This document shows positions 1 through 64,000 of a DNA stretch of 64,000 nucleotides, one piece after another. Every line of letters starts with the position of its first letter. Within the stretch, counting starts at the first letter, position 1. The translations under genes were made by a program, and so were the position numbers. The stretch comes from Spinacia oleracea. Lineage: Eukaryota > Streptophyta > Magnoliopsida > Caryophyllales > Amaranthaceae. The stretch covers positions 4,823,143 to 4,887,142 of the forward strand of contig NC_079491.1 in assembly GCF_020520425.1 (NCBI RefSeq), read 5' to 3'. The notes beneath the pieces are model-generated. The model worked only from the letters and a program-made list of their open reading frames with translations. It did no database searches and was not told where the DNA came from.

Positions 1-279
1 GCTTGACAAAAGATTAGGGTTTTCTCTAAACTTATGAATTAAATTTGGTAACTCTTCTGTTTCTTTTGGTTCTTTTGGAAGGATGATGATCATAGAGAAT
101 CACCTTGAGCAATTCGAATTAGTAGACTTGTAAGGAACCTTAAGGACATTGTAGTACGTCATCCAATGAACCATAGTCGTAGAAGCTTTCGTAATTGTAT
201 GTAACCCATGCATTACACGTGCTTTAAATCTAGTGGATGTATAATTGAGAGTGTTTAAGGAGGGAGAGAGAGCAGGAAA

Positions 280-916
280 TAGGGATGACAATGGATCGGA
301 TTCGGGTCGGATGTAGTAAACTCCAAATTCGATCCATTTAAAATCCGGACTCTAAAGTTGCATTCATATCCATATCCATTTAAAATTCGGACTCCAAAAT
401 TGCATCCATATCCATATCCATATCCATATCCACATCCATATCCATATCCATATCCACATCCATATCCATATCCATATCCATATCCATATCCATTTAAAAT
501 CCGAATAATGCGTTAACTTTACTTACATAGAACTTGTATTTCTTAATTTTAAAATAAATTAGAAATCATATTTCTCATTTACCAAAATCTATTGAGTTTC
601 TAATAAATTAATAAATTACAAATGTATGCGCTTTAATTAAATATATTAGATTAAATTGGTAACTTCCTTTAAATAAAAGTTATGTACGAAAAATAATACA
701 CTTTGAAATAATTTCGAGTCGGATTTGGACTCGGATTCGGACTCGGGTCGGAGTCGGGTCGGAGTCTCTGCAGACTCCATATCCGTTCCATATCCATTCG
801 GATTCGGAGTTTTTAATCGGATTCGGATTCGGACTTTTTTTCTTGGATTCGGATCAGATTTTTTCCTTCGGATCGGATCGGACTCGGTTCTGATTTGGAT
901 GTGATTGCCATCCCTA
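280..916. mobile_element. hAT-like non-autonomous DNA transposon
   Basis: The ends are imperfect inverted repeats (TAGGGATGACAATGG on the left; TAGGGATGGCAATC read inward from the right). They are flanked by 8-bp near-identical direct repeats, GCAGGAAA (272-279) and GTAGGAAA (917-924). An 8-bp duplication with a TAGGG/CAGGG-type end fits the hAT superfamily. The inside has no transposase; it is filled with GGATCGGA/GGATTCGG-type words and a CATATC repeat. A related element lies at 41684-42262. Confidence 0.72.
365..496. repeat. (CATATC)n hexanucleotide repeat
   Basis: About twenty near-perfect CATATC units with occasional CACATC variants, inside the hAT-like element. It probably expanded by slippage from the element's own GGATATGG-like internal sequence. 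Confidence 0.9.
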
Positions 917-1090
917 GTAGGAAATGTCATCTTAGGTTAGAGAATTGACCTATGTGGCTATGTTTACCTTGCCCATGAGTGGTGTATATAGTAGTCTTAT
1001 TGGACCTTTTAAGTTCTTTAAGCCTTATGAATAATTGGGCTCTAGTGAGTATATTTAACTTAAAATGATACGTCTATTTTAGCACCCAAA
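917..1090. other. Unannotated spacer
   Basis: Short AT-rich spacer between the hAT-like element and the Helitron array. No coding or repeat signal seen. Position 1090 (A) is the left half of the A/T dinucleotide into which the array appears to have inserted. Confidence 0.5.
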
Positions 1091-2315
1091 CTAGTATGGT
1101 ACCCGTGCGATGCACGATTTATAATCTAAATATAAATTATTATGAAATCTGGTAGAAATTATGATCAATATAAAGTTTATAGATATTCTTCAAATAAAAA
1201 ATTATTAATAGTTGATAACTTTGTTATTGCTCAATCGATGTCTTGCTTACTAAAATAATTAAAACAAATAAAGGTACATAGATAAAATTATTTTCATTCT
1301 CATTCACCACTTTGTGTCAAGCATAAAGTTATCTCACCCTCCTTTCACTTCGTTATTAATACTCACTTAATACTCGCACAATCACTCGTCAACCTGGTTA
1401 CCCGTTCACTTAACAGCTATCTAGACCAAATACTTTATTGAGCTTGAGATGACTTTGAGGCGGGGCAAGACCTGCACACCAGCACCCACCTACAATTCTC
1501 ATCTTCATCCTATCCATCCACGATAAGAAAGATACCCACCCCTCCCAACCCCTATCACGAGAGGTACAAAATAAAATTCATCACCTCTTCATCACCCCCA
1601 TCCCCGTGTATCCACACCAACCCTTACACGCGACTTTTTTTTTGGTAAGGAGTTTTGAATTTTAAAACTCTATTATACAACCTCTGAAAATCCTTCTGTT
1701 TGATTAGATTAGAGTTACTGAGTAAAAAAACAAAACATTATAAAGTTAGATGAAAGATTAGCGGCTCATACGGTACAATCTGAAATCCATCATCGCCCCC
1801 TTCACCCGCGACAAATACATTTTTTGACCTCATTACCCAATAAAATTTCGTCCATCGCCGCCCACTTGGGGCGGATGCACAAGGAGATCTCCCAAAAAAC
1901 CCGCCCCACTAACAATCTGACATCCCTATATTCGATAAATAATCTAATTTTCCTTTCAAATAAATTTTAAATATACTGACTTAAGTTTATTACGAAGTTT
2001 CAAAATTGATTTTATTAGCTATAACATTGAAAAAAAATATTATTTATGGGTAGTACTCCGTATATATAATTGCTACAGAACAAACATATGTTAGGAAAAC
2101 GATATGCGTATACTCCGTATGTAATATAAAATTTTTGCTCCTTAATTAAGATTCTAATATTTTTTTCTTTAACTATTTTTTTAGTGAGATTAGTCATTAT
2201 GTTATATAAAACTTTTTTAATATATATTTTAATTAAAAGAGAGGCGGATCAATGAGTGACATTTGTCATCACCACATTGATTTCCTCTCTTTTAGTATAC
2301 TCTGTATTATATAGA
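1091..2315 (-). mobile_element. Non-autonomous Helitron, unit 1 of array
   Basis: Read on the minus strand, the 3' end is a hairpin (CGTGCATCGCACGGG) followed by a CTAG terminus at 1094-1091, next to a host A. The 5' end is TCTATATAATA at about 2315, followed inside by the family's AAAAGAGAGG arms around a TGTCACTCATTGAT palindrome (2233-2294). This is the canonical Helitron layout: 5' TC, subterminal 3' hairpin, CTRR end. There is no Rep/helicase coding region. The interior is diverged from the two later units (for example around 1380-1640), so this is an older or rearranged copy. Confidence 0.75.
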
Positions 2316-2816
2316 TATAGATATATTGCGTATAAAATAGTACAATCAATTGCGGTTATAATTATCGAATTTAGTTGTTAAAATAGTATAGAGTACTATA
2401 TTAAGATTTGTATACACTCTTTTTTCTAATTATGTAAGTACAAATTATTAGACTACATGCGCTTAAATTTTTATAATGGATTAAAGTTTTATAAAAAAGA
2501 TAATCTTATATTTTTAAATTTGTTACCAAACTATAGAAAATGTAGTTTATAAGATATTCTCCATGTATATAACGAAATCTTAAAGTTAACAAAATAATTA
2601 CACAATCAATTTACAAATTATATATTTTTTTAAGTATATGTAAATCTCAGCCCTATTTTTGGGAAGTTAATCACAAATTACGTGATATTATTGGTATTTG
2701 AAAATTTTGTTGCTTTAATTTTTTTTATTAAATTTAATTATTTATATTAAAAGAGAGGCCAATCAATGAGTGACACTTGTCATCACCACATTGATTTCCT
2801 CTCTTTTAGTATATTA
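2316..2816 (-). mobile_element. Partial Helitron (5' segment) of the same family
   Basis: It carries the family's 5' subterminal palindrome (2753-2808) but lacks the outermost TCTATA of the 5' end at its junction with the next unit. It has no recognisable 3' hairpin or CTAG of its own before the 5' end of unit 1. It is either a truncated array member or the 5' part of an element into which others inserted. Confidence 0.55.
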
Positions 2817-3356
2817 CTAGTATAGTACCCGTGCGATGCACGATTTATGATATGTATATTAAATTTGCATATTTAAACTATAACAATAGGCAATTCAAAA
2901 TAGAGCTTATAGATAATATTCTTATTAAAACTAATGATGGATAGATTTGTTACTGCCCCATTACATGTTTTATTTATTTAACAAATTCAAAACCTTACTT
3001 CCCCTATCATAACCCAGGCCAAACATAAATTTATTCTTATCTGCTCTAGCTTTACTTCAATAGTCTCACCCACTTAATATTTCCCTATCATCTACATGAT
3101 TACCCGATCATTTAACACCTCCCCCACCGTATACTTTTTTCAGCTAGAGATAACTTCGAAGCGGGGTGGGGTTTGTCCCTCAACACCTATACCTGCCTAA
3201 AATTTTCATCCTCGTGCCCGTCACCACCAAAAGTACGATACTCGTCCCCGTCCTAAACCCAACGTCGCGGACGGAAAACAAAATTAACTTAGCTTCATCA
3301 CTCGTCCGTGTATCAACACCCATTTCAAACCAAGCTTTAGACGACTGGAACCGACA

Positions 3357-4260
3357 TTATTTTTTGATAAGAGAGTTTTGAATTTTAAAACTCTAAGAGT
3401 ATTTGAAAATTTGGTTGTCCGGTTACATTATATTTTGGAAACATATAGCTTATAGATATTTTCCTAATTAATTAATGGTGGATAAATTTGTTATTGCCCC
3501 ATTCAGTGTCTTATTTATAAAATAAAAAAAAAACAAAAACAAATGAGGGTACATAGATAATATTATTTTCTTCCCCATGTGACAAACATTATTTTTTGAT
3601 AAAAGAGTTTTGAATTTTAAAACTCTAAGAGTATTTGAAAATTTGGTTATCCGATTACATTATATTTTGGAAACATATAGCTTATAGATATTTTCCTAAT
3701 TAAATAATGGTGGATAAATTTGTTATTGCCCCATTCAGAGTCTTATTTATCAAAAAAACAAAAACAAATAAGGGTACATAGAAAATATTATTTCTTCCCC
3801 ATGTGACAAACCTAGCCCTAGATGGCTAGACACCGACGTTATTTTTTGGTAAGAGAGTTTTGAATTTTAAAACACTATTCTAGAGTATTTGACAATTTGG
3901 TTGTCTGATTACATTATACTTTGGACACATATAACTTATAGATATTCTCCTTATTAAAACTAATTAATGATGGATAAATTTGATAGTGCCCCATTCAGTG
4001 TCTTATTGATTAAAAAAAATAAAAATAAGGGTACATAGAAAAAAAAATCATCCCTACTCATCACATTTGTCAAACCTAGACCTATACGGCTGGACCCGAC
4101 ATTCTTTTTTGGTAAGAGAGGTTTGAATTTTAAAACCCTGTTCACGATTTGGTTATCTGATTACACTATACTTGGGACACACATACCTTATAGATATTCT
4201 CCTAATTAAAATTAATGATGGATAAATTTGTTATTGCCCCATTCAATGTCTTATTTATTA
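3357..4260. repeat. Internal tandem repeat of about 230-260 bp, four copies
   Basis: Each copy begins near TTTTTTGATAAGAGAGTTTT or a close variant (about 3357, 3589, 3838, 4101). It continues through a TTGGTTGTC/TATC word and GGATAAATTTGTTATTGCC, and ends near GGGTACATAGA. The copies are diverged from each other but are matched one-for-one in unit 3 (about 6975-7880), so the repeat predates the duplication of the 3.6-kb unit. Confidence 0.8.
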
Positions 4261-4270
4261 AAAAAAAGAA

Positions 4271-4452
4271 AAAACATAGAGTTGGCTCAAGTGGTAAGCA
4301 ACTTGATGCCGCTTAAGGGAGGTCTCGGGTTCGAGTCTCGTCGTATGCAGAAACTCTTGTTGGGAGACTCACCCACCACAAGCAAGGTGTGCGACACGGG
4401 TCGGATCCGGATGTAGTCGGAGCTAAGCTCGTGAACCGGGTGTGCTATGCGT
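4271..4452 (+). mobile_element. tRNA-derived SINE (copy in Helitron unit 2)
   Basis: It has a pol III box A-like motif (TGGCTCAAGTGG, near 4283) and a box B motif (GGTTCGAGTCTC, near 4328), about 34 bp apart as in tRNA-derived SINEs. It is flanked by direct repeats AAAAAAAGAA (about 4261-4270 and 4453-4462), a target-site duplication made by target-primed insertion. It sits in the fourth internal repeat of the Helitron. Confidence 0.72.
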
Positions 4453-5408
4453 AAAAAAAGAACAAATAAGTGTACATAAATAATATTATTTTCATCTCTG
4501 TACATCACATGTGTCCATCATAGTGTTATTCTCATCCACCCTTCGCTTCGATGGTCATACCTACTTAATCATTTTATATTTACATCATTACCCGGTCACT
4601 TAGCCTCTACTCCAATATTTACTTTATTCAGCCAGTCATGACCTTGGAACTGGTCGGGGTCTCCATATTCGTACTCATCTAAAATTCCCATCCTTATCCC
4701 AGTCACCCACGACAGGAAAGGTATTTACCCTTCCCAATCTCATTCTTAACATGTAAAAAATAAAACACATCCTCGGTCTATTACCCACCGACCCGTATAT
4801 CCACACTCGCCTCTAAGCTACTCCTGGATTCAATAATTGCTTTTTGGCAAGAGAATTTTGAGTTTAAAATTCAACTATATATAGAGTCTTCTACAATTCC
4901 AGTGTCTTATTAGAATAGTTGAGTAAATAAACAATATATTATATTATGTACCCTCTCAGTTCGAATTTAATAGTTGCAATAGTCTTTTCACAGAGTCTTG
5001 TGCGATAAGTTAAGCTTACATATTATAATTTAATAGAAAAGTAGGTATGATGGGAGATAGTCGGATTTTTTTAATAATAGAATCAAGCATAGGAGAGGCA
5101 AAATAGAGAGAAACATAGTTCCACATCGATTTCTGTTATCCGCGAAATTGCGGGGAAAGATTTTTCATTAAATTACAATGTAAAATAAAGGCAAATATAC
5201 CCAACAAATGATCAAAAACAAAGAAACTAATAATATAAAATGAAACTATAAAACTGTGGGGAAAAGAAATTCATTTAAAAGATTAAGAAGCTATTAAATA
5301 AAAGGATAAGTAGAAATTATAATCCGAGACAGAAAAGATACAAAGTTATTAAGCAATTTTTTTAAATAAGCATGTTTTAAACAACCTTGATAAATACTAC
5401 GGAGTACT

Positions 5409-5768
5409 TCGAATATTAAAGAAAGGTAAATATTCGTTATACATATCCACAATCTATTTAAGACACATATTTTAAATAAAAATTTGATAATGTATACAAT
5501 TAGTCATTAATAAATTTAAGTTTAATATTTTAATATATGCTAAGAGATTTTAAAATATTTTTAGTAAAACGATATTTTAGATAGACAAATATTTCGAATA
5601 TTAAAGAAAGGTAAATATTCGTTATACATATCCACAATCTATTTAAGACACATATTTTAAATAAAAATTTGATAATGCATACAATTAGTCATTAGTAAAT
5701 TTAAGTTTAATATTTTAATATATGCTAAGAGATTTTAAAATATTTTTAGTAAAACGATATTTTAGACA
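5409..5768. repeat. 185-bp tandem duplication inside Helitron unit 2
   Basis: Two consecutive copies begin TCGAATATTAAAGAAAGG at 5409 and 5594 and differ at only a few bases. The same pair is present in unit 3 at about 9030-9388, so it arose before the unit was duplicated. Confidence 0.85.
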
Positions 5769-6434
5769 ACCTTGTTAAAAAAAAAATATTTTTCTTTTCA
5801 ACAGATTATTGTCATGTTATAAATATTTTAATATTGAAGTAGATTCTTAGTATAATTTTTTTAGTATGATCTTTATGTATACACAGTATATTTCAACATG
5901 TTATTTTAGTAATGTATTTAGATGAAAAAATTTATTGCCATAAGTAAATAAGTATTTCTTAGTGTAATTGATTTATTACTAAATAAAAGGTTTAAATAAA
6001 AATATAATATACAAAATATTAAGTTTTTTTTTTTATACATATAAAATAGACGAATCAATAAGTGACATTTGTCATCATTATATTGATTTCCTCAAATAAT
6101 TATCCTGATACATGCAATATATGTTTGAATTAGATTATGTGTAGAATTTGATTATGTATACATATATAGGAAATCATGTATATAAGTTAGTAAAAATATT
6201 TCTAGTAAAAATATTGATGAATCTTTTAATTCTTTTAGTATTTTTCCATATTAGTTTTGTTACCAAAAAATACAGTAAGTTGAACATATATTACATGATA
6301 TTATTGTGTTGTAAAAGATTTGTTACTTAATTTTATTTTTTTAACTTTATTTTTAATATTAAAAGAGAAGCCAATCAATGAGTGACAAATGTCATCACCA
6401 CATTGATTTCCTCTCTTTTAGTATATTATATAGA

Positions 6435-9400
6435 CTAGTATAGTACCCGTGCGATGCACGATTTATGATATGTATATTAAATTTGCATATTTAAACTATA
6501 ACAATAGGCAATTCAAAATAGAGCTTATAGATAATATTCTTATTAAAACTAATGATGGATAGATTTGTTACTGCCCCATTACATGTTTTATTTATTTAAC
6601 AAATTCAAAACCTTACTTCCCCTATAATAACCCAGGCCAAACATAAATTTATTCTTATCTGCTCTAGCTTTACTTCAATAGTCTCACCCACTTAATATTT
6701 CCCTATCATCTACATGATTACCCGATCATTTAACACCTCCCCCACCGTATACTTTTTTCAGCTAGAGATAACTTCGAAGTGGGGTGGGGTTTGTCCCTCA
6801 ACACCTATACCTGCCTAAAATTTTCATCCTCGTGCCCGTCACCACCAAAAGTACGATACTCGTCCCCGTCCTAAACCCAACGTCGCGGACGGAAAACAAA
6901 ATTAACTTAGCTTCATCACTCGTCCGTGTATCAACACCCATTTCAAACCAAGCTTTAGACGACTGGAACCGACATTATTTTTTGATAAGAGAGTTTTGAA
7001 TTTTAAAACTCTAAGAGTATTTGAAAATTTGGTTGTCCGGTTACATTATATTTTGGAAACATATAGCTTATAGATATTTTCCTAATTAATTAATGGTGGA
7101 TAAATTTGTTATTGCCCCATTCAGTGTCTTATTTATAAAATAAAAAAAAAACAAAAACAAATGAGGGTACATAGATAATATTATTTTCTTCCTCATGTGA
7201 CAAACATTATTTTTTGATAAAAGAGTTTTGAATTTTAAAACTCTAAGAGTATTTGAAATTTGGTTATCCGATTACATTATATTTTGGAAACATATAGCTT
7301 ATAGATATTTTCCTAATTAAATAATGGTGGATAAATTTGTTATTGCCCCATTCAGAGTCTTATTTATCAAAAAAACAAAAACAAATAAGGGTACATAGAA
7401 AATATTATTTCTTCCCCATGTGACAAACCTAGCCCTAGATGGCTAGACACCGACGTTATTTTTTGGTAAGAGAGTTTTGAATTTTAAAACACTATTCTAG
7501 AGTATTTGACAATTTGGTTGTCTGATTACATTATACTTTGGACACATATAACTTATAGATATTCTCCTTATTAAAACTAATTAATGATGGATAAATTTGA
7601 TAGTGCCCCATTCAGTGTCTTATTGATTAAAAAAATAAAAAAAATAAGGGTACATAGAAAAAAAAAATCATCCCTACTCATCACATTTGTCAAACCTAGA
7701 CCTATACGGCTGGACCCGACATTCTTTTTTGGTAAGAGAGGTTTGAATTTTAAAACCCTGTTCACGATTTGGTTATCTGATTACACTATACTTGGGACAC
7801 ACATACCTTATAGATATTCTCCTAATTAAAATTAATGATGGATAAATTTGTTATTGCCCCATTCAATGTCTTATTTATTAAAAAAAAGAAAAAACATAGA
7901 GTTGGCTCAAGTGGTAAGCAACTTGATGCCGCTTAAGGGAGGTCTCGGGTTCGAGTCTCGCCGTATGCAGAAACTCTTGTTGGGAGACTCACCCACCACA
8001 AGCAAGGTGTGCGACACGGGTCGGATCCGGATGTAGTCGGAGCTAAGCTCGTGAACCGGGTGTGCTATGCGTAAAAAAAGAACAAATAAGTGTACATAAA
8101 TAATATTATTTTCATCTCTGTACATCACATGTGTCCATCATAGTGTTATTCTCATCCACCCTTCGCTTCGATAGTCATACCTACTTAATCATTTTATATT
8201 TACATCATTACCCGGTCACTTAGCCTCTACTCCAATATTTACTTTATTCAGCCAGTCATGACCTTGGAACTGGTCGGGGTCTCCATATTCGTACTCATCT
8301 AAAATTCCCATCCTTATCCCAGTCACCCACGACAGGAAAGGTATTTACCCTTCCCAATCTCATTCTTAACATGTAAAAAATAAAACACATCCTCGGTCTA
8401 TTACCCACCGACCCGTATATCCACACTCGCCTCTAAGCTACTCCTGGATTCAATAATTGCTTTTTGGCAAGAGAATTTTGAGTTTAAAATTCAACTATAT
8501 ATAGAGTCTTCTACAATTCCAGTGTCTTATTAGAATAGTTGAGTAAATAAACAATATATTATATTATGTACCCTCTCAGTTCGAATTTAATAGTTGCAAT
8601 AGTCTTTTCACAGAGTCTTGTGCGATAAGTTAAGCTTACATATTATAATTTAATAGAAAAGTAGGTATGATGGGAGATAGTCGGATTTTTTTAATAATAG
8701 AATCAAGCATAGGAGAGGCAAAATAGAGAGAAACATAGTTCCACATCGATTTCTGTTATTCGCGAAATTGCGCGGAAAGATTTTTCATTAAATTACAATG
8801 TAAAATAAAGGCAAATATACCCAACAAATGATCAAAAACAAAGAAACTAATAATATAAAATGAAACTATAAAACTGTGGGGAAAAGAAATTCATTTAAAA
8901 GATTAAGAAGCTATTAAATAAAAGGATAAGTAGAAATTATAATCCGAGACAGAAAAGATACAAAGTTATTAAGCAATTTTTTTAAATAAGCATGTTTTAA
9001 ACAACCTTGATAAATACTACGGAGTACTTCGAATATTAAAGAAAGGTAAATATTCGTTATACATATCCACAATCTATTTAAGACACATATTTTAAATAAA
9101 AATTTGATAATGTATACAATTAGTCATTAATAAATTTAAGTTTAATATTTTAATATATGCTAAGAGATTTTAAAATATTTTTAGTAAAACGATATTTTAG
9201 ATAGACAAATATTTCGAATATTAAAGAAAGGTAAATATTCGTTATACATATCCACAATCTATTTAAGACACATATTTTAAATAAAAATTTGATAATGCAT
9301 ACAATTAGTCATTAGTAAATTTAAGTTTAATATTTTAATATATGCTAAGAGATTTTAAAATATTTTTAGTAAAACGATATTTTAGACAACCTTGTTAAAA

Positions 9401-10055
9401 AAAAAATATTTTTCTTTTCAACAGATTATTGTCATGTTATAAATATTTTAATATTGAAGTAGATTCTTAGTATAATTTTTTTAGTATGATCTTTATGTAT
9501 ACACAGTATATTTCAACATGTTATTTTAGTAATGTATTTAGATGAAAAAATTTATTGCCATAAGTAAATAAGTATTTCTTAGTGTAATTGATTTATTACC
9601 ATAAGTAAATAAAAGGTTTAAATAAAAATATAATATACAAAATATTAAGTTTTTTTTTATACATATAAAATAGACGAATCAATAAGTGACATTTGTCATT
9701 ATATTGATTTCCTCAAATAATTATCCTGATACATGCAATATATGTTTGAATTAGATTATGTGTAGAATTTGATTATGTATACATATATAGGAAATCATGT
9801 ATATAAGTTAGTAAAAATATTTCTAGTAAAAATATTGATGAATCTTTTAATTCTTTTAGTATTTTTCCATATTAGTTTTGTTACCATAAAATACAGTAAG
9901 TTGAACATATATTACATGATATTATTGTGTTGTAAAAGATTTGTTACTTAATTTTATTTTTTTAACTTTATTTTTAATATTAAAAGAGAGGTCAATCAAT
10001 GAGTGACAAATGTCATCACCACATTGATTTCCTCTCTTTTAGTATATTATATAGA
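6435..10055 (-). mobile_element. Non-autonomous Helitron, unit 3 of array (3.62 kb)
   Basis: Its CTAG 3' terminus (6438-6435 on the minus strand) touches the 5' TC of unit 2 directly. Its own 5' TC lies at 10055, followed on the plus strand by T, the right half of an A/T target. The content matches unit 2 in order: internal repeats, SINE, 185-bp duplication. Differences seen are scattered single bases and short indels, for example one base near 6624, a one-base loss near 7257 and small changes near 9600-9700. The high identity implies a recent duplication. Confidence 0.85.
7891..8072 (+). mobile_element. tRNA-derived SINE (copy in Helitron unit 3)
   Basis: Same SINE, at the same place and with the same AAAAAAAGAA flanks, as the one at 4271-4452. 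It was duplicated along with the Helitron unit, not inserted separately. A single T-to-C change near 7961 is the only internal difference noticed. Confidence 0.72.
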
Positions 10056-10850
10056 TAGATAGACGTATACGAGTAAGTAGTACTTTTATTGATCAAAATA
10101 AAAATTAAAAAAAAAGTTGATAGCACCAAAGTCAAATATGGTAATGTTTACCCAATTCCACAAGAGATTAGTCGATCATTTCTTTTTTCTAAAGTCTATC
10201 TTTTTTATAAATGCATATACATGTGCAGCTGTGTAAAGTAGTCTTAAATTCTGAATGACCTCTTAACGCAAAATCTAATCGAAGTTTTGGTAATTTGTGC
10301 GTTTTTTTAGTTTTAGGTGGTTTTAATTTTTATTTATTTATTAAAATTATTAATACTACGTAGTACGGAGTATATCATTAGAGTGGTTTAAATCAGACCT
10401 CTATTTTGGTACAACGAGCACCTCGCAGTGTCTCGCCTTCCCCCGAATGATCGGTGTGGCGTTTTTGGTAAACATTCGTCCGGGCCTGGTCACTTCGACC
10501 CGCTTGTTGGAATACTCTCTTTCCCTTGCTGCTTTGGGGGCCGGGCCTATCATATCAAAGGGGTTGTATAAAGAGAACCCGGGCCTTTCCAATAGCGTAA
10601 GCTGATCCAGCTGATGGGGATAAAACCATACTTATGACTCGAAATGTTGGCAAGATGAGATCAGATCAGTTATGTGAGTGATTAAGTAGTTCATTAATTG
10701 GTAAGAAAATAGGTTAAATAATAACTACTCTATAGGCAGTAATTGATATTAATAGTTGAAAGAGGTAGATATTAATTAGCAAATTTTTCCAAAATATAAA
10801 CAAATCTTTACCTAGTTGTTGTATTTAAAAAGCGAAATTACGTTTGATTA
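10056..10850. other. Intergenic; GC-richer island at about 10400-10620
   Basis: Mostly AT-rich without a recognisable gene. About 10400-10620 is distinctly GC-richer and gives a 63-residue minus-strand open frame (10592-10401) that I cannot assign; it looks like a scrap of a transposon or LTR. Around 10831-10885 there are GATGACACGTGTCA-type words like those near Helitron 5' ends elsewhere in this window, but no clear terminus. Confidence 0.4.
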
Positions 10851-11385
10851 GATGACACGTGTCACCACATTTGATTGGATGACACATATCATCTATTCTT
10901 TCCTCCATCAATTTGGTTTATTTATTTTGTTTTTTCTTTATTGTTTGATATATTATACAACTCCAACCGCCTCATTCCCTTCATCTTCCTCATACAAATA
11001 TACAACTCAATTCACCAATCTATTCATTCAACATTTTCCACTATATCTTCCGGATTAACCTTCAATATTAATACATTATTTAATTTATGTATTCTTTTAG
11101 TAAAAATCTTGTACAATCCATACTGATACTTCGTATATTAAAACCCAATCTCCATATAGAGGTCAATAACTGCCGCATGCTATTCGGTAGATATTTCTTT
11201 TCTTTTAAGGGAAGACTTCGTGTTCCCGTTTTCCATGAAGTACAAAGTGTTGTGCAATCTATGCAGTAATGTACGGAGTAGGTCTTAACTTTATAGAAAG
11301 ACTATGAGAAAAAAAAAATTACAATTAATGACATCGATCATAAGCAAGAAATCTGAAGTATTTTAGCTACGTTTTTAATTAGAAA
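10851..11385. other. No gene recognised
   Basis: AT-rich sequence with overlapping short open frames (10852-11269) of low complexity. None resembles a known protein. It ends at the A (11385) that flanks the next Helitron. Confidence 0.4.
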
Positions 11386-12104
11386 CTAGTTAGTTACTCG
11401 GGCGATGTCCCAAAGTGTTGTATATAGTTTGAATTTTCTTAGTCATTTCAAATTCACTTATAAATTTCTTTATATATATATGTACGTAGTTTGACAATAA
11501 TGTAAATTTCTTTACGTATGCAGTTTAAGAATAAAATTGGTTAACCAACAACCGGTAAACTAATTTTTTGAGTAATTTTGCATTATTTGTGTAAGTTGTT
11601 ACTTTTTGTACCTACTTTACTTATGATTTGTAAGAAAATTTTTAAGATACAATTGTATTATTGAGTTACAAAGCCGAAATACATTTTGGAGGAAAAAAAC
11701 ACATTTTTTGATTAGCGAAAAGAAAACACAACATTATATTTTCCTATTCTTTTCTCTGTTAATTTCATGATTGTGTTTGATCTAAATACATTCCTAGAAA
11801 AGATAAATGATATGATTAGTAAATGAATAAAATTAATAAATTTTTTGTTACCATAAATTATTTTTCAAATGCATAAATTTGCGCATTAAAGGTCTACTGA
11901 TAAGTACAAATTTTCTCTTTTTTGATTAATTGTTTTAGAGACATAGGTTGTGTCATTGAAGTTAAGGTTAAATCTTTGTGTTAATCTATAAGAGGTCGAT
12001 AATGTGTGCTTATGACATGGCACGGCTATGCCATGTCATTTTCTAAGTTATCGTGACACATAGAGAAATGTCATCAAATGTCTTGGAGTGTTAATATATA
12101 TAGA
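11386..12104 (-). mobile_element. Small non-autonomous Helitron
   Basis: The minus-strand 3' end is GGGACATCGCCCGAGTAACT followed by AACTAG, with CTAG at 11389-11386 flanked by A. The 5' end is TCTATATATATTAACAC near 12104 (a TCTA repeat makes the exact base uncertain, 12104-12112), followed by T. The 5' subterminal part contains TGTCACGATAAC and ATGACATGGC words typical of this Helitron group. About 0.72 kb, no coding region. Confidence 0.65.
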
Positions 12105-12112
12105 TAGATAGA

Positions 12113-12640
12113 TTGTCCTTAAAACAACTTTTAATTATTCTCGTTAAGGTTCCCCTTCTGTTAAATACGGGCCTGGGCCGCACCCGTCATCAAGAGAGAG
12201 AGCACACTTAACAAGTCCAAAGGAGATTCCACCTTAAAACCATATGGCAATAACGGGAGTAGCCACTTGGCCTTATTAAATGTTTAACTCTCTTCTCTTT
12301 TATCAATGTGGGACTTTCACACGTGATTTTTCATGGGTCAGATCTTAACACCTTCACCACAGAATGGAATCATATTTGACATGTTGGCTATTTCCTCCCC
12401 AAATTCTAAATTTTCTTACTATCATATTATCAATTTCATCTATATTTTCATTGAGCTTAGTTCTCTGCTCCAAAGCTTGGGCCTTTTGCTGGGCCGAGTT
12501 TGCCAAGAGAAACCAATAGTGGCTTAAATAATTTGTGAAGATGTAAAGCCTTTTCAACATATGGGAATCACTAGCAAGTATAAAAATCACATTGAACTTA
12601 CTCTCTAATACCAAAATAAAAGGAAAAGGCTAAGATATAC
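12113..12640 (-). mobile_element. LTR-retrotransposon-like fossil (fragment)
   Basis: Read on the minus strand, the segment has a GTCCCACATTG word common in short plant LTRs and ends near TTGGTATTAGAG, similar to an initiator-Met tRNA primer site. It looks like a decayed, incomplete LTR or leader. No gag or pol part was recognised and no partner repeat was found, so it is old and broken. Family not determined. Confidence 0.35.
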
Positions 12641-13028
12641 AACATCAATTTAGTTAGAACTTGATCGATCGAGGAAGTCTTTATCAATCTCCGAGATTTA
12701 TGAATAGTGTAATTAGTCACACATCAAAATAAGTTCATATAAGCATCTCCAAAAGGCCCTCCTTTTTACATATCCTAAAAGGACCTCCCATTAAGTTAGC
12801 CAACCATATAACAAAGAGTTCCACAAAGGATACACAATTCAAAATTCACAAATGTTACTGATTATAACAAAGAATTCCACAAAGATATGACCTGCAAGTA
12901 GAATCTTTATTAATTTTTTAATTGATTTGTTTAGTCATTGATATTTCTAACTGATTAGGTTTATATTGTTTATTTTTGCACAATTGTTTCTTAATAATGC
13001 TATTGAGTTTAGAACAAAAGATACAATT

Positions 13029-13212
13029 TGTTAGACACAATAATAGGGTTTAGGCTCTAATACCATGAAAGTTTAGATGGAATCTCCCTTGAGGAGGCTA
13101 TGCATTAATATTCACATATATATAGTTTACAAAGTCAACTAGGGTTTACACCTTACTATATTTACAATGCTAAATATAGAACAATAATATTTATATATTA
13201 TTGTGTCTAACA
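13029..13212 (-). mobile_element. Short-LTR (TRIM-like) fossil
   Basis: On the minus strand a candidate LTR of about 147 bp runs TGTTAGACACAATA...CTTTCA (13212-13066). It is followed directly by TGGTATTAGAGCC, a near match to a Met-tRNA primer-binding site. Only one LTR and a few bases of the internal part are present, so it is an incomplete old copy. Confidence 0.4.
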
Positions 13213-13562
13213 CAATTAACAATTCTGGTTATGTTAGAGACTGTAGTGCATATGTTATATATGAACATCAAACTCGATCGTAGAATAGACTCATGCTCTA
13301 GATATTTGACTATTTGAATTGTTATTGGTGTTTTGATTGATATTGAAGTATTGAACTATAAATATGATAATACATTACATGGATCTTTTTATTTGTTTTC
13401 CTTGAGCTTATTTTTATTAGTTTCAACTTTAAATCCAAAACTTGTGACACTATTAGTTTCTCCATAAGTTGAAATTTAAATTTAAATAGTTATTTCTCTT
13501 TCCCTCAAAAAATAAATAATAATTTTTATATCTCTGTATGTTCTTAAATGCATGTTCTACGC

Positions 13563-14310
13563 CTATACAATTCTGATTTTGACGTGATTTTGACATATTG
13601 GTTCTGATTTGGACGTGACATGAACATATGAGCTCAGATATGATATGGACAAATTAGTTCTAACTAGACACATGGATTTTGATCGGACATGATGTAGACA
13701 AACTTGTTCTAAAATGGGCGTGATCTCGACATATCGTGTATGATCTAGACATAATGATTTTGATATGGACATGATTTAGATAGATCGATTCAATTTTGAT
13801 CTGGACATGATATAGAAAGATCGATTATGATCTAGGCATAATATATATGAACATATTAGCTCTCATCTTGACATGATATGGGCGGATTGGTTCCTTAGAT
13901 CGATCTAAGAAATTCAGTTATGATCTTGACAAAATGGTTCTGATCTCAACATAATCTAGACATATCGATTATGATATGGACAAATTGGTTTTGATAAGGA
14001 TGTGATCTAGACCTGGACATGATCAACACATATTAGTTATGACATGGGCATGATCTACACATACCAATTATGACCTGGACATGATTGGACAGATCGGTTC
14101 TGATGTGATCATGACCTGGAAGATTAGTTTTGATCTTGACATGATCTAATCAGATCGAATCTGATCTAGACATGATCTAGACAAATTTTTTATGATCTCG
14201 ACTTATCGGTTTTGATTTAGACAGATCCGTTATAATCTAACCTATACATAATTAGTTCTAATATGGACATGATATATACAGATCGATTCTGTTTTGGACA
14301 AACTGGTTAG
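13563..14310. repeat. Degenerate satellite of GATCTGGACATGATC-type words
   Basis: About 750 bp of diverged, loosely tandem words built on TGATCTGGACATGATCTAGA and GACAGATCGGTTCTGAT, with a period of roughly 20-40 bp and many variants. No open frame of meaning. Open frames across it are by-products of the repeat. Confidence 0.75.
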
Positions 14311-14375
14311 GTAAATATGAATATTTTGTTAACCTTTTTGTATTATGCCTTAAATAATACAAAATATATAGAAAT

Positions 14376-14399
14376 GACACCACCACCACCACCACCACC

Positions 14400-14449
<50 letters not shown>

Positions 14450-14450
14450 C
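14376..14450. repeat. (ACC)n/(ACA)n compound microsatellite
   Basis: About thirteen CAC/ACC triplets followed by about twelve ACA/CAA triplets. The poly-Leu/poly-Val frame on the opposite strand is an artefact of this repeat. Confidence 0.95.
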
Positions 14451-15015
14451 TATACTAAAAATAAAAAATAATAATTTAATTTAATTTGATTTAATTTTTT
14501 CTGATCTAATTTGAGTGATCAATTCGAGGTCTTAAATCGGGCCTAAATACCCTTACTAGTCACCCCAGGCCCAGCAAGCCATGACAAATTGACAACCGAC
14601 CTAAATTTCGCCTGCAGATGGAAAACCCCCAATTCAATTTAGGGTTTCCTTCTTTCTCCACTTCCATCACTCTCACTCACTTGCATTTCTGGGGTTTTAT
14701 TTGATCAATTTGATGCTTTGCTACAGATGTGTGCGTTTCTATCGTTTTCTTTAGTCGGAAATCATCTCAGTGTGTCAATTCATCAAAGTTGCGAGTTCAA
14801 TTATGTCGACTCCAAAACAGTGTTGCTCAATTCAAAATTGAACGGAGTGAGCCGCAATCTTCCATAGGTGGTGGATTTGCTGCCATTATCGTTTTGTGTT
14901 AATCTCTTTCCTTTCTAAGAAGTTATCCAAAACAAGCCGTAAAAGAATGGGAAGAAAGAAGCAGCAAAAAGGGAAAAAACAAGAATTAGTGACTGCTCAA
15001 AAATCTCCAGAGCTT

Positions 15016-16317
15016 CGCAAATTATTAGCTACACACGATATTTTTTGCCAAAAAAATTAAAAAAAATTTTAAAAATTAAAATCAAAAAAATAACTTCCCC
15101 AAAAACCACGCATATCATGGTTACTTTACAAAAACAATCAGAAGGTACACCCGGTTGCGTGTAGCTCTACACGCAACCGGGTCAAAACTACGTCATTTTG
15201 ATAGTTTTTTACCAAAAAATTAAAATAATTAATAACACAAAAATACTTACCGGATATTTTGGTATCTTTTGGCAGTTATATTAGGATATAATTTTTAAAT
15301 TAAAAAATCTGCCAAATAAAAAGTCAATAGAAAAGGAAAAAGATTTAGAGAATCAATTAGAAACCTCGTTGATGTCGTCAAAAGGGGAAAATCAAAATAA
15401 AGAACATCTTCATCTCCAAAAATCGCAAATTAGGCGACACAGTTGCTCAAATTCGTAAATTTCGTATGTGTTAATCTTCATTTATTCAAGTAAGTGTGTA
15501 TTGATGTTCTTTTCATGTGTAATTTAATTGTTAATTTCATTTATTTTGACAGTTTTTGATAATTTTATCTATTATTAATTGGAATTTCATGGGTTTTCTT
15601 TACACCCAAGAACAGACGTGCATCTTAATCAATGGAAGACGTAGTGTTTATCAACCAGTAATTAGACTTTGTCCTATTTTGTGTTGATTTCCTTTTCCAA
15701 TTGAACATGTGCTTTTCTTCCTAGTTATGTGCTTGTAGTTGTAAATATGTACTTTTATGTGAACTGATTTTTTTTTTTGGTCATAGTTATGTGCTTGTAG
15801 TTGTAAATATGTACTTTTATGTGAAGTAAGATGTACTTTTATATATAGTAATGTGTTTTTGGTCTTCGTTATGTGCTTTTGGTTAAATGTATTTTTTTGT
15901 CTTATCATGTACTTTTACACCTTCAATGTATTTTTGTTTTACGATTTGTTTTTTTATATGCCTTTACACATGTATTGTATTTCTACTCCATATTAATTTA
16001 ATACATGATACGAGAAACATGGAGTATGAATAAAACCGCAAATAAAACAATGTAAATTGTTAAAGATTTAAATGCAAATAAAAGTAACTGATTGTTTTTG
16101 TAAAGATTTGTTAAAATAATAATAGAATCTTTGACTTTTTTAATCAATAAAAATAACCGATTGATTTTGTAAAGTAACCATGATATGCGTGGTTTTGGGG
16201 GGAAGTTAGTTATGTGATTTTAATTTTTTAAAATTTTTTTAAGTTTTTTTGACAAAAAATATCAAAATGACGTAATTTTAACCCGGTCACGCAACCGGGT
16301 GCACCTAATAATTTGCG
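15016..16317. mobile_element. MULE-like element with long inverted repeats, rearranged
   Basis: Ends are CGCAAATTATTAG and its inverse (CTAATAATTTGCG). About 105 bp of AT-rich inverted repeat lies at 15030-15140 and 16157-16265 and includes ACCACGCATATCATGG. The right end carries ACCCGGT...ACCGGGT before the terminus. The matching left-end part is missing from its expected place, and a related start occurs at 15145 together with a 32-bp hairpin, suggesting a second copy inserted into the first or a terminal rearrangement. The middle holds direct repeats of TATGTGCTTGTAGTTG (15720-15830). It has no transposase ORF. Flanks CCAGAGCTT and CCAAAACCT match weakly, so a 9-bp duplication is not convincing. 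It lies in the F-box of the host gene. Confidence 0.55.
15150..15181. repeat. Near-perfect 32-bp hairpin (15-bp arms)
   Basis: CCCGGTTGCGTGTAG, then CT, then the exact inverse of the first arm. It lies inside the MULE-like element and is built from that element's terminal motif, so it looks like a fold-back copy of the end. Confidence 0.9.
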
Positions 16318-16568
16318 CCAAAACCTGGAAATCCAACATCTCAACTACCCACTTCGCAAAAACTCACCTTCAGCGTTCTTCTGTCACCTCGAACTCATCA
16401 AGGTGCTTTCTTACCAAGTCTTTTCGCGGTAAGTTTCGGGCCATTAATTATGGATCTATAAAGAATATTCATTTGGGTAATGACCAAGATTCGGACCGTA
16501 ATTACTGTCTTGATAATGATTTTGAAGGTGATAAATCTTACTTGATTGGTTCCAGTAACGGGTTAATG

Positions 16569-16778
16569 GAGCCCGGATCCTCTAGAGTTTTAATAAAACT
16601 CTACAAAGTAGAGTTGTATCTAAACCATACATTTTAAAATCAATGGCTCATATTGATGAGAAAAAATAGAGGGAATTTTGGAAAGATAATATATCAACCA
16701 TTGATTTTTCATTTAATGGTTGATATGCTCAAACTCTACCTTGTAGAGTTATTTTAGAAATCTAGAGGATCCAAAACT
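16569..16778. mobile_element. 210-bp MITE with 9-bp target duplication (MULE type)
   Basis: The inverted ends share GGATCCTCTAGA and, further in, CTCTACAAGGTAGAG-like words. The flanks are GGGTTAATG (16560-16568) and GGGTTAGTG (16779-16787), a 9-bp duplication with one mismatch, as expected for Mutator-like elements. Removing the element and one flank restores an uninterrupted IGSSNGL-CLRW frame in the F-box gene. A fragment of the same family is at about 41318-41400. Confidence 0.8.
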
Positions 16779-17594
16779 GGGTTAGTGTGCCTTAGATGGT
16801 GCTGTGTCATCGATAATGATTGCCACCATTATATTATTTATAACCCATGTCTGAATGATTATGTTAAGATCGAGGATGGCCATCATGTATACTGTACTTG
16901 GCAATTGAATTTTGGGTTTGGTTATGTTTCATCCCTGGATGATTATAAGATTGTTGCCATTGCTTTAATTAAAGAAAATCTGAATACCGAGATAGTTATC
17001 TATGTGTACTCTTTAAGGTCGAAAGAATGGACAACAAAACGTAAGGTTTATGGAGATTGGTTCTGTTTTCAAAGTTATGACTACCCTTATCTGTCATTAG
17101 GAGCTTTGGTTGAAGAAAATCTGCATTGGAATATAAGTGAGGGAGACCACAAATGCATTGGTTGGTTTGATTTGGCTAAGGATGAGTTTAAAATTATGCG
17201 TTTGCCAAACTTTGAGCTTGGGGATCAAATTAATAATGTTCAGTATGGTTTTGCTTTGTATAGTATAAATGAGTGCTTGTGTACTTGGCGACAATATTGG
17301 AATGGAAGGGTTGAGGTGTGGATGATGAGAGAATATGGAAAGTGGGGATCTTGGACCAAGATGTTTGACCGAAACTTGAGTGATGATTTGTATCATTGTT
17401 GTAAATTAGTTGGATTACAAGATTCTGGAAAGATTTTGATTATGACCCGTCATACGAATCTAGTGCTTGCTGACATGAACTGTGATCCACCTATATTTGT
17501 GCGTCTGGGGCCTATTGGCAGTGCGCGCTTCGTTGGGGGAGTAAGTCATGTTCACAGTCTTATATCACCTCTTGCCCTGTACGGCGAACAATAG

Positions 17595-18040
17595 AACGGA
17601 TGATAGTTCAAAAGATGACATATATGGATCAGTTAGTATGTTTTAATCATTCTGGCTAGTATTGACATCTTACTTATATGGATCAGTTAGTATGTTGTTA
17701 ATCTCTCTCACTAGTATTAGTATCTTTGGATCAGTTAGTATTTTGTTAATCTCTCCGATTAGTTTTTTTAGAAATGGTGAAACTTAGCTTCTTGTATGTT
17801 GAACTCTATGGCAGGATTGAGTGTTTTTAATGTATTAATTATTAAGCCTACTGGCCTATCCTTCGTGATTTTAATGTATGTTACTCGTTCTTGTTTTGGT
17901 AAGTGAATATATTTCTCTTTGTAACTTGAGTATGTTGCAATATATTCGGTTACAGTTTATCTGATTTTCTCTGTTATGAACTGCAATGAATGTGAGATGC
18001 TTTCTGGTTGCTAACTTGCTAAGCATCCTATGTCTTTTAT
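17595..18040. other. 3' flank of the F-box gene with short repeats
   Basis: Contains three diverged copies of GGATCAGTTAGTATGTTGTTAATCTC (written here only as its type; about 17628-17760). No polyadenylation signal could be assigned with confidence and no gene was seen. Confidence 0.4.
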
Positions 18041-18402
18041 ACAAGGTTTCTGGTTACAGTAAGTTAATACAAGGTTTCTGGTTACAGTAAGTTAATACAA
18101 GGTTTCTGGTTACAGTAAGTTAATACAAGGTTTCTGGTTACAGTAAGTTAATACAAGGTTTCTGGTTACAGTAAGTTAATACAAGGTTTCTGGTTACAGT
18201 AAGTTAATACAAGGTTTCTGGTTACAGTAAGTTAATACAAGGTTTCTGGTTACAGTAAGTTAATACAAGGTTTCTGGTTACAGTAAGTTAATACAAGGTT
18301 TCTGGTTACAGTAAGTTAATACAAGGTTTCTGGTTACAGTAAGTTAATACAAGGTTTCTGGTTACAGTAAGTTAATACAAGGTTTCTGGTTACAGTAAGT
18401 TA
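18041..18402. repeat. 28-bp minisatellite, 13 copies
   Basis: Thirteen head-to-tail copies of a 28-bp unit beginning ACAAGGTTTCTGG and ending CAGTAAGTTAAT. They are identical by eye, apart from the last, which lacks its final two bases. Such homogeneity suggests recent expansion. The unit holds no open frame of note. Confidence 0.97.
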
Positions 18403-18797
18403 TAGGGCGCGATAACCCGAGAAGGGGGTTTAATAAGAGATAATCAAAGGGATTTTTGTGGGTAATCAGGGGAAGGGGAAAGGGGCATTGCCGAATTGGG
18501 ATGTTGGTTTTCGATTATTATTATCCAATTTAACTTTATTTATACATTGAAATATTGTATGGTATTGGAAAACATCTATCTTACTATTTTAAAAAAGGAA
18601 GATTTGAATGCTACTCGTCACCACTCTAAGATCTCTTTTACTCTATATATTTTTTTACTTATATTGTAGAACTCTCCCCAAATATTTAATGGAAAAGCTT
18701 TTAAAGTAGTTAAAAACTCATAATTAATCAATGTGTGATTATTTAGTTCATTGCCCCTTTAATTATATTGACATCATTACGTAATTTGATTATAAAA
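18403..18797. other. No gene recognised
   Basis: A short G-rich stretch (about 18405-18500) followed by AT-rich sequence up to the next Helitron. Nothing recognised. Confidence 0.4.
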
Positions 18798-19255
18798 CTA
18801 GTGTGTTATCCGAGTTATGCCCCGGGTTGCTATTTTGAATAATATATGTTGTTCGACTTTTATTTAACAAAACAACTTGCGCGCGTAAAAGAAAATTGTT
18901 TTTATGTGTCGCGAATGGAAAAAATATATATTCAGAAACCACAAAATTAAAGTTGCTAGTTATTTCTTTAACAAAATTTAAAGTGTCTTATATAATGATA
19001 ATCACTCATCTCTAAAGTTAAGTATATTTATATGGAGTAATAAAACACAACAAATACTATACTTGTCTAAGTTTGTAAGACTTATTATCATATACTTGTT
19101 ATTCACATGTTTGAATATTTGTATTAACATATTTTTGTTGTAATGATACTTGCTAAATATGTGACGTGACATTATTCTAGTGCTAAAACAAAGTGACACG
19201 TGACACACATACTTTGTTATAAACGTCTTTTAATAAATATATATATATATATAGA
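18798..19255 (-). mobile_element. Small non-autonomous Helitron (458 bp)
   Basis: On the minus strand the 3' end is CAACCCGGGGCATAACTCGG followed by ATAACACACTAG, with CTAG at 18801-18798 and a flanking A. The 5' end TCTATATATATATAT starts at 19255, flanked by T. The 5' subterminal part has TGTCACGTGTCAC and ATGTCACGTCAC words shared with other Helitrons in this window. Confidence 0.65.
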
Positions 19256-19632
19256 TATATACCGGGCCAAAAAACTGGAGTAATTCAAATAATATGAGTA
19301 ATTGAAGTATTTTGTGAATTTGAAAAATTTGGGATGAAACCCAAAAAAAGTCTGAAAAGAAAAATGCTATTGCTGAGAATCTTTGATATTAATAGCCACC
19401 ACAAGAAATGTACTCATATTTATTATTCCGTAGTTATCATTGTTTGAACCAATAACAGTGCGAAAGCCGAAGAGTCATTTTTCTTGGGACTTTGAGTTGT
19501 ACACTGAGATTCTTTCTTAAGAGGAATTGTGTCAAGTACTCAAAAGAGCAATACTTTGCAACAAAAAAAATAAGAGAGCAATACCAGGGAGAATATCTGA
19601 TAAGTTGGAAATAGAAAAAAGAAGAAAAAGAA
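19256..19632. other. Upstream region of the F-box/KIB gene
   Basis: AT-rich. It would hold the promoter and leader of the gene at 19633. No clear TATA box could be chosen. Confidence 0.35.
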
Positions 19633-21790
19633 ATGAGGAGGTGTAGTAGGAGGGTAAGCTGGTCAGATCTACCTAAGGAGATTCTCCGATCAATTGCTCA
19701 ACTCGTTGGTGAAAACACTGATGATTCAGAGGGGTGTGCAAGAACTGGTGGTGCTCAACCACCATGTCTGCATTCTTGCCTAAATTTGTTGATGAACGTC
19801 GCAATTCAGGTAATTACTTGTTCTCCTCCTCCATCCTCCTCCTCCGCCCGCGTGGTTCTGGATCTGACACTACTCCATGGATGGTCAGCATTGTTGAGAA
19901 AACCATAGGAGATATCCAACTGTACCACCCTCTTTACGGAACCCGTCTTCTACATAATCTGAATTTAGAACATTTTCAGTCATCTAGGCTTGCTTTAGCT
20001 TACCATGATTTTTGCTCAAATGGCTTTCTGCTACTGAAAAAGTCCTGTTGTTCTCAAACATATCTGTTCCAAGCTTCCGGGACTGTTCGTTGCTGTATTT
20101 ATGCAATGGAGGTCGATTGGGTGGGTATCCTCCTATGGAGACGGAAAGTGAAGTACTATGGGTTGACTTATCTTGTGATTCTGCTAGAAAATTTGATGAC
20201 ATTGTAAACTTTGGGGGGATCTTCTATGCTTTAGATACACAAGGAAAACTATACCAAATTGCCGTTGACAAATTCACCATATTTAAAGCCCTCGACTTCC
20301 TCACTCTTCCTGCTTGTGGTCCGCCAGAAGAGGAATGCAGGAGACGGTTGGTACGATCATCAACGACTGGGAAATTGTTTCTAGTTAGGAAGATGATTCA
20401 AAAGTTGTATGTTTACGAGTTGTTTAACGTTAACAGCAGCTTATATCAATGGGTTAAAGTTCAGAGTTTTGGGGATGATAAACAAGTGTTGTTTGTGTCT
20501 AAAAACTACTGCTTCCTTGCCTCTGCTGCGGAATTTCCTGGCTGTGAACTCAGTAACTGCATAGTTTTCTCCCGCGATGCCTTCCCTCGTAGGTCTAAGA
20601 GTGGCGGCTGGAAATCGAAGGTCCTTACTAGATTTGAAGAAGAGCCTCAGGTTTACCGGTTAGGAAGTAATGACTGTTTCAAACCAGTTTCAGCTTTCCC
20701 CATCAATCTCTGGTCACCCCCGCTGTGGATTTCATCGGATCACACCCCTGCTGTCTCCTTGCCACAACCTCACAGGTAAAGTTACTGATCTCGTTAATGG
20801 TACAATTTCTTGTAGTGTGAATTATTTTGAATTTGATGAAAAGGATACTGAAAGCCGAAAAGAGACTATATTTATACTCATTCTGCATTTTCACATTAGC
20901 CGTATGTATTATTCTGTTCCTTAAATGGTTGATTAGTAGCCACTCTGTATGTAGCATGGTAAAGTTAAAAGTTCCAATTTTATTTGACCTTTGTATGTTG
21001 ATTATGAAGGGGGCATATAGGAAGTAAAGACATGCCGCCGTCTGTTTCAAGCAGTGAGGAAGGTGCACCTCAACAAAGCCTTACACAGAATAGATCTGCT
21101 CCCTCACCTGAATTCAGAACAAACACTCACTCTGTATCGAGGGCTTATATAACCTCTATAACTCAGGTACTAAACTAGTCTAAGTCATTCATTCTTTGGC
21201 TACTAGATAAGAACCTAGTTTTACTGAATCACATCGTTACCTCTTTGTACATTTGACAGAGCAGCAGAAGTGAAAACTCAACAGTCAAATTTGAAGGACT
21301 TGATATAAGGTCTACTTTACTCCCGACATTGCAGAGTTTATGGTTCAAACATGGGAACTTAGTAGAAAATAGCACCATCAGTAACGGTGACATCATTGCC
21401 AGGGCATTAGAGTCGTTAGCGACTGCAGTACTCATTCTTGAAGAAAACTCAGCTCGAGCCTTGAGTGATTCTCAAGCTGATTACCTGAGCTCAACATTGT
21501 CTGACCTAAGATGTATGCAATTCAAAGTGGACTGGTTAGGTCCTTATGTAGAGAAAGCTATAGAGCTACACAAAAGTAAGCCATTGATGATGCCTTTGAT
21601 GGATACTCTCGACACTCTAGGCCATTGTAAGACACGAGTTGCAGAAAGGATATCAAAGCTCCTTGAAGAACTAGCTCAACTTGATAAAATGGATGATGAA
21701 CTGGAGGAAGATATGGCCAATGTGTCAAAGATGATTCCTTTTTCTGGAAATGTAGATTTGGACAAGCCTTTAGGAGCGGGTTTGTCATGA
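19633..21790 (+). pseudogene. F-box/KIB beta-propeller (DUF295) gene with C-terminal helical domain, frame-disrupted
   Basis: Predicted exons are 19633-20775, 21010-21166 and 21260-21790. The start gives WSDLPKEILRSIAQLVG (F-box), and the F-box end VCKNWW continues in another frame. The KIB propeller follows: GDIQLYHPLYGTRLL, KFDDIVNFGGIFYALDTQGK, then FPINLWSPPLW. Exon 1 needs two frame changes, near 19731 and near 20030, so as read the gene is broken; sequencing error is possible. Introns are CACAG/GTAAAG to GAAG/GGGG and CTCAG/GTAC to GACAG/AGC, and exons 2-3 are open. The C-terminal 175 residues are helical (KFEGLDIRSTLLPTLQSL, FKVDWLGPYVEKAIEL) and resemble the coiled-coil region of plant MATH-CC/RTM3-like proteins. 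The family acts in SCF complexes. A degraded paralogue lies at 62076-63640 on the minus strand. Confidence 0.8.
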
Positions 21791-22597
21791 ATTCTGCTCT
21801 TCTTATCTAGGTATGGATGTTGGCTAACACTTTAAATTGGCGTAATTATTCTCCTAGTGCAGTTCTTTGATGTGTACAAGATTTTTTTTTGCTCATTTTG
21901 TTTGTATTTTAAAGTAAAAGGAAGAAACGGTTATGTTATGAATGTTGATGTTGATGTTAATGTTAATCTAGTTTAGAAGGAAAGGCCAAACAAGGGATTG
22001 AGCTTGTGGAGGAAGTGGATCATGGTGTCACGTATACGAATGGTGATAAATTGTTCAAATGCTCAAGTTTTTCCAATTTTTTGCTGAATTTAATCTGTGT
22101 GAAGGTATGGGTTTTTTGGTTGAGATTTAGTTGAAGGGGATGATGATTATGTGTTATTTCTTACTGCCTCATCTTTGTTTATGATGTTGTTTTTCTTCCG
22201 TATTCTAATTACACAGAATGGAAGTCTAATTTAGTTCTTTTTGAATCGCAATATTCAAAATTTTACATTATTCTACACCTGATCAGATGCGGGCCAGGCT
22301 GGGTTCATCTGGGCTACCAGATTTTGCCCATCAGGCCGGACCAGCCGGGTCAAACTATAGGCTGAATTTTTCTTCCCAAATTTTGCAAAAATAGTGGGTT
22401 TTCTTTTTCTTTTTTTTGGCAAAAATAGTGGGTTTTCATGCCATATTCAGAGCTTTACTAAAATTCAATTTTGAGTTGCCTAAAATTCACCCACCTTTTT
22501 AATTGGGCCGGACCAGTCCACAAAAACGCCTCTAAATTTCTGCCCAAAACCTGCTACTTTCGAGACGGTTTGGGTAGGCTAGTGGGTCAGCTCTTGA
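21791..22597. other. 3' flank plus GC-richer repeat remnant
   Basis: Downstream of the F-box/KIB gene. 22290-22590 is GC-richer, with GGGCCGGACCAG-type words seen twice in opposite halves, resembling the decayed end regions of an hAT-like element. No gene. Confidence 0.4.
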
Positions 22598-22627
22598 TGA
22601 AGGGGGCATATAGGAAGTAAAGACATG
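22598..22627 (+). repeat. Exact 30-bp duplicate of an exon boundary
   Basis: Identical to 21005-21034, which spans the acceptor and first codons of exon 2 of the F-box/KIB gene (ATGAAGGGGGCATATAGGAA type). Here it is fused directly to Helitron-family sequence starting AAATATTAGAGCGCC. Confidence 0.9.
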
Positions 22628-22765
22628 AAATATTAGAGCGCCACCTAGGATTACCATTGGTTTAAGCCAATGAAAAATAAGATTTCTAATTTATTTTTGA
22701 ATTAAAAAAATCAAGTACCACGTAGATAATTAATTAGGTGCCACGTAGATATTTTGATTAATTAA
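22628..22765 (+). mobile_element. Helitron 5' fragment (AGCGCCACCTAGG family)
   Basis: Matches the first part of the next Helitron (from about 22806) but its natural start is replaced by the 30-bp exon-like sequence. Only the 5' portion is present. It ends where the complete copy starts. Confidence 0.65.
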
Positions 22766-23608
22766 TCTAATATATTATATATATAAAGGAGGCATATTTG
22801 CTGAAATATTAAAGCGCCACCTAGGATTACTAATGGTTTCGGCCAATGAAAAAGAAGATTTCTAATTTATTTTTGAATTAAAAAAATCGAGTGCCACATA
22901 GATATTTAAATAGGTGCCACGTAGATATTTTAATTAAGTAATTGCTAATACATACAACTCCATCTAAAATCAAACACTCTAATAATTAAAAAATAAATCT
23001 AAAATAAAATTTATCCAAAATCAAACACTAATCTAAAATAAAATTCAATCCAAAATCAAACATTAATCCAACATTAGAGCGCCACGTAGGAAATATAATG
23101 GTTTTGACCAATGAAAAATAAGATTTCAAAATTAATTTTGAATTAAAAATCAAACACTCTAATAATTAAAAATAAATCTAAAATAAAACTCATCCAAAAT
23201 CAATCACTAATCTAAAATAAAATTCATCCAAAATCAAACCCTAATCTAAAATAAAATTTAATCTAAAATCAAATACTAATCTAATATTAGAGCGCCACGT
23301 AGGTAATCTTATGCTTTCGGCCAATGAAAAATAATATTTTGAATTAAAAAAGTCGAGTGCCACGTAGATAAACAATTAGGCGCCACATAAATATTTTTAT
23401 TAATTAATTATCAATATTACAAATATACAATTTCATCCAAAATCAAACACTCAAATAAATTAAAAAATAAATCTAAAATGAAATTCAATCCAAAATAAAA
23501 AATAATCTAATCTAATATATAAATATAGCAATCGGTATATATATGAGTTTTATTTTAACTGAATATATAATTTAATAAAATTCTTGCATCGCACGGGCTA
23601 AAATCTAG
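22766..23608 (+). mobile_element. Non-autonomous Helitron (AGCGCCACCTAGG family)
   Basis: The 5' end TCTAATATATTATATATATA follows A (22765). The 3' end has TGCATCGCACGGGCTAAAAT and CTAG at 23605-23608 followed by T. Inside are several diverged copies of a unit containing AGCGCCAC(C/G)TAGG and GTGCCACGTAGATA (about 22812, 23075, 23287) and runs of AATCTAAAATAAAATTCA. No coding region. Another copy of the family starts at 63815. Confidence 0.75.
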
Positions 23609-23699
23609 TTCCTAGGATAGTCGGAAATTTTGACGTCTTCTAGCTACTAGACTACTACTTACTCGTATATAGTTCTAGACTTATTGTATCGATCTCAAC

Positions 23700-26126
23700 C
23701 CGAACACTAATAGAATTAGGTGTCCTTATTTTGTATTTATGTATAATTTATATTTATATATTCTCTCTACTATCAGTTTAATTTCACTTTCTCAGGTACT
23801 TTTCGATTTGATATACGTGTTTTTCTTAATTGCCTTGGTTGTTGTTGTAGAGCTTGATTTAAGTTGTTTATATTTGTTATCGGTTGATATTTGTAGTTAG
23901 TCAATTATTTTCAAATCTAAAATATGGGAGTATATATGAACCAATAGATGAGGAAGTGGCGCACTAGTAAATTTAAAATTATTAATATGTTGTACTACTA
24001 GATTACGTGGATGAACAAACAAATTTGTGAAAAAAGTTAAGGATTTGGAATTGTTCGGTTTGCATAATTTTGTTTCTCTTTTGGCATATTCGATTGAAAC
24101 TAATTTACGATTTTTTAATAGAGCATCTATTACTATATATTAAAAGAGACACCATAAATGACACGTGTCATTTCCTGGTGCGTTTTTTTCTCGCCAAACA
24201 TCACTTTTCCAAAAAAAGTGTATTTGTTTTATTTTATTTTATTCTCTACCTTTTTTATATAAACTATTTATGTTTGGAAACAAAATTTAGTTTATAAATT
24301 ATTGCAATAATAAATACGATGTAATAATAATTATTCTAAATTGGTAATATTTTAGTCAAATCGCTATACTAATAATCGCTATATCACTCAGTATTTTAGT
24401 CAAATTACCATATTAGCATTTAAAATATGCACATTAGATGAATAAATTTAAACGAGTATATTAAAAATGTTATAACAATGCAATAGTTTGGGAGATAATT
24501 AGTTAAATATTTTGTGAAAAAAGTATCAAAATTCGTGCGTGCACGGAATCTAATCTAGTACTGTACTAATTATGGGTGTACTTGTTGTTTGGTTGAGTAG
24601 TTTTCAGAATGGGAGATTTGGTGCAACCGTTTGTTGTTGATGAGGTGCAAAATGCAGATAAGAAGACGTCCTTTTATGTAAAGTTGATGTGGTCAGTTAT
24701 TGCGTACTTAATACTTAGGTTATGCAATGAGCTTTCACTATATGGAATTCACTCCACGGTTTGGGCTGATCCGTTCCCTTGGATGTCTGTCATCTTTACT
24801 GTTTCCAGTCGTAGAAACATCATGTATCTTGTCCTGGCTTCCAGTGTCGCCTTCCCCCTTGCCATGTCTATGTTGGTGATGGAACTATTGCTTTGGTTTA
24901 ATATTCTTCAACTTGACAAAGACGTCGAAGAGGACCGTGCACTTTGGTAAGTGATATGCTTCATCTGTTTTATACTCCCTCCGTCCCGAAATACTCGACC
25001 TGTTTTCCTTATCGGGCCGTCCCTTAATACTTGATCTGTTTCTAAAAATGAAAATATTCTAACAATATTATATTATTTCTCACTCCACCCCTATTAACCC
25101 ACCTACCCCCTACTCCATACAAAAAATAATTAAAAATTCAAACTCTACTCTCCCCCAACCCCACCCCTTTACATATTTCCCACTAACTACATTAAAATAA
25201 TACCCCACTATCAACTACTACCTATTAAATTAAATAAGTCAATTCAAGTCCCTTAAACTCTGTGTCGGTCAAACCGGGTCGAGTATTCCGGGACGAAGGG
25301 AGTAATGATGATCCAATGACCCAATTTAGAATTTTGACACTATTTAGAAAAAAAATCCTAAATTATTTTCAATACATAAGAAAAAATGTATTTATGTGAA
25401 GGTCTGATTTGTCTCAATGAATATTTTAATAATATCAAAATTTTACGGAATATAATTTTTACTAATCTAAAACACTAAAATTAGAGATATATAAAAGTTA
25501 TAAAATGTGCATAAGTAAACGTGAAAATTAGAAATCAGAACATCATTATGGTAGTATATTGATTTACTACACTATTTGGTTTTGTATCCTATTCTTTTTC
25601 TGAATCTGAATCTACATGTATGATGTTCTGAATCTACAAGTGGAGTATTGGGCTTGGTGGGCTAGTATTGAGTTTGTAATATGGCTATTATGAATATGGC
25701 TTGAATATTTTTCTCATATTTCTCCCCAAAACACATGTTCATGAGAATAGATGATCTTATTGTATTTCGTAGGGGTAGATTAACTTTGAATCCCAATCAT
25801 AGTGGGGGTTAATATTATCCTAAGGACAAAGATTAACTCAGCTCGTCCTAATTTAGTTTCTGTATTTTCGTTTCATGATTCAAAGTATAGTTTCTAACAC
25901 TATATTGACTTATTTTGTTCTAATCATGATTAGGAATTATGCACAGAAGGTGTTGGGAATTCTGATAACTATTGGTATGGCTGTAGCATGTGTTCTTTGT
26001 GGGATGTATGGAAGTGTTGACGAGCTCGGTGTTGGCAACGCAATTCTTAAAGTTGTTCAACAGTGCTTTGGTGGAATCATTGTCATCTTCCTGGTAGAAT
26101 TTGAAAAGAGATACGATATTTTCTGA
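23700..26126 (+). CDS. Short Sec61-alpha-like protein (N-terminal part only), copy A
   Basis: Sec61 alpha forms the ER protein-translocation channel. Coding exons are 24609-24946 and 25934-26126, joined TTTG/GGAAT at GTAAGT...TTAG, giving 176 residues. A leader exon ends at 23795 (CTCAG/GTAC), and its intron (23796-24607) contains a Helitron. Family words in order: EVQNADKK, LYGIHSTVWADPFPWMSVI (plug region), VEEDRALW, AQKVLGILI, VLCGMYGSVDELGVGNAIL, CFGGIIVI. The family's usual length is about 475 residues; this protein stops after EFEKRYDIF, near the fourth to fifth membrane helix, with no remnant of the rest downstream. The frame is intact across the splice. A close relative with the same structure lies at 42480-44176. 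Function is unknown: the truncated form could not make a channel alone. Identity as a Sec61-alpha relative is firm; expression is not shown. Confidence 0.82.
24126..24558 (+). mobile_element. Small Helitron in the 5' UTR intron of Sec61-like copy A
   Basis: The 5' end TCTATTACTATATATTAAAA follows A (24125) and is followed by GACACGTGTC. The 3' end has CGTGCGTGCACGG, a short hairpin, then AATCTAATCTAG with CTAG at 24555-24558 and T after it. No coding region. Copy B lacks it at the equivalent place. Confidence 0.7.
24975..25302. mobile_element. Stowaway-type MITE (Tc1/mariner)
   Basis: The ends are CTCCCTCCGTCCCGAAATAC and its inverse (GTATTCCGGGACGAAGGGAG), flanked by TA on both sides (24973-24974; 25303-25304). 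No transposase. It lies in the second intron of Sec61-like copy A. Confidence 0.85.
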
Positions 26127-26520
26127 CAAACTATCTAAATGAAACCTGAAATCAATGTAACTAGCTAGGAAAATTTCACTTCTTTCTACTTATTGTGTAG
26201 AGGTTTAATTTCGAAATTCTCTTATGAACATAGTATTAACTTTTTTTTTCAATTAACTAGTACTACGTACTACGTAATTCTTTCTACACGGAGTAACAAA
26301 ATGTACTATGCATTCCATAATCGCATTAAAATTAGAATAAATAAGGGTCAAACTCACTCATGCCTCCTGTGAATATGTTTTCGCGAATGTTTGTTATGTC
26401 CGTAGCTTGTGTATTCACTCGATATCCTATATCACAAAGGTACATAGTTACCAACATAATTGTTTATACAAATTTCGTCTAAGGGGCAACATTTGACTTG
26501 GGCCAATCTCACTCAAGCCT
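26127..26520. other. 3' flank of Sec61-like copy A
   Basis: AT-rich, no gene seen. Would hold the 3' UTR. Confidence 0.35.
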
Positions 26521-26732
26521 TCTGCGCGCGAATATTCACTTTGACCCTATTTTATTTATAGTATTTGAAAATAAGTGTTACCATATAATATATTGTTGCC
26601 TTCGTCTTATTATATATTTAGAAAATGTTAATATTTTATAACTTTATATAATTAAAGATATTAATAGTCAAAGTTGTACATTGACAAGCGTGTCCAGTCG
26701 AAACGTTACGAGTATTCCGGGACGGAGGGAGT
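26521..26732. mobile_element. Stowaway MITE remnant, right end clear
   Basis: The right end reads CGAGTATTCCGGGACGGAGG followed by GAGTA. The interior matches the outer element at 54000-54630 (TTGACAAGCGTGTCCAGT). No clean left end was found. Confidence 0.6.
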
Positions 26733-26889
26733 ACATAATTCGTGTACCACTTGATTGGTAAGCGTACCAAACACTCGAATGCAGGCACCATGGACAATTG
26801 GACATGAATCACTATGGATTTAATAATAGTCCAATCCTACCCTAATTACCATAATAACCTTTATACCCTATACAAACAAATTTATTCAC

Positions 26890-26945
26890 GAACAACTATA
26901 AAACCCTAAACGGCTAAACCTAAACCTAAACCTAAACCTAAATTC
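26890..26945. repeat. CCTAAA short tandem repeat with telo-box-like word
   Basis: AAACCCTAA followed by four CCTAAA units just before the short F-box ORF. AAACCCTAA is a telo-box motif found in many plant leaders. A role here is only a guess. Confidence 0.5.
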
Positions 26946-26983
26946 TAAAAGCAAATCAAAGATTCAAAGCAAAGTACGTAACT

Positions 26984-27133
26984 ATGGCGAGAAGAAGAGG
27001 AGGAAGAAGGAAAGGAAGAAAGCCAAGACGAAGGAAATCAAAAGTAAAACATCTCCCAAATGATGTTTTACTCGAAATCTTCCACAAATTACCCTTCAAA
27101 ACCGCGATTCGATCCAAGTTAGTATGCAAATAA
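26984..27133 (+). pseudogene. F-box gene fragment (N-terminal 49 residues)
   Basis: ATG starts MARRRGGRRKGRK, a very basic leader. A good F-box core follows: LPNDVLLEIFHKLPFKTAI, then VCK and a TAA stop at 27131. The usual W after VCK and all downstream substrate-binding sequence are absent. A MULE-type inverted-repeat end begins 23 bp later at 27156 and probably removed or replaced the rest. Confidence 0.75.
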
Positions 27134-27155
27134 TGTTGCGATTTAATACAATAAA

Positions 27156-27435
27156 CGGATTTTTCATGAAATACCCCTCAATTTTCACGAAATTCACCAA
27201 ATGCCCCTCACCTTTAACATAATACCCAAACTACCCTTACTAATGACGCGCCGTTAGTCCTCCGTTAGCCTACTTTCTAATTCACCAAATGCCCCTATGT
27301 TGTAAATTATTTCACCAAATACCTCTAAATTAAAAAATAAATCACCAAATGCCCAAATCTAAAATTTACCTTTTTAAAGCCCAACGGATAGTTTTTGGAA
27401 TTGAAAAATAGCCGTTGCTTAGCCGTTGCTTATTG
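27156..27435 (+). mobile_element. Single MULE inverted-repeat end (same family as the Pack-MULE)
   Basis: Starts CGGATTTTTCATGAAATACC and matches the left inverted repeat of the element at 35509-37426 along about 280 bp (CACCAAATGCCCCTCA words, CGCCGTTAG). No matching right end was found nearby, so it is a solitary end or a truncated element. Confidence 0.75.
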
Positions 27436-27469
27436 TTTTTATAAAATATTTTCCAACTCAAAACAAAGG

Positions 27470-27816
27470 AATTACCAAGATATTACCGCCACCGTGATAA
27501 AGGCTAAGACTATTTACCAGAATTACGCAGCGAAATTAACTAACTTTCAAAACATATTAAATAGTTAATGGCCATTAAAACAAACTGGAACCACTAAGGC
27601 CCAAAACCAAAATATTAAATATTTCAAAATCCATTAACCAAAAATAGTACTAATAACGATAGTAGTCATGACTATAAATAGAGTTTATGAAATACGGAAG
27701 ATTAAACTCTCAACACGAATCCCATGATAACTTCTCCCGCAAGTTATCTCTACAAACCTGCTTTATTAAAATTCTACTCCCCAACAACGCAAATGCAATT
27801 GATGGATCATCATAGG
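27470..27816 (-). mobile_element. LTR-retrotransposon-derived fossil sequence, left part of a nested block
   Basis: Contains GATATTACCGCCACC-like words also seen near 50950 in a large LTR fossil. The CACTA element inserted at its right edge. It is probably continuous with 31433-31586 and 34198-38368 before the later insertions, but its left boundary is not clear. Confidence 0.35.
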
Positions 27817-27969
27817 CACTACTACAAAAAGCGTGATATCTCGACGTTGTAGCCTCGACGATGTGGTAGGCTGTCAACGTGAAATATTGTTTCGCGTTAT
27901 TTCTCGACGGGGTTTGATGTCTATGTAATTTCTCAACATGGAAAAGCGTCGAGGAATCAGATAGATGTC

Positions 27970-30146
27970 ACATGTGGCGCACGTGATCTTAAAAAGTGGC
28001 AGCGGGTTTCCTTTATTCAATATTTGGGGAAAAGAAAACCGCTCCCGATAAACCCTAAAATTGTTTCTCAACTTCCCACTCACCACCTCCATCTCTTTCA
28101 CTCACCTCTTCTTCTAAGGAGTTGTAAGTTCAACTTCACAAATTGTTTCCCCTTGCCGTTTGTATTTGTTTTCTATCTACCTCTTTCCCTTTCGATTTTC
28201 CCATATTTTGGGTTCAAATTGTGTAATTTGGGATTTACGTTTCTATTTGGCTGAATCGGAGACTCAAGAAATATGGATAGGTCAGATTTCAGTTATCAAT
28301 TTCGATATATTTTATTCAAATTTGGTCTTATGAATTTAGGTTTTTCTAATTGCCTTAAAACATTTTTGTTTGGTGGAATGGATGTTAATTGATGAAAATC
28401 AAAGATAAATTCGTGGGACTCAGATCCTGGTTCCAAGCTCCCGTTCAACGTTCATGATTTCGGAGATACCTAATTCTCTCATAGGTCAGGTCAGTTCACA
28501 ATTACAATCCCATTAATTTATGTTTTTATGCCTTTTGTTGGTGAAGCAATCTAGGTCTAGTCTCACTTTCTTGTTAGAAAATTTGAATCCGGTTTTTATT
28601 TTTTGATTGTCGGGGTTTGATAATTCGAGAATCGCAATGGTGGTTTATTGATCCGTGTGAATAAATCTGGAATTTGAGGTTTTAATCAACATTGAAATAT
28701 ACGTTTGAGTTTGTTTTAATTTATTTTTTACAATAGTCCATCCCCTTCTTTATCATTGTAGTATTTTCCAGTACAAGAATTTTTATTTTTGTTTCTTTTT
28801 TGGTTATTATATGCCAAGGACTTCTTAATTCATAATTTTAGAATACAGGGTAGAACTTTTTTTTAACTTGTATCATTGTATGTGATTTTGGGTGCAGCCA
28901 TGAGGCATTTAGTATTTCCGTTGAACTTCCTTCTATTTATGGTTTGGAAACAGAAGTCTAGTTGAAGTTATATCATGTTTGAATGATGATTATATTGAGT
29001 AATTCTAAATTGTTATTCTATGTTTTTTACTCCTGGGGTTTGCTGACCATTTTAGGCACAAAGAAACCTTCACTAATATTTTCAGTTCTAAAGTATCAAG
29101 CATCAAGCAAATAACTTGACCATTTTCAACTTTTTGTTTGCTATGAATTACTATATACAATTCAATGCATTTCGAATATACTACCATGTACTATTCGTTC
29201 TATTCAGCAGAAAGAACAAGGTTTGGGTTGTACATATCTAATCCCATATACTCTACCTTTGGAATGAGACTCATGACATGCATTGTGTAAGATAGCCTAA
29301 TCGACCAACTTTTTGTTCATCGAAAAAAAAATTCAAGAGCTTTTCCATCTCTCTTCCTCCACACTGCAGTCGATCTGAGAAACTGAACACGATCTTGGAG
29401 CATCCAAATTTCAACGAGCTTCAATATTTTCTCAGATCCGAACCAGAAGAAACTATGGCATATGCTTATTCTCAACCTTGAAAAGTTCATTGCTCTAGCC
29501 ATTTTATAGGTCTGTAATAGCTTCAATCTCTGATATTGTGATGTTATTTCCGATTTTGCTTGAACTTCATGTTTATTTTGCTGCGATTGTGTTGCGTTTT
29601 CTTGTTTGCTATGGATTTCAAGGAATTTAGGTTTTTTTTTTACTTGTACGATTATGTGTTGTGAGATTAGGGTTTTGAGGGATCGATCTTCGAGGATTTG
29701 AGCGGAATTAGGATTTCACATTGGTTTTATATGTTTTAGAGTACAAAGGTAATTGAGGAACTAGTCAAAATATGATTAAATTTGGTTTATTTGTCTATTT
29801 CTTCAGCGAAATTGGGTCTATGTAAATGCAAGAACTATTGTTGTAATGTGATTAGTCATGCTTGACTTTGTTAGTTTCTTTGTTTGATTTGAAGTCTACT
29901 GATTCCGTATTGCTACTGGTTCTACAAATGTTGGATTTGTACCCAGCTTGAATCAAATGGAACTGTCTTGTTGTATTCTCTAATGGTGTAATGAGTCTGA
30001 GTGCTACATTGAAAAAAAATCTGTGTTCTTTGATAATTTACAGGTAATGTATTTTCTCTTAAAACTTCTAGTATTGGTTTCTTTGTTGCAGTCATTTTTA
30101 CACTCTGTTTTTATTTTCTGCTAACATTGTTTGCTGTCATTTGCAG
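27970..30146. other. CACTA interior, unassigned
   Basis: 28030-28260 looks like a gene leader (pyrimidine-rich, TAAACCCTAA near 28049). The rest is intron-like AT-rich sequence. No exon that I recognise lies here, though 29330-29520 is GC-richer and may be a further captured piece. Confidence 0.35.
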
Positions 30147-30444
30147 GTTCTCCGAATTTGGAGGTCCAGTTCACGAGCGACCTGTTGAAGATTTGGCTTT
30201 TGCAGTTGCCCGTTTCATACAAAGCGGTGGTTCATACATTTACTATTACATGGTTAGTAGTTGTTTATGAGCATCCTCTTATTGTTTTTGTTATTGACAT
30301 TAGAAGGTTAATGTCTGGCCCTTTTGCTTTCTGATGTTGTTCACTTCTACTGACAGTACCATGGTGGAACCAACTTTAAACGAACAGCTGGCGTACCATT
30401 CGTTACAACTAGTTATGATTATGATGCCCCAATTGATGAATATG
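30147..30444 (+). pseudogene. Captured beta-galactosidase (GH35) gene fragment, two exons
   Basis: Exon 30147-30252 encodes [20 protein letters not shown] and on to YIYYYM. Exon 30357-30444 encodes [12 protein letters not shown] and [13 protein letters not shown]. Introns are GCAG/GTTC, ATG/GTTAG...GACAG/TAC and ATG/GTAAG. These are hallmark sequences of plant beta-galactosidases, cell-wall enzymes of some 700-900 residues; only about 64 residues are present. The usual G in NFGRT is K here. Both exons keep their splice signals and frame, so capture was at DNA level and is not ancient. No function as an enzyme is possible. Confidence 0.88.
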
Positions 30445-30549
30445 GTAAGAATTTGATCTTGCATATTTGTGTTTTGTGGAAGTAGTGGTTTTTAATAACA
30501 TTGAAATCTAAGATTGAGTTTGTTTAATTATTTTTTATGATAGTCCTGT

Positions 30550-30840
30550 TGCGTGTTTCTGTCTTGTTTGGCCTGCTGCTGCACTGCTGTTTCTGCAGGT
30601 GTTTGGTGTTGTTTTCAGCTGCACAGGTGCTGCTTCTTGCTGTTGCAGGGTGTGGGTTGTGCTCCTGATGTGTGCAGGCTGTTCTGCAGGGAGTCCAGGT
30701 GCGTGCTGCAGTCAGGTCTACAGGGAGTGTGGTGTTCGATTGCTGCTGTGTGTAATCTTATGTTGCGTACCCTTTTATTGCATTTGTTGTGTTTGGTTGT
30801 TAGGGAGTGGTCTGTACTCCTCTAACTTTTTCTGCTGTTT
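30550..30840. other. GC-richer CTGCAG-rich stretch inside the CACTA element
   Basis: Dense in TGCTG, CTGCAG and GTGTGG words, unlike the AT-rich surroundings. Both Cys-rich open frames over it look like composition artefacts. Origin unknown. Confidence 0.4.
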
Positions 30841-30979
30841 CGTTTAGATACTTTTGTTCATACCTTTTGGTATTAAATTTGTGTTTTGGAGATATATAGC
30901 TAGCTAATTTAATAGTTTGGACATGTGTAAACTTAATTTGACGATATGATATGACGATTTGGAGCGAGCTAATACGTAT

Positions 30980-30980
<1 letters not shown>

Positions 30981-31074
<94 letters not shown>
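30981..31074. repeat. (TA)n microsatellite, about 45 repeats
   Basis: Uninterrupted TA run inside the CACTA element. Its length is prone to assembly error. Confidence 0.95.
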
Positions 31075-31076
<2 letters not shown>

Positions 31077-31586
31077 TTAATATATGAACGATTAAAAAAA
31101 ATATTAAATTAAATTCTCGACTCTATAAAGTGTCAAAAATGATTCGCGCAAAAGTTGTTGGTAAACCCGCAAAAATTATTACTACGCAGATGACCGTCGA
31201 AAAATATATAGCTACACCAAACCCCGTCGAGATTCTCGACGCAGAAAGGCGCCAAAAATTATCTGTAGACGACAAACACCGTCGACATTTTCGACGCGGT
31301 AGGGCGTCGAGAATTTCTCTACGGCCAAATTCTCGACGCTGTCGTTGGGCGTCGAGAAAAATTTTCTCGACGCTTTTGGGCGTCGAAAAATAGCCAAAAA
31401 AGCGTCGAAAAATGACGCATTTTGTAGTAGTGAGGGTCATTAAGGCAAATGCCATGACCAGAAGACATGAAACACGAAGTCAGCAAAAGCTGAGTACTTA
31501 CAAGAATATAGTGAAACAAAACAATAAACATGCATCACTCACTAAGTACTAATCAACATGCAAAAGCCATTTAATAGATAACAAGT

Positions 31587-34192
31587 TGTAATATCCCGAA
31601 ATTTTAAATTCGATTTATTAAAATTAAAAATATTTATTAACTTGATTTCGTTAAATTACGAATAATCGAATTTCGTTATTTTAATCGTTTTTACGATTTA
31701 TTTTCAACGATAAATTTATAAACTGAAATTATTTATTTTTCGTTAACGATAGTTTTTAAGAAATTATTTTAAATAAACATTTATATTTTTAGCAATTTCT
31801 GAAAATCACAAACAATTTCTGAATTTTGCCAAAATTGTGAATATATTATTAAAAAAAAAAAAAAAAAAGGGGAAAAATTTCTGCTTTATTTCCCTTGCTC
31901 TCCACGCATGAACCAAGAAGTTTTTACTTCCTCTCCTTCCCTCAAATCAGTCCATGTTCAATTTCTTGAGCCCCAAGGCCTTCCCCCTTCTAGAATCCTT
32001 TCAAAAATTACAAAATCCCTTCAATTTCTGATAAATTTCAATACCAAAATCAATCCACAAAACTGAAAACAATTCTTCCTTGTTCTTCCTTAATCCGAAC
32101 CACCACCACCTCAGGAAGCCACCACCACCACCGTCCACCGTCACCCACCTTCACCACCTATCAGTCGCAAACGCCCCCAGCCACCCAGACCACCATCCAC
32201 CACCACACACACACCCGCACGAACCCCCTGCCCTCCCCTGCCTTTCTTCCCCTCCTTTCCTTCGCGGCACCACCGACCCCACGCCACCACCACAACCACC
32301 ACACCACCAGCACCACTCTACTCCTCCGACCACCATCAACAACCACGTCCACCAAACCACCGCCCAGAACCACCCCGTCGGCCTCCCTCTCCCTCGCACC
32401 TTCCCCTCCCCTGCTTCCCTTGTTTCGCACCACCACCCCTTCCCCTTTTCGCAACTCCCCCGCCCTCAGCCACCATTAAACACCACCGCGCTCCGCCTGC
32501 TCGCACCGCCCCACCAAGCCTGACCACCCGAGCAACCCGAGCCAACCGCCACCTTCTTCCTTCTCCTCTCCTCTCTTCGTGCCCCCTCCCCTGTTTCTTG
32601 CGTTCCCTTTCCCAGAAACCCAAAGTAACCAAAATTAGATTTTTAAAGATTTAATTTTATTTTCCTTCAACCCATATTAAATTGGGCCAACTAACCATTT
32701 GGACCTTTGGTAAGACCAATCTGAATTTTCAGATTTTAAATTTAGCAATATTTATGTTTTAATAATTTTTATGATATAATTATTTACTAATAAATTGTTA
32801 TTATTTTTCAAGTTTAATTATCAAATATCGATTTTACTAAAATAAATTATCTTGGATTAACAAAAACGAAATTTAAATAAGATTTTCATGAAAACCGGTT
32901 TATGAAATAAATATATATTTCGAATTAAATTTCGATTAATAATATTTTCATTAAATTATGAAATTATATTTATATTAAAATTCGTTATTTATAAAATTCT
33001 TGACTTATAAAGGTTATGATTTATAAAAATATTGATTTTAAATTATTTATCGATTTGGTACTAATTCAAGGATTTAATATTTTGAAAGAAATTGGACTCG
33101 GAGCTCAGGACGAACGAACCAAGGAAAACAAAACCCTTAGCAAATCGCGGAAGTGAGGTAACGGCTATTGCTAGTACCCGCAATCCCCTTATAAATGTAT
33201 TATGAAATTATGACGTTATGATTGAATTTATGAATTAAATGTTTTGATGTGTTTTATGGATTGTGGGATGAAATATGATTTGATTAAATTGTTTCCTATA
33301 ATATGATTTGATTGAGTTTTCTCGTAAAATGATGTTTATGCAATGCTATGAAAGAATTGATGTTTTATGGATCCCAGGATCTAAATGATGTTTTATGATC
33401 TAAAAAGAGTTATGTTATTTCAACTGAAATACAAGCCAAGGCTTGGTAAAATTACATACAACATGATAAATGAAAGTGAAAGACCTGGTTTGTCTGGCAG
33501 TATATAAACTACCATCTTCCTATCTATCGGTCATGCATGCACCACGGACACCTGTCCACCCATGGATTACGAGACCAGGATCCCATGGTTTATGAGCCCA
33601 GGCTCAGGGCCCAGGCCCATGTTACGATGATGAGCCCAGACTCAGGGCCCAGGCCCAGTGGAGAATTCCTTCACGGTTCGTACTTGCCGACAACTAGCAT
33701 GTTAATTTAAAGTTTATGAATGATGTTTTCATTAAAAGTTTATGAATGAATTAAATATGATGTTTTATTAAATATTTTACCTATTCTATTCTCCCTGCGT
33801 TATTAAATAAAATGAATTGAAATGAATTTACGCTGCTAGAATAGTTCGTTACTGAGTCTTCGGCTCACCGTTTTTGTTTTCTGTTTTAGGTACTGATGGG
33901 GACGATGGACACGAGTAGTGGCGAGAAATTTCACTTTAATATTATCCACCTAGCTTATGCTTACAGTTTTAATAGTTTAATAGTTTTAATTAAAGACTTT
34001 TAGTAAGTTATGTACTTCCATTTTGATAATATAAAGGATTATATATATATTTTGGAGTATTTAATAGCATATGATTGATGTTTGCCTTGTAATTTCCAAA
34101 AAGGAAGTTACGGCAGGTAATGTCCCGACCAATTAGGTTAATTCCGCTGCTAATTATGCTTTAATAATTGAATTAGAGGTCGAGGCGTTACA
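31587..34192 (+). mobile_element. Solo LTR, large, probably Ty3-type
   Basis: Runs from TGTAATATCCCG to GAGGCGTTACA, with the 5-bp duplication CAAGT on both sides (31582-31586; 34193-34197). At 2606 bp with no internal region or second LTR, it is best read as a solo LTR left by recombination. It includes a C-rich stretch (32090-32620) that produces spurious Pro/His-rich open frames. The intact target duplication suggests it is fairly young, but a solo LTR cannot be dated from LTR divergence. The family is inferred from LTR length and end type. Confidence 0.78.
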
Positions 34193-35984
34193 CAAGTAAA
34201 TCATGAATACAAGACTCGACTCTTGACTCGACTCTTGACTCACAATTTAATTAGAATAAGTTTCGAACGGGCCAAAAGAATATTCCATAAAGGAAGGGTG
34301 TTGGGAGCCAACCATACACCAAATAATAAATAATAAATATCAGACCATACCGAGTGTCGGGCCATACCGACGGAATTCCAGCGCATAATATGAATTAAAC
34401 AACGTCTTGTATCATTAGTAGGAGATCAAGCTTTCCGACAAGTCTCCCTCCATTGTTCATACTCAAGGTATATACGTTCCAAGAGTTTTGAAGCTTGCTC
34501 TGGTTGCACTTTACGTTTATTAATATTTTATTAAGGCGAACTCAAGACTCAACAGACAAACACAAGTACAATTAATAAACAACAACCAAACAATCTTATT
34601 TTAATGCTTTAGGACTTGTGATCAACAAAGCAAGACATTGTGAAATTACTACCAGGTTCCTTCTCACAAAAGTGAGATTCCACATCATGCCCATTAACAT
34701 GAGGGTTGTTCCCTTGCACGAAAAATCCTAATTCTATTCATATAATATTCCCAATTGAACCCTACATGTGCGGTGGTTTACGTGAGAGAACCCTTCACAT
34801 ATGGTAAAATAATAGTACAACGTGGTACGAATAATTGGCTCAAAAGTATGCTAGACATCCCGTACAATAGCATAACAATAAATAATTCATCCCTTGCATG
34901 TGAAACCAAACTATACATGCATATATATTGAACAACATGATTGACAATGAAATTCATACTCATAATAATCCCAACATGCTTGTTCAACCAATAATTCAAT
35001 AATTCCAATATAATAATTCACATGATCTTTCACCGAAACAAATATTAATCCACATAATATAATTCACATCAACAACAATCATGTAATGTCCTTGACAAAA
35101 AGTGTGGTCGCCCTAAACTTGTACGTACCTGGAATACCTAAGTACGGGGCCACTGTGCGAATCACGACTCAAAGCTAGAAATCAACTCCTATAATTAAAA
35201 TAATAAAACTTAATTATTAATCATGTTTACTAAATTTCCAGCAACTATTTAAGACTCTAAAACCTTTGTTTTGATTAGAAATTAATCGTTCTTTAACAAT
35301 CTAATAGTCTCAAATGGTCAATTAAAGTCCTAGTACCAAAAACATTGACTTTTGGCCTTTAAAATCATTAAAAATTAATACTTTACGGCCTTATATTAAA
35401 TATGAAAATTAAGATTGATTCCCATAATTTAAATCATCATTAAATATGTAAATCAATTGCCTATACAGTTGGGATTAAAACCCTATTAATAAACAATCAT
35501 AAAAACTACGGATTTTTCATGACATACCCCTCAATTTTCACGAAATTCACCAAATGCCCCTCAACTTTCAGAAATTCACCAAATGCCCCTCACCTTTAAT
35601 ATAATACCCAAACTACCCTTACTAATGACACGCCGTTAGTCCGCCGTTAGCCTACTTTTCTAATTCACCAAATTCCCCTACAATGTAACTTATTTTACCA
35701 AATACCCCTATTTTAAAATATAATTCACCAAATGCCCAAATGTAAAAATTACCTTTTTAAAGCCCAACGGCTAGTTTTTGGGCATGTGTATGTCGACCGA
35801 AAAGATGGAACAATCCTTGTCGGCTGGTGTTACGGGGGAGGAAATTGATGAAGCAGGTTCTCCGTGCTAATTTGTTGGTGGCGTTTCTGGGTTTTCTCCG
35901 GCTAACAATTGTCCATTGGTTGGGGTTGGGGTTTGGTTGGGGTTGGGTTCTCTCTCTCCATTTTTTTTAAGACAAGTGAGAGTC

Positions 35985-36593
35985 TTTTTATTATTAGATG
36001 CGAATACAACATTAGTTTACACCATAACTGAGCTTAATCATAGTTTAGGGAAGTTGCTGTCAAAAATCCGTAGCTCTAGCGACAACCACATGTCCATAAT
36101 AGGACTAGACATCGAAAGACACTACTGTCAAGATGACACCAAACACCAACTTGCTGAAAAAGTTGCCATAGTGAAGCTGTGTTTCTTCGACAATTGCTTG
36201 ATTATCCAGTTGTTGCGGATTAATAAACCTATTTGTTCACTGGCCTAGTTCTTCCAAAGACAAGAGCTTACCTTTGTTGCTGTTAAAATGAACAACTGTC
36301 TTAAAGCGTTGAACAGAGATTATGGGATTCAATGCAGGAATGCTTTTGATTTGGGTGAATTGGTTGTAACTGTTAAACAGGATAAAAAACAGACCAATGA
36401 AAAGTTCAAAACATTTGGATTGCAATATTTGACGAATCTATTTACATCGGGTAAAGAATTGTTTTTGTACGTGCTTAAAGGTCCTGCAGCACCTCTAGGA
36501 AGTTGGGGTGCTACTATGTTGTCTTTAGAACAAATTGAAGCAGCTACTCGTGATGCTTACTTGTGCTGCCTTGTTGCGTATTTCTCTTGTTAA
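35985..36593 (+). pseudogene. Captured Werner-type 3'-5' exonuclease gene fragment
   Basis: The frame reads SIIGLDIER (motif I, DxE), EKVAIVKLCFFDNCLIIQLL, FVAVKMNNCLKALNRDYGIQ, FDLGELV (motif II Asp), LGSWGATMLSLEQIE, then ATRDAY (motif III). This order is the DnaQ-like 3'-5' exonuclease domain of plant WRN-exonuclease-like proteins. One in-frame stop (36246-36248) separates the first part from the second. At motif III the expected Tyr four residues before the catalytic Asp is Ala. The coding segment has no intron left, unlike a DNA-level capture of a spliced gene, but many plant genes of this family lack introns. Likely non-functional. Confidence 0.85.
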
Positions 36594-37144
36594 TTACTCC
36601 ATATTTGGGAACTAAAGTGCTTCCTCATGAAATTGTAATCAATCTAGCATTTCTGCTGCTAATAGTTTCAGATGTGTCAGAAATAAAGTGTACTAAAAAT
36701 ATCAGCAACAGATTAAGCATATTCAACACACAAAGAAACATCACTTATCAAACTAGATTAAGCATATTCACCATTCAAAAACATCATAATTATCATATTC
36801 ACCATTCAAAAATAACTTCATATAGTGACAGATATACTGAAACAATATGTAGTATGGATCAAAAACATCATAATTAAGCATATTCGCCATTGTTGCTTGT
36901 ATCACACTTGTAGTATACCCTTTGTGGATTGAGTGTTGTATCGGAGCTACGAATGACAAATTTCCTCCCACGATAACAGATTTTATTTGGGACTCTAACA
37001 TATGTGGACTCATTATGTGTGGATAATGATTTTGAATGATAACTCATGACACAAAATGAGATGAAACTACAACAAAAAAATTTGGTGACTAAATAAACAC
37101 TCAGAACAGGGTTATTTATATTAAAACAATAAGCTACGGCTATT
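36594..37144. other. Pack-MULE interior downstream of the captured gene
   Basis: AT-rich 3' sequence, possibly captured 3' UTR. It contains three short ATTCACCATTCAAAAA-type repeats (about 36716-36815). No gene. Confidence 0.4.
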
Positions 37145-38368
37145 TTTCAATCCCAAAAAACTAGCCGTTGGGCTTTAAAAAGGTAATTTTTACATTTGGG
37201 CATTTGGTGAATTATATTTTAAAACAGGGGTATTTGGTGAAATAAGTTACATTGTAGGGGCATTTGGTGAATTAGAAAAGTAGGCTAACGGCGGACTAAC
37301 GGCGCGTCATTAGTAAGGGTAGTTTGGGTATTATATTAAAGGTGAGGGGCATTTGGTGAATTTCTGAAAGTTGAGGGGCATTTGGTGAATTTCGTGAAAA
37401 TTGAGGGGTATTTCATGAAAAATCCGTAAAAACTATGTTTTGGTAATAAAAATTGCCACTTTATTATTTTATTAAATCTGAAAATAATAACTCTTCTAAT
37501 TAAAATCAACCTCATGAATTCAAATACGAAAAACATCATAATACGGTGTTCATAACCGTTCCCAACAATTTAAATAATCCAAAACAATAATAGTAATTTA
37601 ATAATTTAAAAACGGAATTTGGAAAAGGTTAAAAGTATACGGAGTATGAACAATCAACAACAACAACAACACACACAACACAATTGTGTTGCGTGTGGGC
37701 AGCGGCACAAGGCAGCGGCGACAGGCAAGGATCGGGGCTGGGCTGTGCATGGACGAAAACGAGAGAGGAGAGGAAAAAGTGAAGTGCTGCAGCAGGAATT
37801 TAGAACGCACATAACTTTTAACCTATAACTCGGAATCGATCGATTCTTGATGCAAAGTTCATGAACATTTCGAGATCTACAACTTTAAAGTAGAAACATT
37901 TTTTCTGAAAACGAACGGAAGTAGGAGAAAAACGGCCGAAAAGAAGTTCGACGAAAGAAAGAGGAATTTAGGGTTAGGGTTTTACTTTTAGGTTTAATGA
38001 ATAAAGTGAGATATTTTGAGGGTGAGCACATATATTTATAGGGTTAGGAAACTCAAAGATTGGCTAGGGTTTAGGATTCCCTCTCGGGCTTCATTAAACA
38101 TAAGATGGGCTTGCTTAGTTTGTTTGGACTTGAACTTGGAATTGGATTGGGCTAGATTAATTTAAAATCGTTTTACTTTTGAAACCCAATTAAATTCCCA
38201 ACTTGAAATAATAAATTCGTTTGGTAATTAATTAAAATAATAAATATTCTAATTAATTAAAAATACATTTAAATAATATTTAAATGGGATTTAAATTCTA
38301 AAAATCATAAAAATACTTTATAAATATAATAAAATTTATTTATAAATATAGAAAAATACGAGGTATTA

Positions 38369-38708
38369 CAACTTAGTCAACAAACACAATTTTAATCTTA
38401 ATAAATAAGAATATATATAAGCATTTGAATATTACAAAATGAACATCATCATGCATTCGATCATATGAACCTCGAAAAAAATATAGATCTAAACAATAAA
38501 CAACATTTTAGATCTTTTTTGGGAAAAAAAGTTGGCAAGAAAATTGAGATGTCAACCAAATTTTATTTTAAATCACTTACATATTAACAAAATCAATTTT
38601 AAGAAAAATAAAATATTATACACAACAAAATGAACATTTTATTCTCATAATATGAACATTATAAAGTTCCATAACTTAATAAACAATTATGTATATAATC
38701 TTCATAAT
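38369..38708. other. No gene recognised
   Basis: AT-rich, with recurring AAAATGAACAT and TATGAACAT words that continue after the LINE (39385-39480). This indicates one older unclassified repeat interrupted by the LINE. Confidence 0.4.
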
Positions 38709-38725
38709 AAAATGATATGAACATC

Positions 38726-39384
38726 CAAGCCCCTCCCAATTGCATCCAAGCCCCTCCCAATGGCGGAAAATGTTATGTAACAACCAAGCCCCTCCCAATT
38801 GCATCTTCATTTCATGCATGGTTGGCCATCTTGGGACGGTTGAGTACTTGTGATAACTTACTTAAAATTGGTTTGTATTTTGATCCTTTATGTTGTTTGT
38901 GCTCAAGGGACAATGAGTCCATTTCTCATTTGTTCTTTGCGTGTGAGTTTTCTGGACGTGTTTGGAGTAGTGTCTTGCAGTGTCTTGGAGAGCATAGGCG
39001 GGTGATGGATTGGAATGGTGAATTTCAGTTCATCTTGCAACACAAGACTAACTCTGCAAAACACAACTTGTATCGATTGGCTGTTTCTATCACGATTTAT
39101 TTTCTCTGGCAAGAACGGAACAAGAGGAAGTTTCAGCAGATTTCGAGAACGGATACAGAGATTGTGAGACATTTTCTAGTTATGGCTTACACTAGGTGTT
39201 ATAGTGTAAAGAAACTAGGTGTTGTTGTTCCTTCTTAGTGTTTTTTTGGGTGTTTGCCTGTGGGCTTTCTTGTTTTTTATGAGTTTGTGTTGTGCTGGAC
39301 CTGTTGGTCTTGGCTGTAGTTTGTATGTAGTTTGGACGTTTTCTCGCCTTTTGGTAATAAAATCTACTATTTACCAAAAAAAAA
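38726..39384 (+). mobile_element. 5'-truncated LINE (L1 type) with poly(A) and target duplication
   Basis: Encodes the C-terminal reverse-transcriptase zinc-binding region (HAWLAILGRLSTCDNLL, CCLCSRDNESISHLFFACEF, YFLWQERNKRKF), ending at 39236-39238. A short 3' UTR with AATAAAATC and a poly(A) tail (about 39376-39386) follows. The flanks AATGATATGAACATC (38711-38725; 39385-39399) form a 15-bp target duplication. The 5' junction carries three near-identical copies of a 20-bp CCAAGCCCCTCCCAATTGCA-type piece. The frame is still open, so insertion is recent. Confidence 0.88.
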
Positions 39385-39399
39385 AATGATATGAACATC

Positions 39400-40092
39400 A
39401 GAATCTTACAAAATGAACATAATTATATATAAATATAAACATTTTGAAAAATCTGGATCTGAACATAAAAATTTCTAGATACGATTTTTGAAGAAATTTT
39501 GCAAGAAAATGGAGAGAGAATATGGAGATTCAACCAGAAAATTTCTAAATCACATAAAAATTTATGTGCGCACAAATGTATAACATAAAAGGAAAAATCT
39601 ATTGAGTTATCAAAGACATGCTTCTAATCAACATGTAAATTCAATCAAAAATCACAAAAAAAATAAAAGAAGGAAATTAACAGCAAAAAAAGGAGAAAAT
39701 AAGTTTACCGCTAGTGAATGATAAGGCGCAAATGCAAACGAATTTTCCGATTGACATTGTTACTTGAGAAAAAAATCACGTAAAAATGAGGAGAGAGAAA
39801 CTTTTGGGGTGAGAGAAATTGAGGAGAGAGAAACTTTGAGGGGAGATAAAACAAAAATGAGAGATTTCTGGTTTTTGAAAAATTTATATGCAATTTTTTT
39901 TTAAAGAAAGCACATGCCTATATAGCTTTTTTATTTTCTTTGGGAGGGGGTACACCAATAGATGGCTATACCCTGGTATAGCCATTAGAGATATTACAAT
40001 ATTAGATTATGTGATACGGCTAGCCAAATAAAATGGTCCTTCCCTAAAAAAAAAATGGGCCTAAAACTTAGAGAATCAAGGAGTGATAAATC
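39400..40092. other. No gene recognised
   Basis: AT-rich older repeat. 39940-40000 has ATGGCTATACC and its inverse GGTATAGCCAT, a small palindrome that could be the end of an unclassified element. Confidence 0.4.
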
Positions 40093-40095
40093 TAA

Positions 40096-40863
40096 GGGGG
40101 CGTTTGGTTGGGGCCTGGGGGGTAATAATCAAGGGAATGAGAAGGGGAATAGGAGGATATCATTCCCTTTATTGTTGTTTGTTATGCCTATTTCTTCATT
40201 CCTTTTACCCCTTTTCTTTATTTACTTCACCCCAAAATCCTCTACACTCATACCCCACCCCCTCCACACACTTTTCCGTTCCTTTCCCCCTTCACTTCCC
40301 CACCCCCTCTCTCTCTCATCTAACCCTAGATTTTCAACCCACAACCAGACCACTACCCCCATAGCCGCCGCCGCCGGACCGGTCCACCGCCGCTTTGACT
40401 TCCTGCTCCGGGAGATCCACCACCTCCGTCGCCGCCCGAACTTCACCATTAATGGCTTCACCATCGTCGCTCGAGCTTCACCATTAATGGCGACTTCGAG
40501 CTTCATCCACACAACTCATCATGGCTTTAAATAGTCAAATTAGACCATAAAAACTCCAGATGTAGAGTTTTTATGGTCGAATTAGACCATTATAACCTCA
40601 CATTTGCCCATGAAAATGTGAGAAAAGGAAGGGGAAGGAGGTGGCGGCGAGGGAGAAGAGGCGGCGAGGCCGTCGGTTTCTCTTCTTTGGTTTCTCCTAC
40701 GCTGGGTTTTCTTGATCTGGTTTTTCTGGTTCTCTCCTCTTCATTCTTCTCCACCCTCTTTGTTACCCCCAAACAATATTCTAAATCAAAGGGATTCATT
40801 CCATTCTCTTTCTTTCCCTTTGTTGATTCCATTCCCTTAACCCTCTGCGAACCAAACACTCCC
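40096..40863. mobile_element. PIF/Harbinger-type non-autonomous element
   Basis: The ends GGGGGCGTTTGGTT and the inverse of GGGAGTGTTTGGTT are flanked by the 3-bp duplication TAA (40093-40095; 40864-40866), as for PIF/Harbinger. The interior is GC-rich for this region (40365-40480, with CCGCCG words), perhaps a captured gene piece. A small palindrome lies near 40535-40590 (AATTAGACCATAAAAACTC and inverse). No transposase. The several open frames over it are not convincing genes. Confidence 0.75.
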
Positions 40864-40866
40864 TAA

Positions 40867-41240
40867 TCCTAACACTTATAAAGCTTCATACTTTGATTAC
40901 ACCCAATAGTGCATTTACGTGCATGCCCTTCATTTCATTCTTTGTTTTATTTTGTCTTATTCTTAACAATAGAGCATTTACGGTTTCACCCTTCCATTGC
41001 TATACAAAATGTATTGTTTTATTTGGGTATAATTTCCTATATATTGTACCTTCGAACTATCAATTAAAACGCATATGGTTTCTATTTCCTGTTACATGTA
41101 AATCCAACATCTAACTTTAACATATCATTTCTAACATTTACCATAAATGGTAAGTTCTTAGCTTTTAAGTAACATTTTTACAAAAAAAAATTTGTATACC
41201 TTGGGGGATCGTGCGCGCTAGCGCACGATCCAACAACTAG
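40867..41240 (+). mobile_element. Small Helitron; 3' end clear, 5' end tentative
   Basis: The 3' end has a strong hairpin, GATCGTGCGC with inverse GCGCACGATC (41208-41231), then CAACAACTAG with CTAG at 41237-41240 followed by T. A candidate 5' end TCCTAACACTTATAAAGC starts at 40867 after A, directly next to the PIF element. The 5' call is less sure. Confidence 0.55.
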
Positions 41241-41317
41241 TAAAAATTAAGTGTGTATTCGGAGAGAAGTCTTGCAAAAAATAATTTGCACTGCTTGCTA
41301 ATACTTTTTTTTCGGTT

Positions 41318-41400
41318 TGAGATCCTCTAGTTGTTGAATAACTCTACAATGTAGAGTTGTTGAAATCTCTATCGTCTATTGAAATACCGAGTGTCCGTTT
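41318..41400. mobile_element. Fragment of the 210-bp MITE family
   Basis: GATCCTCTAG followed by ACTCTACAATGTAGAGTTGTTG matches the ends of the element at 16569-16778. The other end was not found. Confidence 0.5.
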
Positions 41401-41683
41401 TGATATCTATTGAAAAAATAAACTTTATAACTAGATTATTGCAAAGTCATTCAACACTAAGTAACAACATTAGCACATGATTTTGACTACATTACTAATT
41501 AAGTTACAGTTTACTCAAATTATACTTTGATTATCCTTTAGGATTTTGAGCTCTTGAAAAAAAAAAAAATTGGGAAAAACTTAAAAAAAAGGTTTATCGG
41601 ATCGTTGTCGGGTACCTAGTATTTGTAAACGATATCCGTAACCATATCCAATAACCGAATTTCGGAACGAGTACCAATTTTTT

Positions 41684-42262
41684 TAGAGCCGGCAATCTCA
41701 ACCGAACCCAATGGATATCCATCCACCCGATGCGAATTATACGGACGGATGATGTATGGATTGAATGACGGGTGGATCGGATATGGATGAAGGTGCATCC
41801 AACCCACCACCCGATCCATCAACCTATTGCATTAGTTGTATGATTTAATTTATCATCATTTACTTTCATAATATATTAATTATTGTAAATAAAACTATAC
41901 TAGACATAAGCGTAACACAAAAAATTGTGTTCCCTTACTAGGATATATAACACAATGATAAATCTAAAGCTTTGTAAAAGTCATGCTATGGTTTTTCAAA
42001 AAGAAAAAATGGTCATGTGTATTATATGTGGACTAATGATTCCTAATTGCAATATGTGTCACTTTAAGTTGTTTTTATATATATTCAAATATATTTAACC
42101 CTATTCACACCCGACCCACCCGAATCACCCGTGGATGATGGATGGATCGAATGTGGATGAAGAATTTTACGGATGATGGATGGGTTGGATGACGGATAAA
42201 ATGTCATAGAAGGATGCGGATTGAGCCTCACCAAATCCAACCTCGATCCATTGCGACCCCTA
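41684..42262. mobile_element. hAT-like non-autonomous element
   Basis: Inverted ends TAGAGCCGGCAATC and TAGGGGTCGCAATGG resemble those at 280-916. The flanks AATTTTTT and ATTTTTTT form a weak 8-bp duplication. The interior is built of GGATGGAT/CATCCACCC words. Outside it, GGATCGTTGTCGGGTAC (41598) and GATACCGGATCGGG (42278) suggest it sits inside a second element of similar make-up. Confidence 0.5.
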
Positions 42263-42479
42263 ATTTTTTTTTAGATCGGATACCGGATCGGGTTTGGGGT
42301 TTTTCGGATAGTTTTACACTTTTACTCGGCCCTATCAGCAGTACGGGTCTCATAAGTCTATAATGAGTGTTGTAAAAAAAAAAAGTCTTTAATGAGTTGT
42401 TTCGGAAGTTTCCTCCTCTGGGCCTGGTCCACAGTATTTTGTGTGGACCGGGTATATTTATGAATTTTATATTTCCCCA

Positions 42480-44176
42480 ACTCCTTTCACAGTCTCACCC
42501 TTCCCATATCCTCCTCGTCGATTCTGAGATTCTCGCTCTAGCTTTCTCTCTCTACTTTGGATTAATTCCACTTTCTCAGGTACGCTTCGATTGCCTTCGT
42601 TGTTCTTCATTAATTGCCTTCGTTGTTGTTTAGAGCTTGATTCAAATTGTTCGGTTGATATTTGTAGGTAATCAGTCCTTTAATTAATTAGTAGATTACG
42701 TTTCATGAATAAACCAAATTTGCAAAAAAGTTAAGGTAGTGTTTGGAAACTTGGAATTCATTTGAAATACATGAATTGAAATCTGGAAGTTGAAATTCTG
42801 AATTTTGAATTACAAATGAAGTGTTTGGGAAACATTATTAAAAAAATGGAAGGTGTTCAATACTCTGTGAAATCCAAGAACATGCACTTCAAACTCAAAT
42901 TAAAATGTGTTAATTCATGGAATTATTTAACTTATCAACAACTGACTGTAAAAAAAAAATCAAAACCAGCTTCGAATTTGGGGAAATCTAAGCACTAAAT
43001 TTTCGAATTTGGAGAAAAACCAAACCCTAACTCTTTGAATTTGGGGGAAAACCAAACCCTAACTCTTTGAATTTGGGGAAACCCAAAACCTAACTATTTG
43101 AATTTGGGGAAAACCAAATTCACGGTGGATTTCAAATGCCAGCCATTCACTATGGATTTCAAATTCTGAAACTGGGCCTGTTTCTTTTAAGTGTTTGAAA
43201 TTAGGCCAAATCCAAATTATTTTAGTTCCCAAACAGGTTATTTGAGCCAATTCCAAACAAGCCATAAAGGATTCGGAACTGTTTGCGTGAATTAGTTTTT
43301 CTTTTGGTATTTTTGATTGAAATTTGAATTGCAAACGTGATATTTGTTTGATAAATTTGCTGTTTTTATATTTTTCTCGAAAATTTAAGAGTAATTACAT
43401 ATGAAGTATTATTGTTAAAGATCTGACCCATGAGTGATTTGTTGGACCAATTTGATTATTTTTAATAGAGATACTAATTAAGGGTATGCTCGTTGTTGTT
43501 TGGTTAACTAGTTATATCAGAATGGGAGAATCGGTGAAACAGTTTATTCCTGAGGTACAAAAGGCAGATAAGAAGGCACCCTTTTGTGTAAAGTTGATCT
43601 GGTCTGTTATTGCGTGGTTAGTAGTTGGGTTGTGCATTCAGATTCCAGTATATGGAATTCACTCCACGGTGTGGGCTGATCCGTTCCCTTGGATGTCTGT
43701 CATCCTTCCTGTTTCCATTCGTAGAATCTTCCTGTATTTTGTAATTGTCTTCCCCCTCGTCATGTCTAAGTTGGTGATGCATCTATTGGTTTGGTTTGAC
43801 ACTATTCAACTTGACATAAATGTCGAAGAGGACCGTGAACTTTGGTAAGTGAAGTATATTGATCTACCACTATATTTGGTTTTGTTATTTCTGAATCTGA
43901 ATCTATATTTATTTATATTTGGTTTGGTTTAATATCTTAATTAGGGATCGTGGACAGAAGTTGTTGGGAATGGCGATAGCGGCTTTTGTGGCTGTAGCAT
44001 ATGTTCTTTGTGGGATGTATGGAAGTATTGGCGAGCTCGGTGATGGCAACACTCTTCTTAAAATGTTTCTATTGTACATGGGTGGAACCATTGTCATCTT
44101 CCGAGAAGACTTTGAAAAGAGTTACGGTCTACAATCTAATGAAATCGCCGCAACCGCGAACTTGGTGGTCAAATAA
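42480..44176 (+). CDS. Short Sec61-alpha-like protein (N-terminal part only), copy B
   Basis: Coding exons are 43522-43844 and 43945-44176 (TTTG/GGGAT at GTAAGT...TTAG), 184 residues. A leader exon ends at 42579 (CTCAG/GTAC), with a UTR intron to 43520, the same plan as copy A. An in-frame ATG at 43486 exists but lies in the predicted intron; 43522 matches the start of copy A. Family words: EVQKADKKAPF, YGIHSTVWADPFPWMSVILP, VEEDRELW, GQKLLGMAI, VLCGMYGSIGELGDGN. The C-terminus differs from copy A and reaches EKSYGLQSNEIAATANLVVK, where Sec61 alpha has GYGLGSGISLFIATNI, then stops. About 290 usual residues, roughly the C-terminal six membrane helices, are absent. A possible TATA box is at about 42448. 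Role unknown; possible pseudogene with an intact frame. Confidence 0.82.
42733..43262. mobile_element. Possible TIR element in the UTR intron of copy B
   Basis: GTGTTTGGAAACTTGGAATT at the left and the inverse of a TTGTTTGGAATTGG word at the right suggest a decayed terminal-repeat element. It contains four copies of a roughly 31-bp AATTTGGGGAAAACC...ACTCTTTG repeat (42972-43107). Target duplication not found. Confidence 0.4.
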
Positions 44177-44889
44177 TTCACAAGGCCAAAATTCTAAGTC
44201 TCGTGATTTTGCTTTTGTTGGTGTGTTCCTGTTGCAACATGTACTTGTGAACAAAAGAAATCATAGAAAAAGAAATTAATGTAATGTAACTAGGAAAATT
44301 TTACTTCTCCCTATCGCATAGGACGTTTATCTTTCGTAATAGGCTATATAAATATATGCATCTTTTTTCACCAACAAAAAGTTAATTTCAAACTTCTCTT
44401 ATAAACATTGCATTATTGCCTTTTTTTTTTTTTTTAATTAACTGGTAATTCTTCTTGTGCGTTGTAATAATAAAATGTCTGGAGTATTGTCAGGCTATCG
44501 TCAATTGGTTTTAGCGTGGAAGCTCCATTTGGTTTAGACATAGACATTTGGAAGCTCCTCTTTCTTGAGGCATAGACATTCAGACCACATTTTTTTTGGG
44601 TGCAATCAGACCCCATATGATGTGATATTAAATTGTTTACCGAGTATAATGTGGTTAATGGAATTTACAATACTATTACAATACGATGCAATACGATGGG
44701 AGGAAGATCAAGATAACTCATACGGGGACTGTGAAACTAAACGAGTGCATAACTTTGAGGAGTGTAATGTTTGTTCCAGAGTTTCAGTTTAACTTGATAT
44801 CTATTACCAAGCTATGTGATGTGGTGATTTGAACAGTGGTTTTCACAAATGATTCATGTCTTATACGGGAGCGGCGTAATGGCTAACCA
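44177..44889. other. 3' flank of Sec61-like copy B
   Basis: Would contain the 3' UTR. A T-run is at 44419-44435. Two TAGACATAGACATT-type words near 44537 and 44571. No gene. Confidence 0.35.
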
Positions 44890-45141
44890 TTTTAATTGAT
44901 TTCTTATTTAATTGAAAGGTAGTTAGTAGTAGGGTATTTTTTTTAATATAGATAGTGGGATGTGGTGGGGGGTCATGAATTTTTTAATGTTTATTTGGGG
45001 TAGTAGGGTTGTTGGTGGGCCCTTAGGTAAGGTGAGAAAATAATAAAGTATTATGTAAAGTTTCCATTTTTAGAAGCGTTTCAAGTAATCCGGGACGGCC
45101 CGATAAAGAAAGCGTTTCAAGTATTCCGGGACGGAGGGAGT
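44890..45141. mobile_element. Stowaway-type MITE remnant
   Basis: The right end reads GTATTCCGGGACGGAGGGAG (45122-45141), followed by TA, with a second partial copy of that end just before it (45078-45110). The left end was not found. The interior matches the element at 24975-25302 in inverse order. Confidence 0.5.
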
Positions 45142-45235
45142 ATCACATTTACTTTTTCAATAAAATAACAATTGATAACCAAACAAGGGAGTATTATTCC
45201 ATTATTTTTCTTTTACTGGTGTTATGCATTTGCTA

Positions 45236-45557
45236 CTCCCTCCGTCTCTTTTTGTTTTTTACGTTTGAAATTTTTCACGTGTTTTAACGATTAATTAATT
45301 TGCATCGAAATTCCTCAATTTTTTTTATTTAAACAAGATAAATTATGTTTATTTATAATGTTTTCACTTTTATCAAAGTTCTGATATTGGAAAATGAGAA
45401 AAATTAATGACCCAATGAATTTAATTGGTTAAAGTAATAATTGGACACTAATTTTGATAGAATACTAAGTCATTTATGTGATAATATAAAAGGAAATGTA
45501 AAACATTTTGAAATACCCAAAAAGGAAAACGTAAAGAACAAAAAGAGACGGAGGAAG
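45236..45557. mobile_element. Stowaway-type MITE
   Basis: Ends CTCCCTCCGTCTCTTTTTGT and the inverse (ACAAAAAGAGACGGAGGAAG), with TA flanks (45234-45235; 45558-45559). Same family as 54158-54515. No coding region. Confidence 0.82.
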
Positions 45558-45589
45558 TAACGAATAACGCTTAGCCGCGCGGGCTTCCT

Positions 45590-47240
45590 CTGTGTTATAC
45601 AGGGTACGTGTTATACGGGGTACGTCTTCCTTGACATTACCAATAGCTTTTGGTAGGTTGAAAAGCAGGCTATATTATGTTTGTGATATTGCTACCGTGA
45701 CAAATCCTCACAATTCTAGTGACATCCTTCATTTAGCAGCCACTTCAATTCAGATATCAATAATGATGCTAGCATAGTTGTTACTTGTTAAGTGTTAGTA
45801 ATAATGCTAAGCTTTGGCACCTTAGAATGGGGCAAATGCATACCTTTTAGTCAGTTGAAAACTTGAAACTTGCTTTTTCTAATTTAAACGTTCAAAAGAG
45901 GCAGATTGTATATGTCAAATATGTCCTAGGGCTAGACAGTGTACGCTTTCCTTTCCTGTCACACTTCTACTACCAAGCATTTTCACTTGGGTTACATGTT
46001 GACATATGGGGTGCTTATAGGCATGCTACTAATAATGGACCAATAGTTGTAAATTTGTTCTCACCGTTGTCGATGATTTTACGAGAAACACTCGGGGGTT
46101 CATTTACTGAAGTTTAAATCATATTCTGTGAATGTTTTGGAAAACTTTGTAACCGATATAGAAAATTAGTTTAATTGCGCTGTGAGCATGATTAGGACGG
46201 ATAATGCAAAAGAGCTTTGTGAATGAGATATTTTAGAATTTTATAAGAAGAAAGATATAGAACATCAAAAGAGTTGTGTTCATACTCCACAAGAAAATGG
46301 GTTAATGAAGAGGAAGCATAGACATTTGTTAGAGATAGCTAGGGCTCTTTTCTTTCAAGCTCAGTTGCCTATATCCAATTTTGGGGCGAATGTGCATTAG
46401 CTACCACACACATTATAAACAGAATGCCTTTGGCTATTTTTAAGAATATTTCACCATAAGAATAACTACATGGTGCGGCCCCTGATACATCTCATTTGAG
46501 GGTATTCGTTTGCCTACGTTATGTTTCCACTCTAAAATTTGGTAGATCAAAGTTTGACCCTAGAGCAGAAGCTTGTGTTTTTCTCAGATATCCCCATGCT
46601 CAAAAGGCTTATAAAGTCTACAATTTGACCACAAACAAAAAGCATACTTCAAGATATGTTGTCTTTTATGAACAAGAATTTCCTTACCATATTATACTTC
46701 CCCTGAAACACAATCCACTTCATCACCTCCTTTCAATTTCTTTATTCCGACCAACAATACTGATCATATCTTCATTGATCCTTTTGAGTCTCAATCAGAT
46801 TCTGATCACTCCGGGCCGTCTACATCTTCTCCACTCTCGTCCACTTCGTCTTCTTCGCCTCACCTGTTTCTTCCTCCTCCACACAACCAACATTTTCTCC
46901 TTGTCCTCAATCTACAATTGATTCTATTTTTGTACCACATTTACATAGACAATCATTTAGACCTCATAAGGCTCCTGGATGGCTAGAATATTATGTTCTC
47001 AATCCTTTAAAGACCAACACTTCTCCCCCAAAATATTGAAGTAATCTAGTTTGCTACACCTATATTCCATCTCATCATAAAGCTTGCATAGCTCATTCGG
47101 CAGAATTCACTAAACCAGGCTCATACACGAAGGCAACTTCCAATCCTAAATGGGTTGATGTCATGCATAAAGAGCTACAAGCATTACCTATCAATCACAC
47201 ATGGGAAGTCGTTCATTTTCCAAAAGAAAAAAGGGCCATA
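45590..47240 (+). mobile_element. Ty1/copia retrotransposon fossil (integrase to start of RT)
   Basis: Pieces of a copia polyprotein lie in the usual order: the region before the integrase and the integrase core (about 45860-46470), the post-integrase linker (46496-46690) and the first part of the reverse transcriptase (about 47080-47240). No LTRs or gag were recognised. The copy is broken in many places (at least five) and cut at the right by CACTA-like sequence. Old. Confidence 0.75.
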
Positions 47241-49472
47241 CACTAGTAAAAAAAACCTCAAACGCGGTCTCATTTTAACGCCTCTAAGCGCGGGCTTTTA
47301 CATGTGGAGCGCTTGAAGTGCCCGCACTTGATGTTTCTCAAGGGCTGTCAATTTATGAAAATGAGCCGCACTTGACAAATTTGGTGGTGCCAATTTTGGA
47401 AAATGAGTCGCACGTGGCGTAGAAATGGGCAGCACAAGTATAAAAATGAGCAGCACGTGACCTATAAATGAGCCGCACTTGACCTAAAAATGAGCAGCAC
47501 TTGATCTAGAATTTGTTATATAATCGATTTCCTTGTTAAACATATTATACAATTCAACCACATCATTAGTTAACCCTCATATTTCACTAAAAAAAAGTAT
47601 CAAATTATATAGACAATTAAATTAAATAGTATATAATTGTAAATCTAAAAGTCGATAATAATACAATTATTTAAAAAACTAGCATCCATAATCAAGATTC
47701 ATTACCAGGAAAAAAAAAAAAAAAAAAAAGTTCAAAATATCAAAGACAATCACTGGTAGTGAAATTCGCCAACTTGTCTTGAACTTCATTCATCTCCCCA
47801 TTGGTGAAGGGATGCTCCATCGGATTGTAGAATACCTTAAGAAGATCGACCATAAAAAAAGAAATATATATTTAGTTATATATATTACAAATATTGTATC
47901 GTATAATAAAGTAAGACTTTGCTCCTAACAATGAAATAATGAACATATGAACCGTATAATAATAAAAATGGCCTATTTCGCTCCTAACTATTAACTAAAG
48001 AACTTAAATAAGCATTTTAAACCCTTTACCTGTTTAATATACTTAGTTTTATGTATCAAAGACTCATTATCACCTACTTTGGTCAAATTATGCACATTTA
48101 AGGCTCGTATGATCATTTTTAGTCACATTTTGACTAAAATGGCTTTCGCTCTCAACTTTCAACCAATGAACCTAAATAAGTATTTTAAACTCTTTACATG
48201 TTTAACATACTTAATTCATGTTTCAAAGACTCGTTCTAACGTACTTTGGTCAAATTATGCACATTTAAGGCTAGTTTGTTCATTATAGTAGAGCTCGTTA
48301 TGCACATTTTGCTCATAGAAAATTTTAACATTCATTCTCATGTAATTGATTTATAGATCTATACATTATACTCTTAACACTAATTGTTGCTCATAACAAG
48401 ACTAACTAGGTGAGAACATTTAACACTTATTCTCACCTAGTTTGTTATGCACATCGGAGCAACTCATTCTCACCTAGTTTGTTCATTAGAACTAAAATGA
48501 CTTAATTAGTGTAAGAGAATATTATAACTAAAATGACTTAATTAGTGTTAAGAGAATATTTAAGGTCGAAGAAAGAGAAGCCCATGAAAAGATTAGCAGA
48601 GCTGAAAGGAAGGCAGACACAAGGATACAACTACATATAATGGACCTGAAGGAAGCACACCAATACAGAATACAAGTACAGAATGCTACGGAATATTCAG
48701 TTGATAAGAAATCAATTGGGGTATACAAAACAAGTACGAAAATGGGAAAAATAATAATTCATCTATATAATATGTCATCACACCAACAAAAAGACCTCGT
48801 GAGGAACCTACAAGTGATGAGAAGAATGGTGAAACAAGTTCGGCACAAAGATCTACTAACAAAAAGAAGGTTGTGATCAAGATGGAAAAGAAATAAGCAA
48901 TAGAAAGAGGGATTGTTTTTTTATAGAAAGGGGGATTGTGTTTTTTCCCAAGTAATAGAGTGTACAATATTGATTTTAGTTAAGACCTCTCGAGGTTATA
49001 ATGTTTTCATTCCAGAATTGTTTTGGGCCGAAATTTACTCACAGTTGATCAATGAATGCATGGGGTTGCATGGGGTTTTAATTCTCCTGCATCACATTTT
49101 TCTGCAAGATGTTCGAGCAGTTGAGAAAAAAAAATGTGCATCAAATTTGACACTAGCTAGTAGCTGGCAGACGCCACAGATCCACAAAAAGTGCATAAGC
49201 AAATTACATAAAGACTCCAGTCAGCAAGTTTAGTATTTAGGGTATATTAAATAACTATAGTCACGATTAAACATGTGTTCAGCAAGCAAATCACATAAAG
49301 ACTCCACTTCAACAAGATTTTATTAAACCTGTGTTCAGCAAGCAAATCATGATTTTAACTGCATAATGTAGTTATAATAAATAACTATAGTCGAAAATAT
49401 ATGAATAATGGGTATGGGGAATTGGGGACTAATGAAAATAAACAGGACAATGGCCAACCTTGAAATCAAATT
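47241..49472 (+). mobile_element. CACTA-like element remnant; left end and decayed body
   Basis: Begins CACTAGTAAAAAAAACCTC, with a subterminal series of GCCGCACTTGAC/GCAGCACGTGACC words (47330-47515) typical of CACTA ends. No inverse end was found. 48540-48875 encodes a Lys/Glu-rich coiled-coil-like stretch (EEREAHEKISRAERKADTR) that may be a leftover of a transposon-encoded DNA-binding protein; this is a guess. A GCACATTTAAGGCT direct repeat spans 48090-48260. Confidence 0.5.
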
Positions 49473-49473
49473 A

Positions 49474-49964
49474 CACTAGTGGAAAAATCTTCATTCATAG
49501 CGGACAAAAATAGACTTATTGTAACGGGTAGTGTTTGATACAAATGTCCGGCTTACAATTAATAGAGTTTTTATATCGGGTGTTGTCCGTTACGAAAAAG
49601 ATGTTTTTCGTAACGGACGAAAAAATGGACCGAAAAATAAAACTTAGCTGGTTTAGTGAATTTCACAGTAAAAAATAAAAGCAATCATCAAAATGATGCA
49701 CAATGTAGGATATCAAAGTCGTGTTAATCAATAATGACATCTAGAAACCAACAAATAGTTAACTAGGTCATACTAAAACTGAATTAACTCCGGTTCATGT
49801 GCACTATTTTAATAATCACACAAAGATTTTTTGTTAACTTTAGGGAAAAATGATAGTCGGATTCCAACCAATCTACCATGCTATAAAGTATGGACACATT
49901 GACAAGGAGTCAAGTTTTGAAGTGCATACCCTCCAAGTCAAGAGTTACTAAAGAGTAATTGGTT
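49474..49964 (+). mobile_element. Second CACTA-like left end
   Basis: CACTAGTGGAAAAATCTTC followed by GTAACGG/CCGTTAC subterminal words (49510-49620). No right end recognised. Confidence 0.45.
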
Positions 49965-50055
49965 ATTGTAAGTGTTCTCCTAAAGTGTAATGGTGTTTGT
50001 AATTGACCGGCTCTGTTCAAGAAAGTGTAACAATTAATCTGGGACGGAGGGAGTA
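49965..50055. mobile_element. Stowaway MITE right-end fragment
   Basis: Ends CTGGGACGGAGGGAGTA (50040-50056). The left end was not identified. Confidence 0.45.
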
Positions 50056-50287
50056 TAACATACTGTTTCGCAAAGCTACTAATTATAGAAGGCGATGTCA
50101 TAACTTTTTGGCAATTGCTACCATCAAATCAAAAAATTTGATGAAAAAGTGGTATCACAAATATAGATAAAAAAAAACCCGTAAAGTTTGGGATCGTAGT
50201 AAGGTCGATGGTGTTATTGGTTACGTATGCATTTAGTGGCTTGAGAGGAATAATGATAAATAGTGTTTTACAACATCATGATAATTA

Positions 50288-50685
50288 GTACTCCTTTTGT
50301 TTCTTTTTGTTTGTTACGTATCTTTTTAGGGTGTTTCACTATGTTTGTTACGTGGGATACACTTTTCTTTTATAAACTTATTATACTGTCATTTTTTGTG
50401 CCAACTTTTAATTTTAATTGGTCCAATTTTTTCAACTCATTACATTTCTTTTCAATTTCCCAAGTATGTTGAGTTAGCAATCTGTGTGTTTTCCATTATT
50501 GGTTCATTTTGATAAATAAAATAATTTTATTGGTTGTTGTAATGATTAGTGGATTGAGATTTACTTGTGCATATTTTTTAATAAAAAAGAAAAAGAATAT
50601 TTATTATATGTTAATAAACATGCAAAGAACAAAATGAAACATCCGAAATAAAATTCGTAAAATGTAAAAAAGGACACAGTGAGTG
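50288..50685. mobile_element. Diverged Stowaway-type MITE
   Basis: TACTCCTTTTGTTTCTTTTT at the left and a decayed inverse at the right (AAAAAGGACACAGTGAGTG). The interior resembles the family at 45236-45557. Older than the others. Confidence 0.5.
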
Positions 50686-50878
50686 CAATTTATTTATCCA
50701 ACACCCTTCGGGCTCTGCCCCCCATCATGGCAACCCTGAGCCGTCTTTTTTACACGAAAGTTAAAATGGTGTAAATATTTGAAAACTAGGATATTATACG
50801 AAGTACTACTGTAATTTAGATGTATTGGACCGGAAAAAGAAATATCATTTAGCAACACATATAAGGTGCATTTCGGTG

Positions 50879-52993
50879 TGTAACACCCCCAATTTCCATA
50901 CCTGTTTAGGTCTTATAGCGGAAGCATAAAATAATAAATTAAGGGTATTACCGCCACATTTAGGTTACAACCCAAATGTAAGGCTATATTATCCATCAAT
51001 AATCCAACCTTTATAAATAAACCAACATTGTCATAATTAAATAACTTAAACCAACTACCCAAAATATAGTTACAAACTGAATTAAATAAAACCCAACTGA
51101 TTGTCTTTAGGTGATTTACGTTATTAATAACTTGCTACTAGTTGTTGTGAAACGGTCGCTCAGGACGTGCCACGCATACCTGTAAATTGGAAAAACATAT
51201 ACAGAAGGGAAACCACAAATCAGTGGAAATTGAGTAAGTACTACTTCACCCTGTAAAACATTTTCGAAAACCTTTTTCTTACTTTGGAAAACATTTTATC
51301 TTAAAAACATTTCATGCACAAATAGCACGTAACAAGCACACGCACTCAGTCCATAATTAACAGTTAATTAATTACTTAGAGGTAAGAGAACAAGATAATT
51401 CCACCATAATTGTAGTTCGAGACTACCACCCTAATGGGTGTAACCACCAAAATAGGTCTTAGTCCTTAAGTGTGCACACCCCCCAGTGAGTGTTTTTAAC
51501 TCAAAGGAGTAGAATAAGCCTAGGTCGTGCTAGTTAGCTCCGACTAAAATATTAAGACACGTTGTGTCGTACCACCAATATGTTCATCACCTTAGGAGAT
51601 CCTGCCTAAGATGTCTTACCAACCAAGTGTATTCCACTTTACGTAGTTACTTTTTAATTAGTCCCGGCGTGATCAGACACCCATACACACATACCCATAT
51701 CATATATATATATGTATATATATATATATAAGCAGCTCATTTACGTATTTATTTCGACATTTATGCGAAACTATTTTCATCAGACTTCCCTTACATTATT
51801 AGAGCCAAAGGAATTTTGCTATTAACCAACTGTCAACTCCACCAACTATCTCATCATCATGATTTATATCGAATAAGCCCATAAACGCGAGTAAACCATA
51901 TATACTAGTTATCTTGGTTACTTCCATTGTTTATCCAACTAAAACCAACAAAATTAAACATGGCTATGATTCATGGAAGGACATATATACGAAGTGTAAA
52001 GAATCTAAATAAGGCATGGTCAAAGTTACTTTCCAAAACATGTCGTACAATCATAACACACGTAAGGCACATCAAAACCATATTTTCTTACACGGTTTAA
52101 CGAAACGGTGAACATAGTAACTTACCTTGATAAGCAAGCCTCACAAATTACGCACACGAACAAGAACACTAGTGGGTATCCTCACGATCTACCTACTCTA
52201 TAAACAGCGTAAAATAGTCGATGTCAATATACGTAAGAAGTGGTTCGAAGGCTTTATTAATAATTAATTAGAGTTAGTGTAGCGAAAGTAATCGTATATG
52301 TTCTCGAATGAGGTATAGAAACATACTCATTAAACTCATATTACCATTATATTCTATGCGTGTATTTAAGGTAGTAGTTTAACTTATAATATTAAGTCCT
52401 TAATCTTAAGTGGATCAAATAGGAGAAGTTGATTAGTAGTTTGTTGCACATGGGTTCTCAAAGAAGAGCATTAATCATTAAAACAAGAGGTTGAAGGCCG
52501 TTAAAAGAACATCAACCTGTTACACCAAAATAGAAGTAATACGGAAGAACAAGGTTGATTTCAAAAGGTCACATTACCTCCGTTTACTGACGGTTTTCAG
52601 AATTTACAAACCGGATGCGAAGAGGGTACTGCAAACTATGAGACGATGTTTTTCGCGGTGGTTTCGGAAGTTGTTTGATGGTATTTCGGTGAAGCCGAAA
52701 GTAGATGGGAACCAATCTCGGCAATTGACTTTTGTTTTCTCTGGTTTTTGTTTTCACGAGTGCTTGAGGGGTTGCAAAAACTTGAGTTATGAGGCATGAG
52801 TCGGTATTTATAGAGAGGGCACACTAGGGTTATCAATTTGAGTGGTTAAAGATTCTAATGAGATAAGGGTGAGATTTTACGGTTAAGATACGGGTTGACT
52901 ACGAAATCCTACAATCATGGTAAATTAGTTAGGATATTGTGCTTAGAGGTATATTCCTCCTAGATTTTTGCTCGATACGGGTAGGACGCTACA
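50879..52993 (-). mobile_element. Large LTR fossil (about 2.1 kb), single copy
   Basis: On the minus strand it starts TGTAGCGTCC (52993) and ends GGGGGTGTTACA (50879), as many Ty3-type LTRs do. No second LTR or internal region is next to it and the flanking 5 bp do not match, so it is a solo or recombined LTR, older than the one at 31587-34192. A TA-rich run lies at 51700-51730. The 102-residue open frame at 52491-52799 is unassigned. Confidence 0.55.
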
Positions 52994-53340
52994 ATTGACG
53001 AGGATGATGATATTGTTTCTATATGATTTATTTATTTATTGATTGGTAGAACTATACGTGGATATTAACAAAAGTATAAGTTTAGGGATTGTGATTTTAC
53101 TGGGAATATATGATTTAAGAAAAGGTGAAATTTGAAGGTTGGAATAATATATATAAATGAAATTAAATGGTGAACTAAAATTGAGTGTTAAAAGAGGGAT
53201 ATGAAGTTGAAGGTTGGAATAATATATATGAAGTTGAAGTGTTAAATGGTGAACTCTTTGAATTATTTTCTTTGAATCGGAGTATACTTAATTTATCATA
53301 GTTATAGTTATCACGATCCCACTAGCTAGTGTTCTTTAAC
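52994..53340. other. No gene recognised
   Basis: AT-rich, with a doubled GAAGGTTGGAATAATATATA word (53134, 53210). Confidence 0.35.
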
Positions 53341-53999
53341 TTTTTTTTTTTTTTTTTTTTTTTTACATAGGCTGAATTTACATTAATAAAAGAAAGTTTA
53401 ATAATATAAATTACACTACTATTTTAAGACCATTACAAACCAACTAGACAATTTTTGTATCCGCCCTTGTTTGATGCGAGGGTCTTTCTTAAACTTACGT
53501 ACCAACGAGTTGTATTCATGCCAAAGCCATCGTGGGCCATGATTTCCTTACATGAGATATAATGGAAGTTGGGGAGACCTTCTTTGTTAACCTTTACCGG
53601 TAATTTGTCGACAATGGCGTTTCAGGAAGACTGGAAGTAGCCAGTTAGCCACTAAGGTTGATAACGATCGATCCAACTAATCCTCCAATCCGAACTCAAA
53701 TTATCTTACTTAGGCTGATTTCGATGATACTTACTAACAAACGAGAAATCCGACGAGAAAAGAGGAGCTTGAACGTACAATTACTGAGAAAGTGTTGTTC
53801 CTCCCTCGGCTTATTCGCCGGTGAAAGGAACACCTAAATACTACGACGCCGGAGACACGCAAGCTCGTTAGCGATCGTCAAGGCTACGACCACTAGCGAG
53901 TAGGTGGATCGACGCTAGGGTTTGATGTTCTTTTTGGGTTTCCTCATATATAGAGGAGGAAAGGTAGCTAGCATTCTTGGAGCGTTAGATACGAAATTA
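53341..53999 (-). mobile_element. Possible retroposed sequence with poly(A)
   Basis: A T-run (53341-53364) followed by TACATAGGCTGAATTTAC reads on the minus strand like a 3' end with poly(A). Upstream on that strand is GC-richer sequence (to about 53990) with no recognised protein. Target duplication not found. It could be a LINE remnant or a retrocopy. Confidence 0.35.
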
Positions 54000-54630
54000 C
54001 TCCCTCCGTCCCAAATTACTTGCACCGTTTTGACTTTTTGTACTATTCACGCAATTCGATCACTTTGACCATATTTTATTTCTAGTAAATGAAAACAAAT
54101 GCTAATATGTAATATATTGTTGGTTTTATCTTAATATGTATTTTTGAAAATATATTACTCCCTCCGTCTCTCTTCGTTCTTTACGTTTGGTATTTTGCAC
54201 GCATTTTGACGACTAATTAATGTGCATTGAGATTCCTCTATTTCTTTTATTTAAACAAGGAAAATTAGGTTTATTTATAATGTTTTCACTTTTAGCAAAA
54301 TTCTGATATTGGGAAAATAAAAATAATAATTAATGTTCATATGGAAAAGTGTGAGAGATTAAATGACCAAATAAATTTAATTGGTTAAAATAATAATTGG
54401 ACACAAATTTTGATAGAATATTTAAATATTTATGTGATAATATAAAAGGAAATGTAAAGAACATTTTGAGACAACCAAAGAGAAAAACGTAAAGAACAAA
54501 AAGAGACGGCTGAAGTAACATTTAATAGTTTTTCTACTCCGTAATACGTAGTTAAAAATATTGGTTATTAAAGTTAAACATTGACGAGCGTGTCCAGTTA
54601 AATCAAGACAAATAAGGCGTGTTATTTGGT
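54000..54630. mobile_element. Stowaway MITE interrupted by a second MITE
   Basis: The left end is CTCCCTCCGTCCCAAATTAC. The interior (54000-54157) resumes after the inner MITE with TTGACGAGCGTGTCCAGT (54577), which matches the interior end of the element near 26690. The right terminus is decayed. Confidence 0.6.
54158..54515. mobile_element. Stowaway MITE nested in another
   Basis: Ends CTCCCTCCGTCTCTCTTCGT and inverse AACAAAAAGAGACGGCTGAA plus G, with TA on both sides (54156-54157; 54516-54517). Family of 45236-45557. Confidence 0.8.
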
Positions 54631-55180
54631 TGAAATATTTATCCGTAATTTTTTCCCTCGAGAATTAGTTCTGGATGTCACAAATTTGCTGATAACATGG
54701 AGTAATGTTGATGCAAATTCAGAACAAGGGTTATGTAAACAATTGTTACGATTTGCCTCAACAAGACAAAAAAAAATTCATTTTTTTTCTTTCGATTTTA
54801 CTAATAAAAAGGATAATTTGCGAATTACTACCTACCTTGTTTGAGGATTTGTGAATTACTACCTACATCTTTAAAAGTTGTAAATTACTATCTATTTCTT
54901 TAATTATTGTTGCCAATTACTACCTATTTATCATTTAATCTATTTATCATTGAAAAAACACCTTATATAGTAGTAGGAGTGGTAATAAACTAATAAACAC
55001 ACGTCTTAGGATCGGATTCCGTTAAAAAATCAAGTTTCCGGCTTTAACTTCCGTTTTTACCCACTAACCATGCGCGTGTATGGCACTCAAATTTTGTGAC
55101 TCACTCGCCTCATTTCCCCCCTTTCTAATGTACTATTGTACTACCCCTTCACCTCCTTCCTCTTACTCCCAGCGCCATTG
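54631..55180. other. No gene; short GAATTACTACCTAC repeats
   Basis: Four diverged copies of an AATTACTACCTA-type word with 25-45 bp spacing (54820-54935). 55090-55180 is more CT-rich, as expected just upstream of a leader. Confidence 0.4.
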
Positions 55181-55323
55181 CTCCTGAACTACTGAGCAAC
55201 AAAAACCCTAACCCCATTTTTGTTCTCTCTCTCTTTCTACTGTTTCCATCTGCTGTCTCTCTCTTGTATCTTAGCTCAGTTGAAATTAATCTTCAACTTG
55301 TGTGGAAGGGCAGCAAGAGGAAG
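55181..55323 (+). other. Probable non-coding leader exon
   Basis: CT-rich (CTCTCTCTCTTTCTAC), with a telo-box-like AAAACCCTAACCCC (55201), and ending in a good donor AGAGGAAG/GTAAAT at 55323/55324. It is on the same strand as, and upstream of, the PHO1-like exons, so it may be their first exon. The link is an inference. Confidence 0.45.
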
Positions 55324-57423
55324 GTAAATACTTCCACCCAAATTTTCTACTTCATTTTAATAAAAGTGGTCCAAATTCCAAAATTGTTGCTTTTCCCCAC
55401 AAATTAAATAATTCAATTAGAATCTAGAAATATGCCATATGAATTGATTAAGCTAATTAAATTGTGATTGTCTCCTAAACTAGTAACAGTGTGATGATTA
55501 GTACGTTAATTATGTGAATGTTTTAATTAGTCAACTTTTGTGTCTTACTTGTTGTATTTAATAGGATGCTCACTAAAAATCTCATCTTGTATTCAAATAC
55601 TGATTAAGACTAGTGTTAATCTGAAGATTTGGCATGGGGGTGAATTTGGGAATTAACAAGAAACAAAGGATAATATGATTGGGGGGAAGTTGTTAATTAA
55701 GGAAGGTGCAACTGAAATTATATTACTTTCGTTAAACTCATTGTCAAGGATTACTTTGGAGAAAACAAATGGATTATTATTGATGTGGTAAAAAGATGGC
55801 CGTAGGCGGGGCTTCGGGCCGAGCCCTGTGTCGTGGCCAAAATGGTCCAGGCCCACTCTCCATTGTGCCAGTCCGGGTCGGGCTGAAAAGTTCAAAATAG
55901 GGTCCAGGCCCACATGCTTTCATGTCGGCTCGAGTCTTCGTGTCTACGCCTAATTTTTACAAATTTTAGCGTGCTTTGTCGTCCGTGTCTCGTTGTGCCT
56001 TTTCCAAAAACTGCTACCCAGGCCCGACCCGTCCCACGACTTCGTGCTTGTGTCGGGCCGTGCTTTTTCGTGCCCATGTCGGGCTTGGTTTTTTTGTATC
56101 GGGTCGGGTCTCGCCTCAGGTATAGACAAAAGGGGAAGTTAAGTGACAGATCTCTGGCACTTTAACAAGTAAGGCCACTAGAATAGTTAAGCAAGTATGA
56201 AATTTATACAATTATACACAAAATTTAGGAATGCCGTAACTAAAATTACATTACGAAATTTTCCGCCCGGGGGGCGGGCCCACCCAATTCATACAAAACA
56301 TCCGCCAGTTTTATCTTTTAGGCGCCTGATATTTTTTTCTTTGTTCTTAAGTATTTCTTTCGGGTTTTGCTATTCTGGTTGCTTTGTGAACTGTCTTTTT
56401 TTTTCTCTTTTTGACATAAACTTAAAGAGCTTTTTGAACTGTCAATTTGTGCTGAATCTTGGTTTATGAGTGTTTCGGAAATTACCTACTATTGGACAGT
56501 GGGACTCATGGGAGTATATATGTCATATTATGATTATTTGTTATTACATATTTCGTGTATAGAAAAACCCATTATTAAGCATTTTCTTTCTGACAAAGTT
56601 GATTTCTAGAGTTGTGGCGATTTTCATTTTATTTTGTTATTATTATCATTATTATTATTATTGTTGTTGTTGTTGACTTGTTGTTATTACTCCATAATAA
56701 TAATAATTATTATTATTAATTTTTAACTATGGTTATTATTGATGATAAAGTACAAATGGGCGTGGTGGCTAAAGTTTGAGTGATATAGAGTCATACGTAG
56801 AAGATCAATGGCTGGTATATAGGTTAGTATGTCGAGTCAATTCGGGTCCTATAGGATCGAGTCAAATTTTGGCGGGTCTAGTTCGACCACAAGACGATGA
56901 TCCACATAGGCCTAAGGTCTCTAGGTGGTGATGTAAGTGATGCTAATGGTGGTCTGGTTATCATTGTTGGCCGGTGGGTTTAATTTACATGCATTAAATG
57001 GGTTATGCTAAAGGTGTTGAACCAAATTAAAATTATCAGCATATTATTATTGTTCTGTTTGAGTATGCCGTAACGTGTTGTGATAAGATATGGGGTTTGA
57101 CAATTTTATATGCAAAATGCTTGCTTCCCTTAATCTTGAGTTTTAATAGCTTAAGAATGTTTTGATCTTTGTTTTATCTTCTTGTACGTGTTTCTATCAT
57201 CGCTTAAAAGGTAATAATCATATCGTGTCATTGATGATTAATTTCTTTCTTCGTTTCTGAACCAAGAATGTGTTTTCTTACTGGGATTGAGTTTGTTTTC
57301 GATATATCATGTCAATGATGTCATAGGTTCTCTGTTTTTTCTTGCTTGTTGCAATTTGTACATATATTGCATTCTTTGTTTGCTCTGAATTCGGCCATCT
57401 AAGTACATTATGTTTCATTTCAG
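55324..57423. other. Intron or intergenic before the PHO1-like exons
   Basis: 55790-56110 is a GC-rich repeat (GGGCCGTGCTTTTTCGTGCC words) in an AT-rich setting, probably a decayed transposon. 56637-56720 is an ATT/TTG microsatellite. No SPX-domain exon was recognised, though PHO1 proteins normally have one. Confidence 0.4.
56637..56720. repeat. ATT/GTT trinucleotide repeat
   Basis: TTATTATTATCATTATTATT, then TTG units, then AATAATAATTATTATT. Confidence 0.85.
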
Positions 57424-58503
57424 ACCAATTAAAAAGAAAAGAGAGAGTAAACTTTTGTTCAGGTATGTAGCAGCAAATGCCATACTCGTGTATTACATAA
57501 TCCAGGATAATGCATGTGTTTTGTTGCTCATTTTAGGCTTCTTTGCTGGTACTTGCCATTATTCTTTTAACAAGAGCGAGCAAGGAAAGTTGTGGAGGAA
57601 GGACGACATGGAGGAAGTGTTTGGACTTTACAGGCATGTTAGATCTTTTGATACATAGTTTAAGATTTGGTATAAAATTATTACACCTTATCATTTTTCC
57701 ACAATTGTTGTATCGATCCTCATTGAAAATGGACTTCATTGCAGATCATTACTGTATATAGTCCTACATATATTCATGTATGGTGTAGACATATACTCAT
57801 GGGGACACTATCAAGTCAATTATGCACTTATATCAGGGCAAATGGGTTCTCAAAAAGTGTTCCTTCTCAGCACTATGCTTGCGGTTCCTCCTATTGTTGG
57901 CTTCATAGCAAACTCGATATTTAGTCACAGCAAGTGGTATGCCCAACTCATCCCCCTGGCAGTGCTTTTGGTAAGAAAACGTATCTAAATGCATTATCCT
58001 CAATGTAAAGAAACCCAAATGTCCATAAAGGGGAGACAGAACTGGACTTCTCTAAGCAAATGGTATAAATATTTTGGTGCAGGTGTTTGTTGTTATCTGC
58101 ATCATAAATGACTCAAGCCGATATGTGATCAAACGTCTATGTCAATCTCTCTATGGGGTAATGTTTACAAGAAACCCAAATGCATTTGGATTGATCTAGC
58201 TTATTATATATCAATGTCATTCAGTCATTCACTTTCCATTTCTTTCTTTTTCAGGTCACATTTTTGGACTTTTTCTTGGTAGACCAGCTAACCAGTCAGG
58301 TTTTTCTTTTTCTTCTTACCTGAGCTGAACTGATGGAAAATGCATATACTTGATTATGTTTTGATTTTTTTTCTTTTCCTAATCAGGTTCCGGCAATGAG
58401 GGGTTTTGTGTCCTATGTTTGCCACTACATCAGCCCACCGAGTTTACACACCTTTCTTCATTATGCAGTGGCAATCTTACCTTACGGCATACGTGCCTTG
58501 CAG

Positions 58504-58924
58504 GTGTGTTTTCGTTTTTTATGAGTAATTTATAATGCTGATTTTAGTCTTAGTTTTTAGGGAAATTCTAGGTGGTAGACCTCTTAAAGGGTGGAAATAG
58601 AAAAACCATAGTTTTAAATATGGCCATGTGGTTCTAATTTACTGATTACGGTGACCTTTATGATGATTTATGTGGTTAAATCACGTAATTACTAACCTAG
58701 CCTCCACTTTATAAGCATATAATTATCATTGGGACTCAGAAGTGCATCTTTATAGAATCTAGAGATGGAGGGATTTCTTACGCCATATTAGCCGGCATAA
58801 TCATATTTCTTTTGCATGAAAAAGAAAGAGAATTAGCATTGTTTAGTACTCTCTTTCATTCATTCTCTTGCTAGTTTCGAGATAGGTGAGGATGGGAGTA
58901 TTTGTGTTATTTGATGACTTAGGT
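58504..58924. other. Unassigned sequence after EXS exon
   Basis: Likely intron. No exon encoding the expected next EXS residues was recognised. Confidence 0.4.
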
Positions 58925-59620
58925 TGGTTAGGAACTTAGGATCGTAGGACGTTTTTGGAAACTTTTTTTTTTGTAATTAGAATCCCTAACTACCGTATCA
59001 TCTAAAATAGCTTGAATAGCTTGTTGAGAATCCGAGCACATGATGACATTTGAGCATCCCCTAGTTTCAACCTGCTGCAGACCCATAAGAATGGCTCTAA
59101 TTTCACCTGAAAGCACTTATTGGATTCTCCCTTTAAAGCCAAAGCCCCATAGCCAGTTTCCTTCTGAGTTACGAGCTACCCTGCCATACCTGAATAGTCA
59201 CCTGCCTTAACAAAGGAGACATCGCAATTGACTTTAAACCAAGGGTAAAGGGGGGGCTGCCATCTGATCTCAAGTGTAGTAGAAGAAGGTTGGTTGATAG
59301 GGCTGCAATTCCTTGAAGTGTGAAATTCCCAGGCTAAAGCCCGGGCTTCAAGAATGCACTTATCTGGTGTTGTTCGATGATTTTAGAATACGCCCTCATT
59401 TCTCCTTAACCAAAATTTCCATAAGATAAAGGCGAAAAGAGTTTGCCAAGGAAGACCAATGTTGTCAATTTGAGATTTGGAACTTGATTCATCCATTTGC
59501 AGCAGCTGTAGACATAATAGCCTATGAGTAGAATATTGAAGCACTTGTTCTGTAATTGCATTTGATTATTGGCGGTATGAATGGTTTTCGTCGGTAGCAT
59601 ACAATATATCTGGTTATAAA
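58925..59620 (-). mobile_element. LINE-type remnant: RNase H region
   Basis: On the minus strand SLPWQTLFAFILWKFWLRRN (end of the zinc-binding region, about 59450-59400) is followed by WFKVNCDVSF (59230) and LSGEIRAILMGLQQV, CSDSQQAIQAIL (59116-58990), the RNase H domain of plant LINEs and related elements. Several stops and frame changes are present. 5'-truncated; no target duplication recognised. Confidence 0.75.
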
Positions 59621-60129
59621 ACTCTTAGGATTTAGCAAGTTATAGGACTCTTAGGATTACATTTGATGCACTTAAATCATGTTTGTGGAATTAAGGTCTG
59701 ACTTAAGGTTAAATATATACTTGACAGCTACTGCAGTGTTGAGGGCTGAGTCAATGGTGATAAATATTTAGTTTATTATTGAGCTGCATTTGTAGTGTGT
59801 TCGAATACGTGGGTTTGGAGAAAACATAATGTGGATTGTAAACTAGTTTGATTCCTAGGACAAATAATAAAGTTATCAAATAAGCAATTAGAGCTATCAC
59901 ATTCAGAACTTAATTCTGACAAAAACTTCTTGTTCAATACTACAGATGTTTGACATACATAATTTACCAAAATCAAATTTCATTGTTCTACATAAGTTAG
60001 AGAACTAAACACGTGAAAAAAAACAAGCTAGATATTCGCCTTTTCCTTTCTCCTGCTGACCCAAGTTGAAACAGGTTGTGATGGAGACTCAATAATAGGT
60101 TAGTAATTGCGTGATATACCCACATAAAT
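59621..60129. other. No gene recognised
   Basis: AT-rich stretch between two LINE remnants. Short repeats CTCTTAGGATT at 59621 and 59649. Confidence 0.35.
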
Positions 60130-60990
60130 CATCATTTTTTTGACAGGGAAAACTGTGATTTCATTACTCAATCAATGCCTTATCCATCATGACAAGGGGG
60201 CTAATATCAGTAGGGCATTCCTCCATCCAGACTAGGACCTCTTCAAAATGTAGAGAAGCCTTCACCATAGCGTTTGCCACATTATTGCAAATTCTTAGTG
60301 CAAAATTAAACATACAGGCAGAAAAAGATTGAGCTAAATTACAAATATCATTCACTGTAACTTGAGTTCTTGATTTCTCATTGGTTCTGGACTGCCGTAG
60401 CTTCACCAACACCAAGCAGTCAGACTCCACTTGCACATTTCTGAACCCTGCATCGAAAGCATAGCGAAGCCCAAACCACACTGCTTCTGCTTCTGTGATC
60501 CTTGCACTCCTGCTTCGTCCAGCAGACATTAGGACATCTCCCACCCCGTCTCTAACCACCATACCCAACCCTATCTTCCCATCCAAAGAGACTGCAGCAT
60601 CTGTGTTAATCTTGTAAACTCCATTAGGCGGTCTGGACCTCCCTCCCTGTAGTTTCTTCTAGCCCTCCCTCTCTCTTCTCTGCCGCAATGGCTTCTCCTA
60701 AGAGGCTAGTTGTTCTTGTTACCACCACTCTTGGGTCCACTCTTTTCCTCTCTAGACCCATAGATTACGTGCATTCCACATTTGCCAAGTAAGTAAAATT
60801 ACCAACTCCCACGAGAACTCCATGGTACACTACTTTGCGAAGTCTACTCACCACTCCCAGAAACTACCCTCCCAATTGCTAACCTCCAGCCTAACAGGGG
60901 ATAATCTCCATATAATCTTGCTCTCCCTGCACATAAGCACCATATGGATGATATTTTCCTGACCTTCACCGCATCTAGGGCAAGTGTTAT
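60130..60990 (-). mobile_element. LINE-type remnant: zinc-binding region and RNase H
   Basis: On the minus strand NTCPRCGEGQENIIHMVLMC (60985-60925, zinc-binding motif) leads to ITEAEAVWFGLRYAFDAGF, VQVESDCLVLVKLRQS and NVANAMVKA (60586-60164), an RNase H domain that is open for 140 residues. The 3' end is next to a T-run on the plus strand (60135). Target duplication not clear. It differs from the remnant at 58925, so there were two insertions. Confidence 0.8.
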
Positions 60991-61097
60991 CAAGTGTTGA
61001 ATTTTCCATACAAATTCAAGGTTTTCAAAATTGTGATAGTTCTATGCATGTTCTGTTTATGCTGTCAGGTTGGAGAATGAACAAAATCAACAACCAG

Positions 61098-61435
61098 ATG
61101 GTGATGGTGATGGTGATGGTGATGCCGGTATTGATGAAGCAGAACCAATAATTCCTCCGTCAGTGACTAGTGAAGCAGAACTAATAATTCTCCCGTCAGT
61201 TACTGATGAAGCAGGTGATGCTGTTACTTATGAAGCAGAACCTGATGCTGTTACTGGTGAAGCAGAACCTGATGATGCTGTTACTGGTGAAGCAGAACCT
61301 GATGATGCTGTTACTGGTGAAGCAGAACCTGATGATGCTGTTACTGGTGAAGCAGAACCAGGTGATGCTGTTACTGGTGAAGCAGAACCAGGTGATGTTG
61401 GTGATGTTGGTACTGGAGAAGCAGAACCAGCAGCA
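61098..61435 (+). repeat. Coding minisatellite, 30-bp unit (DAVTGEAEPD)
   Basis: Inside the last PHO1-like exon: a GATGGT run (DGDGDGD) at 61098-61122, then about six units encoding DAVTGEAEP(D/G) (61214-61395). Unit lengths are multiples of three, so the frame is kept. Not typical of PHO1 C-termini. Confidence 0.88.
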
Positions 61436-61465
61436 GTTCAATCGTCCGAAGAAGAATTGGCTTAA

Positions 61466-62075
61466 GTATGTCGTAGTTTTGTATTCAGCTACTCAAATAC
61501 AATTATAGGTTCTTTTTGACACGGAACATTCGTAAACAAAGTACTTGATTTTCATATGTAATAGAGACATACTTGCTAGGGCTTTAGAATCAGTGGCCAC
61601 AAGTACAACTCATTATTTGGAATATGCTATGTCAGACTTGATCAGGTATATGAACTTGAAATAGAAAAAGCTCGATTATAGGGTATGAAAGAATTGAATC
61701 CTTTTTTATAATTGAAAATATGTTGGTTATGATCTGATAATCGCCATAAAGCTGTCAAAATAAGATAATTAGGATTAGGAATCTAAAAACCTGCCACTTG
61801 ATGATTTAAGTGTTGGGATTTTAAGATAAACGAAAGAGAGGAATAGAGAGCATAAAACACTTTAACTTATTGGTTGAATAAAATCGTGAAATACAAGAAG
61901 TTTACTGCCTATTAAATAGGCTACAAAGAAAACTGGATCTAGCTTTGAACGTGGAGTATTAATGCCCCACTTGTTTAATTAAGAAAACGTAATTAAATAA
62001 CTACTACGAAGTAATTGACTAAGTAAAACCATAACTATATTGAGTACCTTCAACATTAAGTGACTAATACTTGAG
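61466..62075. other. Spacer with a small exon relic
   Basis: Mostly AT-rich. 61562-61650 on the plus strand reads RDILARALESVATSTTHYLE, which matches the helical C-terminal domain of the F-box/KIB gene at 21390-21450 (GDIIARALESLATAVL). It is therefore a third relic of that domain, on the opposite strand to the paralogue next to it. Confidence 0.6.
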
Positions 62076-63640
62076 TTATATCAAATCTCCACCCAAAGAT
62101 TGCCCAAAATTCAGTTCAGAAGGAACCAGACTATATCTTCCATTCACTCCTGCATCCACATTACATATAATGGTTTTATCTACTATGTTTCCATGTCTTA
62201 ACAAAATCTTCTGCAACACTGGGCCTAAACTAGATCTAACATTGAGTCCTTTGAATTTGATAGTTGAGGTATTATCACTTCCGTTGCTCTGTGGATATAA
62301 AGAAGAGGTATTAATTACAAGCTCATGTACATAAGTATAACACAAATTAAAATGGGGTTACAAACGTGATTAAGTACCTGAATTACGTCAGCACTGGTAA
62401 TTGTTCGTATGATTTCCTGCCCTGCTAAACAAGAAAATTCAATCTGTTACTCCTATAATTTAAGACTAGCAGAAAGAATGGAATTATAAGTAGTAGTAGT
62501 AGGGTGAATCGGACAAAAGAGTTACCATCTTCAGTACTGCATCCATTACATTGTTCATAGTAGACTGATTTTGTTCCACAGCAAAATCAAAGGATTCTTT
62601 GCTTCCCTTTATCCTCTTCAAATTCCCTGTTAACAGAAAGTTGGGGAGTAAATAATTTAGCCCAAGTTCAATCACTTAAGTAAGTTGAGCCATTCAAAAA
62701 GCAGTCTGTGATTTCCTCGAAACGAAGGGTGAGAAAGTTGACATGATTTCAACATATAGATGTAATACATTCAAGGAACAGCTTCTAGTTTCACTGTTTC
62801 AGTCATTGTGTTGTAGGGTTAGAAGATCGACATGATTTCCCATAAAAAAAATGAAAAAAACACTCAACAAAGAGAAGGATCAATCAATGAAGAATTGAAG
62901 ATTACTGTCATGAATTACCTTTGAGAATGTGAATGTAAGGAAGATGGTTGAGCCTGCAAAACCCAAGGAGAGATTGACCAAAGATTCATAGGGAATCCAG
63001 AATAAGAGGAAATCGATTTGAAAGCATCAAGTCCTCCAAGCTTGAACATCATAATGTCTACTTCAGCATCGAGTTGAGAAGACTTCCACCTCATTTTTGT
63101 ATACAAAGGAAAATCCATCGTAAGAGAAGATGATGCAGTTACTCAGTTGGCAGCCACAGAAAAGAGAAGATGATCATCATCATCCTTAAATTTATACATC
63201 TCAACCCAAACGCAACTCTTGTCATGATCGTAACAAAATATGTAAACTTTAACCATTTCCATTTCCCTAGTGATCAAATACAGCTTTCCTTGCTGATCTA
63301 AAATATGAGCAGACCTTGGAAAACCCACAATATCATCAAAGATGTTAACAGAATCGTATGACATATTAAAAAATGGTACAAATTTCTTCATCCCCTCTTC
63401 CCCTTCGTACAAAATCTGCTCAAATGCAGGGTAGCTACCTAGAAAACCCGAGTTTTCTAAAATAAATTGAGAACATTCATTGACAGAGGAAACAAATTGA
63501 TCTGGAAATAACAACACTTTACTTTAGGAGAAAACAGAAGAAGAACAACCCTGCTTCCCAACATCAGCTAAATGGTAAGCGTTGGCGAGCTTGTGAGTCG
63601 TCTGAAATTGAGTTAAGTCGAGATTATCAGGAGCATTGAC
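62076..63640 (-). pseudogene. Degraded paralogue of the F-box/KIB plus helical-domain gene
   Basis: Read on the minus strand: LANAYHLADVG (about 63580), SKVLLFPDQFVSSVN, NIFDDIVGFPRSAHILDQQG, a break and short deletion near 63143-63170, then FPMNLWSISPWVL, ending CAAAG/GTAATT at about 62924 like the first donor of the 19.6-kb gene. Small exons follow: GNLKRIKGSKESFDFAVEQ (about 62627-62527) and QEIIRTITSADVIQ (about 62424-62380). The last exon, IKFKGLNVRSSLGPVLQKI (62291-62076), stops early, keeping only the first third of the helical domain. The F-box is missing. Same intron positions as the relative. A non-functional duplicate. Confidence 0.78.
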
Positions 63641-63814
63641 AAGTCGAGATTATTTATATTCATCCTCTTAATTTATGTTGGAAATATCTAATTAACTTTC
63701 TCATCTTCCTATGGTCTTTATATTTCCAACTCAAATCATACTTCGTAACAATGACTTGTGTTATTAAAATGATAATTATTTAGGAACGGAAAAAATTCGT
63801 TAAAGTGACACACA
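63641..63814. other. No gene recognised
   Basis: AT-rich spacer upstream of the paralogue. No F-box-coding sequence found. Confidence 0.35.
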
Positions 63815-64000
63815 TCTAATATACATATATAAAGGAGGCATATTTGCTGAACTATTAGAGCGCCACCTAAGATTACTAATGGTTTCGGCCAATAAAAAAT
63901 AAGATTTTTAATTTATTTTTGAATTAAAAAAATCGAGTGCCACGTAGATAATTAATTAGGTGCCACGTAGATATTTAAATTAATTAATTAATTATTAATA
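63815..64000 (+). mobile_element. Helitron 5' end (AGCGCCACCTAGG family), cut by the window edge
   Basis: TCTAATATACATATATAAAG after A (63814), then GGAGGCATATTTGCTGAAC and AGCGCCACCTAAG, matching the start of the Helitron at 22766. The 3' end lies beyond the window. Confidence 0.75.

Follow-up and report, generated by a model that had tools for sequence, protein, structure and literature searches.

The membrane protein Sec61 alpha is highly conserved; it belongs to the main cellular protein-export channel and has ribosome-binding loops at TM6/7 and TM8/9. In spinach (Spinacia oleracea), partial copies of its gene were found, two of which (A and B) lie in the window, i.e., the whole analyzed stretch of 64,000 nucleotides, and two (C and D) outside it. 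The copies resemble Sec61 alpha/SecY over residues up to about 170–180, in the exon boundary and in the 5' UTR intron, and A and B also in the plug motif. They differ in having neither TM5–TM10 of the Sec61 kind, nor the two pseudo-symmetric halves with ten helices, nor the ribosome-binding cytosolic loops TM6/7 and TM8/9, in a shortened N-terminus, and in an omega of about 2, compared to about 0.17.

Other described systems offer more limited parallels. Sd-RanGAP of the Drosophila Segregation Distorter derives from a housekeeping gene by truncated duplication, and the spinach copies are likewise partial duplicates of an essential gene that depart from their parent; the parallel, as drawn here, does not extend to drive, germline expression, or mislocalisation. 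Decoy duplicates occur in plant immunity, and the likeness consists in a non-working, diversifying copy of what may be a target; the titles and abstract openings searched brought no effector directed against plant Sec61 alpha to notice. An ordinary partial-duplicate pseudogene of the same genome, S1b, likewise arose by a SEC61A duplication that lacks some parts, but although little diverged it is broken by a frameshift and a stop, while A–D are open at high divergence. Partial SEC61A copies of such a kind were not named in the open-access literature listings that were searched.

Structure and descent of genes A and B

Both genes are spliced, with open frames and GT..AG introns, and lie on the forward strand. 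Gene A (CDS 24609–24946 and 25934–26126) encodes 176 aa. Its 5' leader exon is preserved only in part (23762–23795), with the 3' end TTTCTCAG bordering on GTAC, and the DNA 5' of this remnant aligned poorly to B, C, and D. Coding exon 1 (24609–24946) comprises the shortened N-terminus, TM1, the plug motif, and TM2, while coding exon 2 (25934–26126) comprises TM3 and TM4 and ends with the stop TGA at 26124–26126. The phase-2 intron between them (24947–25933) contains a repeat insertion, 24972–25247 being an inverted match of 45143–44891.

Gene B (CDS 43522–43844 and 43945–44176) encodes 184 aa. Its 5' leader exon (42475–42579, the start being taken from the alignment edge) is common to C and D, and the following 5' UTR intron (42580–43510, an approximate end with the acceptor not fixed) shows partial homology to its counterpart in the full-length gene. 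Coding exon 1 (43522–43844) again carries the shortened N-terminus, TM1, the plug motif, and TM2; after a GT..AG intron (43845–43944), coding exon 2 (43945–44176) contributes TM3, TM4, a short end IAATANLVVK, and the stop. An untranslated, frame-broken tail remnant follows (44177–44290, end approximate), the homologous tail being open in C and D.

The proteins of A and B matched solved Sec61 alpha structures over the first ~170–180 residues, with best E values of 7.8e-29 and 8.6e-29, respectively, and their coding intron occupies the same phase-2 position as in the full-length gene of the genome. The N-terminal region is short by 8 residues in A and 9 in B. An earlier sequence-only reading, which had described two clearly diverged paralogous genes with a common exon layout, intact frames, and a 5' UTR intron, agrees with these results: A and B have the beginning of the 5' UTR intron in common, and their identity was 59.6% over 171 aligned codons. 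The truncation that it reported was also observed, but its extent, given as helices 1 to about 5, was too generous. By alignment, with the helix limits of Sec61 alpha as the guide, both proteins stop just before TM5 and thus comprise TM1–TM4. A crude hydropathy scan yielded five partly overlapping peaks in each protein.

Missing C-terminal exons elsewhere in the locus, named in that reading as evidence against it, were not found in the window by six-frame tblastn with a plant Sec61 alpha query; the next matches had E ≥ 0.047. Those at 38.58–38.85 kb (E 0.047) overlap or adjoin a reverse-transcriptase ORF and were set aside. A larger segmental duplication bearing A and B was ruled out, since the homology ends at the gene. 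No relatives were confirmed in viral contigs.

Further copies and other Sec61-alpha loci

The genome search raised the number of cluster copies from the two originally recognized to at least four, C, of 246 aa, and D, of 200 aa, being located 108–120 kb outside the window and A–D lying within about 160 kb. The leader exon and intron start are common to B, C, and D, while A retains only the last part of the leader. The YGIHSTVWADPFPWMSVI plug motif, on which the sequence-only reading had laid stress, is kept in A and B, but it does not define the family, as the plug is deleted in C and D. Most of exon 1 is gone from D; the frame of C is open, but its exon 1 is rearranged around the lost plug.

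C and D possess an extra hydrophobic C-terminal tail with a KKXX-like KKLM end (KKSEKKKLM in C and KKSVKKKLM in D), the dilysine motif being absent from A and B. The designation "N-terminal-only" thus suits A, which is without a tail altogether, and B, where a broken remnant is left, but not the family. In the hydropathy scan, partly overlapping peaks numbered eight for C and six for D, so that C/D may have six helices with both termini cytosolic.

Elsewhere, the genome contains two intact full-length Sec61-alpha genes and one true pseudogene, S1b, which still resembles full-length plant Sec61 alpha to 88–94% across exons 1–2, yet has a frameshift and a stop. Against the SecY profile (PF00344, cut-off 32.2 bits), scores of 32.4, 34.5, and 27.3 bits were obtained for A, C, and B, respectively, and D gave no match at E ≤ 1.

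Protein change, open frames, and competing explanations

On codon trees, omega was 0.165–0.20 for the full-length genes and 1.85–2.23 for the four-copy cluster, and omega = 1 was rejected (p 0.0004–0.0009), although the counts of synonymous changes behind these estimates are small. The branch model with all four copies gave a truncated-clade omega of 1.85 (LRT 12.6, p 0.0004), or 2.23 after masking of the columns next to gaps and those of the C/D plug (LRT 10.96, p 0.0009). With A and B as the only truncated copies, the clade value was 2.07 against 0.165 for full-length genes (LRT vs 1 = 8.45, p 0.0036). For exon 2 alone (61 columns, A–D ungapped among themselves), crown omega reached 3.0 (LRT 8.93, p 0.003); of 15 topologies, the best five yielded whole-clade values of 2.46–2.51. 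Significance was not reached for A/B under strict trimming (p 0.055), A/B exon 1 (p 0.22), or the whole clade in the four-sequence model of exon 2 (p 0.095).

Pairwise comparison of A and B gave dN/dS of 1.46 by counting and 1.90 by ML; the value near 1 that the earlier reading had named as speaking against selection was thus found neither here nor on the trees. In exon 2, dN exceeded dS in all six copy pairs, with 22 nonsynonymous changes and 1 synonymous change between A and D; over all aligned codons this held for four of six pairs, the exceptions being A–C and B–C. Divergence between C and D was higher in coding (94/600) than in intron/UTR sequence (81/818; Fisher p 0.0014), and for A–C and A–D coding divergence was below noncoding divergence. 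Replacement scores and hydropathy showed no clear departure from neutral simulation (0.06 of runs for BLOSUM and 0.31 for GRAVY at or above the observed value).

All four spliced frames are undisabled. In neutral simulation, the four remained stop-free together in 2 of 4000 runs, and in 29 of 4000 when the branches were shortened by 30%. All three coding gaps between A and B are multiples of three, compared to 3 of 14 noncoding gaps; gaps in the alignments involving C (12 in A–C, 11 in B–C, 12 in C–D) are mostly not multiples of three individually.

The copies have probably exchanged sequence, since A is close to C/D in exon 2 but to B in the plug. Such exchange can disturb tree-based tests.

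The comparisons demonstrate, at the level of sequence, descent from Sec61 alpha, the gene structure, four open frames, and fast amino-acid change. The omega results, the excess of dN in exon 2, and the rarity of stop-free neutral runs render protein-level selection with rapid change better supported than simple decay, and the earlier suggestion that frame retention hints at selection was strengthened by four open frames and an omega of about 2. That A–D form a protein family under selection is accordingly held here with slightly better than even confidence. If, instead, an unconstrained partial SEC61A duplicate and its copies were slowly decaying with frames open by luck, one would expect what is seen in the four of ten helices left in A and B, the tail lost from both, the leader mostly lost from A, the damaged exon 1 of C and D, and the subsets that fail to reject omega of 1. 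This explanation, which fits poorly with the stop-free frequencies in both simulations, the in-frame A/B gaps, the rejection of omega = 1 in four-copy models, and the breakage of S1b at far lower divergence, has a clearly less than even probability.

Copy A, and perhaps B, may nevertheless be decaying members, since the missing tail and mostly missing leader of A and the broken tail of B look like decay. A mixed state, with C, D, and perhaps B working, A dying, and the window mainly the edge of the family, would be in keeping with the leader and intron start common to B, C, and D and with the tailless A, but its open frame and the changes in its exon 2 relative to D speak against it; this state is rather unlikely, and its probability overlaps with that of a family under selection, so the two are not additive. 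Action at the RNA level, for instance as transcripts or small-RNA sources tuning SEC61A mRNA with the frames incidental, could draw on the DNA resemblance to the full-length gene in exons 1–2 and part of the 5' UTR intron. It predicts neither in-frame A/B gaps nor stop avoidance, yet both were present, and it is considered very improbable.

Putative role and the C-terminal tail

Under selection on the proteins, the following course may be proposed. An S5-like SEC61A would have been duplicated in part, the duplicate including the 5' UTR intron and coding exons 1–2 but none of the later exons, which gave rise to at least four partial duplicates clustered in about 160 kb. The copies would then have acquired a new end; in C/D this is an extra tail that contains hydrophobic segments and closes in a KKXX-like manner. 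The proteins would have evolved above the neutral rate with frames kept open. The predicted products are ER-membrane pieces of four helices (A, B) or about six (C, D), incapable of forming a channel. Their putative target would be the true translocon or a partner of it, be it Sec61 beta, Sec61 gamma, or a pathogen or selfish factor aimed at the translocon; in such an arms race they might serve as decoys or dominant inhibitors. Expression, ER location, translocon binding, and the arms race form the inferred part of this scheme, and the translocon-decoy role taken alone is doubtful.

The results suggest a new, contested job for the four copies rather than dead gene scraps. If the half-copies do outpace the neutral rate, the translocon would be a battleground in spinach, and a natural dominant inhibitor or decoy would be available for probing it. 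A young, cluster-forming selfish or conflict family made from half of Sec61 alpha, pairing with or poisoning the ER translocon in gametes or infection, appears improbable. Such a family would comprise diversifying members and a newly arisen KKXX-bearing tail, and would parallel Sd-RanGAP as a truncated housekeeping gene turned driver.

Concerning the tail itself, no Pfam match was obtained, the one PDB match had an E of 3.9, and the C/D tails showed no resemblance to Sec61 beyond chance. A read-through of Sec61 intron 2 was attractive by eye but is not claimed, as only C stood out in shuffles. The observed score was reached for C, D, and B, respectively, in 12, 218, and 83 of 300 shuffles against S5, in 5, 140, and 68 of 300 against S1b, and in 241, 293, and 162 of 300 against S1a; for the intron part alone against S5, the counts were 33, 309, and 147 of 500.

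In a six-frame genome search for the tail, only C and D matched, with no more than two candidates scored; the known broken remnant of B was missed, which means that a diverged source may also have escaped it. With no source found in that search, the tail is a candidate newly arisen coding end. It is open in both C and D, with dN of 0.226 and dS of 0.34 over 78 codons, and two open tails arose in 6% of neutral simulation runs, which makes the case for the tail as coding sequence weaker than that for exons 1–2.

Structure of genes A and B

Gene A comprises two coding exons at 24609–24946 and 25934–26126 (176 codons), and gene B two at 43522–43844 and 43945–44176 (184 codons). Both have a GT..AG intron and an open frame, in agreement with the sequence-only reading. 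Only the start of Sec61 alpha was matched in solved structures (best E 7.8e-29 for A and 8.6e-29 for B). Helices 1 to about 5 had been proposed for each copy; the restriction to the Sec61 alpha start held, and the alignment covers TM1, the plug motif, TM2, TM3 and TM4 in both genes and ends just before TM5 as placed by the known helix boundaries. A crude scan gave five partly overlapping hydropathy peaks in A, and likewise in B. Relative to the full-length gene, 8 and 9 residues are missing near the N-terminus of A and B, respectively. The missing C-terminal exons might have lain elsewhere in the locus; no later Sec61 exon was found within the window.

In gene A, the 5' UTR intron contains an insertion at 24125–24558, presumably Helitron-like, its start and CTAGT end being judged by eye; a second such end lies just upstream, at about 23611.

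Relatives in the genome and the C-terminal tail

The genome (894,210,420 bases in 242 contigs), in which the window occupies C5 4,823,143–4,887,142, was searched with PF00344, protein A and protein B, the counts being lower bounds. Full-length Sec61-alpha genes were located on C5 at 68.59 Mb (S5, L013) and on C1 at 130.20 Mb (S1a, L014), the latter more diverged (77–82% to a plant Sec61 alpha sequence, exons 1–3). A pseudogene on C1 at 24.17 Mb (S1b, L015) carries a one-base frameshift and a stop in exon 2, and exemplifies loss of constraint in a Sec61 alpha copy of this genome; its last exon was not found within the 9.9 kb examined. PF00344 matches on C2 (four loci) and C4 (one locus) gave no Sec61 alpha match by tblastn.

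Two further cluster copies were found on the minus strand of C5, namely C (4,997,876–4,995,565, 246 aa) and D (5,007,564–5,006,338, 200 aa), and copies A–D fall within about 160 kb. In A and B, exons 1 and 2 meet at the same position as in S5. The 5' UTR intron could be aligned in part between A and both S5 and S1b, and between B and S5, and not at all for S1a. By this intron alignment, the cluster arose on the S5 side through duplication of DNA.

The description "N-terminal-only" suits A and B and fails for the family, since in C and D the frame runs on beyond exon 2 as an open tail that has strongly hydrophobic segments. Their C-terminal ends, KKSEKKKLM and KKSVKKKLM, respectively, are KKXX-like. 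The plug is absent in both, and more of exon 1 is gone in D. Gene B retains IAATANLVVK of the tail, followed by a stop and a frame-broken remnant as far as the KKKLM codons, and no tail is left in A. When the genome was searched in six frames with the tail, only C and D were listed; this search scored only two candidates and missed the known remnant in B. The tail had no Pfam match, and its sole PDB match had an E of 3.9. With Sec61 intron 2 as the supposed source, shuffles reached the observed score for C in 12 of 300 cases against S5 and 5 of 300 against S1b; B and D did not stand out from shuffles.

Tests for selection, and frame retention

Codon models were our own implementations, not codeml. 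For the A/B pair (171 codons), dN was 0.229 and dS 0.157 (Nei-Gojobori), and codon ML gave an omega of 1.9 (LRT 4.80 against 1), not the value near 1 that the sequence-only reading had named, together with a lack of transcripts, as evidence against selection. On a tree of A, B, S5 and S1a (164 codons), omega was 0.165 for the background and 2.07 for the truncated branches (LRT 8.45, p 0.0036). The latter value was 2.27 without near-gap columns (123 codons, p 0.007), 2.14 after stricter trimming (114 codons, p 0.014) and 2.48 without codons carrying two-base A/B differences (148 codons, p 0.0025). By exon, p was 0.011 for exon 1 and 0.095 for exon 2, and tests restricted to A and B ranged from 0.007 to 0.22.

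With six sequences (167 codons), cluster omega was 1.85 (LRT 12.6, p 0.0004); after masking (130 codons) it was 2.23 (p 0.0009), and 2.32 for the crown alone (p 0.0023). In exon 2, where A–D are mutually ungapped, omega was 2.51 for the whole clade (p 0.009), 3.0 for the crown (p 0.003) and 0.71 for the stem, and the whole-clade estimate hardly differed among the five best topologies. dN exceeded dS in all six cluster pairs in exon 2, and in four of six over all aligned codons (exceptions A-C and B-C). It also exceeded alignable intron and UTR divergence in all six, a noncoding measure biased down by counting alignable pieces only; total coding divergence was above noncoding in four pairs and below it in A-C and A-D. 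Exchange between copies is likely, given that A is similar to C and D in exon 2 and has the plug in common with B in exon 1.

The three A/B coding gaps measure 3, 9 and 3 bases, and 3 of the 14 noncoding gaps are multiples of three. A-D and B-D each show one coding gap of 3. Alignments with C contain 11–12, many individually not multiples of three, located near the site of plug loss and within the tail, despite which the frame of C is open as a whole. Both frames stayed stop-free in 0.5% of 4000 neutral runs simulated from the A/B ancestor. All four did so in 2 of 4000 runs, or 29 of 4000 with branches 30% shorter, in a simulation that left out the stem branch and frameshifts. In A and B, neither the replacement scores nor the hydropathy departed clearly from neutral simulation.

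Protein genes or debris

Weighing these results, we lean modestly towards protein genes under diversifying selection. That the cluster is gene debris is appreciably less probable, and a mixed state would overlap both readings. The less healthy members may be those in the window, because A lacks much of the common leader exon and the tail and carries the Helitron-like insertion.

If selected, the family would most likely work at the ER membrane. The half of Sec61 alpha from which the cluster proteins derive includes the plug, part of the lateral gate and the site of contact with Sec61 beta. Neither the ribosome-binding loops nor the second half of Sec61 alpha is present in these proteins, which therefore cannot be channels. 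Because half of an essential machine is kept while the protein changes quickly, a role in a conflict, as decoy or inhibitor, would be the best explanation. The family would fall under partial-duplicate neofunctionalisation, a known kind of process; such Sec61-alpha partial copies were not named in the titles and abstracts searched.

Elsewhere in the window, 2664–6434 and 6277–10055 match each other in tandem over 3.8 kb at 98.5% identity; their spacing is about 3.6 kb, and repeats of 185 bp and about 250 bp lie inside them. At 18039–18402 a 28-bp unit occurs in thirteen identical copies, likely a recent minisatellite. An ORF at 20012–20779 matches the KIB1-4 beta-propeller (E 3e-20), whose genes are often F-box-linked; an F-box-like start, LPNDVLLEIFHKLPF, was seen by eye at about 27.05 kb, 3' of gene A. 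The ORF at 21329–21790 fell just below the PEARLI-4 cut-off (29.4 against 29.9 bits). One repeat occurs at 27163–27421, 35507–35785 and, inverted relative to these, 37130–37428 (90–97% identity). ORFs at 38717–39238 and 60164–60586, reverse-transcriptase zinc-binding and reverse-transcriptase-like (RVT_3), are probably non-LTR element remnants. At 61216–61397, six copies of a 30-bp repeat inside an ORF without a Pfam match encode an acidic GEAEPDDAVT repeat.
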